Shown here one piece after another: positions 1 to 29,219 of a DNA stretch of 29,219 bases; the first letter of the stretch is position 1; each line of letters starts with the position of its first letter. The stretch comes from a virus: positions 1 to 29,219 of IMG/VR virus record IMGVR_UViG_3300025137_000184; one strand, 5' to 3'. The position numbers were made by a program, and so were the translations under genes. The notes beneath the pieces were generated by a model. It saw only the letters and a list, made by a program, of their open reading frames with translations, had not been told where the DNA came from and did not search any database.

Positions 1-99
1 ATAAAAGATTTTTAACTAATGCACCTACTACTCAATACGCTAATGATGGCGACTACGGTACTTTGGCATTTATGACACCCTCAGTTGATGCTGCTGATA
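1..99. repeat. terminal direct repeat, left copy (circular closure)
   Basis: The first 99 bases are identical to the last 99 (29121-29219). The repeat lies inside a coding sequence, and joining the ends at the repeat makes one uninterrupted frame of exactly 476 codons including the stop. This is what a circularly closed assembly with a k-mer-sized overlap looks like. It fits a circularly permuted or circularised phage genome of 29,120 bp. A real short terminal redundancy is possible, but 99 bp inside a tail gene makes the assembly overlap more likely. Confidence 0.95.
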
Positions 100-842
100 A
101 AACTAGAACAATTACTATTACCTATTACAATAGTTCAGGAGTAGCTTATGCAGGAGTAGATACTTATGTTAGAAGTGCTGCTGCAACAGGTGGTTATACT
201 ACTTGGAGTTCACTAGCTGACAGACAAATGCTATTTTTAGGATGTTTTCCTGCTAATTTAAAAAATTGGAGTAATAACTATGCTACTGCATACGCTTCTG
301 ATTTATCTTATTACACTATACAAGTTACAGACAACAGTTCTAATCAAGCACTTCAAACGATAACTATTTATGTTAATTGTCCTGAAGGTAAGAATTACGA
401 ACCTATCAGGCTTTGTTGGTTGAATCAATGGGGTGCATGGGATTACTACACTTACACTAAAAAATCTACACGAAGCGTATCAACACAGGGAACTACTTTT
501 ACGCAATTAGGAGGAACTTGGAACGAAAAAGAATATAGATCGCAAAGCTATAAAGGTGGTAAAAAATCATTTAGAGTAAACGCAACTGAAAAAATAACTA
601 TGAATACTGATTTTGTTAATGAAGATCATAACGTGATGTTTGAAGAATTGACTAATAGTCCTGAAGTTTATTTATTAGAAAGCTACCAAAACGATAGTGC
701 TAATTCGTACTTAAATAAATACGTAACTCCTGTTAAATTAACTAGTTCAAGCTTTACAAGAAAGACAAAAGCAAATGACAATTTAATACAATATACTTTT
801 GAAATAGAAAAAAGCAAAACACTAAGAACACAATCTGTCTAA
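1..842 (+). CDS. tail protein, 3' part of the gene split by the contig ends
   Basis: Continuation of the gene that begins at 28535. The frame enters at base 3 (codons AAA AGA TTT) and stops at 840-842. A TTG at 63 could be taken as a start, but it is internal: the open frame extends back through the junction to an ATG at 28535. The C-terminal part carries an aromatic-rich stretch (CWLNQWGAWDYYTYTKKS) followed by a segment ending NSPEVYLLESY. I associate this pattern with Bacteroidota phage tail-tip proteins that attach the tube to the fibre complex. The next gene starts one base after this stop, so the two are probably co-translated. Confidence 0.8.
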   Translation, partial: KRFLTNAPTTQYANDGDYGTLAFMTPSVDAADKTRTITITYYNSSGVAYAGVDTYVRSAAATGGYTTWSSLADRQMLFLGCFPANLKNWSNNYATAYASDLSYYTIQVTDNSSNQALQTITIYVNCPEGKNYEPIRLCWLNQWGAWDYYTYTKKSTRSVSTQGTTFTQLGGTWNEKEYRSQSYKGGKKSFRVNATEKITMNTDFVNEDHNVMFEELTNSPEVYLLESYQNDSANSYLNKYVTPVKLTSSSFTRKTKANDNLIQYTFEIEKSKTLRTQSV

Positions 843-843
843 T

Positions 844-3558
844 ATGAGTATTCAATTAATAGTATTTCCTCAGTCTTACAATGGGCTAAATTCTCTAAGT
901 GGTATAGGTACGGAATTTATTGTAGATGGTATTGATTTTTTAACAGTAGATACTTCAAGCGTATTAAACAGCCTAAGTCTTATTCCTAATGATTTTATAA
1001 CAGCAGCAGCAATAAATGTTAATACTTGGAAAAGATTTAGCATGACAGTAGATGATGTTGATGAGTCTTTAAATAGGATAGTCTTTACAGATGGTACAGG
1101 TATAGCTCAAAGGTTATCTAATTTATCAGTAGGGCAAACTTATGATATTAAAGTAGATATAGGAAGTATTACAGGTGCTTCAGGAATGTTTATAATAAAG
1201 CAATTTGTTGGCACTTCTCCTAACCTTATTAGCTCAACAACTTATACAACAGGAACTTCAGGGGTACAGACTTCAAGCTTTGTTGCTCAATCAACTAGCG
1301 ATACCCTAACCTTTCATAGTATAGCAGCACTTGCGACTATTAATTCTATTTCAGTTAAACAAGCGCCTTCAGGAAATAGCTCAGTAGATTTAAGTACAGG
1401 GCAAGTTATTCTTGATTTATACGAAATGGAGGATATGCCTTTAACTCTTAGCGTAGATGAATTTAAGAACGCAGCAGAACAAGTAAAGTCTTATTCTAAA
1501 GCTTTTAAATTACCTGCCACTAAACGTAACAATCAAATCTTTAATAATATATTTGAAATAACAAGAGCAGATGATGGTGTTGTCTTTAATCCTTATGTTA
1601 AAACTAAGTGCATAATAAACCAAGATGGCTTTACGATTTTTGAAGGATTTTTAAGATTGATAGATATACAAGATAAAGATGGAGAGGTTAGTTATAACAT
1701 TAATCTCTATTCTGAAGTAATTGCTTTAGCAGATGTGTTAGAAGAGAGGACTTTTAGTGAATTGAATTTCTCAGAATTAGATCACACTTATAACAAAACA
1801 AATATTAAGAATAGTTGGAATAATAGCCCAAGTGCAGGAATAACTTATACTAACATAAACGCTTCAGGATTTAGAAGTGATAATGACACTTTAAAATACC
1901 CTTTTGTTGATTGGACACACCAATTAATAGTAGCAGCAGCAGGTGGCACACCAACAGAAGGCAACCCTGAATTAACTACTTTTGAGCAAGTTTTTAGACC
2001 TTTTATTCAGCTAAAATATCTAATACAAAGAATATTTAATCAACCTAGTTTTAATTTTACTTATTCAAGTGATTTCATAGATTCTAACGCTGACTTTGCT
2101 AAATTGTATATGGATTTTAATTGGGGAGATAGTCAAGCTCCTCTAGTTTTTAATAATACAGCGACAGGACAGACATTAGAAAAAGATTATACAGGAACAG
2201 ATAATGTTGAATTTACAGGCACATTTAATAGTAATTTTGGTTATGATGCAGGAACTCACATCTTTACTGCTATTAATGATAATCAAACCTATGTTATTGA
2301 TTGTGATTTAAGCGTAGAAGCAGAATCACCTCCTTTTACTAATACTTCTGTTGTAACTTTTGAATGGGTTGCCACTATTGGAGGAGTTGAAAGTATTGAA
2401 GCAACTCAAACATTTAACCTTACTATTATTAATCAGTTTTTTGTATCATCTTTTAACGTTACACTTAACACAGGAGATACTTTACAATGTAGATTAACAA
2501 TTAATAGTGGTAGTGATGTAACCATACCTGCTCATTCGCCTTTAACAATTACAACAAGTGTTAATAATACTACATCAAATACTTTATTACAAACTTTAAG
2601 AGGAGAGCTTAAACAATGGGAATTTCTAAAAGGGATTTTTAAGATGTTTAATTTAGTTTCTATGCCTGACAAATCTAACCCTACTAATATTATTATAGAA
2701 CCTTATAAAGATATTTTCTTATCTAGTAATGATGCTACAAAACCCAACTTCTTTGATGATAATTCAACTGAATTAAATTGGACTGAAAAAGTAGATATTC
2801 AAGAGATGAAACTCACTCCGCTTACTAATTTGAACAAGACAACAATGTTCAAGTTTGTAGAAGATGATGATGATTACCCTTTTCAGAATTATAAAAACCT
2901 AACAGGCGGACATTTATACGGAAGTATGCTTTATGATGCTTCTATAAGTGCAAGTGGATTAGAAACGATATTAGAAGGTGAAGAAGAAATAATACCTGAA
3001 CCTTTTGCAGCAACAGTTGTCAAATCTTATATGACTCAATACCCTGAGCTAATAACTCCTGCTATTTACAAATACAACGCAGATGACCAAACCTCAGAAC
3101 CATTTGACAATAGTCCTAGAGTTATGTATAATAATGGAATAGTAGATTTAACAGGAACAGGTGTCTCTTATTTTATTCCTAGTCAAAATGGGACTGCGAG
3201 TGAGAATGCTGTAAAGTTTTTGCAATTCAGCCACCTATCAACTATTCCAATAGTAACCTCTAATCCTCCTGCATTAACTGATACTCAAGACTTTCACTTT
3301 GGGATATGCCAATTATTACCAGGACTTGGAAGCCCTACTCCTAACAATCTCTTTAATATGTATTGGTTGCCTTATTTTAATGAGTTGTACAACGCAGACA
3401 CTAGAATTATGACCATGAAGGTAAATTTAGGAGCAGGAGATATTAATACTTTTAATTTTTATGATATAGTGATGATTAAGAATAGAAAATTTAGAGTAAA
3501 TAAAATAGATTATAAACCAAACGACTTAGCGACAGTTGAATTTATACTTATACCATAA
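844..3558 (+). CDS. large tail protein (tail-tip or Tal-like, Bacteroidota phage type)
   Basis: 904 residues, no signal peptide. The first ~180 residues look like a separate beta-sandwich module (SVGQTYDIKVDIG, SVKQ). A conserved-looking core follows from about residue 188 (ILDLYEMEDMPLTLSVDEF, then SKAFKLPATKRNNQIF and IFEGFLRLIDIQDKDGEVSY). I recognise this core style from large tail-tip proteins of flavobacterial phages and prophages. The C-terminus (FYDIVMIKNRKFRVNKIDY) is also beta-rich. It lies between the split tail protein and the fibre gene; its stop overlaps the next start (TAATG). The likely role is the base of the tail tip holding the receptor-binding fibre. The N-terminal module may be an added carbohydrate- or protein-binding domain. 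Confidence 0.7.
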   Translation: MSIQLIVFPQSYNGLNSLSGIGTEFIVDGIDFLTVDTSSVLNSLSLIPNDFITAAAINVNTWKRFSMTVDDVDESLNRIVFTDGTGIAQRLSNLSVGQTYDIKVDIGSITGASGMFIIKQFVGTSPNLISSTTYTTGTSGVQTSSFVAQSTSDTLTFHSIAALATINSISVKQAPSGNSSVDLSTGQVILDLYEMEDMPLTLSVDEFKNAAEQVKSYSKAFKLPATKRNNQIFNNIFEITRADDGVVFNPYVKTKCIINQDGFTIFEGFLRLIDIQDKDGEVSYNINLYSEVIALADVLEERTFSELNFSELDHTYNKTNIKNSWNNSPSAGITYTNINASGFRSDNDTLKYPFVDWTHQLIVAAAGGTPTEGNPELTTFEQVFRPFIQLKYLIQRIFNQPSFNFTYSSDFIDSNADFAKLYMDFNWGDSQAPLVFNNTATGQTLEKDYTGTDNVEFTGTFNSNFGYDAGTHIFTAINDNQTYVIDCDLSVEAESPPFTNTSVVTFEWVATIGGVESIEATQTFNLTIINQFFVSSFNVTLNTGDTLQCRLTINSGSDVTIPAHSPLTITTSVNNTTSNTLLQTLRGELKQWEFLKGIFKMFNLVSMPDKSNPTNIIIEPYKDIFLSSNDATKPNFFDDNSTELNWTEKVDIQEMKLTPLTNLNKTTMFKFVEDDDDYPFQNYKNLTGGHLYGSMLYDASISASGLETILEGEEEIIPEPFAATVVKSYMTQYPELITPAIYKYNADDQTSEPFDNSPRVMYNNGIVDLTGTGVSYFIPSQNGTASENAVKFLQFSHLSTIPIVTSNPPALTDTQDFHFGICQLLPGLGSPTPNNLFNMYWLPYFNELYNADTRIMTMKVNLGAGDINTFNFYDIVMIKNRKFRVNKIDYKPNDLATVEFILIP

Positions 3559-4421
3559 TGTCAAGAACTAACAGTAATACACCATACTTAACAGGATTCG
3601 CAGTACAACCTGCTACTATTGATAATTTAGGGGTAGTTGCTTTTACTGATGGAAGGCAAGAAGTAACACCTAATCAAGAACAATGCGAAGCTTATGGCTA
3701 TACTTACGATTCAGGTTCAGGTACTTGCAAGGCTTTTAATTATAGCTCTAATTTAGGAATAGGTATAAAAAACGAAACTAATAATCTTCAGGGAGCAGGA
3801 AACACAATCGCAACAGGAACTAACAACTCTTACTTAATAGGAGAGAATAATACTATTAGAGGTAATTCAAGAAACAACATAGTAGTAGGCAGCAACAATC
3901 AAATAAATAATGCAATAAACAATGGTAACGTATTTGGAACTTTAGGAGAGGGTACTGCTGATAACTCAATAGTCTTAGGGGGTAACGCAGGGGGAGATAA
4001 TTTAGGGGAAAGACAAAGTATTCAGGTTATTTACGGAAGGCAAACAACAGCTACTTCAGAAGTAAATAGTTATTTAAACAATACAACTGATAGTTATTTT
4101 TCAGTTCCTGAAAATACAATACTTTACTTTAATGCAGATGTAGTAGCAGTAAGGGTGGGGGGGACTGATGGATCAGGTGCAGTTGGAGATTATGCTAGTT
4201 GGATAGAAAGAGGTGTTATTATAAACGAATCAGGAACTTTATCTATTAATAGAGAAAAGGATGCAATCGTAGATAGTGGGGGTGCTATTAGTAATTGGCG
4301 ACCACGTTCAGTAGCTTCAGGAACTAACTATGTATTAAAAGTTAGGGGAGCTGCAAACCAAACAATAGAGTGGTGTGCTAATATAATATTCACACAAATA
4401 AAAACAGGAGTAGCACTTTAA
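3558..4421 (+). CDS. tail fibre or spike protein with YadA-head-like repeats
   Basis: 287 residues, translationally coupled to the previous tail gene (TAATG). Residues ~62-147 are a run of short repeats rich in N and G (ETNNLQGAGNTIATGTNN, GENNTIRGN, GSNNQINN). They resemble the beta-roll repeats of trimeric autotransporter heads (YadA-like) and usually form trimeric fibres. Residues ~180-287 look like a beta-sandwich terminal domain (GDYASWIERGVI, TIEWCANIIFTQI) of the kind ending many tail fibres. Two cysteines (43 and 57) precede the repeats. The likely role is receptor recognition at the cell surface. The fold is inferred from the repeat pattern only. Confidence 0.65.
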   Translation: MSRTNSNTPYLTGFAVQPATIDNLGVVAFTDGRQEVTPNQEQCEAYGYTYDSGSGTCKAFNYSSNLGIGIKNETNNLQGAGNTIATGTNNSYLIGENNTIRGNSRNNIVVGSNNQINNAINNGNVFGTLGEGTADNSIVLGGNAGGDNLGERQSIQVIYGRQTTATSEVNSYLNNTTDSYFSVPENTILYFNADVVAVRVGGTDGSGAVGDYASWIERGVIINESGTLSINREKDAIVDSGGAISNWRPRSVASGTNYVLKVRGAANQTIEWCANIIFTQIKTGVAL

Positions 4422-4431
4422 AATAAAAGAT

Positions 4432-6018
4432 ATGGCAGATAAAGTTTTAGAAATGGAGGTAAAGAGTAACATCAAACAAGTTGCTAAAGAACAAAAGGAA
4501 TGGAATAAGGAGATTAAAAAAACCAAAGAAAACATAGAAGATGTAAATGAGGAAGGAAAAGAAGTAGTAGCAGAAATGCAAATATTAGGTCTTTCTATAA
4601 ACGGCTTAAAGGGTGCTTGGACTTCAGCAGCAGCAGGTGCTAAATTTATGTTTAGAAGTATTAAAATGGGTTTAATATCAACAGGGATAGGAGCTTTTAT
4701 TGTAGCTTTAGGAAGTGTTTTCACTTTTATTGCTAAAACGAAACAGGGTGCAGAAGCCTTTGAAGTGGTGATGTCGGCTCTAGGAGCAACGTTTAATGTT
4801 ATCATAGATAGGGTTGCTAAATTTGGTGGGGGTTTGGCAAAACTATTTTCAGGCAATATGATGGGTGGGCTAAGAGATATGAAAGACAGCTTTAAAGACA
4901 TAGGAACTGAAATTTTAGCTGATACTGTTTTAACTGCTGCGTTAATAAAAATGCAACAAACCCTTAGAGATAGCCAAAGAGATTTGAATGTAGAAACAGC
5001 ACAGCAAAGAGCCGAGATTGAAAGGTTAAAGTTAATAGCTGAAGATGTAACAAAATCAACAAAAGTAAGACTAGAAGCCGCAAAAGAAGCGTTTGCAATA
5101 GAAAACAGATTATTAAATGATAGAATAGCTAACGCAAAGGAGGACTTGAGATTGCAGCAGGAAAGTATGAGAATGACTGCTATAAATAAAAAAAACACAG
5201 AAGAAGAATTAGACAGAGAAGCTGAGTTAAAAATTAATTTAGCAAATATTACAGGAGAAAGTTTAACTAAGCAAATAGAACTTAACAATAAGATAAACGC
5301 AATAACAGCAGAAGCAGCAGCAAAAGCAGCAGAAGCACTACAAGCTCAAAAAGATGCAAGAGAAGAATTACTACAAGAAGATTTAGAATTTTATCAAAAC
5401 TTATCCGCAGTTCAAAAAGCTCAAAGAGAAAAAGAACTTGAAGAAGATCATCAGTTTTATCAAAACTTGTCTAAAATGATTAAAGAAGCTTCTGACAAAG
5501 AAATAGCTGAAGCTAATCGAGTAGCTGCTGCTAAGGAACAAATTACAAAATCAAAAAGACAAATGGATATTGATATTGCTAATCAAAGCCTTGCTTTAAT
5601 ATCAATCGCAGCAGGGGAAGGAACGGCAATATCAAAGGCTGCTGCAATAGCACAAGCAACAATAGCAGGCCATCAATCTGTAATTAATGCTTTTAATTCA
5701 GCTAATGCAAATGTAGGAGCAACAGCAGGAACTTTTGGAGCTTATCCTGTAACAATGGCTGCTCTAGCAGCAGCTTTTGCTGCTTCTAATATTGCAAAAA
5801 TAGCAAGTACAAGCACTTCGGGTGGTAGTAGTGGAGTTTTTTCTTCTACTAGTGGAACAACAGTAGCACCTCAATCGCCTGCACCTCAAATGATGTCAGG
5901 AGCTTTTGATTTAAGTGGGGGTATGCAACCTGATCCTGTAAAAGCTTTTGTAGTTACTGATGAAATGACTAACAGTCAAAACCAACTAGCCAATATTAGA
6001 AGAAGATCAACAATTTAA
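4432..6018 (+). CDS. tape measure protein (short)
   Basis: 528 residues. The N-terminal ~45 residues are charged and helical. Next comes a small hydrophobic region (residues ~52-140; GLISTGIGAFIVALGSVFTFIAKT) of the kind tape measure proteins use to reach the membrane. A long Glu/Lys/Ala-rich predicted coiled coil spans ~170-385, and an Ala/Gly/Ser-rich tail closes the protein. A 22-residue spaced repeat (FYQNLS at 320-325 and 342-347) sits in the coiled coil. By the usual ~1.5 angstrom per residue rule, a tail of roughly 80 nm would be expected. The gene lies after the tail-tip genes and before the head protease; in most siphoviruses it precedes the tip genes. The leader is A-rich without a Shine-Dalgarno. 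Confidence 0.75.
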   Translation: MADKVLEMEVKSNIKQVAKEQKEWNKEIKKTKENIEDVNEEGKEVVAEMQILGLSINGLKGAWTSAAAGAKFMFRSIKMGLISTGIGAFIVALGSVFTFIAKTKQGAEAFEVVMSALGATFNVIIDRVAKFGGGLAKLFSGNMMGGLRDMKDSFKDIGTEILADTVLTAALIKMQQTLRDSQRDLNVETAQQRAEIERLKLIAEDVTKSTKVRLEAAKEAFAIENRLLNDRIANAKEDLRLQQESMRMTAINKKNTEEELDREAELKINLANITGESLTKQIELNNKINAITAEAAAKAAEALQAQKDAREELLQEDLEFYQNLSAVQKAQREKELEEDHQFYQNLSKMIKEASDKEIAEANRVAAAKEQITKSKRQMDIDIANQSLALISIAAGEGTAISKAAAIAQATIAGHQSVINAFNSANANVGATAGTFGAYPVTMAALAAAFAASNIAKIASTSTSGGSSGVFSSTSGTTVAPQSPAPQMMSGAFDLSGGMQPDPVKAFVVTDEMTNSQNQLANIRRRSTI

Positions 6019-6040
6019 AAATCAAATAAATATTAACTAA

Positions 6041-6054
6041 ATCTATTATATTAT
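6041..6054 (+). promoter_or_regulatory. recurrent AT motif, copy 1 (candidate phage promoter)
   Basis: ATCTATTATATTAT ends directly at the ATG of the head protease. It is one of five near-identical copies located just upstream of gene starts (others at 6782, 9212, 21838, 25789). An AACTAA lies a few bases upstream, as in several other copies. It could be the core of a phage-specific promoter giving an almost leaderless mRNA, or a translation-enhancing leader. Confidence 0.5.
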
Positions 6055-6774
6055 ATGCCATGTAAAGAGTGTACAGAAGGAAAAGTAAAATGGGGAGAGT
6101 CAGGAGAATGTAAATACGATTCTATCGCTGAATGTGAAGCAGCTAACAAAGACTATTACGAAAATCTTAAAACTACTTCTATTGTAGAGTTAGTTATTGA
6201 TGATGATAGTCAAGAGTTAGCTATTGATGCTATTAGCTTAGTGTCAGCACCTGCAATTGAGCAAGACTTTGTTTATTTTGGAAAAGAAAAGAACAATTTA
6301 ACATTTGCAAAGATTGATGAAGAAAAGCGTATGCTAGTTAGTCCTGCACTTATCCCTAATAAGCAAATATTTAGATATGATCCTAATACTGATTCAGAAT
6401 ACTATGTTTACTTTAGTCCTGATACAGTTAGAAAAGCTAGTGAGTTATATTTAAAACATAACAACCATCATAAAGCAACCTACGAACACCAAGATAGAGT
6501 TTCAGGAGTTTTAACAGTTGAAAGTTGGATAAAAGAAGGGGATATGGATAAGTCAAAGCTTTACGGATATGATTTACCTAATGGCACTTGGTTTGTTAAA
6601 ATGAAGATAAACAACGAAGAACTATGGCAAAAGGTAAAAGCAGGTGAACTTAAAGGGCTATCTATTGAAGGGTACTTTACGGACAAAATGGAAAAGATGT
6701 CAGAAAAAGCACCAACTGATGAAGAAATATTAAAAGCTCTTAACGAGATAATACGTGAAAATCAAACAAAGTAA
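6055..6774 (+). CDS. prohead maturation protease (XkdF-like serine protease)
   Basis: 239 residues. It matches the XkdF-like group of phage head proteases: a histidine in YEHQD (His145), a beta region, then the nucleophile context KGLSIEGYF (Ser203). Such enzymes cut the scaffold and capsid N-termini during head maturation inside the host cell. The gene sits directly before the scaffold and capsid genes, the usual order. An N-terminal segment with four cysteines (C3, C6, C19, C27; CKECTEGKVKWGESGECKYD) precedes the protease domain and could bind a metal. The C-terminal 25 residues are helical and charged. Catalytic assignment is by motif, not by structure. Confidence 0.75.
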   Translation: MPCKECTEGKVKWGESGECKYDSIAECEAANKDYYENLKTTSIVELVIDDDSQELAIDAISLVSAPAIEQDFVYFGKEKNNLTFAKIDEEKRMLVSPALIPNKQIFRYDPNTDSEYYVYFSPDTVRKASELYLKHNNHHKATYEHQDRVSGVLTVESWIKEGDMDKSKLYGYDLPNGTWFVKMKINNEELWQKVKAGELKGLSIEGYFTDKMEKMSEKAPTDEEILKALNEIIRENQTK

Positions 6775-6781
6775 CTAACTA

Positions 6782-6794
6782 TTCTATTATATTA
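6782..6794 (+). promoter_or_regulatory. recurrent AT motif, copy 2 (candidate phage promoter)
   Basis: TTCTATTATATTA lies 11 bases before the ATG of the scaffold gene. It shares its first 13 bases with copies 3 and 5. It is the only copy with a short A-rich leader between motif and start (22 bases from the C of TTC to the ATG, against 12-14 elsewhere). This favours a transcriptional role over a purely translational one. Confidence 0.45.
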
Positions 6795-6805
6795 AAAAAG
6801 AACCT

Positions 6806-7543
6806 ATGGACATTAAAGAACAAATATTAGTAGCACTTGGCTTAAACAAAGCCGAAGATGAAATTAAATTAGCTTGGCAATCAAAAGGAGAAGATGGCAC
6901 TATCTATGTATCTACTGCTGAAGAATTAGAATCAGGAGTGGACATATCTGTACTCACAGAAGATGGTACTACAATCCCAATGCCTATCGGAACTTACAAA
7001 ACTGAAGATGGTGTAAGCTTTAGAGTTGAAGAAGAAGGTGTAGTATCTGAGGTTATGGAATCAGAAACAGAAGAAGAAGATACTGATGAAGAAATTGACG
7101 CAAGAGAGGAAAAAGAAGAATACAGCGAAATGTCAGAATCTGTTGATCTAAAGTTTCCTGAATCAGAAGCAGAAAAAGCTGATTGGGCGAAGTCTTACGA
7201 AGAAATGAAAGATAAAGTAGATAACTTAATGGACGCTATTGCAGATATTAAGTCAAGACTAGGAGAAGGGGATTCAGAAGTAGAAGAAATGACTGAAGAA
7301 ACTCCTGAAGTATCTGACAAACCTAAAACAATTAAAACAACAGAAGTAAAAGAATTTTCAGCAGAAGAAGAATTAGAAAATCTAAAAGCTGAGAATGAAA
7401 AATTAAAAACGGAATTAGCAGCAAGTCCTGCTGACACTCCGATTAATACAAATAAATTTAGCTCAGAAAGAACACCTTTATCTAATAAAGAGTACAGAAA
7501 ACTTTCTAAGCAAGAAAGATTTTTATATAACTTAAACAAATAA
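6806..7543 (+). CDS. capsid scaffolding protein
   Basis: 245 residues, strongly acidic in the middle (long E/D runs around residues 85-115 and 150-170). A predicted coiled coil follows at ~187-205 (EELENLKAENEKLKTELAA), and the C-terminus is basic and short (NKEYRKLSKQERFLYNLNK). Acidic coiled-coil proteins encoded between the head protease and the major capsid gene are normally internal scaffolds. They direct prohead assembly and are removed by the protease. The basic C-terminal tail would be the capsid-binding end. Function follows from composition and gene order; there is no catalytic motif. Confidence 0.7.
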   Translation: MDIKEQILVALGLNKAEDEIKLAWQSKGEDGTIYVSTAEELESGVDISVLTEDGTTIPMPIGTYKTEDGVSFRVEEEGVVSEVMESETEEEDTDEEIDAREEKEEYSEMSESVDLKFPESEAEKADWAKSYEEMKDKVDNLMDAIADIKSRLGEGDSEVEEMTEETPEVSDKPKTIKTTEVKEFSAEEELENLKAENEKLKTELAASPADTPINTNKFSSERTPLSNKEYRKLSKQERFLYNLNK

Positions 7544-7565
7544 ATTAACTTAAACAAAAAAAATT

Positions 7566-8480
7566 ATGGCATTCACTACAACATCAAACTTCGCAGGAAA
7601 AGCAGCAGGGTTTTATATCTCAGCAGCACTTAAAGAAGCGACAAGTTTAGACTACTTAACTACGATAGAAAATATCAAATTTAAGAGTAACATTCAGCGT
7701 ATGGCAGGTTCAGGAGTAGTTGCAGACGCTACTTGCGACTTTACTGATGCAGGTACTTTAGCACTTACTGAAAAAGTATTAGAACCTAAGAACCTACAAA
7801 TTAACCTTGATCTTTGCAAGAAAACATTATTGGATTCTTGGGAAGCTCTACAAATGAGAGCAGGAGCAGGGGCACCACCACCTGCAAGTTTTGATGACTA
7901 CGTTATCTCTTATATGGGTGAAATTATAGCACAAGCAACTGAAGAAAGTATTTGGGCAGGAACTGCTGTTGCAGGGAAATTCAACGGATTCTTAGGGGCT
8001 GCAACAGGATTATTACTACCTGGTGTTGATGCTACTGTAAATCAAGATGCAGCATCAGCAGCTTATGATACTGCGAACATTATTGCTAACCTTCAGGGAT
8101 TGACAACTGATATGGCAACAAATATTTCAGCAACATTAAGAAAAGAGGACTTACATATTTATATGTCGCCTAAGACTTATGCTTTATATATCTCAGCAGT
8201 ATCTACATTAGGATATGTTAATGCTTACAATATGAACGGAGATTACGAACCTGTATTTGAAGGTTACAAAATCGCAGTTTGCCCAGGAATGGTTGATAAT
8301 CAATTAGTAGCTGCTGAGAAGTCTAATATGTATTTCGGCACTGACTTGCTTTCAGATGCAACTAGAATAACTTTAATGGACATGTCGCAATTAGACGGCA
8401 GCGACAATATGAGATTAGTAGCTAGATATTCAGCAGGCGTTCAAACAGGAGTAGGAGCTGACATCGTAAGACAATCGTAA
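7566..8480 (+). CDS. major capsid protein
   Basis: 304 residues, Ala/Gly-rich, without coiled coil at the N-terminus. The order protease, scaffold, this gene, terminator is typical for a major capsid protein. The sequence has the look of an HK97-fold coat protein: a long helix-like segment (FDDYVISYMGEIIAQATEESIWAG), a central loop-rich part and a C-terminal beta region (MYFGTDLLSDATRITLMDM). The leader has a run of A residues before ATG. A hairpin with a UUCG loop follows 16 bases after the stop, which fits a highly expressed transcript end. Fold assignment needs structure prediction. Confidence 0.75.
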   Translation: MAFTTTSNFAGKAAGFYISAALKEATSLDYLTTIENIKFKSNIQRMAGSGVVADATCDFTDAGTLALTEKVLEPKNLQINLDLCKKTLLDSWEALQMRAGAGAPPPASFDDYVISYMGEIIAQATEESIWAGTAVAGKFNGFLGAATGLLLPGVDATVNQDAASAAYDTANIIANLQGLTTDMATNISATLRKEDLHIYMSPKTYALYISAVSTLGYVNAYNMNGDYEPVFEGYKIAVCPGMVDNQLVAAEKSNMYFGTDLLSDATRITLMDMSQLDGSDNMRLVARYSAGVQTGVGADIVRQS

Positions 8481-8496
8481 TAAACTTAATTCAAGA

Positions 8497-8518
8497 AGTG
8501 GGTGCTTCGGCACTCACT
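8497..8518 (+). terminator. hairpin after the capsid gene (terminator or mRNA-stabilising stem)
   Basis: A nine-pair stem (AGTGGGTGC / GCACTCACT, one G-U pair) is closed by a TTCG tetraloop. It is followed by CCTTTAACCTTT rather than a clean T-run. It may be a weak terminator, or a processing or stability element that lets the capsid message accumulate. It separates the capsid gene from the next structural gene. Confidence 0.6.
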
Positions 8519-8546
8519 CCTTTAACCTTTAAAAAAATAAAATAAT

Positions 8547-9128
8547 ATGGCTTGCACAAATTTAACCAAAGGGAGAGGACTTGATTGCTCACGAGTTTCT
8601 GGTGGCGTCAAATTTATTTACTTTTCAGTTTATGATGAAATTACTAGTTTTGCTTATGATGCTGTTGATAAATCAACGATAGATACAATAGACTTTGGTG
8701 GAAACACTATTTACAGATATACTTTACCAAGAGGTTCATCTTCAATATCAGACACTATAACAGGTTCGGTTGAAAACGGAACTATTTTCTATACACCTAC
8801 TGCTAATCTAATACTTAATAGATTAACTCAACAAGATCAGGAAGAAATTAAATTATTAGGACAAACTCAAGTAAGAATATTTGCACAACTTAACTCAACG
8901 TTAGCAAACGGACACGATGTAATAGTTGCTATGGGTATGGCTAACGGAATGAGCTTAAACGCAGGTACTACTGAAAGTGGTGTAAATTTTGGGGATAGAA
9001 ACGGTTATACATTGACTTTTGATGGCTTAGAAGCAATCCCTATGGCTTTCCTTGAGGACTATACAACTGACCCTTTTGACAATGGAGGGTTTACTAACAA
9101 AGCGGGAACATTCCCTACTGTTTCATAA
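8547..9128 (+). CDS. probable major tail tube protein
   Basis: 193 residues, beta-rich, starting MACTNLTKGRGLDCSRVSGG. The gene stands alone between two hairpins just after the major capsid gene, as expected for a second very abundant virion protein. Features that suggest a tail tube subunit are the size, a conserved-looking N-terminal Cys/Gly segment, alternating beta strands (TIYRYTLPRGSSSISDTITG), and a C-terminal part (GYTLTFDGLEAIPMAFLED) typical of tube proteins with an exposed last strand. No other small protein of the genome is a better tail tube candidate. A head decoration protein is the alternative. Confidence 0.5.
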   Translation: MACTNLTKGRGLDCSRVSGGVKFIYFSVYDEITSFAYDAVDKSTIDTIDFGGNTIYRYTLPRGSSSISDTITGSVENGTIFYTPTANLILNRLTQQDQEEIKLLGQTQVRIFAQLNSTLANGHDVIVAMGMANGMSLNAGTTESGVNFGDRNGYTLTFDGLEAIPMAFLEDYTTDPFDNGGFTNKAGTFPTVS

Positions 9129-9156
9129 AGAACTTTTTAACCTTTATATATTTGAG

Positions 9157-9190
9157 AAGGAGTGCTTTAATTAGCACTCTTTTTCTTTTT
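9157..9190 (+). terminator. Rho-independent terminator after the tail tube candidate
   Basis: The stem GAGTGC / GCACTC (9160-9165 with 9174-9179) is extended on both sides by A-T and G-U pairs. It has a TTTAATTA loop and is followed at once by TTTTTCTTTTT. It ends the transcript from the capsid region. The next copy of the recurrent AT motif, 22 bases further on, would start a new one. Confidence 0.8.
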
Positions 9191-9211
9191 AGTACAATAA
9201 AAACAGACTTT

Positions 9212-9227
9212 TTCTATTATATTATAT
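9212..9227 (+). promoter_or_regulatory. recurrent AT motif, copy 3 (candidate phage promoter)
   Basis: TTCTATTATATTATAT runs directly into the ATG at 9228. It follows a strong terminator, so a new transcript has to begin about here for the downstream genes. This copy is identical over 16 bases to copy 5 at 25789, which also follows a terminator. Confidence 0.55.
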
Positions 9228-9947
9228 ATGATACAAGGTTTTACTAAAACAAACTTAAAAGCTTACATACAAGTTGAGGATAATAGCTTAGGTACAGTAC
9301 CTTCTGGAGGAGATATTAAATACCTATTTAAGTTTACTAATGATATGACAGGAGAGGTACAATATGCGTACCCTGCTACTTCTACTATAATTGAACGATT
9401 TGGCGAGTTTAACTTTACATACAATGTGACACCTAATGTTTATGTAGGTAGGATTAATTTACTACCATCAGGGTATTGGAAATATCAAGTTTTTGAGGTA
9501 ATTTGGCAGACTAAACAAACAGGAGGGGAACTTCCTTATTTTTCAAATAATATGCCACCAACAGAAGATTTTGTATTTAACCCTGCAAGTAATGATTTAG
9601 GAGTAGTTCAAGGAGAAGTAACAAAAGGTAAAATGTATATAGAAGAAAAAGTAGGAACAGAAGAAGTAACTTATACTCAAAAAGCTAAAAGTGTACAATC
9701 TTTAACTATTGAGTATGGCGGTACAGGATATTCAACAGCACCTACAATTACAATTAGTGCAGGGGGTATTACAACAGCAACAGCTACTTGCACAATAAAT
9801 GGAAGTGGTGTAATAAATACAGTAACAATAACTAACGCAGGAAGTGGATATACAGAAAATCCATCAGTATCAATTAGTGGTACTCCTACTGCACCTGCCG
9901 TTATAACAGCAGAAATAAATCAATCAAATTATATTTACACAGGATAA
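9228..9947 (+). CDS. virion-associated protein with GSGY-repeat domain (function unknown)
   Basis: 239 residues. Residues 1-~150 are a beta-rich domain (DIKYLFKFTNDMTGEVQY, VYVGRINLLPSGYWKYQVFEV) of a type that I associate with Bacteroidota phages, without a known function. Residues ~160-230 hold two copies of a beta repeat (GGTGYSTAPTITIS and NAGSGYTENPSVSIS) that occurs in many phage surface proteins. A short tail, NYIYTG, closes the protein. The repeat block appears to be inserted just before the last few residues. The gene is first after a terminator and is followed by further surface-type genes up to the portal gene. It may decorate the head or form a fibre. Confidence 0.5.
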   Translation: MIQGFTKTNLKAYIQVEDNSLGTVPSGGDIKYLFKFTNDMTGEVQYAYPATSTIIERFGEFNFTYNVTPNVYVGRINLLPSGYWKYQVFEVIWQTKQTGGELPYFSNNMPPTEDFVFNPASNDLGVVQGEVTKGKMYIEEKVGTEEVTYTQKAKSVQSLTIEYGGTGYSTAPTITISAGGITTATATCTINGSGVINTVTITNAGSGYTENPSVSISGTPTAPAVITAEINQSNYIYTG

Positions 9948-9959
9948 AAATAAAAAATT

Positions 9960-10235
9960 ATGGCAATAGAAAACGTACAACAACTCCTAACCGAGCAGTT
10001 AGGTAAAAACGGAAGCACTGAAATATTCACAACAGCAGCACAAACAAGTAAAGATTGGTATTGTGTGTACTTTCCTGTTGAGAGTGTAGTGTCAGCAATA
10101 ACAGTAGCGGACGCAACAGGAGAAGCTGCTTTACAAACGACTCTAAGTGCAGGAACGACATTATTTATGAATATTACCGCTATTACTTTAACTAGTGGGA
10201 TTGGAATAGGTTATCACGAAGGAGTAACTACATAA
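9960..10235 (+). CDS. small structural-type protein (unknown)
   Basis: 91 residues with a beta-rich, Thr/Ala-rich composition. There is no membrane segment and no cysteine except one (WYCVYFP). The last part is a run of short strands (TTLSAGTTLFMNITAITL). I do not recognise a family. It is encoded 12 bases after the GSGY-repeat gene and 3 bases before the LamG-like gene, so it is probably made together with them. Its size and pattern fit a capsid decoration or small trimeric spike protein, but nothing in the sequence proves this. Confidence 0.45.
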   Translation: MAIENVQQLLTEQLGKNGSTEIFTTAAQTSKDWYCVYFPVESVVSAITVADATGEAALQTTLSAGTTLFMNITAITLTSGIGIGYHEGVTT

Positions 10236-10238
10236 GAT

Positions 10239-11042
10239 ATGTTAGTACAAAGACTAGGACTAAGCTTACCTGATATTAAGCACAGCCGATTTGCTCCTAC
10301 GGATATAAGTGGACTATCTAATTGGTGGAAATTTCAAACTAAAATAGTTGCTGATGAAGATGCTTCAGGGGGTGCTTTATCTCCTGTACATTCTACAACA
10401 TCAGGTACAATGGTTACTGATGATAGAATAAGTAAATGGCAAGATACTATTCTTTTAAATAGTGCTACTCAAACTGATACAGATGACAAACCTAGATGGA
10501 ATACTTACGGTTTAGCGCCTGCGGGAACAAAACCTAACTGCTTCTTTGGTGGTAATCAATGGCTTAATATGGCTTCAGATATTACTATTAATGCTAATCA
10601 AAACTTTAGTATTATGGCTCACGTTGTTTTCACTGATTTAAATACTAGGGCTGTTTATGGTTCAGATGCTAATAATTTTTTTAGAATTAATAGTGCTTCA
10701 GGTTTTAGATGTAAAATAGGTGGTGCAGGTAACCAAAACTTTACAGAAGCTTCAGATGTAATATCTACAAACGCAGATTACTTTGTTACAATTCAAAGAG
10801 CTAACGGAGCAACAGGCAATTTGGCTTGTTACGTACATTCTAAAACTGTTTATGAAGATAAGACTTGGGGTGTTACTACTAATACTGATCCTGATGCTTT
10901 TACTATTAATAATATTGGTGCAGGTGCGGATGATGCTAACGAATTTAAGGGAGTAATAAAAAATCTTTTAATCTATAAAGATACTGTATTAACTTCAACT
11001 CAAAGAAAGAAAAACTATGTGTATTTAAACTCACTACTATAA
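10239..11042 (+). CDS. concanavalin A-like (LamG-type) surface protein
   Basis: 267 residues. After a short N-terminal segment the pattern is that of a LamG-type jelly roll: SGLSNWWKF near the start, NQNFSIMAHVVFTD in the middle and IKNLLIYKDTVLTSTQRKKNYVYLN at the end. The last element is a common closing strand and helix of these lectin-like domains in phage proteins. Such domains often bind sugars. The gene lies between capsid-region genes and the portal gene, not with the tail fibre, so the product may be displayed on the head or neck. No catalytic glutamates of a glycosidase stand out. Confidence 0.6.
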   Translation: MLVQRLGLSLPDIKHSRFAPTDISGLSNWWKFQTKIVADEDASGGALSPVHSTTSGTMVTDDRISKWQDTILLNSATQTDTDDKPRWNTYGLAPAGTKPNCFFGGNQWLNMASDITINANQNFSIMAHVVFTDLNTRAVYGSDANNFFRINSASGFRCKIGGAGNQNFTEASDVISTNADYFVTIQRANGATGNLACYVHSKTVYEDKTWGVTTNTDPDAFTINNIGAGADDANEFKGVIKNLLIYKDTVLTSTQRKKNYVYLNSLL

Positions 11043-11043
11043 T

Positions 11044-13038
11044 ATGAAAGATAACATAATTTCAGTAAACTTAGAAACTTCAACAGCTCCTATTATCCAA
11101 GAGGTAAGAGGTAGGGACTACATAGAGTATGGCACTGATGATTGGAGAAATTTATACCCTCAGTTCTTAATTGACTTATACTATAATTCTTCAACCCATG
11201 CTGCCATCATAAATGGAACTGCTGAAATGATAGCAGGAGAAGATTTAATAGCAACTGATGAAGATGTAAATTTAGAAGCTTATGTAAAGCTAAAAAAGTT
11301 TATGCGTAATGCAAACTCTAAGGAAAGTTTACATCAAGTAATAAAAAAAGTAGCTTTTGATTTTAAGCTTCAGGGTGCTTACGCTTTACATATTATATGG
11401 AATAGAGAGAGAACCGAGATAGCTGAAGTGTATCACGTTCCTGTTGAAAGGGTAAGAGCAGGTAGACCAAGCGAATTAGGACAAGTAGACACTTACTATA
11501 TTAGTGCAGATTGGAGTAACACAAGAACACATAAACCTTATCCAATAGCAGCTTTTAATACTAATGATAGAACAGCAGGTAGTCAGTTACTATACACAGG
11601 TTCTTATAGTCCAAATATGGATATTTACCATACTCCTGACTACTTAGCTGCTTGTAATTGGGCTTTAGTAGATCAGCGAGTTGCTGAGTTTCACTTAAAC
11701 AACATAGAGAACGGATTTAGTGGTTCATACTTCATTAGCTTTGCTAACGGAGTACCTACTGCCGAAGAACGCAGACAGATAGAACAAAGTTTAGCTGATA
11801 AATTTACAGGTGCTAAAAACTCAGGTAAGTTCATTCTTACATTCTCAGATGATAAAACTAGAACCCCTGAAATAACACCAATAAGTGTATCTGATGCAGA
11901 CAAGCAGTATCTTGCACTCCAAGAACTATTAGTACAGAACATCCTCACAGGGCATAGGGTGACTTCTAAGACACTTATGGGTATAGATAGTGCCAACGGG
12001 TTCTCAAGCAATACAGATGAGCTTATAAACGCTTCTAACTTTTACTTAAATACTGTTGTTAGACCATTCCAACTAAATATCCTAGATACTTTACAGACAA
12101 TATTCTCAGTAAATAATATGGATTTAGAGGTTGAGTTTGTGCAATTAAAACCAATAACAGTTCAGTTTGATTCTAAGACAATACGTGAGGTAATGACTGA
12201 AGATGAAATTAGAGAAGATATTGGATTAGCACCTCTTGAAGATGATGAAGCCACTGTTGAGCAAGATGTAAAACTTTCTAAAGTAGGAATGATAGATGGA
12301 CAACCCGTATTTAGCACCATAGAAGAAGCAGAAGAACACGCTAAGACAAAAGGGTGTGAAGGGTATCACGAACACGAGCTAGAAGGAGAAACTGTTTATA
12401 TGGCTTGTGATGGACATTCAGAAGCAACTGAGTTGTCAAAATTTATAGCAGAATTTGGAGAGGATATTCCTGAAGATTGGGAGATGGTAGATGAAGAAGT
12501 GGTAGATGGGGAGCATCAAGATTTTAACTTTGAAAAAGAGTTAAACCAAGCAGCTAATGAAAAGATAGAATTAGCTAGTACAGGAACAGCTAGACCAAAC
12601 GCAAGAAGTAGTCAAGATAGTACTAACAAGTCAGACAATGATTTTTACAAAGTGAGATACGTTTACACTAAGGATAATTTCTTAAAACAAGAAGGATCAA
12701 CTAGAGAATTTTGCAAATTAATGATGGCTGCTAAAAAGATATACAGAAAAGAAGATATTTTACAAATGACTGATAGAGCAGTAAATCCAGGTTGGGGAGC
12801 TAGAGGTGCAGCTACTTATTCTATATGGTTATACAAAGGAGGAGGTAATTGTCATCACTTTTGGTTAAGACAAATTTACAAAACATCATTAAGAGGTGCT
12901 AAGGGTAATATATCTTCTAAGCAATTAATATCTTATACTAAAGCAAGAAGTGAAGGATTTACTGCTGAAAAGAATGATAATCTAGTAGCTAGACCACCAA
13001 AGAGAATGAAGAATAACGGATTTTTAGAACCAAGATAA
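11044..13038 (+). CDS. portal protein with long C-terminal extension
   Basis: 664 residues. Residues ~1-410 have the pattern of phage portal proteins: an N-terminal region with WRNLYPQFLIDLYYNSSTHAA, a central domain, then a region with LLVQNILTGHRVTSKTLMGI and DEIREDIGLAPLEDDE. The portal forms the dodecameric ring at the capsid vertex through which DNA is packaged. Beyond it are ~250 extra residues. A Cys/His segment (C438, H442, H444, C455, H458) comes first, then an acidic linker, then a domain with NPGWGARGAATYSIWLYKGG and CHHFW (603-607). I associate this last domain with Bacteroidota phage head proteins. Its function is unknown; it may be a minor head protein fused to the portal. Confidence 0.75.
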   Translation: MKDNIISVNLETSTAPIIQEVRGRDYIEYGTDDWRNLYPQFLIDLYYNSSTHAAIINGTAEMIAGEDLIATDEDVNLEAYVKLKKFMRNANSKESLHQVIKKVAFDFKLQGAYALHIIWNRERTEIAEVYHVPVERVRAGRPSELGQVDTYYISADWSNTRTHKPYPIAAFNTNDRTAGSQLLYTGSYSPNMDIYHTPDYLAACNWALVDQRVAEFHLNNIENGFSGSYFISFANGVPTAEERRQIEQSLADKFTGAKNSGKFILTFSDDKTRTPEITPISVSDADKQYLALQELLVQNILTGHRVTSKTLMGIDSANGFSSNTDELINASNFYLNTVVRPFQLNILDTLQTIFSVNNMDLEVEFVQLKPITVQFDSKTIREVMTEDEIREDIGLAPLEDDEATVEQDVKLSKVGMIDGQPVFSTIEEAEEHAKTKGCEGYHEHELEGETVYMACDGHSEATELSKFIAEFGEDIPEDWEMVDEEVVDGEHQDFNFEKELNQAANEKIELASTGTARPNARSSQDSTNKSDNDFYKVRYVYTKDNFLKQEGSTREFCKLMMAAKKIYRKEDILQMTDRAVNPGWGARGAATYSIWLYKGGGNCHHFWLRQIYKTSLRGAKGNISSKQLISYTKARSEGFTAEKNDNLVARPPKRMKNNGFLEPR

Positions 13039-13040
13039 CT

Positions 13041-13601
13041 ATGTCATACGTACTATTTATATCAGAACAAAAATTAAAAGAAAGCACAGCTATTAATCTT
13101 AACGTGGATGTTGATTTATTACTACCATTTGTAAAAGAAGCTCAGAAGCTTTATGTTGAAACAGCTTTAGGTACTAACTTAACGCAAAAGCTAAAAGATG
13201 AAATTACAGCAGGAACTTTGGCAGGCGCTTATAAAACACTAGTAGATGATTATGTAGCGGAAATGCTACCGTCTTACAGTCTTTATCACGCTTTACCTTA
13301 TTTAAGGCACAAGATAGAGAATGGTAATATCTATAACAAAACCTCAGAAACAGGAACAGCTTTATCTACTGCTGAAGCGCAAAGCTTTAGAGAAGAAATT
13401 TTAAACACAGCTAGTTATTACAGGGAAAGACTAATAGACTATATCAAAAATAACATTAGTAGTTTTCCTGAATACTCTACTAACTCAGGTGCTGATGTAT
13501 CTCCTTCAAGTGAGAACTATTATTCTAATATGAATTTAGATATGCCAAGTCCTGGCAATAAGCTAACATTAAGGGATTTTTTAACTCCTGATTTAACATA
13601 A
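13041..13601 (+). CDS. head-tail connector protein (DUF6712-like)
   Basis: 186 residues. The start MSYVLFISEQKLKESTAINLNVD and the helical region LLPFVKEAQKLYVETALGTNL resemble the DUF6712 family of Bacteroidota phages, encoded next to the portal. The length and all-helical first 150 residues fit a gp6/gp15-type adaptor that forms a ring under the portal. The stop overlaps the next ATG (TAATG). Family membership is from memory of the motif pattern, and the adaptor role is inferred. Confidence 0.6.
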   Translation: MSYVLFISEQKLKESTAINLNVDVDLLLPFVKEAQKLYVETALGTNLTQKLKDEITAGTLAGAYKTLVDDYVAEMLPSYSLYHALPYLRHKIENGNIYNKTSETGTALSTAEAQSFREEILNTASYYRERLIDYIKNNISSFPEYSTNSGADVSPSSENYYSNMNLDMPSPGNKLTLRDFLTPDLT

Positions 13602-13723
13602 TGAAAAAATATTATAAACCAAAAAAAACTAACGTAACAAAGCTGAAAACCTACTTGGAAAGTAAGCCAAAATCTACCAATAATGACAGATCTAAAAGAC
13701 ACAATACAAGTAGGAGTAGCTAA
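13601..13723 (+). CDS. small basic protein (40 residues)
   Basis: ATG overlaps the stop of the connector gene (TAATG). The product is 40 residues, rich in Lys, Asn, Thr and Ser (MKKYYKPKKTNVTKLKTYLE), with no hydrophobic segment. It overlaps the start of the next small gene by 41 bases in another frame. The coupling and the absence of any other frame here support translation. I recognise no family. A DNA- or RNA-binding role is conceivable from charge alone. Confidence 0.4.
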   Translation: MKKYYKPKKTNVTKLKTYLESKPKSTNNDRSKRHNTSRSS

Positions 13724-13841
13724 CGGTTCGGCAATTGGCTTTAGTATTACCGAATGTAACGAAGTTCTTACGCTAGTTTCTTTAACCTTAGCTATAGCTT
13801 TTACGATATATAAATTTATTAAATTTGAAAAGACTAAATAA
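13683..13841 (+). CDS. small membrane protein (holin-like, 52 residues)
   Basis: 52 residues with one clear hydrophobic segment (~28-46; LTLVSLTLAIAFTIYKFI) followed by a short basic tail (KFEKTK). The N-terminal 27 residues are polar with an acidic bias. One transmembrane helix with a charged C-terminus fits a small holin or pinholin-type lysis protein. It lies at the beginning of what looks like the lysis set, ahead of a DUF5675 gene and a second membrane protein. The stop is adjacent to the next ATG. Holin function is inferred from topology and position. Confidence 0.5.
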   Translation: MTDLKDTIQVGVANGSAIGFSITECNEVLTLVSLTLAIAFTIYKFIKFEKTK

Positions 13842-13967
13842 ATGGCTAATAAGGGTGCTGCAAGAGCTTTTAAGCCATCTAAAAGAAAGCGCAAAGGGGT
13901 ACACTCCAAAAACGCATCAAGAACCCAAAACGCTTACAAAAAAAAATACAGGGGTCAGGGGTATTAA
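13842..13967 (+). CDS. small basic conserved phage protein (KRKGVHSKN...YRGQG motif)
   Basis: 41 residues, very basic. It begins MANKGAARAFKPSKRKRKGV and ends in YKKKYRGQGY. The pattern (K/R-rich, GVHxK, YKKxYxGQG) recurs, to my recollection, as a tiny unannotated protein in many marine and Bacteroidota phages. It starts directly after the holin-like gene. Its stop (TAA) overlaps the proposed ATT start of the DUF5675 gene by one base. A long A-run (TACAAAAAAAAATAC) lies near its end. The function is unknown; nucleic-acid binding is likely from composition. Confidence 0.6.
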   Translation: MANKGAARAFKPSKRKRKGVHSKNASRTQNAYKKKYRGQGY

Positions 13968-14364
13968 TCTCTTAATCCTGAGAGATACATTTAGTCCTGA
14001 AAGTACGTTAGGAGAATTATTTGTAAATGGGGAAAGATTTTGTGATACCTTAGAACTTCCTTATAGAGATAACCAAAGAAGTATATCTTGTATTCCAATA
14101 GGGGAATACTCGGTTAGTTTAAGGCATCCAAGAGAAAGTGCAACTAGAGATTATTTGCACCTATTAGTTCAAGATGTAAAAAATCGTTCCCACATATTAT
14201 TTCATAGAGGTAACGCTGCTAAAGACACAAAGGGCTGCATCCTAGTAGGACAAGGAAGCCAACAAGACATTGTTTATAATTCAACTTTAGCTATGGATTT
14301 ACTGATAAAAGAAATAATAAATTTGGGTGGCGAGAATATTAATTTAATAATCAAAAACAAATAA
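13963..14364 (+). CDS. DUF5675 family protein (lysis-region protein)
   Basis: 133 residues from the proposed start. The pattern (NLLILRDTFSPESTLGELFV, FCDTLELPYRDN, CIPIGEYSV, HILFHRGNAAKDTKGCILVG) matches the DUF5675 family of phage proteins, usually encoded in or near lysis genes. The family normally begins M-x-L-x-L-x-R-x-T-F, and that point coincides with an ATT codon at 13963 that overlaps the upstream stop (ATTAA). No ATG or GTG lies nearby in frame. A TTG at 13825 would add 46 residues translated from inside two other genes and is unlikely. The conserved H-x-G-N...C-I-L segment suggests a possible enzymatic site. The biochemical role is not known to me. Confidence 0.65.
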   Translation: MNLLILRDTFSPESTLGELFVNGERFCDTLELPYRDNQRSISCIPIGEYSVSLRHPRESATRDYLHLLVQDVKNRSHILFHRGNAAKDTKGCILVGQGSQQDIVYNSTLAMDLLIKEIINLGGENINLIIKNK

Positions 14365-14366
14365 CT

Positions 14367-14555
14367 ATGAAAAATTACATTATCTCACAGCTATTAACTT
14401 CTAAGAAAGTGTGGCTAGGGATCAGCTCGATTTTAATTCCAATAATAGCTACTTGGCTTGGAGTTGATGAAGAAGCGGTATCTAAAATATGGTGGAGTTT
14501 AATTGCAATGTTAGGTGGACAATCTTTAGCTGATTTTGGAAAATCTAAAAAGTAA
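14367..14555 (+). CDS. holin-like membrane protein
   Basis: 62 residues: a short N-terminus with a basic TSKKVW, a hydrophobic segment at ~16-34 (WLGISSILIPIIATWLG), a short acidic turn (DEEAVSK), a second amphipathic hydrophobic stretch (IWWSLIAMLGGQSL), and the ending ADFGKSKK. This layout, with a GQxxADFGK ending, is common in small phage membrane proteins annotated as holins. The gene starts 2 bases after the DUF5675 stop. A lysis role is inferred from topology and location. Confidence 0.6.
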   Translation: MKNYIISQLLTSKKVWLGISSILIPIIATWLGVDEEAVSKIWWSLIAMLGGQSLADFGKSKK

Positions 14556-14577
14556 TAAACCTGATTCATATAACAGG

Positions 14578-15282
14578 ATGAGGTTAAAACCTCACGAAGT
14601 ATTAGCAATACAAAAAATGCGAGAAGCCAACGCTAGGAACATTCTAGTGATTGGCGACTTGCACGAACCCTTTTGTCTAGATCGTTACTTAGAATTTTGC
14701 GTAGAGCAATATAAAACCTACAATTGCAATCAAGTAATTTTTATTGGCGATATTTTAGATAATCACGCTTTTAGTTACCACGAACCTGATCCTGATGGTA
14801 TGGCGGCAGGTTTAGAACTTGAAAAGACAATAGAAAAAGTAGCTCAATGGTATAAAGCTTTTCCTGAAGCTGATGTTTGTGTAGGTAACCACGATAGAAT
14901 GGCAGCGCGTAAAGCTATGACGGGCAGTATTCCTAAAGCTTGGATAAAAACTTACAACGAAGTATTAGGCACTCCTAATTGGAATTGGGTAGAATCAGTA
15001 GTGTATGATGATGTCTTATACGAACACGGAGAAGGAGGACAAGCTCAAGCCAAAGCTAAGAACAATCTAATGTCTAGCGTTTGCGGACATACTCATACTG
15101 AAGCTTATTGTAAGTGGTTCGTCGGCAAACGCTTTAGGGTATTCGGTATGCAGGTAGGTTGCGGAGTTGATTCAACTACTTATGCTGCTGCTTACGCTAA
15201 GAACTTTAAAAGACAAGCTATTGGCTGCTCAGTTGTATTAAACAATGGCACACTACCAATCAACCTTTTAATGCCTTTATAG
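14578..15282 (+). CDS. calcineurin-like metallophosphoesterase
   Basis: 234 residues with the complete metallophosphoesterase motif set: GDLH (Asp27, His29), GDILD (Asp58), GNHD (Asn104, His105), an isolated His150 in YEHG, and GHTH (His171, His173). These residues bind two metals and hydrolyse phosphomono- or diesters. ATG 14578 is chosen because it lies 22 bases after the previous stop and 57 bases before the first motif. An upstream TTG at 14536 inside the previous gene is the alternative. The substrate cannot be read from the sequence; nucleotides, cyclic nucleotides or nucleic acid ends are possible. The gene is last before the non-coding region. Confidence 0.85.
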   Translation: MRLKPHEVLAIQKMREANARNILVIGDLHEPFCLDRYLEFCVEQYKTYNCNQVIFIGDILDNHAFSYHEPDPDGMAAGLELEKTIEKVAQWYKAFPEADVCVGNHDRMAARKAMTGSIPKAWIKTYNEVLGTPNWNWVESVVYDDVLYEHGEGGQAQAKAKNNLMSSVCGHTHTEAYCKWFVGKRFRVFGMQVGCGVDSTTYAAAYAKNFKRQAIGCSVVLNNGTLPINLLMPL

Positions 15283-15391
15283 TGAAGCTAAAAAACTCTA
15301 CGAAGCTTACTTTATTCTATTTTTTCTTAATTGTTTTAGTTTTATTCTTTTCTATTTAATACCCTTTCTTCTCTAGTAAATACATATTTTT

Positions 15392-15420
15392 GTTAAAAAA
15401 AGCGTTAAAAAGTTTGTTAA
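15392..15420. repeat. three GTTAA direct repeats at 12-bp phase
   Basis: GTTAA occurs at 15392, 15404 and 15416; the first two copies extend to GTTAAAAA. The regular 12-bp spacing and the overlap with the promoter suggest a binding site for a repressor, initiator or activator. In AT-rich DNA part of this could be chance. Confidence 0.4.
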
Positions 15421-15443
15421 TTCAAAAATAAGTTTTATCTTTG
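15413..15443 (+). promoter_or_regulatory. Bacteroidota-type promoter for the early genes
   Basis: TTTG at 15413-15416, a 19-bp spacer, then TATCTTTG at 15436-15443 match the primary sigma promoter consensus of Bacteroidota (TTTG and TAnnTTTG). Transcription would start near 15450, giving a ~30-base leader to the ATG at 15481. This allows the host RNA polymerase to transcribe the early region immediately after infection. Confidence 0.8.
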
Positions 15444-15480
15444 TTTCATAATTAAAACGAAATAAACTAAACAAACTAAA

Positions 15481-15732
15481 ATGAAAACAACTTTTAAAAT
15501 GAAGGAAGCAACAAACAAAGAAGAAGCGATTATATCTATATTAGACGTTATAGACGAAAACCCACTTTGGCTTAACAAAATTACTAATAGCTTATTTTTA
15601 GTAGTAAAAAGTATCGAACCTGAACACAAAAAATTCTTATTAGAAAAATCAATAGATGAACAAGTAATTGATTTGTTTGTTAAACTTAAAACTGAATACT
15701 ATAACTTTAAAGATAATACACAATGGAGTTAA
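15481..15732 (+). CDS. early protein of unknown function
   Basis: 83 residues, charged and helical, no cysteine, no membrane segment (TNKEEAIISILDVIDENPLW, HKKFLLEKSIDEQVIDLFVK). It is the first gene behind the host-type promoter and so probably among the first proteins made. The position is typical of host-takeover or anti-defence proteins, but no motif supports a specific role. Its last 10 bases overlap the next gene. I do not recognise the family. Confidence 0.6.
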   Translation: MKTTFKMKEATNKEEAIISILDVIDENPLWLNKITNSLFLVVKSIEPEHKKFLLEKSIDEQVIDLFVKLKTEYYNFKDNTQWS

Positions 15733-16055
15733 TAGCACAAGACTTTCACTTCTATAATAATGGAGTGTATAAAACAATAGAAAAACTATCACCACAAGGT
15801 TGGTTTACGGATATAAAAAAAGTTGAACCAAGTATTAGAATATTTGGAACACAAAAACAAATTGACAAAGCTTTAGATAATTATATTGAAATGACAGGAT
15901 TAAATTTAGATGAATGTTATGATTTTAAAGTAGAAGAACAAAGCACTCAATTTTATAATAAAGAACGAAATGAAATAATTAAAAACAAGCTGCAGGAATA
16001 CAAAAACATTTATGATGTATTAAGTAATGACTCAGCATTAATAACAACGATATGA
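15723..16055 (+). CDS. early protein of unknown function
   Basis: 110 residues, mixed alpha/beta, with one cysteine (DECYDF). The first ~40 residues look like a small beta unit (FHFYNNGVYKTIEKLSPQGWFTDI), and the second half is a long charged helix (KERNEIIKNKLQEYKNIYDV). It overlaps its upstream neighbour by 10 bases, and the stop overlaps the next ATG (ATGA). No family recognised. Confidence 0.55.
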   Translation: MELIAQDFHFYNNGVYKTIEKLSPQGWFTDIKKVEPSIRIFGTQKQIDKALDNYIEMTGLNLDECYDFKVEEQSTQFYNKERNEIIKNKLQEYKNIYDVLSNDSALITTI

Positions 16056-16258
16056 AAGAAACTGAATTAATACACAAAAGAATGAATGACATTAATACTT
16101 TTCAAGCTCACGAAAACGAAGTATATTTAAGAGGAACAGATGAATGTGGTAATGACTTTCAGATCTGTTTTGATAGCTACAACTTCTTAGAATGGATTGA
16201 CAAAGAACAATTAGAATATATTAAAGAACAATTAACTAAATACATAAATACAAAATGA
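16052..16258 (+). CDS. small early protein of unknown function
   Basis: 68 residues, with ATGA overlaps at both ends, so it is translated as part of a tight chain. The sequence is a beta-type core (NEVYLRGTDECGNDFQICFD) followed by a charged helix (WIDKEQLEYIKEQLTKYI). There are two cysteines at about residues 31 and 38. No recognisable family. Confidence 0.55.
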   Translation: MKETELIHKRMNDINTFQAHENEVYLRGTDECGNDFQICFDSYNFLEWIDKEQLEYIKEQLTKYINTK

Positions 16259-16563
16259 AACAAACAATGAATTTTTATGACTTTCAACGATGGTTTGAAA
16301 ACGTAAGACCAAATAATTTTAGCAACGCAGGATTGATAAGTTTATTTGAATATTTTGAAGAATTTGAAGAAGGAACAGGAGAAGAATGGGAATTTGATGG
16401 AATAGCTTTATGCTGCGACTTTACAGAATACGATGATCTTGATGAATTTAAAGCTAATTATACTTGCGAAGAATATCAGGAAATAGAAGATTGGGATAGA
16501 TTAGAATATTATACAACGACAATTCCTTTAAATGGTAAAGGTTGTATTATACAAAATTTTTAA
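16255..16563 (+). CDS. acidic early phage protein of unknown function
   Basis: 102 residues, strongly acidic (EYFEEFEEGTGEEWEFDG), with a segment IALCCDFTEYDDLDEFKANY. I have seen this pattern (xALCCxFTEY) in unannotated proteins of many phages. The acidity could suggest a DNA mimic, for example an anti-restriction or nucleoid-protein inhibitor, but this is only a guess. The ATG overlaps the previous stop (ATGA). Confidence 0.55.
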   Translation: MKQTMNFYDFQRWFENVRPNNFSNAGLISLFEYFEEFEEGTGEEWEFDGIALCCDFTEYDDLDEFKANYTCEEYQEIEDWDRLEYYTTTIPLNGKGCIIQNF

Positions 16564-16582
16564 ATAATTAAATAATTAAAAT

Positions 16583-16978
16583 ATGAAAACTGAAAAGATT
16601 AAAGAAAAGTACCACCACTACGGACTAGACAAAGAAGATGTCTTTAAACATCAACACTATGTAATTATCACAAGATCAGGAATTGATAAAATTCAGGCAA
16701 TAGAAAATATCACTATTGATTATGAAGTTATAAATTGCGAAAGAGATTTTTGTGTAGTAAAAGCTTATGGGTATAAAGAAAGCGAAGAAATAAAAATTCA
16801 AACATTTGGCTCAGCTTTAAAAGGCGAAGGGTTTAAAGATGGAAACTGTAACACTTGGTATGTAATGGAGATGGCTGAGAAAAGAGCTATGTCAAGAGCA
16901 GTACTAAAGCTTACAGGGTTCTATGAACTTGGAGTGTTTGGAGAAGATGAATCAGAAGATTTTAAAAAGAAATATTAA
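16583..16978 (+). CDS. probable recombination-associated protein (unknown family)
   Basis: 131 residues. The central part (INCERDFCVVKAYGYKESEE) is beta-like. It is followed by FGSALKGEGFKDGNCNTWYVMEMAEKR and AMSRAVLKLTGFYE. The pattern AEKRAxxRAxLKLxG is reminiscent of the Arg/Ala-rich helix of phage single-strand annealing proteins (ERF/Rad52-like) and related proteins that accompany SSB genes. The next gene encodes an SSB-like protein, which supports a role in recombination or replication. The protein is short for a full annealase, so it may be an accessory factor. Confidence 0.45.
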   Translation: MKTEKIKEKYHHYGLDKEDVFKHQHYVIITRSGIDKIQAIENITIDYEVINCERDFCVVKAYGYKESEEIKIQTFGSALKGEGFKDGNCNTWYVMEMAEKRAMSRAVLKLTGFYELGVFGEDESEDFKKKY

Positions 16979-16996
16979 TTAAATAAATAAATAAAA

Positions 16997-17329
16997 ATGG
17001 ATGTAACAGGAAAATTAGTAAAGATACTTGACTTAGAAACAGGTACAAGTAAAGCAGGAAAAGAATGGCAAAAACAAACAGTAGTGATTGATTCAGGAGA
17101 TGAATTTAATAACTTAACTGCTGTAAGTGCTTTTGGAGAAGATAAAATAAAACACTTAAACAAATTAGATATTGGTATGACAGTTTCTATTCTTTGTAAT
17201 GTTTATTCAAGAGAATATAAAGGGAAATACTATCATAATATAGATGGGTACCACTTTACAAATCAAAGTGAAAATCCTGAAGTTAAAGACAGCTTTGCAA
17301 CTACTGATGATAATGATTTACCTTTTTAG
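16997..17329 (+). CDS. single-stranded DNA-binding-like protein (DUF3127-type OB fold)
   Basis: 110 residues. The start (MDVTGKLVKILDLETGTSKA), the segment GKEWQKQTVVIDSG and a later beta stretch (KYYHNIDGYHFT) fit the OB-fold DUF3127 family, a Bacteroidota SSB-like group. The last seven residues, DDNDLPF, match the acidic C-terminal tip with which SSB proteins recruit replication and repair partners. It would coat single-stranded phage DNA during replication. Its position between the recombination-like gene and the DnaA-like gene supports this. Confidence 0.75.
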   Translation: MDVTGKLVKILDLETGTSKAGKEWQKQTVVIDSGDEFNNLTAVSAFGEDKIKHLNKLDIGMTVSILCNVYSREYKGKYYHNIDGYHFTNQSENPEVKDSFATTDDNDLPF

Positions 17330-17331
17330 AT

Positions 17332-17841
17332 ATGACTGAAGAATTAAATTTTAAAGCAATATGCAACCTCACTACAAGGGTAATGGGGTTGCCAACAGGA
17401 TCTTTAGCATTTAAGAGTAGGCAAAGAAAGTTGCAATCAGCACGTTCAATAGCAGGTTACATTGGTTTAACTAAAGAAGATATATCTAGAGTTGTTATAG
17501 CTAAAATACTAAACAGGGATAGAACTGCAACTTATCATTACGAAAGAACTCACAAAAAAAACTTTCAAAGGTGTCGTGTTTATAGAGATTGTTTTACTAA
17601 AATCTATAAAGAATATAAAAACATAGATGGAGAAAAGGATATTTTTATAAACAAAAGACAAATGAAAAGCCACTTATTACAAAACAGGGTAATAGAGAGT
17701 AAAAAATTTGATGTAAAATTAGAAGTAAAAAGTGGTAATGCTATCTGCTTTATAAACACTACTTACTTTGACTTTTCCAATCAGTTAAAAAATATTGAAA
17801 AAGCGATGGCAAACTATCATTATACAATAAAAATTATATGA
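17332..17841 (+). CDS. DnaA domain IV-like DNA-binding protein
   Basis: 169 residues. Residues ~30-75 resemble the DNA-binding domain IV of DnaA: QSARSIAGYIGL as the recognition scaffold and NRDRTATYHYERTH (61-74) in place of the DnaA signature (R/K-D-H-T-T-V-x-H). There is no AAA+ ATPase part. The C-terminal ~90 residues are of unknown fold. A free DnaA-type domain next to replication genes suggests binding to DnaA-box-like sites at an origin, either recruiting or displacing host DnaA. The stop overlaps the next ATG (ATGA). The similarity is moderate. Confidence 0.6.
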   Translation: MTEELNFKAICNLTTRVMGLPTGSLAFKSRQRKLQSARSIAGYIGLTKEDISRVVIAKILNRDRTATYHYERTHKKNFQRCRVYRDCFTKIYKEYKNIDGEKDIFINKRQMKSHLLQNRVIESKKFDVKLEVKSGNAICFINTTYFDFSNQLKNIEKAMANYHYTIKII

Positions 17842-18458
17842 AACATTTGCTAAGCTTATCAGCTTTTTTGGTTTTAAATAAAGAATTGGCAAGGAGAGTT
17901 GGATTAAATTCAGCCATACTTCTTTCTGACTTAATTAGCAAAGAAGAATATTTTATATCAAATGGTGCTACTGATGGGTGGTTTTTTAACACTGAAGCTA
18001 ATATTGAGAGAGATACCACCCTAACTCCTTACCAACAAAGAAAGTGTCTTAAAACGCTTAAAACAGAAGGGTTAATAGAAATTAAAAGAAAAGGAATACC
18101 TGCTAAACAATTCTTTAAAATAAACGAAGAACAAGTTGTTAAGTTTCTTAAGGACTTGTCAGCAACAAACTTAAGGACTATTAATAATAATAAAGTAATA
18201 AAAATAAACAATAAATACTTTAAAAAGCCGACTATAATTGAAATCGGATCTTATTGTAAAGAAAGGAATAATAATATAGAAGCTGAAGCATTTTTTGATT
18301 TTTATGAAAGTAAAGATTGGTTTGTAGGAAAGTCTAAAATGAAATGTTGGAAAAGTGCTGTAAGGAATTGGGAACGTAGAGATAAAATAAAACCTAAAAC
18401 AACAAGCAAGTTGCACTCACAAATTAACGCTTGGCAAGAAGCTAAAAAACTATTATGA
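17838..18458 (+). CDS. replication initiator-like protein (winged helix plus C-terminal loader-type domain)
   Basis: 206 residues. Residues ~1-110 look like a winged-helix replisome organiser N-domain (LNKELARRVGLNSAILLSDL, TPYQQRKCLKTLKTEGLIEI). A basic, Asn-rich linker follows (NNNKVIKINNKYFKKP). Residues ~145-206 hold EAEAFFDFYESKDWFVGKSK and WKSAVRNWERR, a pattern found at the C-terminus of many phage initiators. It would bind the origin and help to load the host helicase. The genome encodes no helicase or polymerase of its own that I can see. The coupled neighbours are the DnaA-like gene and a possible loader. Confidence 0.65.
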   Translation: MKHLLSLSAFLVLNKELARRVGLNSAILLSDLISKEEYFISNGATDGWFFNTEANIERDTTLTPYQQRKCLKTLKTEGLIEIKRKGIPAKQFFKINEEQVVKFLKDLSATNLRTINNNKVIKINNKYFKKPTIIEIGSYCKERNNNIEAEAFFDFYESKDWFVGKSKMKCWKSAVRNWERRDKIKPKTTSKLHSQINAWQEAKKLL

Positions 18459-18817
18459 AAACACTAAAAAACGAAAACCTAAAAGAACTAGCTGAAAAAG
18501 TGTTAGACTTAGTCGCTAGAACCTCAGTAGAGATAGGACACAAAACAGATCCAAGCACTATGGCTAACCTTAGCAAGATCTTTGCTCAAGACTTGATTCA
18601 AGAGAAACGCTTTGGGAATATGACTTTTAATCAAATTCAAGATGCTTTTAGGCAAGGCATAAGATTTGGCAAAGATGAACCTTTTTTAAATATTAGAACT
18701 TTTTACAAGTGGACTTATGCTCACAAGAAAGTTGTAGATGATGCTTATCATCAAGTTCATACTTTAGGACAAAAGAATGTACCCTTTTATCAAGAACCTG
18801 TAAAACTACTTAAATGA
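18455..18817 (+). CDS. replication-region protein, possible helicase-loader partner
   Basis: 120 residues, helical, basic at the end. The segment DPSTMANLSKIFAQDLIQEK followed by RFGNMTFNQIQDAFRQGIRF is a helix-rich unit that I associate with small proteins encoded next to phage replication initiators. There is no Walker motif, so it is not a DnaC-type ATPase. It starts with an ATGA overlap on the initiator gene and ends with a similar overlap on a 20-codon reading frame. Its role is inferred from the neighbourhood only. Confidence 0.5.
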   Translation: MKTLKNENLKELAEKVLDLVARTSVEIGHKTDPSTMANLSKIFAQDLIQEKRFGNMTFNQIQDAFRQGIRFGKDEPFLNIRTFYKWTYAHKKVVDDAYHQVHTLGQKNVPFYQEPVKLLK

Positions 18818-18876
18818 TAGGTTGGGTAATAATAACAGCAATAGTGCTGTGGCTAATTAGAAAACTAAGAGAATGA
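18814..18876 (+). CDS. 20-residue single-pass membrane peptide
   Basis: ATG at 18814 overlaps the upstream stop (ATGA), and its own TGA overlaps the next ATG (ATGA). The peptide is almost entirely one hydrophobic helix (WVIITAIVLWLI) with a basic end (RKLRE). The tight coupling on both sides fills an otherwise unexplained 55-base gap. Tiny membrane peptides of this kind are often missed in annotation. Confidence 0.5.
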   Translation: MIGWVIITAIVLWLIRKLRE

Positions 18877-19295
18877 CAACAAGACAAACATCAATAGATT
18901 GCTTTAATCAAATTAAAGAAGAAGGACTTTTATCTAATATGAGATTTAAAATATATGAATCTATTTTGATTAATGCACCCTGCACAAGTGCAGAAGTATT
19001 ATCTACTATGTTGAGCAAAAATAGTGCAATTACATCTTCAAGAGCTAGATTTACTGAATTAAGAGAATTAGGAGTTATTTATGAAGTGCAAAATAGAAAG
19101 TGTACTATAACAGGAAGAACATCAATAGAGTGGGATCTGACAGATAGACTGCCTGTAAATATGAAAAAGACTAATAAAACAAAGAAACACAGAACAGATG
19201 ATGCTTTAAATTCATTAAGGGAATTATTTAAAAATAAAAAGAATAGTACAGTTGAGGATTGGAAAGAGGTTGCTAATTTGATTAAGAGTATATGA
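18873..19295 (+). CDS. winged-helix DNA-binding-type protein
   Basis: 140 residues. Residues ~20-90 read as a winged helix (KIYESILINAPCTSAEVLST, TSSRARFTELRELGVIYEVQ, KCTITGRTSIEWDL). This arrangement is typical of phage proteins encoded beside NinG. The C-terminal part is basic and helical (NMKKTNKTKKHRTDDALNSL). It may be a transcriptional or replication regulator. Its stop overlaps the NinG start (ATGA). Confidence 0.55.
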   Translation: MTTRQTSIDCFNQIKEEGLLSNMRFKIYESILINAPCTSAEVLSTMLSKNSAITSSRARFTELRELGVIYEVQNRKCTITGRTSIEWDLTDRLPVNMKKTNKTKKHRTDDALNSLRELFKNKKNSTVEDWKEVANLIKSI

Positions 19296-19696
19296 AGTCA
19301 TTAAGCAAACTAAAAAAAGAATTAGATAAGTGGTTTAGTCTTTACATAAGACTTAGAGATGCTACTAATGAGGGATTGGTTCAATGCTTTACATCAGGAA
19401 GGGTGTATCACTATAAGAGTATTCACGCAGGACACTTTATGTCTAGGAGGTGTCTTTCTACAAGATGGTGTGAAATAAATGTACAACCTCAATCGGCTGC
19501 TGATAATCTTTTTGGACAGGGAAAGCAGTATCAGTTCGGACTTAATTTGGATGCTAAATATGGAGAGGGTACTGCTGAAGATTTACAAATAAAGTCTAAA
19601 CAAATACAAAAGTTTTCTAGGGTTGATTATGAAGATAAGATCAGTTATTATAAATCACTTGTTAAAAACTTAAAAAAAGAAAAGGAAATAGAATAA
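19292..19696 (+). CDS. ninG: NinG/Rap-like recombination protein
   Basis: 134 residues. It matches lambda NinG (Rap), a structure-specific endonuclease that acts on recombination intermediates: LKKELDKWFSLYIRLRD at the N-terminus, AGHFMSRRCLSTRW (46-59), ENVQPQ-type segment INVQPQSAADNLFGQG, and YGEGTAEDLQIKS. In the classical family two Cys pairs form a zinc site around the AGHF motif. Here the expected positions read C32-F-T-S35 and S68-A-A-D71, so three of four ligands are missing while the His/Arg core remains. I associate this variant with flavobacterial phages. The gene lies in the recombination and replication block. Confidence 0.8.
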   Translation: MKSLSKLKKELDKWFSLYIRLRDATNEGLVQCFTSGRVYHYKSIHAGHFMSRRCLSTRWCEINVQPQSAADNLFGQGKQYQFGLNLDAKYGEGTAEDLQIKSKQIQKFSRVDYEDKISYYKSLVKNLKKEKEIE

Positions 19697-19705
19697 CTTT
19701 TTTAT

Positions 19706-19713
19706 TATCTTTG
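19706..19713 (+). promoter_or_regulatory. isolated -7 type element (TATCTTTG)
   Basis: A perfect TAnnTTTG lies 5 bases before the ATG at 19718. No TTTG is visible at the proper distance upstream, so this is only half of a Bacteroidota promoter. If used, the transcript would begin at or just inside the start codon of the next gene. Confidence 0.3.
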
Positions 19714-19717
19714 GCGT

Positions 19718-20074
19718 ATGCTCATACCGATTTATTCAAGTGAAGAACACAAATCAATAGTTGAGGTTTATATTACAATGTGTAAACAATTTTCACAAGA
19801 AGTAGCAACTCAAGCAAGATATAAAAACTATTTAGATGTTATTGATTTAATAACAGAATACCATAATGGCTATGGAGAAGGGCTTAGAGAGAATAACTTT
19901 TATAATTGGATAACTATTATCCCAATTAACTTATCAGTCGCTACAAGTGGTTTTTTTGCAGGTATAGAAACGAAAACTAACTCAGCTTCAATTAGAGCTT
20001 ACAAAGTTGTGTTAGAACAAATGCTACAACAGGTAATAGAAAAGCTAGATAACTTAGAGCCAACAAATGAATAA
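19718..20074 (+). CDS. unknown protein of the early region
   Basis: 118 residues, helical, one cysteine, no membrane segment strong enough to call (NLSVATSGFFAGIETKTNS is mildly hydrophobic). An ATG at 19718 follows a gap of 21 bases after NinG. Later in-frame ATG codons could also serve. It overlaps the sigma-like gene by 8 bases. No family recognised; the coupling suggests it acts with, or is regulated like, the sigma-like factor. Confidence 0.5.
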   Translation: MLIPIYSSEEHKSIVEVYITMCKQFSQEVATQARYKNYLDVIDLITEYHNGYGEGLRENNFYNWITIIPINLSVATSGFFAGIETKTNSASIRAYKVVLEQMLQQVIEKLDNLEPTNE

Positions 20075-20648
20075 AATCTATAAAGAAATAGCTACACTTA
20101 GTGATAAGTTTAGAACTATGGCTTTTGGATTGACTACTGATGAGAATAAAATAAATAACGCTGTTCAGGAATTGATGCTTTACTTTTTACAAATGAATCC
20201 TGAAACTTTAAAAAGTATTTATGACAAAGATGGATTAGAGGGAGTTACAAGATATGGAGCAGTAGCACTAAGGAGAGCTTTAACAAGCCCTAGAAGTAGT
20301 TTTTATTATAAGTATGAAAAGTATTATACACATATTGATAGGTCTATTTATAGTTCTAATGCAACTGATACTGATGAGTTTTTTATTCCTGATGGTTTTA
20401 ACTATAAAGATATATCAAACATACCAAATGAAGAAGTAGATAACCGTAAGTTAAACAAGATAGAGCAAATAGATAAAGTATTAGATAATGTGTATTGGTA
20501 TGATAAAAAAATCTTTGAGCTTTATTACTATGAAGGCAACACTCTTGATAGTTTAGCTGCAAAGACTAAGATAAGCAGGAACAGTATTTTTAACACAATA
20601 GACAAAGTAAGAACAATAATTAAAAATAAATTAAATGAAGATGTATAA
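20067..20648 (+). CDS. sigma-70-like transcription factor
   Basis: 193 residues. The C-terminal ~55 residues look like a sigma region 4 helix-turn-helix (WYDKKIFELYYYEGNTLDSL, AAKTKISRNSIFNTIDKVRT). The N-terminal half (ELMLYFLQMNPE, YGAVALRRALTSPRSSFYYK) is compatible with a reduced region 2. Small sigma-like proteins of this type are common in Bacteroidota phages. It could direct host RNA polymerase to phage-specific late promoters; the recurrent TTCTATTATATTATAT motif is the obvious candidate site. It overlaps the gene before it by 8 bases. Confidence 0.65.
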   Translation: MNKIYKEIATLSDKFRTMAFGLTTDENKINNAVQELMLYFLQMNPETLKSIYDKDGLEGVTRYGAVALRRALTSPRSSFYYKYEKYYTHIDRSIYSSNATDTDEFFIPDGFNYKDISNIPNEEVDNRKLNKIEQIDKVLDNVYWYDKKIFELYYYEGNTLDSLAAKTKISRNSIFNTIDKVRTIIKNKLNEDV

Positions 20649-20715
20649 CCCAAAAACCCACGACAGTTTTATTATGCAATTTGGATTTGAATACCCAAGA
20701 CTTGTAATTGCGTGA
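20641..20715 (+). CDS. 24-residue reading frame between the sigma-like and Cys-rich genes
   Basis: ATG at 20641 lies inside the last codons of the sigma-like gene, and the TGA overlaps the GTG start of the next gene (GTGA). The peptide (MYNPKTHDSFIMQFGFEYPR) is not hydrophobic. It fills an otherwise empty 63-base gap. It may be a real micro-gene or only a coupling leader for the Cys-rich protein. Confidence 0.35.
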   Translation: MYNPKTHDSFIMQFGFEYPRLVIA

Positions 20716-21113
20716 ACAAGTTTTTTGTACCAAATGAAGTATATAAAGATAGAATAGCAATATGCCGATCTTGTGATAAGTATATAAGTTTATTAGGAAA
20801 TTGCTCTATTTGCAAATGCTTTATGAAAGTAAAAGCAAGAATAGCACCAATGGCTTGTCCTCAGAAGTATTGGGATAAAACAACAGAAGTAGAAACACCT
20901 GATGACTTGCCGCAAGAAATAATAGATGAGATTTTAGATATGTGGAAAGACTTAAAAACAGGTAGAGCAAAAGATGTAGAAGCAAAAAAAATTATGATAG
21001 AAACTTACAATACAATCTACAACACCAATTACTCTCCAACAACTAATTGTGGTTCTTGTATATCTACTTGCTTTGATGGAATTAAAAAATTATATAAACA
21101 ATACAGTAAATGA
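20712..21113 (+). CDS. Cys-rich zinc-binding-type protein
   Basis: 133 residues. Residues 18-49 carry C-x2-C, C-x2-C-x-C and a further Cys (C18, C21, C31, C34, C36, C49; ICRSCDKYISLLGNCSICKC), a zinc-ribbon pattern widespread in small phage proteins. The C-terminal end has another cluster (C113, C116, C120; NCGSCISTCFDGIKKLY). GTG is used as the start because it sits at the upstream stop and fits the MNKFFVPNE N-terminus. The role is unknown; nucleic-acid or protein binding is likely. Confidence 0.6.
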   Translation: MNKFFVPNEVYKDRIAICRSCDKYISLLGNCSICKCFMKVKARIAPMACPQKYWDKTTEVETPDDLPQEIIDEILDMWKDLKTGRAKDVEAKKIMIETYNTIYNTNYSPTTNCGSCISTCFDGIKKLYKQYSK

Positions 21114-21361
21114 AAAAGAAAGAACAACCACCTCACTATTATATAGGCAAAAAGTATAAAATAGAAGCTAGAAAAGTTGTAGAGGACTTTCAAGCAGATA
21201 ACTATAATATAGGAACAGCTATAACTTATTTGTTAAGGGCAGGAAATAAAGAAGGCAATCCTGCTGAACAGGATATTAGAAAAGCTATTAATCACTTACA
21301 CTTTGAATTAGATAGAATCTTTGAGGGGGGTAAAATTAAAACAGGAGGACTGGCACAATGA
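21110..21361 (+). CDS. DUF3310 family protein
   Basis: 83 residues. The order HYYIGKKYKIEARKVVEDF, then YNIGTAITYLLRAGNKEGNP, then DIRKAINHLHFELDRI is the full DUF3310 pattern, a small helical family found in many phages and sometimes labelled as nucleotide kinase-like. There is no Walker motif, so kinase activity is doubtful. ATGA overlaps link it to both neighbours. Likely part of nucleotide metabolism or host interaction, but not proven. Confidence 0.75.
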   Translation: MKKKEQPPHYYIGKKYKIEARKVVEDFQADNYNIGTAITYLLRAGNKEGNPAEQDIRKAINHLHFELDRIFEGGKIKTGGLAQ

Positions 21362-21615
21362 CATTATATAAATGCGTATGCGGAAACGAGGAGGAAATAG
21401 GTAAAGCAACAATAGCTTTAAGAGATGGTAAGTGGAGAACTATTGAAGCTCTTTGTGATTGTGGTTTATGGATGCAATCAGAACCTACTGAGGGTATGCC
21501 TAGTATAAAAAGAACAGAAGAATCTTTAAGTAAGAAGAAAAGAGGGGATAAGCTTTGGGAAGGTGCTAAAGAAAAACTAGTAGGAGAAAGAGGAGTAAAC
21601 GAATCATTTGATTAA
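21358..21615 (+). CDS. small Cys-containing protein of unknown function
   Basis: 85 residues with C6-x-C8 and C33-x-C35 (YKCVCGNEEE and EALCDCGLWM), which could form one zinc site of the treble-clef or ribbon type. The remainder is charged (EESLSKKKRGDKLWEGAKEK). It is coupled to the DUF3310 gene by an ATGA overlap. The function cannot be told from the sequence. Confidence 0.5.
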   Translation: MTLYKCVCGNEEEIGKATIALRDGKWRTIEALCDCGLWMQSEPTEGMPSIKRTEESLSKKKRGDKLWEGAKEKLVGERGVNESFD

Positions 21616-21618
21616 GAT

Positions 21619-21822
21619 ATGAAAGCACGTACTACAAAATATTTAAAAGAACTGACAAAGAAAGCAGTAAAGTATTATTTTGAAAATTCTGATAATAGCT
21701 TAAAACATATATCTAAAAAATTTAATATTAATACAGAAATGTTAAGTGATGGAATTAGCAAAGAACTAAAGAAAAGAGTAGACAACAGCTTATCCAGAAA
21801 ATACATAAAAAAATTTAATTAA
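21619..21822 (+). CDS. small helix-turn-helix-type protein
   Basis: 67 residues, basic (20 or so Lys/Arg). The middle segment SLKHISKKFNINTEMLSDGI reads as a helix-turn-helix of the type found in small transcription factors and terminase-like DNA binders. It is the last gene before a copy of the recurrent AT motif and the modification cassette. It could be a local regulator. Similarity to a specific family is not clear. Confidence 0.5.
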   Translation: MKARTTKYLKELTKKAVKYYFENSDNSLKHISKKFNINTEMLSDGISKELKKRVDNSLSRKYIKKFN

Positions 21823-21837
21823 ATAAATAACTAAAAA

Positions 21838-21848
21838 TTCTATTATAT
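21838..21848 (+). promoter_or_regulatory. recurrent AT motif, copy 4 (candidate phage promoter)
   Basis: TTCTATTATAT, then ACT, then the ATG at 21852. The second half of the motif is degenerate, while the first 11 bases are conserved. It is preceded by TAACTAAAAA, like other copies. It would start the transcript of the ParB, glycosyltransferase, dioxygenase and terminase genes. Confidence 0.5.
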
Positions 21849-21851
21849 ACT

Positions 21852-22409
21852 ATGAAACTAAAAATCAACCAATTAAAACCAAATAGCAGCAATCCAAGAA
21901 TAATTAAAGAAGCAAAATTCAAAAAGCTTGTACAAAGCATTAAAGACTTTCCTGAAATGTTAGAGCTAAGACCTGTTATATTAGATGAAGATATGACTAT
22001 CTTAGGGGGTAATATGAGATACAAAGCTTGTGTAGAAGCAGGTTTAAAAGAAGTCCCTGTTAAAATAGCTAAAGGATTAACAGAAGAACAAAAGCAAGAG
22101 TTCATAGTAAAAGACAATGTAGGGTTCGGAGAATGGGATTGGGATGCTTTAGGCAACGAATGGGATAATGTTAAGTTAGGAGAATGGGGTATGGATGTAT
22201 GGCAACCTGAAGAAGCAGTAGACTATTCTGTATTAGATGACATAGACTTAGGATCAACATTGCACGAAAAAGAAAAAGGTGTAAAGAGAGCTATACAAAT
22301 AGAGTTTAGTGCCGAGCATTATGAAGAAGCAAACAACCTAATAAACAAAGCAAGATCGGAAGGTAAGAATGTAGGGCTAATTGTTTTAAACGCTTTAAAG
22401 AATGATTAA
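21852..22409 (+). CDS. ParB/sulfiredoxin-fold nuclease-domain protein
   Basis: 185 residues. Residues ~1-75 match the ParB N-terminal domain: INQLKPNSSNPR, FKKLVQSIKDFP, RPVILDEDMTILGGNMRYKA (GGNMR at 52-56, the nucleotide-binding arm). ParB-type domains in phages occur next to DNA methylases, modification enzymes and terminases, where they may bind CTP or ATP and DNA. The C-terminal part (KRAIQIEFSAEHYEEANNLI) is a separate small domain. There is no helix-turn-helix of plasmid ParB, so partitioning is unlikely. Its 8-base overlap with the glycosyltransferase gene ties it to the modification cassette. Confidence 0.75.
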   Translation: MKLKINQLKPNSSNPRIIKEAKFKKLVQSIKDFPEMLELRPVILDEDMTILGGNMRYKACVEAGLKEVPVKIAKGLTEEQKQEFIVKDNVGFGEWDWDALGNEWDNVKLGEWGMDVWQPEEAVDYSVLDDIDLGSTLHEKEKGVKRAIQIEFSAEHYEEANNLINKARSEGKNVGLIVLNALKND

Positions 22410-23238
22410 AGTTTTTACTTTTTTTTACAACAGGTTTACAGATGCGACAACCTCCATAGCTTTAAAAGAAAATGGAATAGAACATAATGTATTAATTCAC
22501 AAAGAAGAAGATTATATAAAATTCAAAGAAGGTGGTACTATAGGTGGAAATCCTATCATAACCAACCAACCTAAAGGACTGGCATACCAAAGAAATGCAG
22601 CTTTAGATTTAATGGAAAAAGATGAATGGGCAGTTTTTATGTGTGATGACTTTCAAAAAATACTGTCATACCCTATTAAAGAAATAATGAACAAGCACAC
22701 TAAAATAAATGTAACTATTGAAAATCAATCAGAATATCAACTAACAAACGAAAAACACAAAATGTCTTTAAAAGAAATGTTTACTATGTTTCCTAGACTA
22801 ATTAAACTTGCTGAAAAAAATAACATAAAATTAATTGGCTTTGGTTTACATTCTAATCCTTTAAATTTAGGAAGAAAGTTTGCAACAAGAGGTTTGGCTG
22901 ACGGTAGGTTTTGGTTAGTAAAAAAATCAGATTATAGGTTTGATGAAAACGTGCAAATGGTAGATGATGTTTGTTGGACAGCAGAAAACCTTATAAGGCA
23001 TAACAACGTGTTAATCTTAAATTGGACAGTACCATTTTTTAAAAGATATACTGCAGGTGCTTTTGGAAGTATTTCAGAAAGAAAAGAACAGAGATTAAAA
23101 GAGTGTAAATATTTGGCAAACAAATTTAATCCATTAATACGTATAGCAAACAAAGCTAATTGGGATTATGGAACTCACGTTAGAATTTATGGTAGTAATA
23201 ATAATATTAAAAAAGCAAGATTAAATAACGGATTATGA
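22402..23238 (+). CDS. GT-A-type glycosyltransferase, probably acting on modified DNA bases
   Basis: 278 residues. The N-terminus MIKVFTFFYNRFTDATTSIA is a short beta strand and helix as in GT-A enzymes. Then GLAYQRNAALDLMEKDEWAV leads to FMCDDF, where D82-D83 stands at the metal/nucleotide-sugar site (DxD-like). RFWLVKKSDYRF and VDDVCW (D188-D189) fit the acceptor side. It lies directly before a TET/JBP-like dioxygenase gene with an ATGA overlap. In phages such pairs make hydroxylated bases that are then glycosylated. I infer that it transfers a sugar to hydroxymethylated phage DNA. A role in modifying host surface sugars cannot be excluded. Confidence 0.65.
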   Translation: MIKVFTFFYNRFTDATTSIALKENGIEHNVLIHKEEDYIKFKEGGTIGGNPIITNQPKGLAYQRNAALDLMEKDEWAVFMCDDFQKILSYPIKEIMNKHTKINVTIENQSEYQLTNEKHKMSLKEMFTMFPRLIKLAEKNNIKLIGFGLHSNPLNLGRKFATRGLADGRFWLVKKSDYRFDENVQMVDDVCWTAENLIRHNNVLILNWTVPFFKRYTAGAFGSISERKEQRLKECKYLANKFNPLIRIANKANWDYGTHVRIYGSNNNIKKARLNNGL

Positions 23239-24038
23239 AAACAATAAAACTAAAAAAAGTAGAACACAAAGTCAAGATAGGAGATAAATGCCAATACTAC
23301 GAACCAAACGTAAAAGAAGATTGCTTGTTAGACCTAGATGGTGAGATTGTTGGATTTTATATTAAAGATGTAAATAAATACTCTAAAAAGCTAAACCAAT
23401 TATTAGCTATTGCAGACAAAGAATTTAGGGGTGAGAATGTTCCTAAAAGCACTATGACAAGAAGTCAAGCATTAATGACTAGTTATAAAAAAACAGGTGA
23501 CTATAAATCTGAGAACACAGTTCAACAATACTCTACTATTTTAGGAAGTGTTGCACCTAGACCTCATATGCGTAGACCTTACCCCAACATATCTTCAGTT
23601 CATAGAGATAAAAAGGCACAAACATTTATTAAAGCAATGTGGGGTTCTTGTTTAGAAGCAGAACAAATCATAAAAGATCTTACTCCTAAAATACACGAAA
23701 GACAAATTGAACTCTTTAAAGATATAAAGGATGAATGGAAGTTTGGAACAATGTACACAAGCAGTATATCTAATTTCAATATTGCAGCACCATTTCACAG
23801 GGACACAGGTAACTTAGAGGGAACAGTAAATATTATCCTAACCAAAAGAAACAACTCTAATGGTGGGTGTTTAAATGTGCCTGACTATAATGTAACATTT
23901 GAACAGGCAGACAATTCAATGTTAGTTTATCCTGCTTGGAAAAACGTACACGGAGTAACACCAATAAAACCAATAGCAGAAAATGGTTATAGAAACAGTT
24001 TAATATTCTATCCGTTAAAAGCTTTTAAAGGAATATAG
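23235..24038 (+). CDS. TET/JBP-like 2-oxoglutarate/Fe(II) dioxygenase (DNA base hydroxylase)
   Basis: 267 residues. The catalytic core lies in the last third: FHRDTGN with the iron ligands His188 and Asp190, the third ligand His239 in NVHGVTPI, and Arg253 (YRNSLIFYP) placed to bind 2-oxoglutarate. The HRDxGN context and the GGCLNVPDYNVTFEQADNSM strand fit the TET/JBP family, which oxidises the methyl group of thymine or 5-methylcytosine in DNA. The N-terminal part has a basic segment PRPHMRRPYPNISSVHRD (108-125). It is coupled to the glycosyltransferase gene and ends one base before terS. The family assignment is strong at the level of the dioxygenase; TET/JBP membership is likely. The base substrate is unknown. 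Confidence 0.75.
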   Translation: MKTIKLKKVEHKVKIGDKCQYYEPNVKEDCLLDLDGEIVGFYIKDVNKYSKKLNQLLAIADKEFRGENVPKSTMTRSQALMTSYKKTGDYKSENTVQQYSTILGSVAPRPHMRRPYPNISSVHRDKKAQTFIKAMWGSCLEAEQIIKDLTPKIHERQIELFKDIKDEWKFGTMYTSSISNFNIAAPFHRDTGNLEGTVNIILTKRNNSNGGCLNVPDYNVTFEQADNSMLVYPAWKNVHGVTPIKPIAENGYRNSLIFYPLKAFKGI

Positions 24039-24039
24039 T

Positions 24040-24393
24040 ATGGACAAAAGTAGACATATAAAAAAGGAAACAATGCTCAAAGCTTTAGAAAGTAGTTTGG
24101 GGGTTGTGACAGTTGCTTGTAAACAAGCTGATATACCACGCTCAACATATTACAAATGGCTAAACGAAGATAAGGAGTTTGCAAAGGAAGTAAAAGAAAT
24201 TGAGAACATAGCACTAGACTTTGGGGAAAGTCAATTACACGCACAAATGAAAGATGGCAACACTTCAGCAACTATATTCTTTTTAAAAACTAAAGGCAAG
24301 AAACGTGGTTATGTTGAAAGATCTGAATTAGATTTAAGCTCAGGAGATGAGCCTGTTAAGATTAACGTAAACATAAAAGGAGTTGAACATTGA
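24040..24393 (+). CDS. terS: terminase small subunit
   Basis: 117 residues. Residues ~8-45 form a helix-turn-helix (MLKALESSLGVVTVACKQAD, IPRSTYYKWLNEDKEFAKEV) typical of small terminase subunits that recognise the packaging start. Next is a helical oligomerisation region (IALDFGESQLHAQMKDGNTS) and a C-terminal beta end (EPVKINVNIKGVEH). Immediately upstream of terL and overlapping it by 11 bases. It binds viral DNA and regulates the large subunit. Confidence 0.8.
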   Translation: MDKSRHIKKETMLKALESSLGVVTVACKQADIPRSTYYKWLNEDKEFAKEVKEIENIALDFGESQLHAQMKDGNTSATIFFLKTKGKKRGYVERSELDLSSGDEPVKINVNIKGVEH

Positions 24394-25693
24394 TGCTAAC
24401 TTTACGCATACGCAAGAACAGGCAATAGAATATCTATTTGACAAAACCACAACTGAAGTTTTGTTTGGAGGTGCAGCAGGTGGTGGTAAGTCTTGGGTGG
24501 GTTGTAGTTGGTTAGTATTAATGTGTATAAAACATCCTAAGACAAGATACCTAATGGGTAGGTCTAAGCTTGATGCTTTAAAGAAAACAACACTAAACAC
24601 TTTTTTTGAGGTTTGTGAAACTTGGGGATTGCAGTCAGGCAAACACTACACATTTAATGGTGGTTCAAACATAATAACCTTTTATAATAAGTCTGAGATT
24701 ATGTTAAAAGATTTATTTCTTTATCCTAGTGACAGGAACTTTGACAGCTTAGGATCTTTAGAAATTACAGGTGCTTTTATTGATGAAGCAAATCAGATTA
24801 CAGAAAAAGCAAAAAACATTGTAGCATCAAGAATGAGATACAAATTAGATGAATACAACTTAATACCAAAGATGTTAATGACTTGTAATCCTGCAAAGAA
24901 TTGGGTGTACACGCAATACTATAGACCTGCTAAAGATGGTAAACAAAAATCACACAGAAAGTTTATACAAAGTTTAGTTGATGACAATGAGTATATATCT
25001 AAGTTTTATAAAAAACAATTAGAAACACTTGATGAATTAAGCAAACAAAGATTGCTATTTGGTAATTGGGAGTATGATGCTACTAAAGATAGTTTAATAC
25101 AATATGATGCTATTATCAATATGTTTGAACAAAAAGGAGTAGAAGGAGAAAAATACATAAGTTGTGATGTTGCGAGGTTTGGAAGCGATAAGACAGTTAT
25201 AATGCTTTGGGAAGGGCTAAACCTTATAACTATAAGAACGTTGCTTAAATCGGCTGTAAATGATGTTGTTGAAGCTGTTAGACAATTACAACAAGAATAC
25301 AAAGTTGATTTGCGAAATATAATTGTTGATGAGGATGGTGTTGGAGGTGGGGTTAAAGATTATTTGAGGTGTCAGGGTTTTGTAAACAATTCCAAAGCTT
25401 TAAAAGGAGAAAACTATCAAAACTTAAAAACACAATGTTATTATAAATTAGCTGACTTAATAAATAAAGGGCAGTTAGGTGTCAGGTGTTCTGATGTAAA
25501 TGTGAAGAACTATATTATAGAAGAATGTGAGCAAGTGAGAACAAAAGATGCCGAAAAAGACAATAAGTTACAGATAATACCTAAAGACACAATAAAAGCA
25601 ATTATAGGTAGATCTCCTGATTATTCAGATGCTTTGGCTATGAGGATGTATTTTGAAATAGATGGTAATTATGGAAAATACTTTGTACAATAA
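24383..25693 (+). CDS. terL: terminase large subunit
   Basis: 436 residues. The ATPase domain has a Walker A GGAAGGGKS (29-37), a Walker B FIDEANQ (Asp134-Glu135) and a coupling motif region MLMTCNPAKNW. The RNase H-like nuclease has acidic residues in CDVARFG (Asp262), IIVDEDGVGGG (Asp316) and SPDYSDALAM (Asp416). It pumps DNA into the prohead and cuts it. No ATG is available: the frame offers TTG at 24383, or ATT at 24389 which overlaps the terS stop. The TTG is taken here. A strong terminator follows at once. Confidence 0.9.
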   Translation: MNIDANFTHTQEQAIEYLFDKTTTEVLFGGAAGGGKSWVGCSWLVLMCIKHPKTRYLMGRSKLDALKKTTLNTFFEVCETWGLQSGKHYTFNGGSNIITFYNKSEIMLKDLFLYPSDRNFDSLGSLEITGAFIDEANQITEKAKNIVASRMRYKLDEYNLIPKMLMTCNPAKNWVYTQYYRPAKDGKQKSHRKFIQSLVDDNEYISKFYKKQLETLDELSKQRLLFGNWEYDATKDSLIQYDAIINMFEQKGVEGEKYISCDVARFGSDKTVIMLWEGLNLITIRTLLKSAVNDVVEAVRQLQQEYKVDLRNIIVDEDGVGGGVKDYLRCQGFVNNSKALKGENYQNLKTQCYYKLADLINKGQLGVRCSDVNVKNYIIEECEQVRTKDAEKDNKLQIIPKDTIKAIIGRSPDYSDALAMRMYFEIDGNYGKYFVQ

Positions 25694-25730
25694 AAAAAGG
25701 GTAGCAGTCTAACTCTGCCACCCCCTTTTT
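25692..25730 (+). terminator. strong terminator after terL (bidirectional)
   Basis: The left arm A-run, GGG, TAGCAG pairs with CTGCCA, CCC, T-run (one A-C mismatch in the stem, two extra C). The loop is TCTAACT. It ends in TTTTT on the + strand and in a seven-T run on the - strand, so it can stop transcription from both sides. Confidence 0.85.
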
Positions 25731-25750
25731 GAAAACTGAAATGAAACAAA
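25692..25750 (-). ncRNA. candidate short RNA (about 55-60 nt) read backwards into the terL terminator
   Basis: A minus-strand promoter (25757-25786) points into the bidirectional terminator, whose hairpin and T-run would end the transcript at about 25692. The product would be a ~58-nt RNA consisting of ~20 unpaired bases and the hairpin. It would be complementary only to the extreme 3' end of the terL transcript. No evidence beyond the arrangement of signals. Confidence 0.3.
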
Positions 25751-25756
25751 CTGCGA

Positions 25757-25786
25757 CAAAGATACACAATAAACTAAAATAACAAA
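25757..25786 (-). promoter_or_regulatory. host-type promoter on the minus strand
   Basis: On the - strand TTTG (25786-25783), an 18-bp spacer and TATCTTTG (25764-25757) match the Bacteroidota consensus. The spacer is one base shorter than that of the early promoter at 15413. Transcription would start near 25750 and run towards the terL terminator. No reading frame lies in between. Confidence 0.45.
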
Positions 25787-25788
25787 AT

Positions 25789-25804
25789 TTCTATTATATT
25801 ATAT
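25789..25804 (+). promoter_or_regulatory. recurrent AT motif, copy 5 (candidate phage promoter)
   Basis: TTCTATTATATTATAT ends directly at the ATG of the tail assembly chaperone gene. It lies after a strong terminator, so a new transcript must begin here for the tail genes. It is identical over 16 bases to copy 3. Confidence 0.55.
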
Positions 25805-26404
25805 ATGAAGGTTAAAATTAAGAAGAAGGGCAAAGTAAAGCAGTTCAAATTAATTAGCAGTTGGGAAGAAGTAACATTAGAGAAGTGGTTAAAGCTGATT
25901 AATTATAGTTTAGGAACAAAAAGTAAAGAAGCTCAAGATACGATTGCTGAGCTGTCTAATATTCCAAAGGATTTAATCAATCAGTTGGAGTTAAAAGATG
26001 TAGCACTTATAATGAGTAAAATGGCTGAGCTACAAGCCGAGCAAAATAGTTCTTTAAAAAGAGTAATAGAAGTAAAAGGAAAGAGGTATGGGTTTCACCC
26101 TAATTTAGATGAAATCACTTTGGGAGAGTTTGCTGATATAGAAACATTTATTAAGAGTGATATTGAAAAAAACTTACCTGAATTGATGGCTATATTGTAT
26201 AGACCAATAGTAGAAGAAAACAATGATGTTTATACTATTAAAGCTTATGATGGCGATATAAGTATTAGGGCTGAAGAGATGAAACAGATGTCAGCAGAGC
26301 AAGTGCAAAGTGCATTGGTTTTTTTTTGGAATTTCGTGAACGTATTGTTAATGACTTCAGGGTTATCTTTGATGGAACACCTGAAGGAAACGAAGAAGCA
26401 ATAG
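25805..26404 (+). CDS. tail assembly chaperone, short form (gpG-like)
   Basis: 199 residues. The protein is helical and charged (TISLGEF-like segment DEITLGEFADIETFIKSDIE; ELMAILYRP), a pattern that I associate with the first of two chaperones preceding the tail genes of Bacteroidota phages. At 26319-26327 it reads through nine T residues. The frame then continues 26 codons past the slip site to a stop at 26404. In siphoviruses the short form is made in excess and helps to fold and assemble the tape measure. The gene opens the tail block, separated from terL by the terminator and an AT motif. Confidence 0.75.
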   Translation: MKVKIKKKGKVKQFKLISSWEEVTLEKWLKLINYSLGTKSKEAQDTIAELSNIPKDLINQLELKDVALIMSKMAELQAEQNSSLKRVIEVKGKRYGFHPNLDEITLGEFADIETFIKSDIEKNLPELMAILYRPIVEENNDVYTIKAYDGDISIRAEEMKQMSAEQVQSALVFFWNFVNVLLMTSGLSLMEHLKETKKQ

Positions 26405-26580
26405 CCACGAACTCCTTTGCAGAAAAATGGAGTTGGTTCGGAGTGATGTATAGATTGACTAATGCAGACATCTCTAAGCTAGAACAAATAACAAAGCTCA
26501 ACCTGTTAGAAGCACTAACGTGGCTGACTTATGAAACAGATTTAGAATCACAAAATAAAGTAAAATATGCCAATAAGTAA
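25805..26580 (+). CDS. tail assembly chaperone, frameshifted long form (gpGT-like)
   Basis: A -1 slip at T-TTT-TTT (within 26319-26327) joins codon 174 of the short form to the frame that runs from 26326 to the stop at 26578-26580. The result is a 258-residue product. The added 84 residues contain FAEKWSWFGVMYRLTNADIS followed by KLEQITKLNLLEALTWLTYE. I associate this pattern with the second chaperone domain of Bacteroidota phages. This region has no ATG of its own at a sensible place, which supports synthesis only by frameshift. The long form should be a minor product. The end overlaps the next gene by 14 bases. Confidence 0.75.
26319..26327 (+). promoter_or_regulatory. slippery T-run for -1 ribosomal frameshift
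   Basis: Nine T residues in the context G-GTT-TTT-TTT-TGG of the zero frame contain the heptamer T-TTT-TTT, which fits X-XXY-YYZ with full re-pairing after a -1 slip. The downstream frame is open for 84 codons and encodes a chaperone-type domain. I did not identify a downstream stimulatory hairpin with confidence. Confidence 0.75.
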
Positions 26581-27118
26581 TAAGAGTTATAACAATGTAA
26601 TTTATACCCTATGTAGGTTAGGAGAAATGCACGAGCAACTTTCAACTGTATCTGTTGGAGATATATTTGACATTAACTTAGAAAAGATGGAGAAAATGCC
26701 ATTACTACATATCAACCCAACATCAGTAACAACAGGAGATAGTGAGTTGGTTTATAATTTTCAAATATTCATTTGCGATTTAGTTTCTGAAAAAGAAGAT
26801 TGGCAAGTAGCAAACGCTGAAGCTCTTACTAAATTAATAAACACAAAAAACAACGAGCAAGAGGTATGGAATCAGACACTAGATATATGTACGGACTTTA
26901 TTGCTATGCTAAGACATTCGGCACAGCAGTCTTTAAATGGTGTCAATGATATTAACTTTCCTTTGTATTTTACTGATGACCAATTCACAATAGAACCATT
27001 TCAAGAAAGATTTGACAACCTTTTGTGCGGATGGACTTTTACAATAGGAATTAAAGTAATCAATGACTTTGATGCTTGTGCAGTTCCTTTATCAACAAGC
27101 AATGGTGCAGGTTACTAA
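26567..27118 (+). CDS. neck or tail-completion type protein
   Basis: 183 residues. The order YTLCRLGEMHEQLSTVSVGD, then PLLHINPTSVTTGDSELVYN, FQIFICDLVSEKEDW and a C-terminal FDNLLCGWTFTIGIKVINDF is a pattern of unnamed neck/tail proteins in Bacteroidota phages. The size and a mixed alpha/beta fold suit a tail terminator or completion protein that sits between connector and tube. The ATG lies inside the end of the frameshifted chaperone frame, and the stop overlaps the next small ATG (TAATG). The role is inferred from place and fold type. Confidence 0.55.
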   Translation: MPISNKSYNNVIYTLCRLGEMHEQLSTVSVGDIFDINLEKMEKMPLLHINPTSVTTGDSELVYNFQIFICDLVSEKEDWQVANAEALTKLINTKNNEQEVWNQTLDICTDFIAMLRHSAQQSLNGVNDINFPLYFTDDQFTIEPFQERFDNLLCGWTFTIGIKVINDFDACAVPLSTSNGAGY

Positions 27119-27207
27119 TGATTGAGTTACTAAAGAGATTAAATAAGATAAAAATAGGTAAAGTAGAAATAAGAATAATGCCACCAACAATAAGAATTAA
27201 AATATGA
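27118..27207 (+). CDS. 29-residue basic peptide
   Basis: ATG overlaps the upstream stop (TAATG), and the TGA overlaps the next ATG (ATGA). The peptide is basic and Ile-rich (LLKRLNKIKIGKVEIRIMPP). It fills the whole 85-base gap between two structural genes. It could be a real micro-protein or a coupling leader. Confidence 0.45.
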   Translation: MIELLKRLNKIKIGKVEIRIMPPTIRIKI

Positions 27208-27554
27208 ACTACGAAGAAGTATTAGAGAAGCTAGAAGCTATAAGCATAAACTTAGAGAGTTATTCTGACTACCCTCAAGCTGCTACTAACAATGCTAAAC
27301 GTGCTAGAAAATGGAAAGAAGAAAATGGTAGTGATTGTGGTACTAGAGTTGGATGGACAAGATCAGCACAATTAGCTGATAAAAAACCAATTAGCCGAGA
27401 TACAATAGCACGAATGGCTTCGTTTAAAAGACACCAACAACATAAAGATGTGCCTTACTCGGAGGGTTGTGGGGGTTTAATGTGGGATGCTTGGGGTGGT
27501 TCATCAGGAGTAAATTGGGCAATTAATAAATTAAAACAAATAGATAAAAAATAA
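27204..27554 (+). CDS. small protein with conserved phage domain (AATNNAKRA...GGLMWDAWGG)
   Basis: 116 residues. After a short helical start (MNYEEVLEKLEAISINLESY) comes SDYPQAATNNAKRARKWKEE, CGTRVGWTRSAQLADKKPIS, TIARMASFKRHQQHKDV and GGLMWDAWGGSSGVNWA. The same domain occurs, to my knowledge, as an appendage of phage head proteases and portal-region proteins; here it is free-standing. Its function is unknown. The neighbours are neck and tail proteins, so a structural or assembly role is likely. Confidence 0.6.
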   Translation: MNYEEVLEKLEAISINLESYSDYPQAATNNAKRARKWKEENGSDCGTRVGWTRSAQLADKKPISRDTIARMASFKRHQQHKDVPYSEGCGGLMWDAWGGSSGVNWAINKLKQIDKK

Positions 27555-27559
27555 AAATT

Positions 27560-28009
27560 ATGGCAGATTTAGTAGTAACAATTAACGAAAGTGTATCAAT
27601 CAATGGAGCTTTAAGAGGTTCTTCAAATAGTATAACAACTTCTAACATAGTTGATACTTATGAAAGAGTTTTAACAGCAGCTCATTCGCAGACTACAACA
27701 ATATGTACTTTTGCAACTACTCCTCATACTTCAGCAGGTGCTTTAGATGTAGAGAATTGTAAGTATTTAAGAGTAACAAATTTAAGTGCATCTGAAGATA
27801 TGAAATTAGCTTTAGTAACCACAAACACTAACTATCAAGTAACTGTTAGGGCAGGTGGTTCTCATATGTTATTCCAAGCGGAAGAAGGAGCAATAGCTGA
27901 AGCAGATACTACTCCTAACTTTCCTACTTTAGAAGATATAACAAGCGTACAAGTAAGACCTTCAGCGACTACTGATATTCAAGTTGAAACATTTGTAGCT
28001 CTTGTATAA
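27560..28009 (+). CDS. small beta-rich structural protein (unknown)
   Basis: 149 residues, Thr/Ser/Ala-rich, beta-rich, no basic region (LVVTINESVSINGALRGSSN, SEDMKLALVTTNTNYQVTVR). It resembles small virion proteins, perhaps a minor tail or decoration protein. The stop overlaps the start of the HK97 gp10-like gene (TAATG), so it is a member of the neck block. No family recognised with certainty. Confidence 0.5.
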   Translation: MADLVVTINESVSINGALRGSSNSITTSNIVDTYERVLTAAHSQTTTICTFATTPHTSAGALDVENCKYLRVTNLSASEDMKLALVTTNTNYQVTVRAGGSHMLFQAEEGAIAEADTTPNFPTLEDITSVQVRPSATTDIQVETFVALV

Positions 28010-28533
28010 TGAAAACCCAAAACATAGAGAATTACTTAAATAGCTTTGGTAAGCAAGTAGTAGCTCAATCTAAAACTACTTTAAATTATAAAAAAGGGGG
28101 TGGTACTGCTTTGGAAAACTCTATCAGCTTTGAAGTAACATCTGATGCTGATGGTTTTGTAGTTCAATTCTTTATGAATAGCTATGGTACTTTTGTAGAT
28201 AAAGGAGTATCAGGTAATGACACTCAGCGAAAGTTTAAAGATTATAAAGGACAGACAAAATCAAGTCCTTATAAATACACAACAAAACAACCCCCTAGTA
28301 GAGTTTTAGATAAATGGATAGTAAAAAAAGGTATAGCACCTAGAGATGAAAAGGGTAGATTTATTTCAAGAAAAAGCATATCATTTTTAATTGCTAGAAG
28401 TATTAAGAAAAATGGTATTAAGAGTACAAGCTTTTTCCAAAAACCTTTAGGGCTTGGATTAAAACAATTTGGCAAAGACTTATTGGGTGCAGTTAAAGAA
28501 GATATAATAGAAGGATTAACACAAGTAAAATAA
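28009..28533 (+). CDS. HK97 gp10-like neck protein
   Basis: 174 residues. It begins with a helical part (MKTQNIENYLNSFGKQVVAQ), then a beta segment with SYGTFVDKGVSGNDTQ, the usual position of the conserved Y-A/G-xx-V-(D/E)-xG motif in HK97 gp10-like proteins. A long basic insertion (FKDYKGQTKSSPYKYTTKQP) and a helical end (LKQFGKDLLGAVKEDIIEGL) follow. The family forms the collar between connector and tail. The next gene starts one base after its stop. Confidence 0.65.
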   Translation: MKTQNIENYLNSFGKQVVAQSKTTLNYKKGGGTALENSISFEVTSDADGFVVQFFMNSYGTFVDKGVSGNDTQRKFKDYKGQTKSSPYKYTTKQPPSRVLDKWIVKKGIAPRDEKGRFISRKSISFLIARSIKKNGIKSTSFFQKPLGLGLKQFGKDLLGAVKEDIIEGLTQVK

Positions 28534-28534
28534 A

Positions 28535-29219
28535 ATGGCACAATCAAACATAGACCAAGCACCATATAAAAGTCAAGCAAGTAGTATTCTTTTAACACCT
28601 GTTGAGCAAGAGATAATTTTTGTAATTGAGAATGATGATGCAGTAGCTAATGAAGTAAAAGTAAAATTTGGAGTTGAGGTTCATATAGGAACAAACTCTC
28701 TTAACCCTTCAACTACTGATGATCAAATTGGAATATTTAAAGCAAGCCCTAACAATGCAGGTAAAGGAATTTTTAACTTTCAAGATATAGTAAGTAATTA
28801 TGTAAAGGCAGATAATTTAGCAGGTAGGGCTAGTAGATATAAAACAGTACAACAAGGTATTAATACTCAAAAATACCCAATTCACTTAATAGATAAATTC
28901 TCCTCAAACGAAAATTCTATAAGATATTTTATGTGCCAATTTTTTGTAGAATTTCTTAATACTACAACTAATCAAGTAGAGAGAGCAGGTTTTACTAATA
29001 GAAATTCAGATCAATATATGCTGATTAACTCTTATGTTAAATATACTGATTCTTTAGAAATAGATTTTCCTAATTTTGGTTTTAATATGGATAGCTTTAT
29101 TCCAAGTGGTACTGCTGCTAATAAAAGATTTTTAACTAATGCACCTACTACTCAATACGCTAATGATGGCGACTACGGTACTTTGGCATTTATGACACCC
29201 TCAGTTGATGCTGCTGATA
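28535..29219 (+). CDS. tail protein, 5' part of the gene split by the contig ends
   Basis: This is the N-terminal part of a 475-residue protein whose remainder is at 1-842. It starts with ATG (MAQSNIDQAPYK) one base after the stop of the HK97 gp10-like gene. No stop occurs before the contig end, and the last codon of the unique sequence (base 29120 plus bases 1-2) reads AAT, keeping the frame across the junction. The protein is beta-rich, without signal peptide or membrane segment. By sequence style and place (after the neck genes, before the 904-residue tail protein) I take it as a distal-tail or tail-tip structural protein of the type seen in Bacteroidota phages. The exact tail role is inferred. 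Confidence 0.8.
   Translation, partial: MAQSNIDQAPYKSQASSILLTPVEQEIIFVIENDDAVANEVKVKFGVEVHIGTNSLNPSTTDDQIGIFKASPNNAGKGIFNFQDIVSNYVKADNLAGRASRYKTVQQGINTQKYPIHLIDKFSSNENSIRYFMCQFFVEFLNTTTNQVERAGFTNRNSDQYMLINSYVKYTDSLEIDFPNFGFNMDSFIPSGTAANKRFLTNAPTTQYANDGDYGTLAFMTPSVDAAD
29121..29219. repeat. terminal direct repeat, right copy (circular closure)
   Basis: Exact copy of bases 1-99. It marks the point where the contig closes on itself. The tail gene beginning at 28535 runs through this copy and continues in frame at base 100. Confidence 0.95.

Follow-up and report, generated by a model that had tools for sequence, protein, structure and literature searches.

The window, by which we designate the entire stretch of DNA analysed here (29,219 bases, one virus record), carries a direct repeat of 99 bases at both ends and therefore probably represents a complete circular or circularly permuted phage genome. 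Nearly all of its long ORFs are located on the plus strand. Megablast of positions 15300-25700 against phage records yielded no match. Among cultured phages, the closest terminases are found in Flavobacterium phage 11b (55%), Cellulophaga phage phi10:1 (53%), a Bacteroides phage (41%) and Polaribacter phages (37%). Because of these nearest terminases and of an early promoter of the Bacteroidetes type, the phage likely infects a member of the Bacteroidota. The gene under study, which encodes protein P0001, is located 3' of a NinG/Rap gene (19292-19696) and one gene of unknown function, with which it is probably co-transcribed, and 5' of a ParB-like/terminase block (Table 1).

Table 1. Predicted promoters, genes and the specificity-associated codon in the 29,219-base window.
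Feature	Position	Strand	Details
Late promoter 1	6023..6051	+	box CAAATAAAT, -10 ATCTATTATAT; before head-maturation-protease-like gene 6055-6774
Late promoter 2	6764..6792	+	box AAACAAAGT, -10 TTCTATTATAT; weakest site, score 21.4; before gene 6806-7543 (unknown)
Late promoter 3	9194..9222	+	box ACAATAAAA, -10 TTCTATTATAT; before structural-like gene 9228-9947, portal gene further on
Early promoter, host sigma-A type	15414..15443	+	Bacteroidetes type, TTG-N19-TATCTTTG
Host-type -7 element	19706..19713	+	TATCTTTG; 4 nt before the ATG of the gene preceding the factor gene
118-aa gene	19718..20074	+	no Pfam match; overlaps the start of the factor gene
Predicted ECF-like sigma factor gene (P0001)	20067..20648	+	193 aa from ATG; alignments, profile matches, predicted fold
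Arg76 codon of P0001	20292..20294	+	residue changing in step with the promoters in relatives
Late promoter 4	21820..21848	+	box TAAATAAAT, -10 TTCTATTATAT; before ParB-like gene 21852-22409 and terminase genes
Late promoter 5	25771..25799	+	box AAACTAAAA, -10 TTCTATTATAT; after terL, before gene 25805-26404 (PHROG, function unknown)

An earlier note on this DNA had read a region 4-like helix-turn-helix from the sequence of P0001, and profile searches bear this out for the C-terminal part. PHROG 36, annotated 'transcriptional regulator', matches residues 127-190 (E 9e-6), and NCBIfam TIGR02937 (sigma70-ECF) matches residues 61-189 with an E-value of 5.8e-7 and 29.3 bits, the curated cut-off being 42.9. 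A match to PHROG 79 ('anti-termination protein Q-like') was obtained at E 0.01. In the comparison with sigma-70 models that the note had proposed, TIGR02937 matches all 38 members of our first alignment (best E 1.2e-8); P0001 itself stays under the curated cut-offs, matches Pfam Sigma70_r4 weakly (15.6 vs a cut-off of 24.1) and has no region-2 match in Pfam. Within the window TIGR02937 matches once, at the factor gene.

Relatives of the factor are encoded in 446 viral_contigs stretches, the best 80 of which were kept. The first alignment comprised P0001 and 37 sequences from these best 80 loci, 48 having been tried and 11 dropped (nine with an internal stop, two near-duplicates); a second alignment combined P0001 with 70 of 73 chosen diverse relatives. 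In the 38 sequences of the former, the N-terminal 87 and the C-terminal 60 residues are strongly conserved, with a variable linker in between, and P0001 is predicted to consist of a region-2-like domain (~1-89), a linker (~90-125) and a region-4-like domain (~126-190). A tblastn search with P0001 against 50,697 phage records gave no match at E 0.01, a divergent relative used as query detected three weak matches to crAss-like sigma-W factors alone (E up to 1), and hhalign of the factor profile with E. coli sigma-E aligned 38 columns of region 4 alone. A profile search of solved structures returned weak or unrelated matches only (mraZ, E 0.0027; designed proteins; sigma-28, E 0.28), and the assignment as sigma factor therefore rests on fold comparison.

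AlphaFold models calculated from the 38-sequence and the 71-sequence alignment reached mean pLDDT values of 65.5 and 80.3, respectively. In the latter model, pLDDT is ~90-95 over residues 1-70, mostly 87-95 in the region-2-like domain block and near 50 in the linker. Two helical domains are thus predicted on either side of a low-confidence linker (~90-125), which corresponds to the ECF-type layout. The top PDB matches of Foldseek, all full-length, are SigL (3.8e-4), followed by SigH, RpoE, AlgU and sigma-E, and VIA-align is led by M. tuberculosis SigL (Z 10.9, 158 aligned residues) and E. coli sigma-E (Z 10.7, 142 aligned). A fold unlike that of sigma factors, which the earlier note had named as evidence against its reading, was sought among these matches: by title, the 50 listed Foldseek and 50 VIA rows are all sigma factors or initiation complexes holding them, with ECF chains on top and many matches covering both domains. 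An earlier, poorer model also had two UPF0122 and two KorA rows in its lists of 50. The Z values are middling for helical proteins, and in our view the weight lies in the all-sigma list spanning both domains. The region-4-like domain fits region 4 of sigma-E on -35 DNA with a TM of 0.81 (target length) and an rmsd of 1.6, while the two-domain rmsd to solved sigma factors amounts to ~15-20, because the linker is poorly modelled and the domains are placed freely, so that the comparison is sound per domain only. Taken together, the model points to an ECF-type fold for P0001, i.e. region 2, linker and region 4.

The earlier note had further described an AT motif at five late blocks. The five sites stand, and the motif is the -10 half of a bipartite late promoter, [C/A]AA[A/C]TAAA-N10-TTCTATTATAT. 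That first reading had included neither the upstream box, with its constant spacing, nor the region-2-like part of P0001, nor the short interval between motif and start codon. To score such sites, an ungapped matrix was built from 47 unique examples in 16 other records, leaving aside the window and three near relatives. In the window it detects five sites, with start positions 6021, 6762, 9192, 21818 and 25769, all on the plus strand and with scores from 21.4 to 34.2. Best scores of the same matrix in 20 dinucleotide-shuffled genomes ranged from -2.1 to 12.4. At the site with its core from 6041, i.e. late promoter 1, the first T of TTCTATTATAT is replaced by A. The start codon follows 3 or 5 bases past the motif end at four of the five sites and 13 bases past it at the fifth. 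All sites precede packaging, structural or adjoining blocks: behind late promoter 2, gene 6806-7543 is followed by a virion-structural-like gene (7566-8480), and late promoter 5 also precedes the genes continuing round the circle. The matrix scan detected no late site between 9.23 and 21.8 kb, a segment in which the structural unit runs to its end (portal at 11044) before the early block, which includes the factor gene, follows. The portal-like ORF (11044-13038) encodes 664 aa, and the best portal match spans only residues 9-375.

The same architecture recurs in the relatives. Exact TTCTATTATAT is present in all 20 long factor-bearing records including the window, mostly with four coding-strand copies in the near-complete ones, and it also occurs on the opposite strand with at most two copies per record. 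Lining up 67 unique sites revealed the second box [C/A]AA[A/C]TAAA ten bases upstream of the -10 element. When viral_contigs was scanned for TAAACTAAA-N{9,12}-TTCTATTATAT, 121 of the matches listed (122 in 120 stretches) had a spacer of 10 and one had a spacer of 11; the spacing is rigid, as in ECF-type promoters. A second matrix, whose training sites include those of the window, was made neutral at the two variable -10 bases and applied to 436 overlapping loci representing 299 unique factors. It detected 605 sites scoring at least 18 on the factor strand and none on the other strand. Among 69 unique sites, the ATG is located 3, 5 or 6 nt past TTCTATTATAT in 40, 13-16 nt in 13 and 22-35 nt in 15 cases, and none was found in one. 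In many relatives (L010, L013, L015, L040, L051, L065, L080) a palindrome such as TTGATTAATCAA or ATTGAATAATCAAT directly follows the ParB/terminase late promoter; it was not seen at the corresponding site of the window and may serve as an operator or form a 5' hairpin.

Factor and motif occur together. With the neutral matrix, all 201 of the 436 overlapping loci that extend more than 6 kb past the factor start carry at least one site. Conversely, the factor is present in all 29 terminase relatives in which over 6.5 kb of sequence precedes terL; these are at least 80% identical to the window terminase and hence say little about distant phages. Around exact-motif sites, among the matches listed, a factor gene is encoded on the same strand in 14/14 cases with more than 8 kb upstream, in 21/21 with more than 7 kb and in 34/35 with more than 6 kb. 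Relatives keeping the motif without the factor, which by the earlier note would have spoken against the link, were sought as well. The two exceptions with over 5 kb upstream are contigs (L273 and L296; 7.3 and 5.9 kb long) that carry the motif and have no factor in 6.7 and 5.5 kb upstream, respectively. Their post-terminase gene is 64-66% identical to that of the window, and none of the other 18 window proteins tried, factor and terminase included, was found in them. Given the shortness of both contigs and the missing window terminase, the factor may be encoded beyond their ends. One 118-kb record (G060) has a switched-motif match (see below) and no factor. No complete genome of the family with motif and without factor was seen among the records examined, although a clean exception may exist. 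The distant co-occurrence test comprised three cultured phages with related terminases: Flavobacterium phage 11b, phi10:1 (50,000 of 53,664 bases) and P12002L have neither the factor nor a comparable late site, the one match in phi10:1 being located on the minus strand and scoring 14.8. L273 and L296 possibly carry a swapped packaging module. A 29,000-base record labelled as Euryarchaeota MAG (L316, PBGL02000003.1) encodes a 77% identical factor; the length of the record suggests a misbinned phage contig.

Variation among the promoters links them to one residue of the factor. Terminase relatives lacking TTCTATTATA after terL show TTACATTATAT, TTATATTATAT and other variants at this place. Three records have TACATTATAT cores at all five sites, and their factors carry Asn76; a group with TTAT promoters has Tyr76, Arg76 being otherwise invariant in that comparison. 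A further group, retrieved with an Asn76 factor as query, combines Tyr76 with TTAC promoters. Factors with CT at the variable positions have Arg76 in 231 of 233 cases, the remainder being one Lys and one Thr. Among the 299 unique factors, Arg76 is associated with CT (232), CT/GA (3), AT/CT (1), AC (1) or no scored site (43), Asn76 with AC (4) or no scored site (1), and Tyr76 with AC (3), AT (3) or no scored site (2). Lys76 goes with CT once and twice with no scored site, Thr76 with CT once, and two factors are unreadable at this position.

Switched promoters were also retrieved without reference to the factor by scanning viral_contigs for TAAACTAAA-N10-TTAYATTATAT. Of 62 loci, 29 have a factor on the same strand and 27 of these are readable: 19 carry Asn, seven Tyr, one His and none Arg at position 76. 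Ten of these factors are on contigs from earlier sets and 17, as checked by sequence, are new; all of the latter are non-Arg76, and they include a new Asn76 group as well as the His76 factor. Following 21 of the remaining 33 loci into their whole records brought two further close factors (G049, Tyr76; G062, Asn76) and four distant ones, and 15 records had none, so that scan and look-up together give Arg76 in 0 of 29 readable factors at switched promoters. In 14 of the 15 factor-less records less than 4.5 kb lie upstream of the motif, and the factor could be cut off; the 15th is G060.

In a tree of 261 factors, from which columns 70-92 were excluded, the switched promoters fall into three clades of 14, 9 and 3 factors (branch supports 94, 83 and 96) plus one single factor, L461. 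This distribution suggests about three independent coupled switches and one uncoupled change each way: L461 keeps Arg76 with TTACATTATAT as its single scored site, and L477 has Thr76 together with CT sites. Mixed promoter sets also occur with Arg76: L144 has one TTAT site beside CT sites, and for three other factors the CT sites are joined by a TTGA-type match. A sign test on independent pairs in the tree had too few events to reach significance. Of the 59 columns counted as conserved, i.e. kept in at least 95% of the 233 CT factors, column 76 alone differs throughout in each of the three switched clades; column 68 is changed in two of them. Among random triplets of unrelated CT groups, such a column was found in 2 of 4000. 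Earlier triplet tests gave 9/4000 with partly different clades and 2/12,048 when conservation was not recomputed. Heavily gapped factors and those lacking a scorable promoter did not enter the residue-76 count among CT factors, the tree or the triplet tests. Judged from these comparisons, the coupled change of residue 76 and promoters is the strongest evidence linking factor and motif, and together with their co-occurrence it supports what the earlier note had offered as an inference, namely that the factor reads the motif.

Of the two partners in this coupling, the residue belongs to the region-2-like half of P0001; the bases belong to the -10-like element and not to the upstream box. Arginine with a C:G pair and asparagine with an A:T pair are familiar contacts. 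In alignments with E. coli sigma-E, one MAFFT mode placed residue 76 at K83 (region 2.4) and two modes at R65 (loop L3). We favor a position just after the helix best matching sigma region 2.4, because of the VIA offset (residue 1 of the model corresponding to residue 18 of sigma-E) and a shared VQE motif; the placement in loop L3 was set aside as less likely, even though two of the three MAFFT modes give it. With either placement, residue 76 would belong to a part of region 2 involved in reading the -10 element, whose upstream edge is formed by the coupled bases. By the VQE motif and one MAFFT mode, residue 76 appears to fall near N92 of M. tuberculosis SigH, a region-2 residue that, along with I91, touches the first base pair of the -10 element (PMC6411747). 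Loop L3 is described as setting -10 specificity in other ECF sigma factors (PMC6372665). We consider it reasonably likely, with some doubt left, that these marine phages hold a natural series of sigma factors paired with promoter sets, in which about three lineages re-coded the upstream edge of the late -10 element (TTCT to TTAC/TTAT) along with a change of Arg76 to Asn, Tyr or His, and that many of the late mRNAs are leaderless, since over half of the late sites have their start codon on, or only a few bases from, the predicted start of the RNA.

The unit that encodes the factor is located behind elements of the host type. The earlier note had placed a host-type promoter in the early region, and a matching sequence was indeed recovered there (TTG-N19-TATCTTTG, 15414-15443). 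In relatives of the first early gene, TTG-N17-21-TAnnTTTG is found upstream in 15 of 34 unique regions and on the other strand in none of 34; the -7 element alone is present in 25 of these regions vs 9 on the other strand. Across both strands of the window, TTG-N18-22-TAnnTTTG matches at eight positions, of which those at 15414 and 25785 were analysed further. Before the gene preceding the factor gene, TAnnTTTG is present in 216 of 233 unique relatives, compared with 29 of 233 on the opposite strand. In almost every case it ends 3-4 nt from the ATG, and a -33 TTG accompanies it in 1 of 233. The element at 19706-19713 is perhaps a leaderless, activator-dependent promoter. As the host element is given as spanning -12 to -5 (PMC6847099), the unit 19718/20067 would be transcribed without a leader; for F. 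psychrophilum, leaderless mRNAs are put at only 5.5% (PMC9723704). The factor unit thus lies, by sequence, where an early or middle unit would be expected, and the host-type promoter at 15414 and TAnnTTTG before this unit support a transcriptional cascade.

According to the cascade, host RNA polymerase with host sigma-A would transcribe the early region from 15414 as well as the 19718/20067 unit and thereby make the factor, which would then bind the host core polymerase. Recognition of the upstream box [C/A]AA[A/C]TAAA would fall to the C-terminal domain of the factor; the N-terminal domain would read and open TTCTATTATAT at the five promoters, driving the ParB-like/terminase, post-terminase, protease and other structural blocks. 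The upstream edge of the -10 element, which is CT and becomes AC or AT where Arg76 is replaced, would be read by residue 76. This division of labor follows ECF sigma factors, where the -10 element is recognized and opened by region 2 and, across a strict spacer, the -35 element is recognized by region 4 (PMC6411747, PMC6372665). From features that were computed, i.e. predicted fold, motif, spacing, co-occurrence and coupled change, we infer binding to core, direct contact with DNA and the order in time. In all, P0001 is very probably a phage-encoded ECF-like sigma factor that switches transcription from early to late genes.

Alternatively, P0001 could be a region-4-like late activator or antiterminator of the ArpU/RinA or lambda-Q type, which aids the host holoenzyme rather than replacing its sigma factor. 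Its best PHROG match, to the 'transcriptional regulator' family 36, and the match to the Q-like PHROG 79 (E 0.01) would agree with this, as would the location near NinG, which is the usual place for late regulators. Late activators of this kind (PHROG 36/79) have no region 2, however, and a host sigma element is present at their target promoters. P0001 is instead predicted to possess a region-2-like domain with very conserved residues and has ECF sigma matches over both halves, the host -7 element TAnnTTTG is absent from all five late sites, and the coupled changes affect the region-2-like half and the -10-like element. We therefore regard an activator as unlikely. Still less probable is that the motif is read by an alternative sigma factor of the host or by a phage-encoded RNA polymerase and that P0001 acts elsewhere: flavobacteria do possess several ECF sigma factors, seven in F. 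psychrophilum (PMC9723704), but no listed ORF between 15.4 and 21.8 kb exceeds 206 aa, which is too small for a single-subunit RNA polymerase, the window has no second TIGR02937 match, and promoters and residue 76 switch together. The reading of the motif as a translation-start, packaging or replication signal draws on the 40 of 69 sites with an ATG 3, 5 or 6 nt away and is highly improbable, given the 15 sites with the ATG 22-35 nt off, the second box at fixed distance, the up to five copies per genome before certain genes, and the absence from the three cultured terminase relatives, bar one weak antisense match.

A sigma factor of this type has counterparts in other phages. Like gp47 of Salmonella phage 7-11 (SaPh711_gp47), for which in vitro work established the bipartite late promoters GTAAtg-16-aCTA (PMC8948821) after an earlier prediction (PMC4331800), P0001 would be a phage sigma factor acting, together with host core polymerase, on bipartite late promoters beside early promoters of the host sigma factor, here as predicted from sequence. 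Phage 7-11 differs as a ~90-kb enterobacterial phage (PMC4331800) with another promoter sequence; in the window phage the box is A-rich, the -10 element is TTCTATTATAT and many start codons are at the predicted RNA start. In phiEco32, the phage sigma factor phi32_gp36 is grouped with ECF sigma factors (PMC7881722) and serves a few AT-rich middle and late promoters, which consist of the single element tAATGTAtA without an upstream box (PMC8948821), whereas those of the window are bipartite. T4 gp55 is, like P0001, a small divergent late sigma factor, acting on host core polymerase (PMC2988020). T4 splits the sigma functions over gp55 and gp33 and needs the sliding clamp, whereas P0001 has both domains in one protein. 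Bacterial ECF sigma factors (E. coli sigma-E, M. tuberculosis SigH/SigL) share the predicted folds of region 2, linker and region 4 as well as the rigid spacer, and differ from P0001 by the weak sequence match and by its AT-rich -10 element. The crAss-like 'RNA polymerase sigma-W factor' (cr109_1, 187 aa) matches the factor profile over its C-terminal 68 columns (hhalign E 1.2e-5), i.e. the region-4 part alone aligns. Among the titles listed by a search of the literature on Bacteroidetes phages, with most subscription papers outside its reach, none concerned this family. Phage late sigma factors as such are already known, and that of the window is of the same kind, with what appears to be a sequence family of its own. 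What goes beyond the known kind is the paired change of residue 76 and promoter set.

The cascade would provide a late-transcription switch for abundant small uncultured phages that probably infect Bacteroidota and of whose nearest cultured terminase relatives three are without the system. If true, the switched lineages would show how natural evolution alters the specificity of a sigma factor along with that of its entire regulon while avoiding a lethal intermediate. The residue-76/promoter pairs represent a natural experiment on sigma specificity, testable with few proteins and promoters, and could supply sigma-promoter pairs for work in Bacteroidota.

A sister group of phages appeared in the searches. 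Four of its records (G050, G055, G059, G061) each combine a single exact match to the switched motif with a distant factor (E 1.3e-11 to 1.1e-10), which matches PHROG 1740 'RNA polymerase sigma factor' at 1.3e-4 and Pfam Sigma70_r2 at E 0.023, under the cut-off. Compared with the window, protease, capsid and portal of G059 and G061 are 45-46%, 34-35% and 29% identical, respectively, while for G050 and G055 NinG matched only, in G050 along with the post-terminase gene. The switched-motif matches in this group are attributed to chance, as they are on the strand opposite to the factor, AT-rich and not before late genes; no shared late promoter was found in the two half-records examined. Within this group, which has related capsid genes, the distant ECF-like protein is encoded at ~5300-5900 of L642 and likewise in L640, L641 and L644; the window-type late promoter was not found before their late genes.

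Finally, a host-type promoter on the minus strand (TTG 25785-25783, TATCTTTG 25764-25757) overlaps late promoter 5. It points into the hairpin and T-run after terL (25692-25785) and, as estimated by eye, would give an antisense RNA of ~60 nt. Matching CAAANNTA is present in 142 of 238 unique regions before TAAACTAAA-type late promoters, two controls giving 10 and 9. This promoter and the late sigma holoenzyme could be in competition, either one shutting out the other. The predicted start of the antisense RNA (~25722-25750) is complementary to ATGAAAAC, with which several genes begin (15481, 16583, 18455, 28009); by eye, 12 bases are shared with the start of gene 16583. It is conceivable that a small RNA silences the genes starting with ATGAAAAC.

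What the first reader, a model, noticed from the sequence alone, without database searches (positions are those of the whole stretch)
21852..24038. ParB - glycosyltransferase - TET/JBP-like dioxygenase cassette fused to the packaging operon
Seen: three coupled genes (8-base and 4-base overlaps) encode a ParB-domain protein, a GT-A-like enzyme with DD at 82-83, and a dioxygenase with H188-x-D190, H239 and R253. They run straight into terS-terL. Known: TET/JBP enzymes oxidise the methyl group of thymine or 5mC, and phage comparative genomics links them to glycosyltransferases and ParB-domain proteins. Inference: the phage makes glycosylated hydroxymethyl bases in its virion DNA, perhaps as protection from restriction, with production timed to packaging. 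A compact version in a 29-kb flavobacterial-type phage seems little described.
Basis: partly seen in the sequence, partly recalled or inferred. Interest (0 to 1): 0.85.

Follow-up and report, generated by a model that had tools for sequence, protein, structure and literature searches.

The report
Phage DNA-decorating cassette with swappable middle
A complete 29-kb marine phage genome of flavobacterial type carries three packaging-linked genes predicted to oxidise a DNA base (probably thymine) and attach a sugar to it, and in close relatives the sugar gene is cleanly replaced by other DNA-decorating enzymes while its neighbours stay the same.

Summary
The enzyme calls hold. The dioxygenase's 26 best PDB fold matches are all TET-family (TET2, CcTet, NgTET1, CMD1). 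The glycosyltransferase (GT) is a divergent member of Pfam's TET-Associated Glycosyltransferase (TAGT) group.

The plan ParB-TET-modifier-terminase is already known: Rhodococcus phage Tonitrus is published as a predicted thymidine hypermodification system.

New here:
1. The window has exact 99-bp terminal repeats, so it is effectively a complete genome. It has no C5-methyltransferase and no thymidylate-synthase-type enzyme, which favours thymine rather than methylcytosine as substrate.
2. The gene between ParB and TET is an exchangeable slot. Across 195 related loci it holds GTs, an FkbM-type methyltransferase, a kinase related to annotated 5-hmU DNA kinases, or a kinase-(GNAT)-amidotransferase-amino acid:DNA transferase set. 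Replacement is nearly gene-exact.
3. The cassette starts with the promoter-like motif that also precedes late structural genes.

The base and sugar remain unproven. Cultured phages MED4-184/-117 and P12024L allow a direct nucleoside test.

The parts
21852..22409 (+). ParB N-terminal-domain protein (185 aa), the fixed left border of the cassette; not shown to be a partition ParB
   Evidence: PF02195 E 6e-7; PHROG 498/620 E 1e-24 to 1e-26; homologue directly upstream of the slot in MED4-184 (32% id) and in most relatives
22402..23238 (+). Slot gene: GT-A-like, TAGT-type DNA glycosyltransferase (278 aa), CDD at 81-83
   Evidence: hhalign to TAGT set 98.6%, E 7e-16; 6 of 15 homologues hit PF20691, window copy itself does not; PHROG 842 E 1.3e-3; BFVD fold matches to TAGT proteins; AF2 pLDDT 84
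23235..24038 (+). TET/JBP-family 2OG-Fe(II) dioxygenase (267 aa); H188-x-D190, H239, R253
   Evidence: PF12851 E 1.6e-8; AF2 pLDDT 91; top 26 PDB fold matches all TET-family; active-site residues invariant in 35 homologues
24040..24393 (+). terminase small subunit (117 aa)
   Evidence: PHROG 309 E 1.5e-8; Pfam Sf6_terminase weak, E 6e-4, below cut-off
24383..25693 (+). terminase large subunit (436 aa)
   Evidence: PF04466 E 8e-17; 55% identical to Flavobacterium phage 11b TerL
21838..21851 (+). promoter-like motif TTCTATTATAT just upstream of ParB; not seen before GT, TET or TerS
   Evidence: 11 matches in window versus 3.7 expected, 0 of 100 shuffles reach 11; conserved before ParB in 45 of 77 loci and before the late gene at 25805 in 28 of 29, but 0 of 97 before TET, 0 of 80 before TerS, 0 of 28 before GT
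25789..25799 (+). same motif before the late gene at 25805
1..99 (.). terminal direct repeat (equals 29121-29219): contig is a closed, effectively complete genome of about 29,120 bp
29121..29219 (.). terminal direct repeat, second copy

Best explanation
A post-replicative DNA-base hypermodification cassette expressed with the packaging genes. The TET/JBP dioxygenase hydroxylates the 5-methyl group of a pyrimidine in phage DNA, most likely thymine, giving 5-hydroxymethyluracil. The TAGT-type enzyme then puts a sugar on the new hydroxyl, making a base-J-like glycosyl-hydroxymethyluracil. The ParB-domain protein probably brings the enzymes to DNA or sets where they act. The modification probably shields the genome from host nucleases. 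The TET is the fixed core; the capping enzyme sits in an exchangeable slot, so related phages put different groups on the same oxidised base. Shown: gene content, families, folds, synteny, absence of C5-methyltransferase, near gene-exact slot replacement. Inferred: activities, base, sugar, role of ParB, protective purpose.
For: Dioxygenase is TET-family by profile and fold; GT is TAGT-type. Order ParB-X-TET-TerS recurs in most relatives. Thymine: the complete window genome has no PF00145 and no PF00303 match; 0 of 10 complete cultured phages with TET relatives have PF00145, and only 5 of 50 viral records do. TETs 93-98% identical occur beside GTs, a kinase related to actinophage kinases annotated as 5-hmU DNA kinase (hhalign 96.8%, E 2.5e-10), or a kinase-GATase-ADDT set (PF18724 amino acid:DNA transferase E 4e-19 plus thymine pyrophosphorylase clade 3 E 3e-6). 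Slot exchange: flanks 93-97% and slot about 50% nt identity in the closest pairs, borders near gene-exact, at least 32 slot-subfamily changes on the TET tree where 12 states need 11. Shared motif with late genes. Tonitrus published as predicted thymidine hypermodification.
Against: No biochemistry and no nucleoside data. The phage TETs with published activity act on 5mC (own knowledge, Burke et al. 2021, paper not held). The residue matching TET2 N1387, a 5mC contact (own knowledge), is conserved here (N193). Substrate is argued through homologues: the '5-hmU kinase' and ADDT labels are themselves predictions. The window GT alone does not reach Pfam TAGT. The motif is only promoter-like by position. 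The TET tree may itself be blurred by recombination, so 32 is a count on that tree, not a count of events. Host 5mC as substrate is not excluded.
Confidence: 0.72

Rival explanations
1. Same kind of cassette, but the base is cytosine: the TET oxidises 5-methylcytosine made by a host (or undetected) methyltransferase and the GT glycosylates 5hmC.
For: Published phage TETs act on 5mC (own knowledge); T6 TAGT works on glucosylated hmC (paper); residue matching TET2 N1387 is conserved; five of 50 relatives carry PF00145.
Against: No PF00145 in the complete window genome or in 10 complete cultured relatives; slot alternatives are thymine-pathway enzymes next to TETs over 93% identical; the residue aligned with TET2 H1904 is L261, invariant here (TET2 numbering from memory).
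Confidence: 0.2
2. The GT and dioxygenase act on host or phage proteins or cell surface, not DNA.
For: GT-A enzymes are common in surface glycan synthesis; best PDB fold matches of the GT are weak and mixed.
Against: TET-family top folds; GT clusters with TAGT and T-even DNA GTs; slot partners in relatives include amino acid:DNA transferase; operon runs into terminase.
Confidence: 0.04
3. The slot exchange is not functional diversification but neutral mosaicism typical of phage genomes (this concerns the slot, not the cassette's activity).
For: The downstream terminase block is also mosaic: L006 and L041 keep ParB-X-TET but carry a 403-aa TerL with no tblastn match to the window's TerL. Flanking homology by itself allows gene replacement.
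Against: Every classified slot is filled by a plausible DNA-capping enzyme or pathway, not random genes, while ParB and TET persist.
Confidence: 0.2

Closest known systems
Predicted thymidine hypermodification cluster of Rhodococcus phage Tonitrus and Gordonia phage Wooper (PMC11955845)
   Same: ParB-domain gene, TET-like gene and base-modifying genes at the genome end near terminase; no PF00145 in the genome
   Different: Modifiers are aGPT-Pplase2/ADDT and a 5-hmU DNA kinase placed after TET, not a single GT between ParB and TET; window TET is only about 26% identical
Prochlorococcus phages MED4-184 and MED4-117
   Same: ParB-X-TET-TerS-TerL, TET 48% identical over 98%
   Different: X is an FkbM-domain methyltransferase (PF05050 E 4e-11); TET is annotated as queuine tRNA-ribosyltransferase and ParB as DNA methylase
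Nonlabens phage P12024L
   Same: Cultured flavobacterial phage with adjacent TET and TAGT-like GT (35% to slot GTs); no PF00145
   Different: TET only 27% identical, gene order TET-GT-methyltransferase, far from terminase
T6 TAGT / T4 beta-GT position in T-even phages (PMC13390438, PMC13216743)
   Same: TAGT-type GT-A DNA glucosyltransferase; different GTs at a syntenic position in related phages
   Different: 5hmC there is made at nucleotide level (own knowledge), no TET, and the exchange is GT for GT only
Phage TET with C5-methyltransferase clusters (Burke et al. 2021) and TET/JBP-ParB-GT contexts (Iyer et al. 2013); own knowledge, papers not held
   Same: TET plus GT contexts in phages, link to packaging proposed
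   Different: Burke clusters pair TET with a C5-methyltransferase, absent here

Membership tests
TET/JBP dioxygenase (PF12851) | Profile match | tested here: met
   E 1.6e-8 for the window protein, 34.4 bits against a cut-off of 34.9 (just under); all 35 homologues match, best 7e-15
TET/JBP dioxygenase (PF12851) | TET-type double-stranded beta-helix fold | tested here: met
   26 best PDB matches all TET-family, E 3e-12 to 3e-8
TET/JBP dioxygenase (PF12851) | HxD...H iron ligands and 2OG-binding Arg | tested here: met
   H188, D190, H239, R253 invariant in 35 sequences; HxD, H and R line up with TET2
TET/JBP dioxygenase (PF12851) | Oxidises 5-methylpyrimidine in DNA | not testable with these tools
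   needs enzyme assay or virion nucleosides
TET-Associated Glycosyltransferase (PF20691) | Profile match over cut-off | tested here: inconclusive
   window GT no match; 6 of 15 homologues match, best 1e-6; 30%-identical slot GTs L007/L050 pass the cut-off; hhalign to TAGT set E 7e-16
TET-Associated Glycosyltransferase (PF20691) | GT-A-like fold with acidic DD motif | tested here: met
   viral fold matches to TAGT-named models; D82-D83 invariant; PDB fold matches weak
Thymidine hypermodification system | Source of hydroxymethylated T without C5-methyltransferase | tested here: met
   no PF00145, no PF00303 in the complete genome, TET present
Thymidine hypermodification system | Modified thymine in virion DNA | not testable with these tools
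   no nucleoside data
Phage TET with C5-methyltransferase (cytosine hypermodification) | Encoded C5-methyltransferase | tested here: not met
   0 matches to PF00145 in window; 5 of 50 viral records
Partition ParB | ParB N-terminal domain | tested here: met
   PF02195 E 6e-7
Partition ParB | Full-length match including DNA-binding part, with ParA partner | tested here: not met
   NCBIfam ParB match only residues 3-89, 21 bits against cut-off 58; no ParA seen among window ORFs searched

The most novel reading that the evidence does not exclude
A combinatorial DNA-decoration system: one conserved thymine oxidase is paired with capping enzymes that phages swap with gene precision (sugar, methyl, phosphate, amino acid), so close relatives carry chemically different DNA on the same oxidised base. 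The window phage would carry a base-J-like glycosyl-hydroxymethyluracil, a kind of base known to me in nature from kinetoplastids and their kin.
Probability: 0.45. Interest if true: 0.8.

Novelty: new variant of a known kind. Interest (0 to 1): 0.6.

Why it matters
If true, environmental phages have evolved a cheap way to change the chemical coat of their DNA: keep the oxidase, swap the cap. That would bear on escape from restriction enzymes that recognise particular modified bases, add a phage counterpart of base J, and supply a panel of matched TET-plus-cap pairs for making defined modified DNA. It also makes the open question 'which base do phage TETs without a methyltransferase oxidise?' directly testable in three cultured phages.

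Tried and rejected
Single-sequence PDB searches with the TET gave only E 0.55 hits (CcTet), and with the GT none; profile searches gave TET2 at 0.022 and none, so folds were used. GT tblastn in annotated phages found nothing. Foldseek of the GT against PDB gave only weak mixed matches. Protein hydroxylase or small-molecule dioxygenase: rejected. Nucleotide-level hydroxymethylation: no PF00303 in 31 records. Slot kinase against PDB: nothing useful. My first breakpoint bins were mis-anchored for some pairs and were redone by local alignment. Rfam and tRNA scans of the window: empty. Iyer 2013, Burke 2021 and Lee 2022 are not in the library.

Full report
WHAT IS THERE. The window is a closed genome: bases 1-99 equal 29121-29219, and a 30,387-bp relative joins window end to start. 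It is AT-rich (GC 33%) and Bacteroidota-like: TerL 55% to Flavobacterium phage 11b and 53% to Cellulophaga phage phi10:1; metallophosphatase 60% to Cellulophaga phi14:2 and 52% to Nonlabens P12024L; a DUF3127 protein like P12024L's annotated SSB.

DIOXYGENASE. Its only Pfam hit is Tet_JBP, E 1.6e-8, 0.5 bit below the cut-off; all 35 aligned homologues match. The model (pLDDT 91) has TET2, CcTet, NgTET1 and CMD1 as its 26 best PDB matches. The PHROG name 'queuine tRNA-ribosyltransferase' is a database label that does not fit the fold. The profile aligns the window's HRD..N and H/R motifs to TET2. In that alignment TET2's FYQH (H1904, numbering from memory, a 5mC contact) lines up with FYPL: L261 is invariant in the family. 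This is a lead, not a proof, that base recognition differs.

GLYCOSYLTRANSFERASE. No Pfam match alone; six of 15 homologues match TAGT; profile-profile comparison with a TAGT set gives E 7e-16; fold matches in BFVD include TAGT-named proteins and a T-even-type DNA glucosyltransferase. It is therefore a divergent relative of the group that modifies DNA in T6.

THE SLOT. In 90 TET rows the gene between ParB and TET falls into 12 subfamilies; the TET tree needs at least 32 changes (11 would do if each arose once), and 14 changes of enzyme class (3 would do). Over 195 distinct loci the slot holds FkbM-domain methyltransferase 83, TAGT 60, window-type GT 29, kinase 10, or a multigene kinase/(GNAT)/GATase/ADDT set 13, one of these a kinase plus a second ADDT type. 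Pairs with 95-97% nt identity in ParB and TET have about 50% (background) in the slot: L042/L050, L044/L053, L065/L066. In seven pairs compared, homology ends 2-13 nt before the end of the ParB stop; it resumes within 15 nt of the TET start in six, and 38 nt inside TET in L069/L079. Across enzyme classes, TETs 98% identical sit beside a kinase and a GT (L065/L066), 96% beside FkbM and the ADDT set (L214/L215), and 94% beside the window-type GT and the ADDT set (L087/L215). L074 holds two GT genes in the slot.

WHICH BASE. A TET that acts on 5mC needs a methyltransferase. None is found in the complete window genome; five of 50 viral records have one; none of ten complete cultured phages with TET relatives does. 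Slot alternatives point to thymine: the small kinase is related to actinophage kinases, one annotated 5-hmU DNA kinase; the freshwater-type set contains an amino acid:DNA transferase that also matches a thymine pyrophosphorylase clade. TETs over 93% identical should oxidise the same base whatever their neighbour, so the GT version probably works on 5-hydroxymethyluracil. These labels are predictions, so I put thymine at roughly 0.7-0.75.

TIMING. TTCTATTATAT lies just upstream of ParB (21838) and of 6806, 9228 and 25805, with one-mismatch forms at 6041 and 6046 before 6055; 11 matches where shuffles give 3.7. Before ParB it is kept in 45 of 77 loci and before the 25805 homologue in 28 of 29, but never before GT, TET or TerS. 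I read ParB-GT-TET-TerS-TerL as one unit switched on with late genes; no transcript data exist.

WHAT IS KNOWN. Tonitrus, whose first genes include ParB, TET-like, aGPT-Pplase2 and 5-hmU kinase, is published as a possible thymidine hypermodification system. TAGT is a named Pfam family; T4 and T6 carry different GTs at a syntenic position. TET/JBP, GT and ParB contexts (Iyer 2013) and 5mC-oxidising phage TETs (Burke 2021) are from my own knowledge; those papers are not held. I found no paper describing the near gene-exact slot, but the library is partial.

VERDICT.

Noticed in passing
window 6041-6056, 6782-6792, 9212-9227, 21838-21848, 25789-25804: Promoter-like motif TTCTATTATAT(TATATATG) a few bases before the start codons of 6055, 6806, 9228, 21852 and 25805; mostly so close to ATG that the transcripts may be nearly leaderless.
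   Followed up: partly
L006:10269-11480 and L041:5888-7099 versus window 24383-25693: Relatives that keep ParB-X-TET carry a 403-aa TerL without a tblastn match to the window's TerL (in L006 the TerS is still 78% identical): the terminase block is mosaic too.
   Followed up: partly
L074:8599-10004: Two GT genes in tandem in the slot (242 and 226 aa), possibly a two-step glycosylation.
   Followed up: no
L215:3428-6004: Slot with kinase, GNAT, class II glutamine amidotransferase and ADDT between ParB and TET: looks like a hypermodification pathway inserted as one block.
   Followed up: partly
L105:6641-8765 (Prochlorococcus phage MED4-184): Cultured phage with ParB-FkbM-TET; ParB is annotated DNA methylase and TET is annotated queuine tRNA-ribosyltransferase; both labels look wrong.
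   Followed up: yes
L112:3234-3764 and relatives in mycobacteriophages: The 5-hmU-kinase-like family (PF18751) is annotated adenylate kinase or terminase small subunit in many mycobacteriophage records (400 records match).
   Followed up: no
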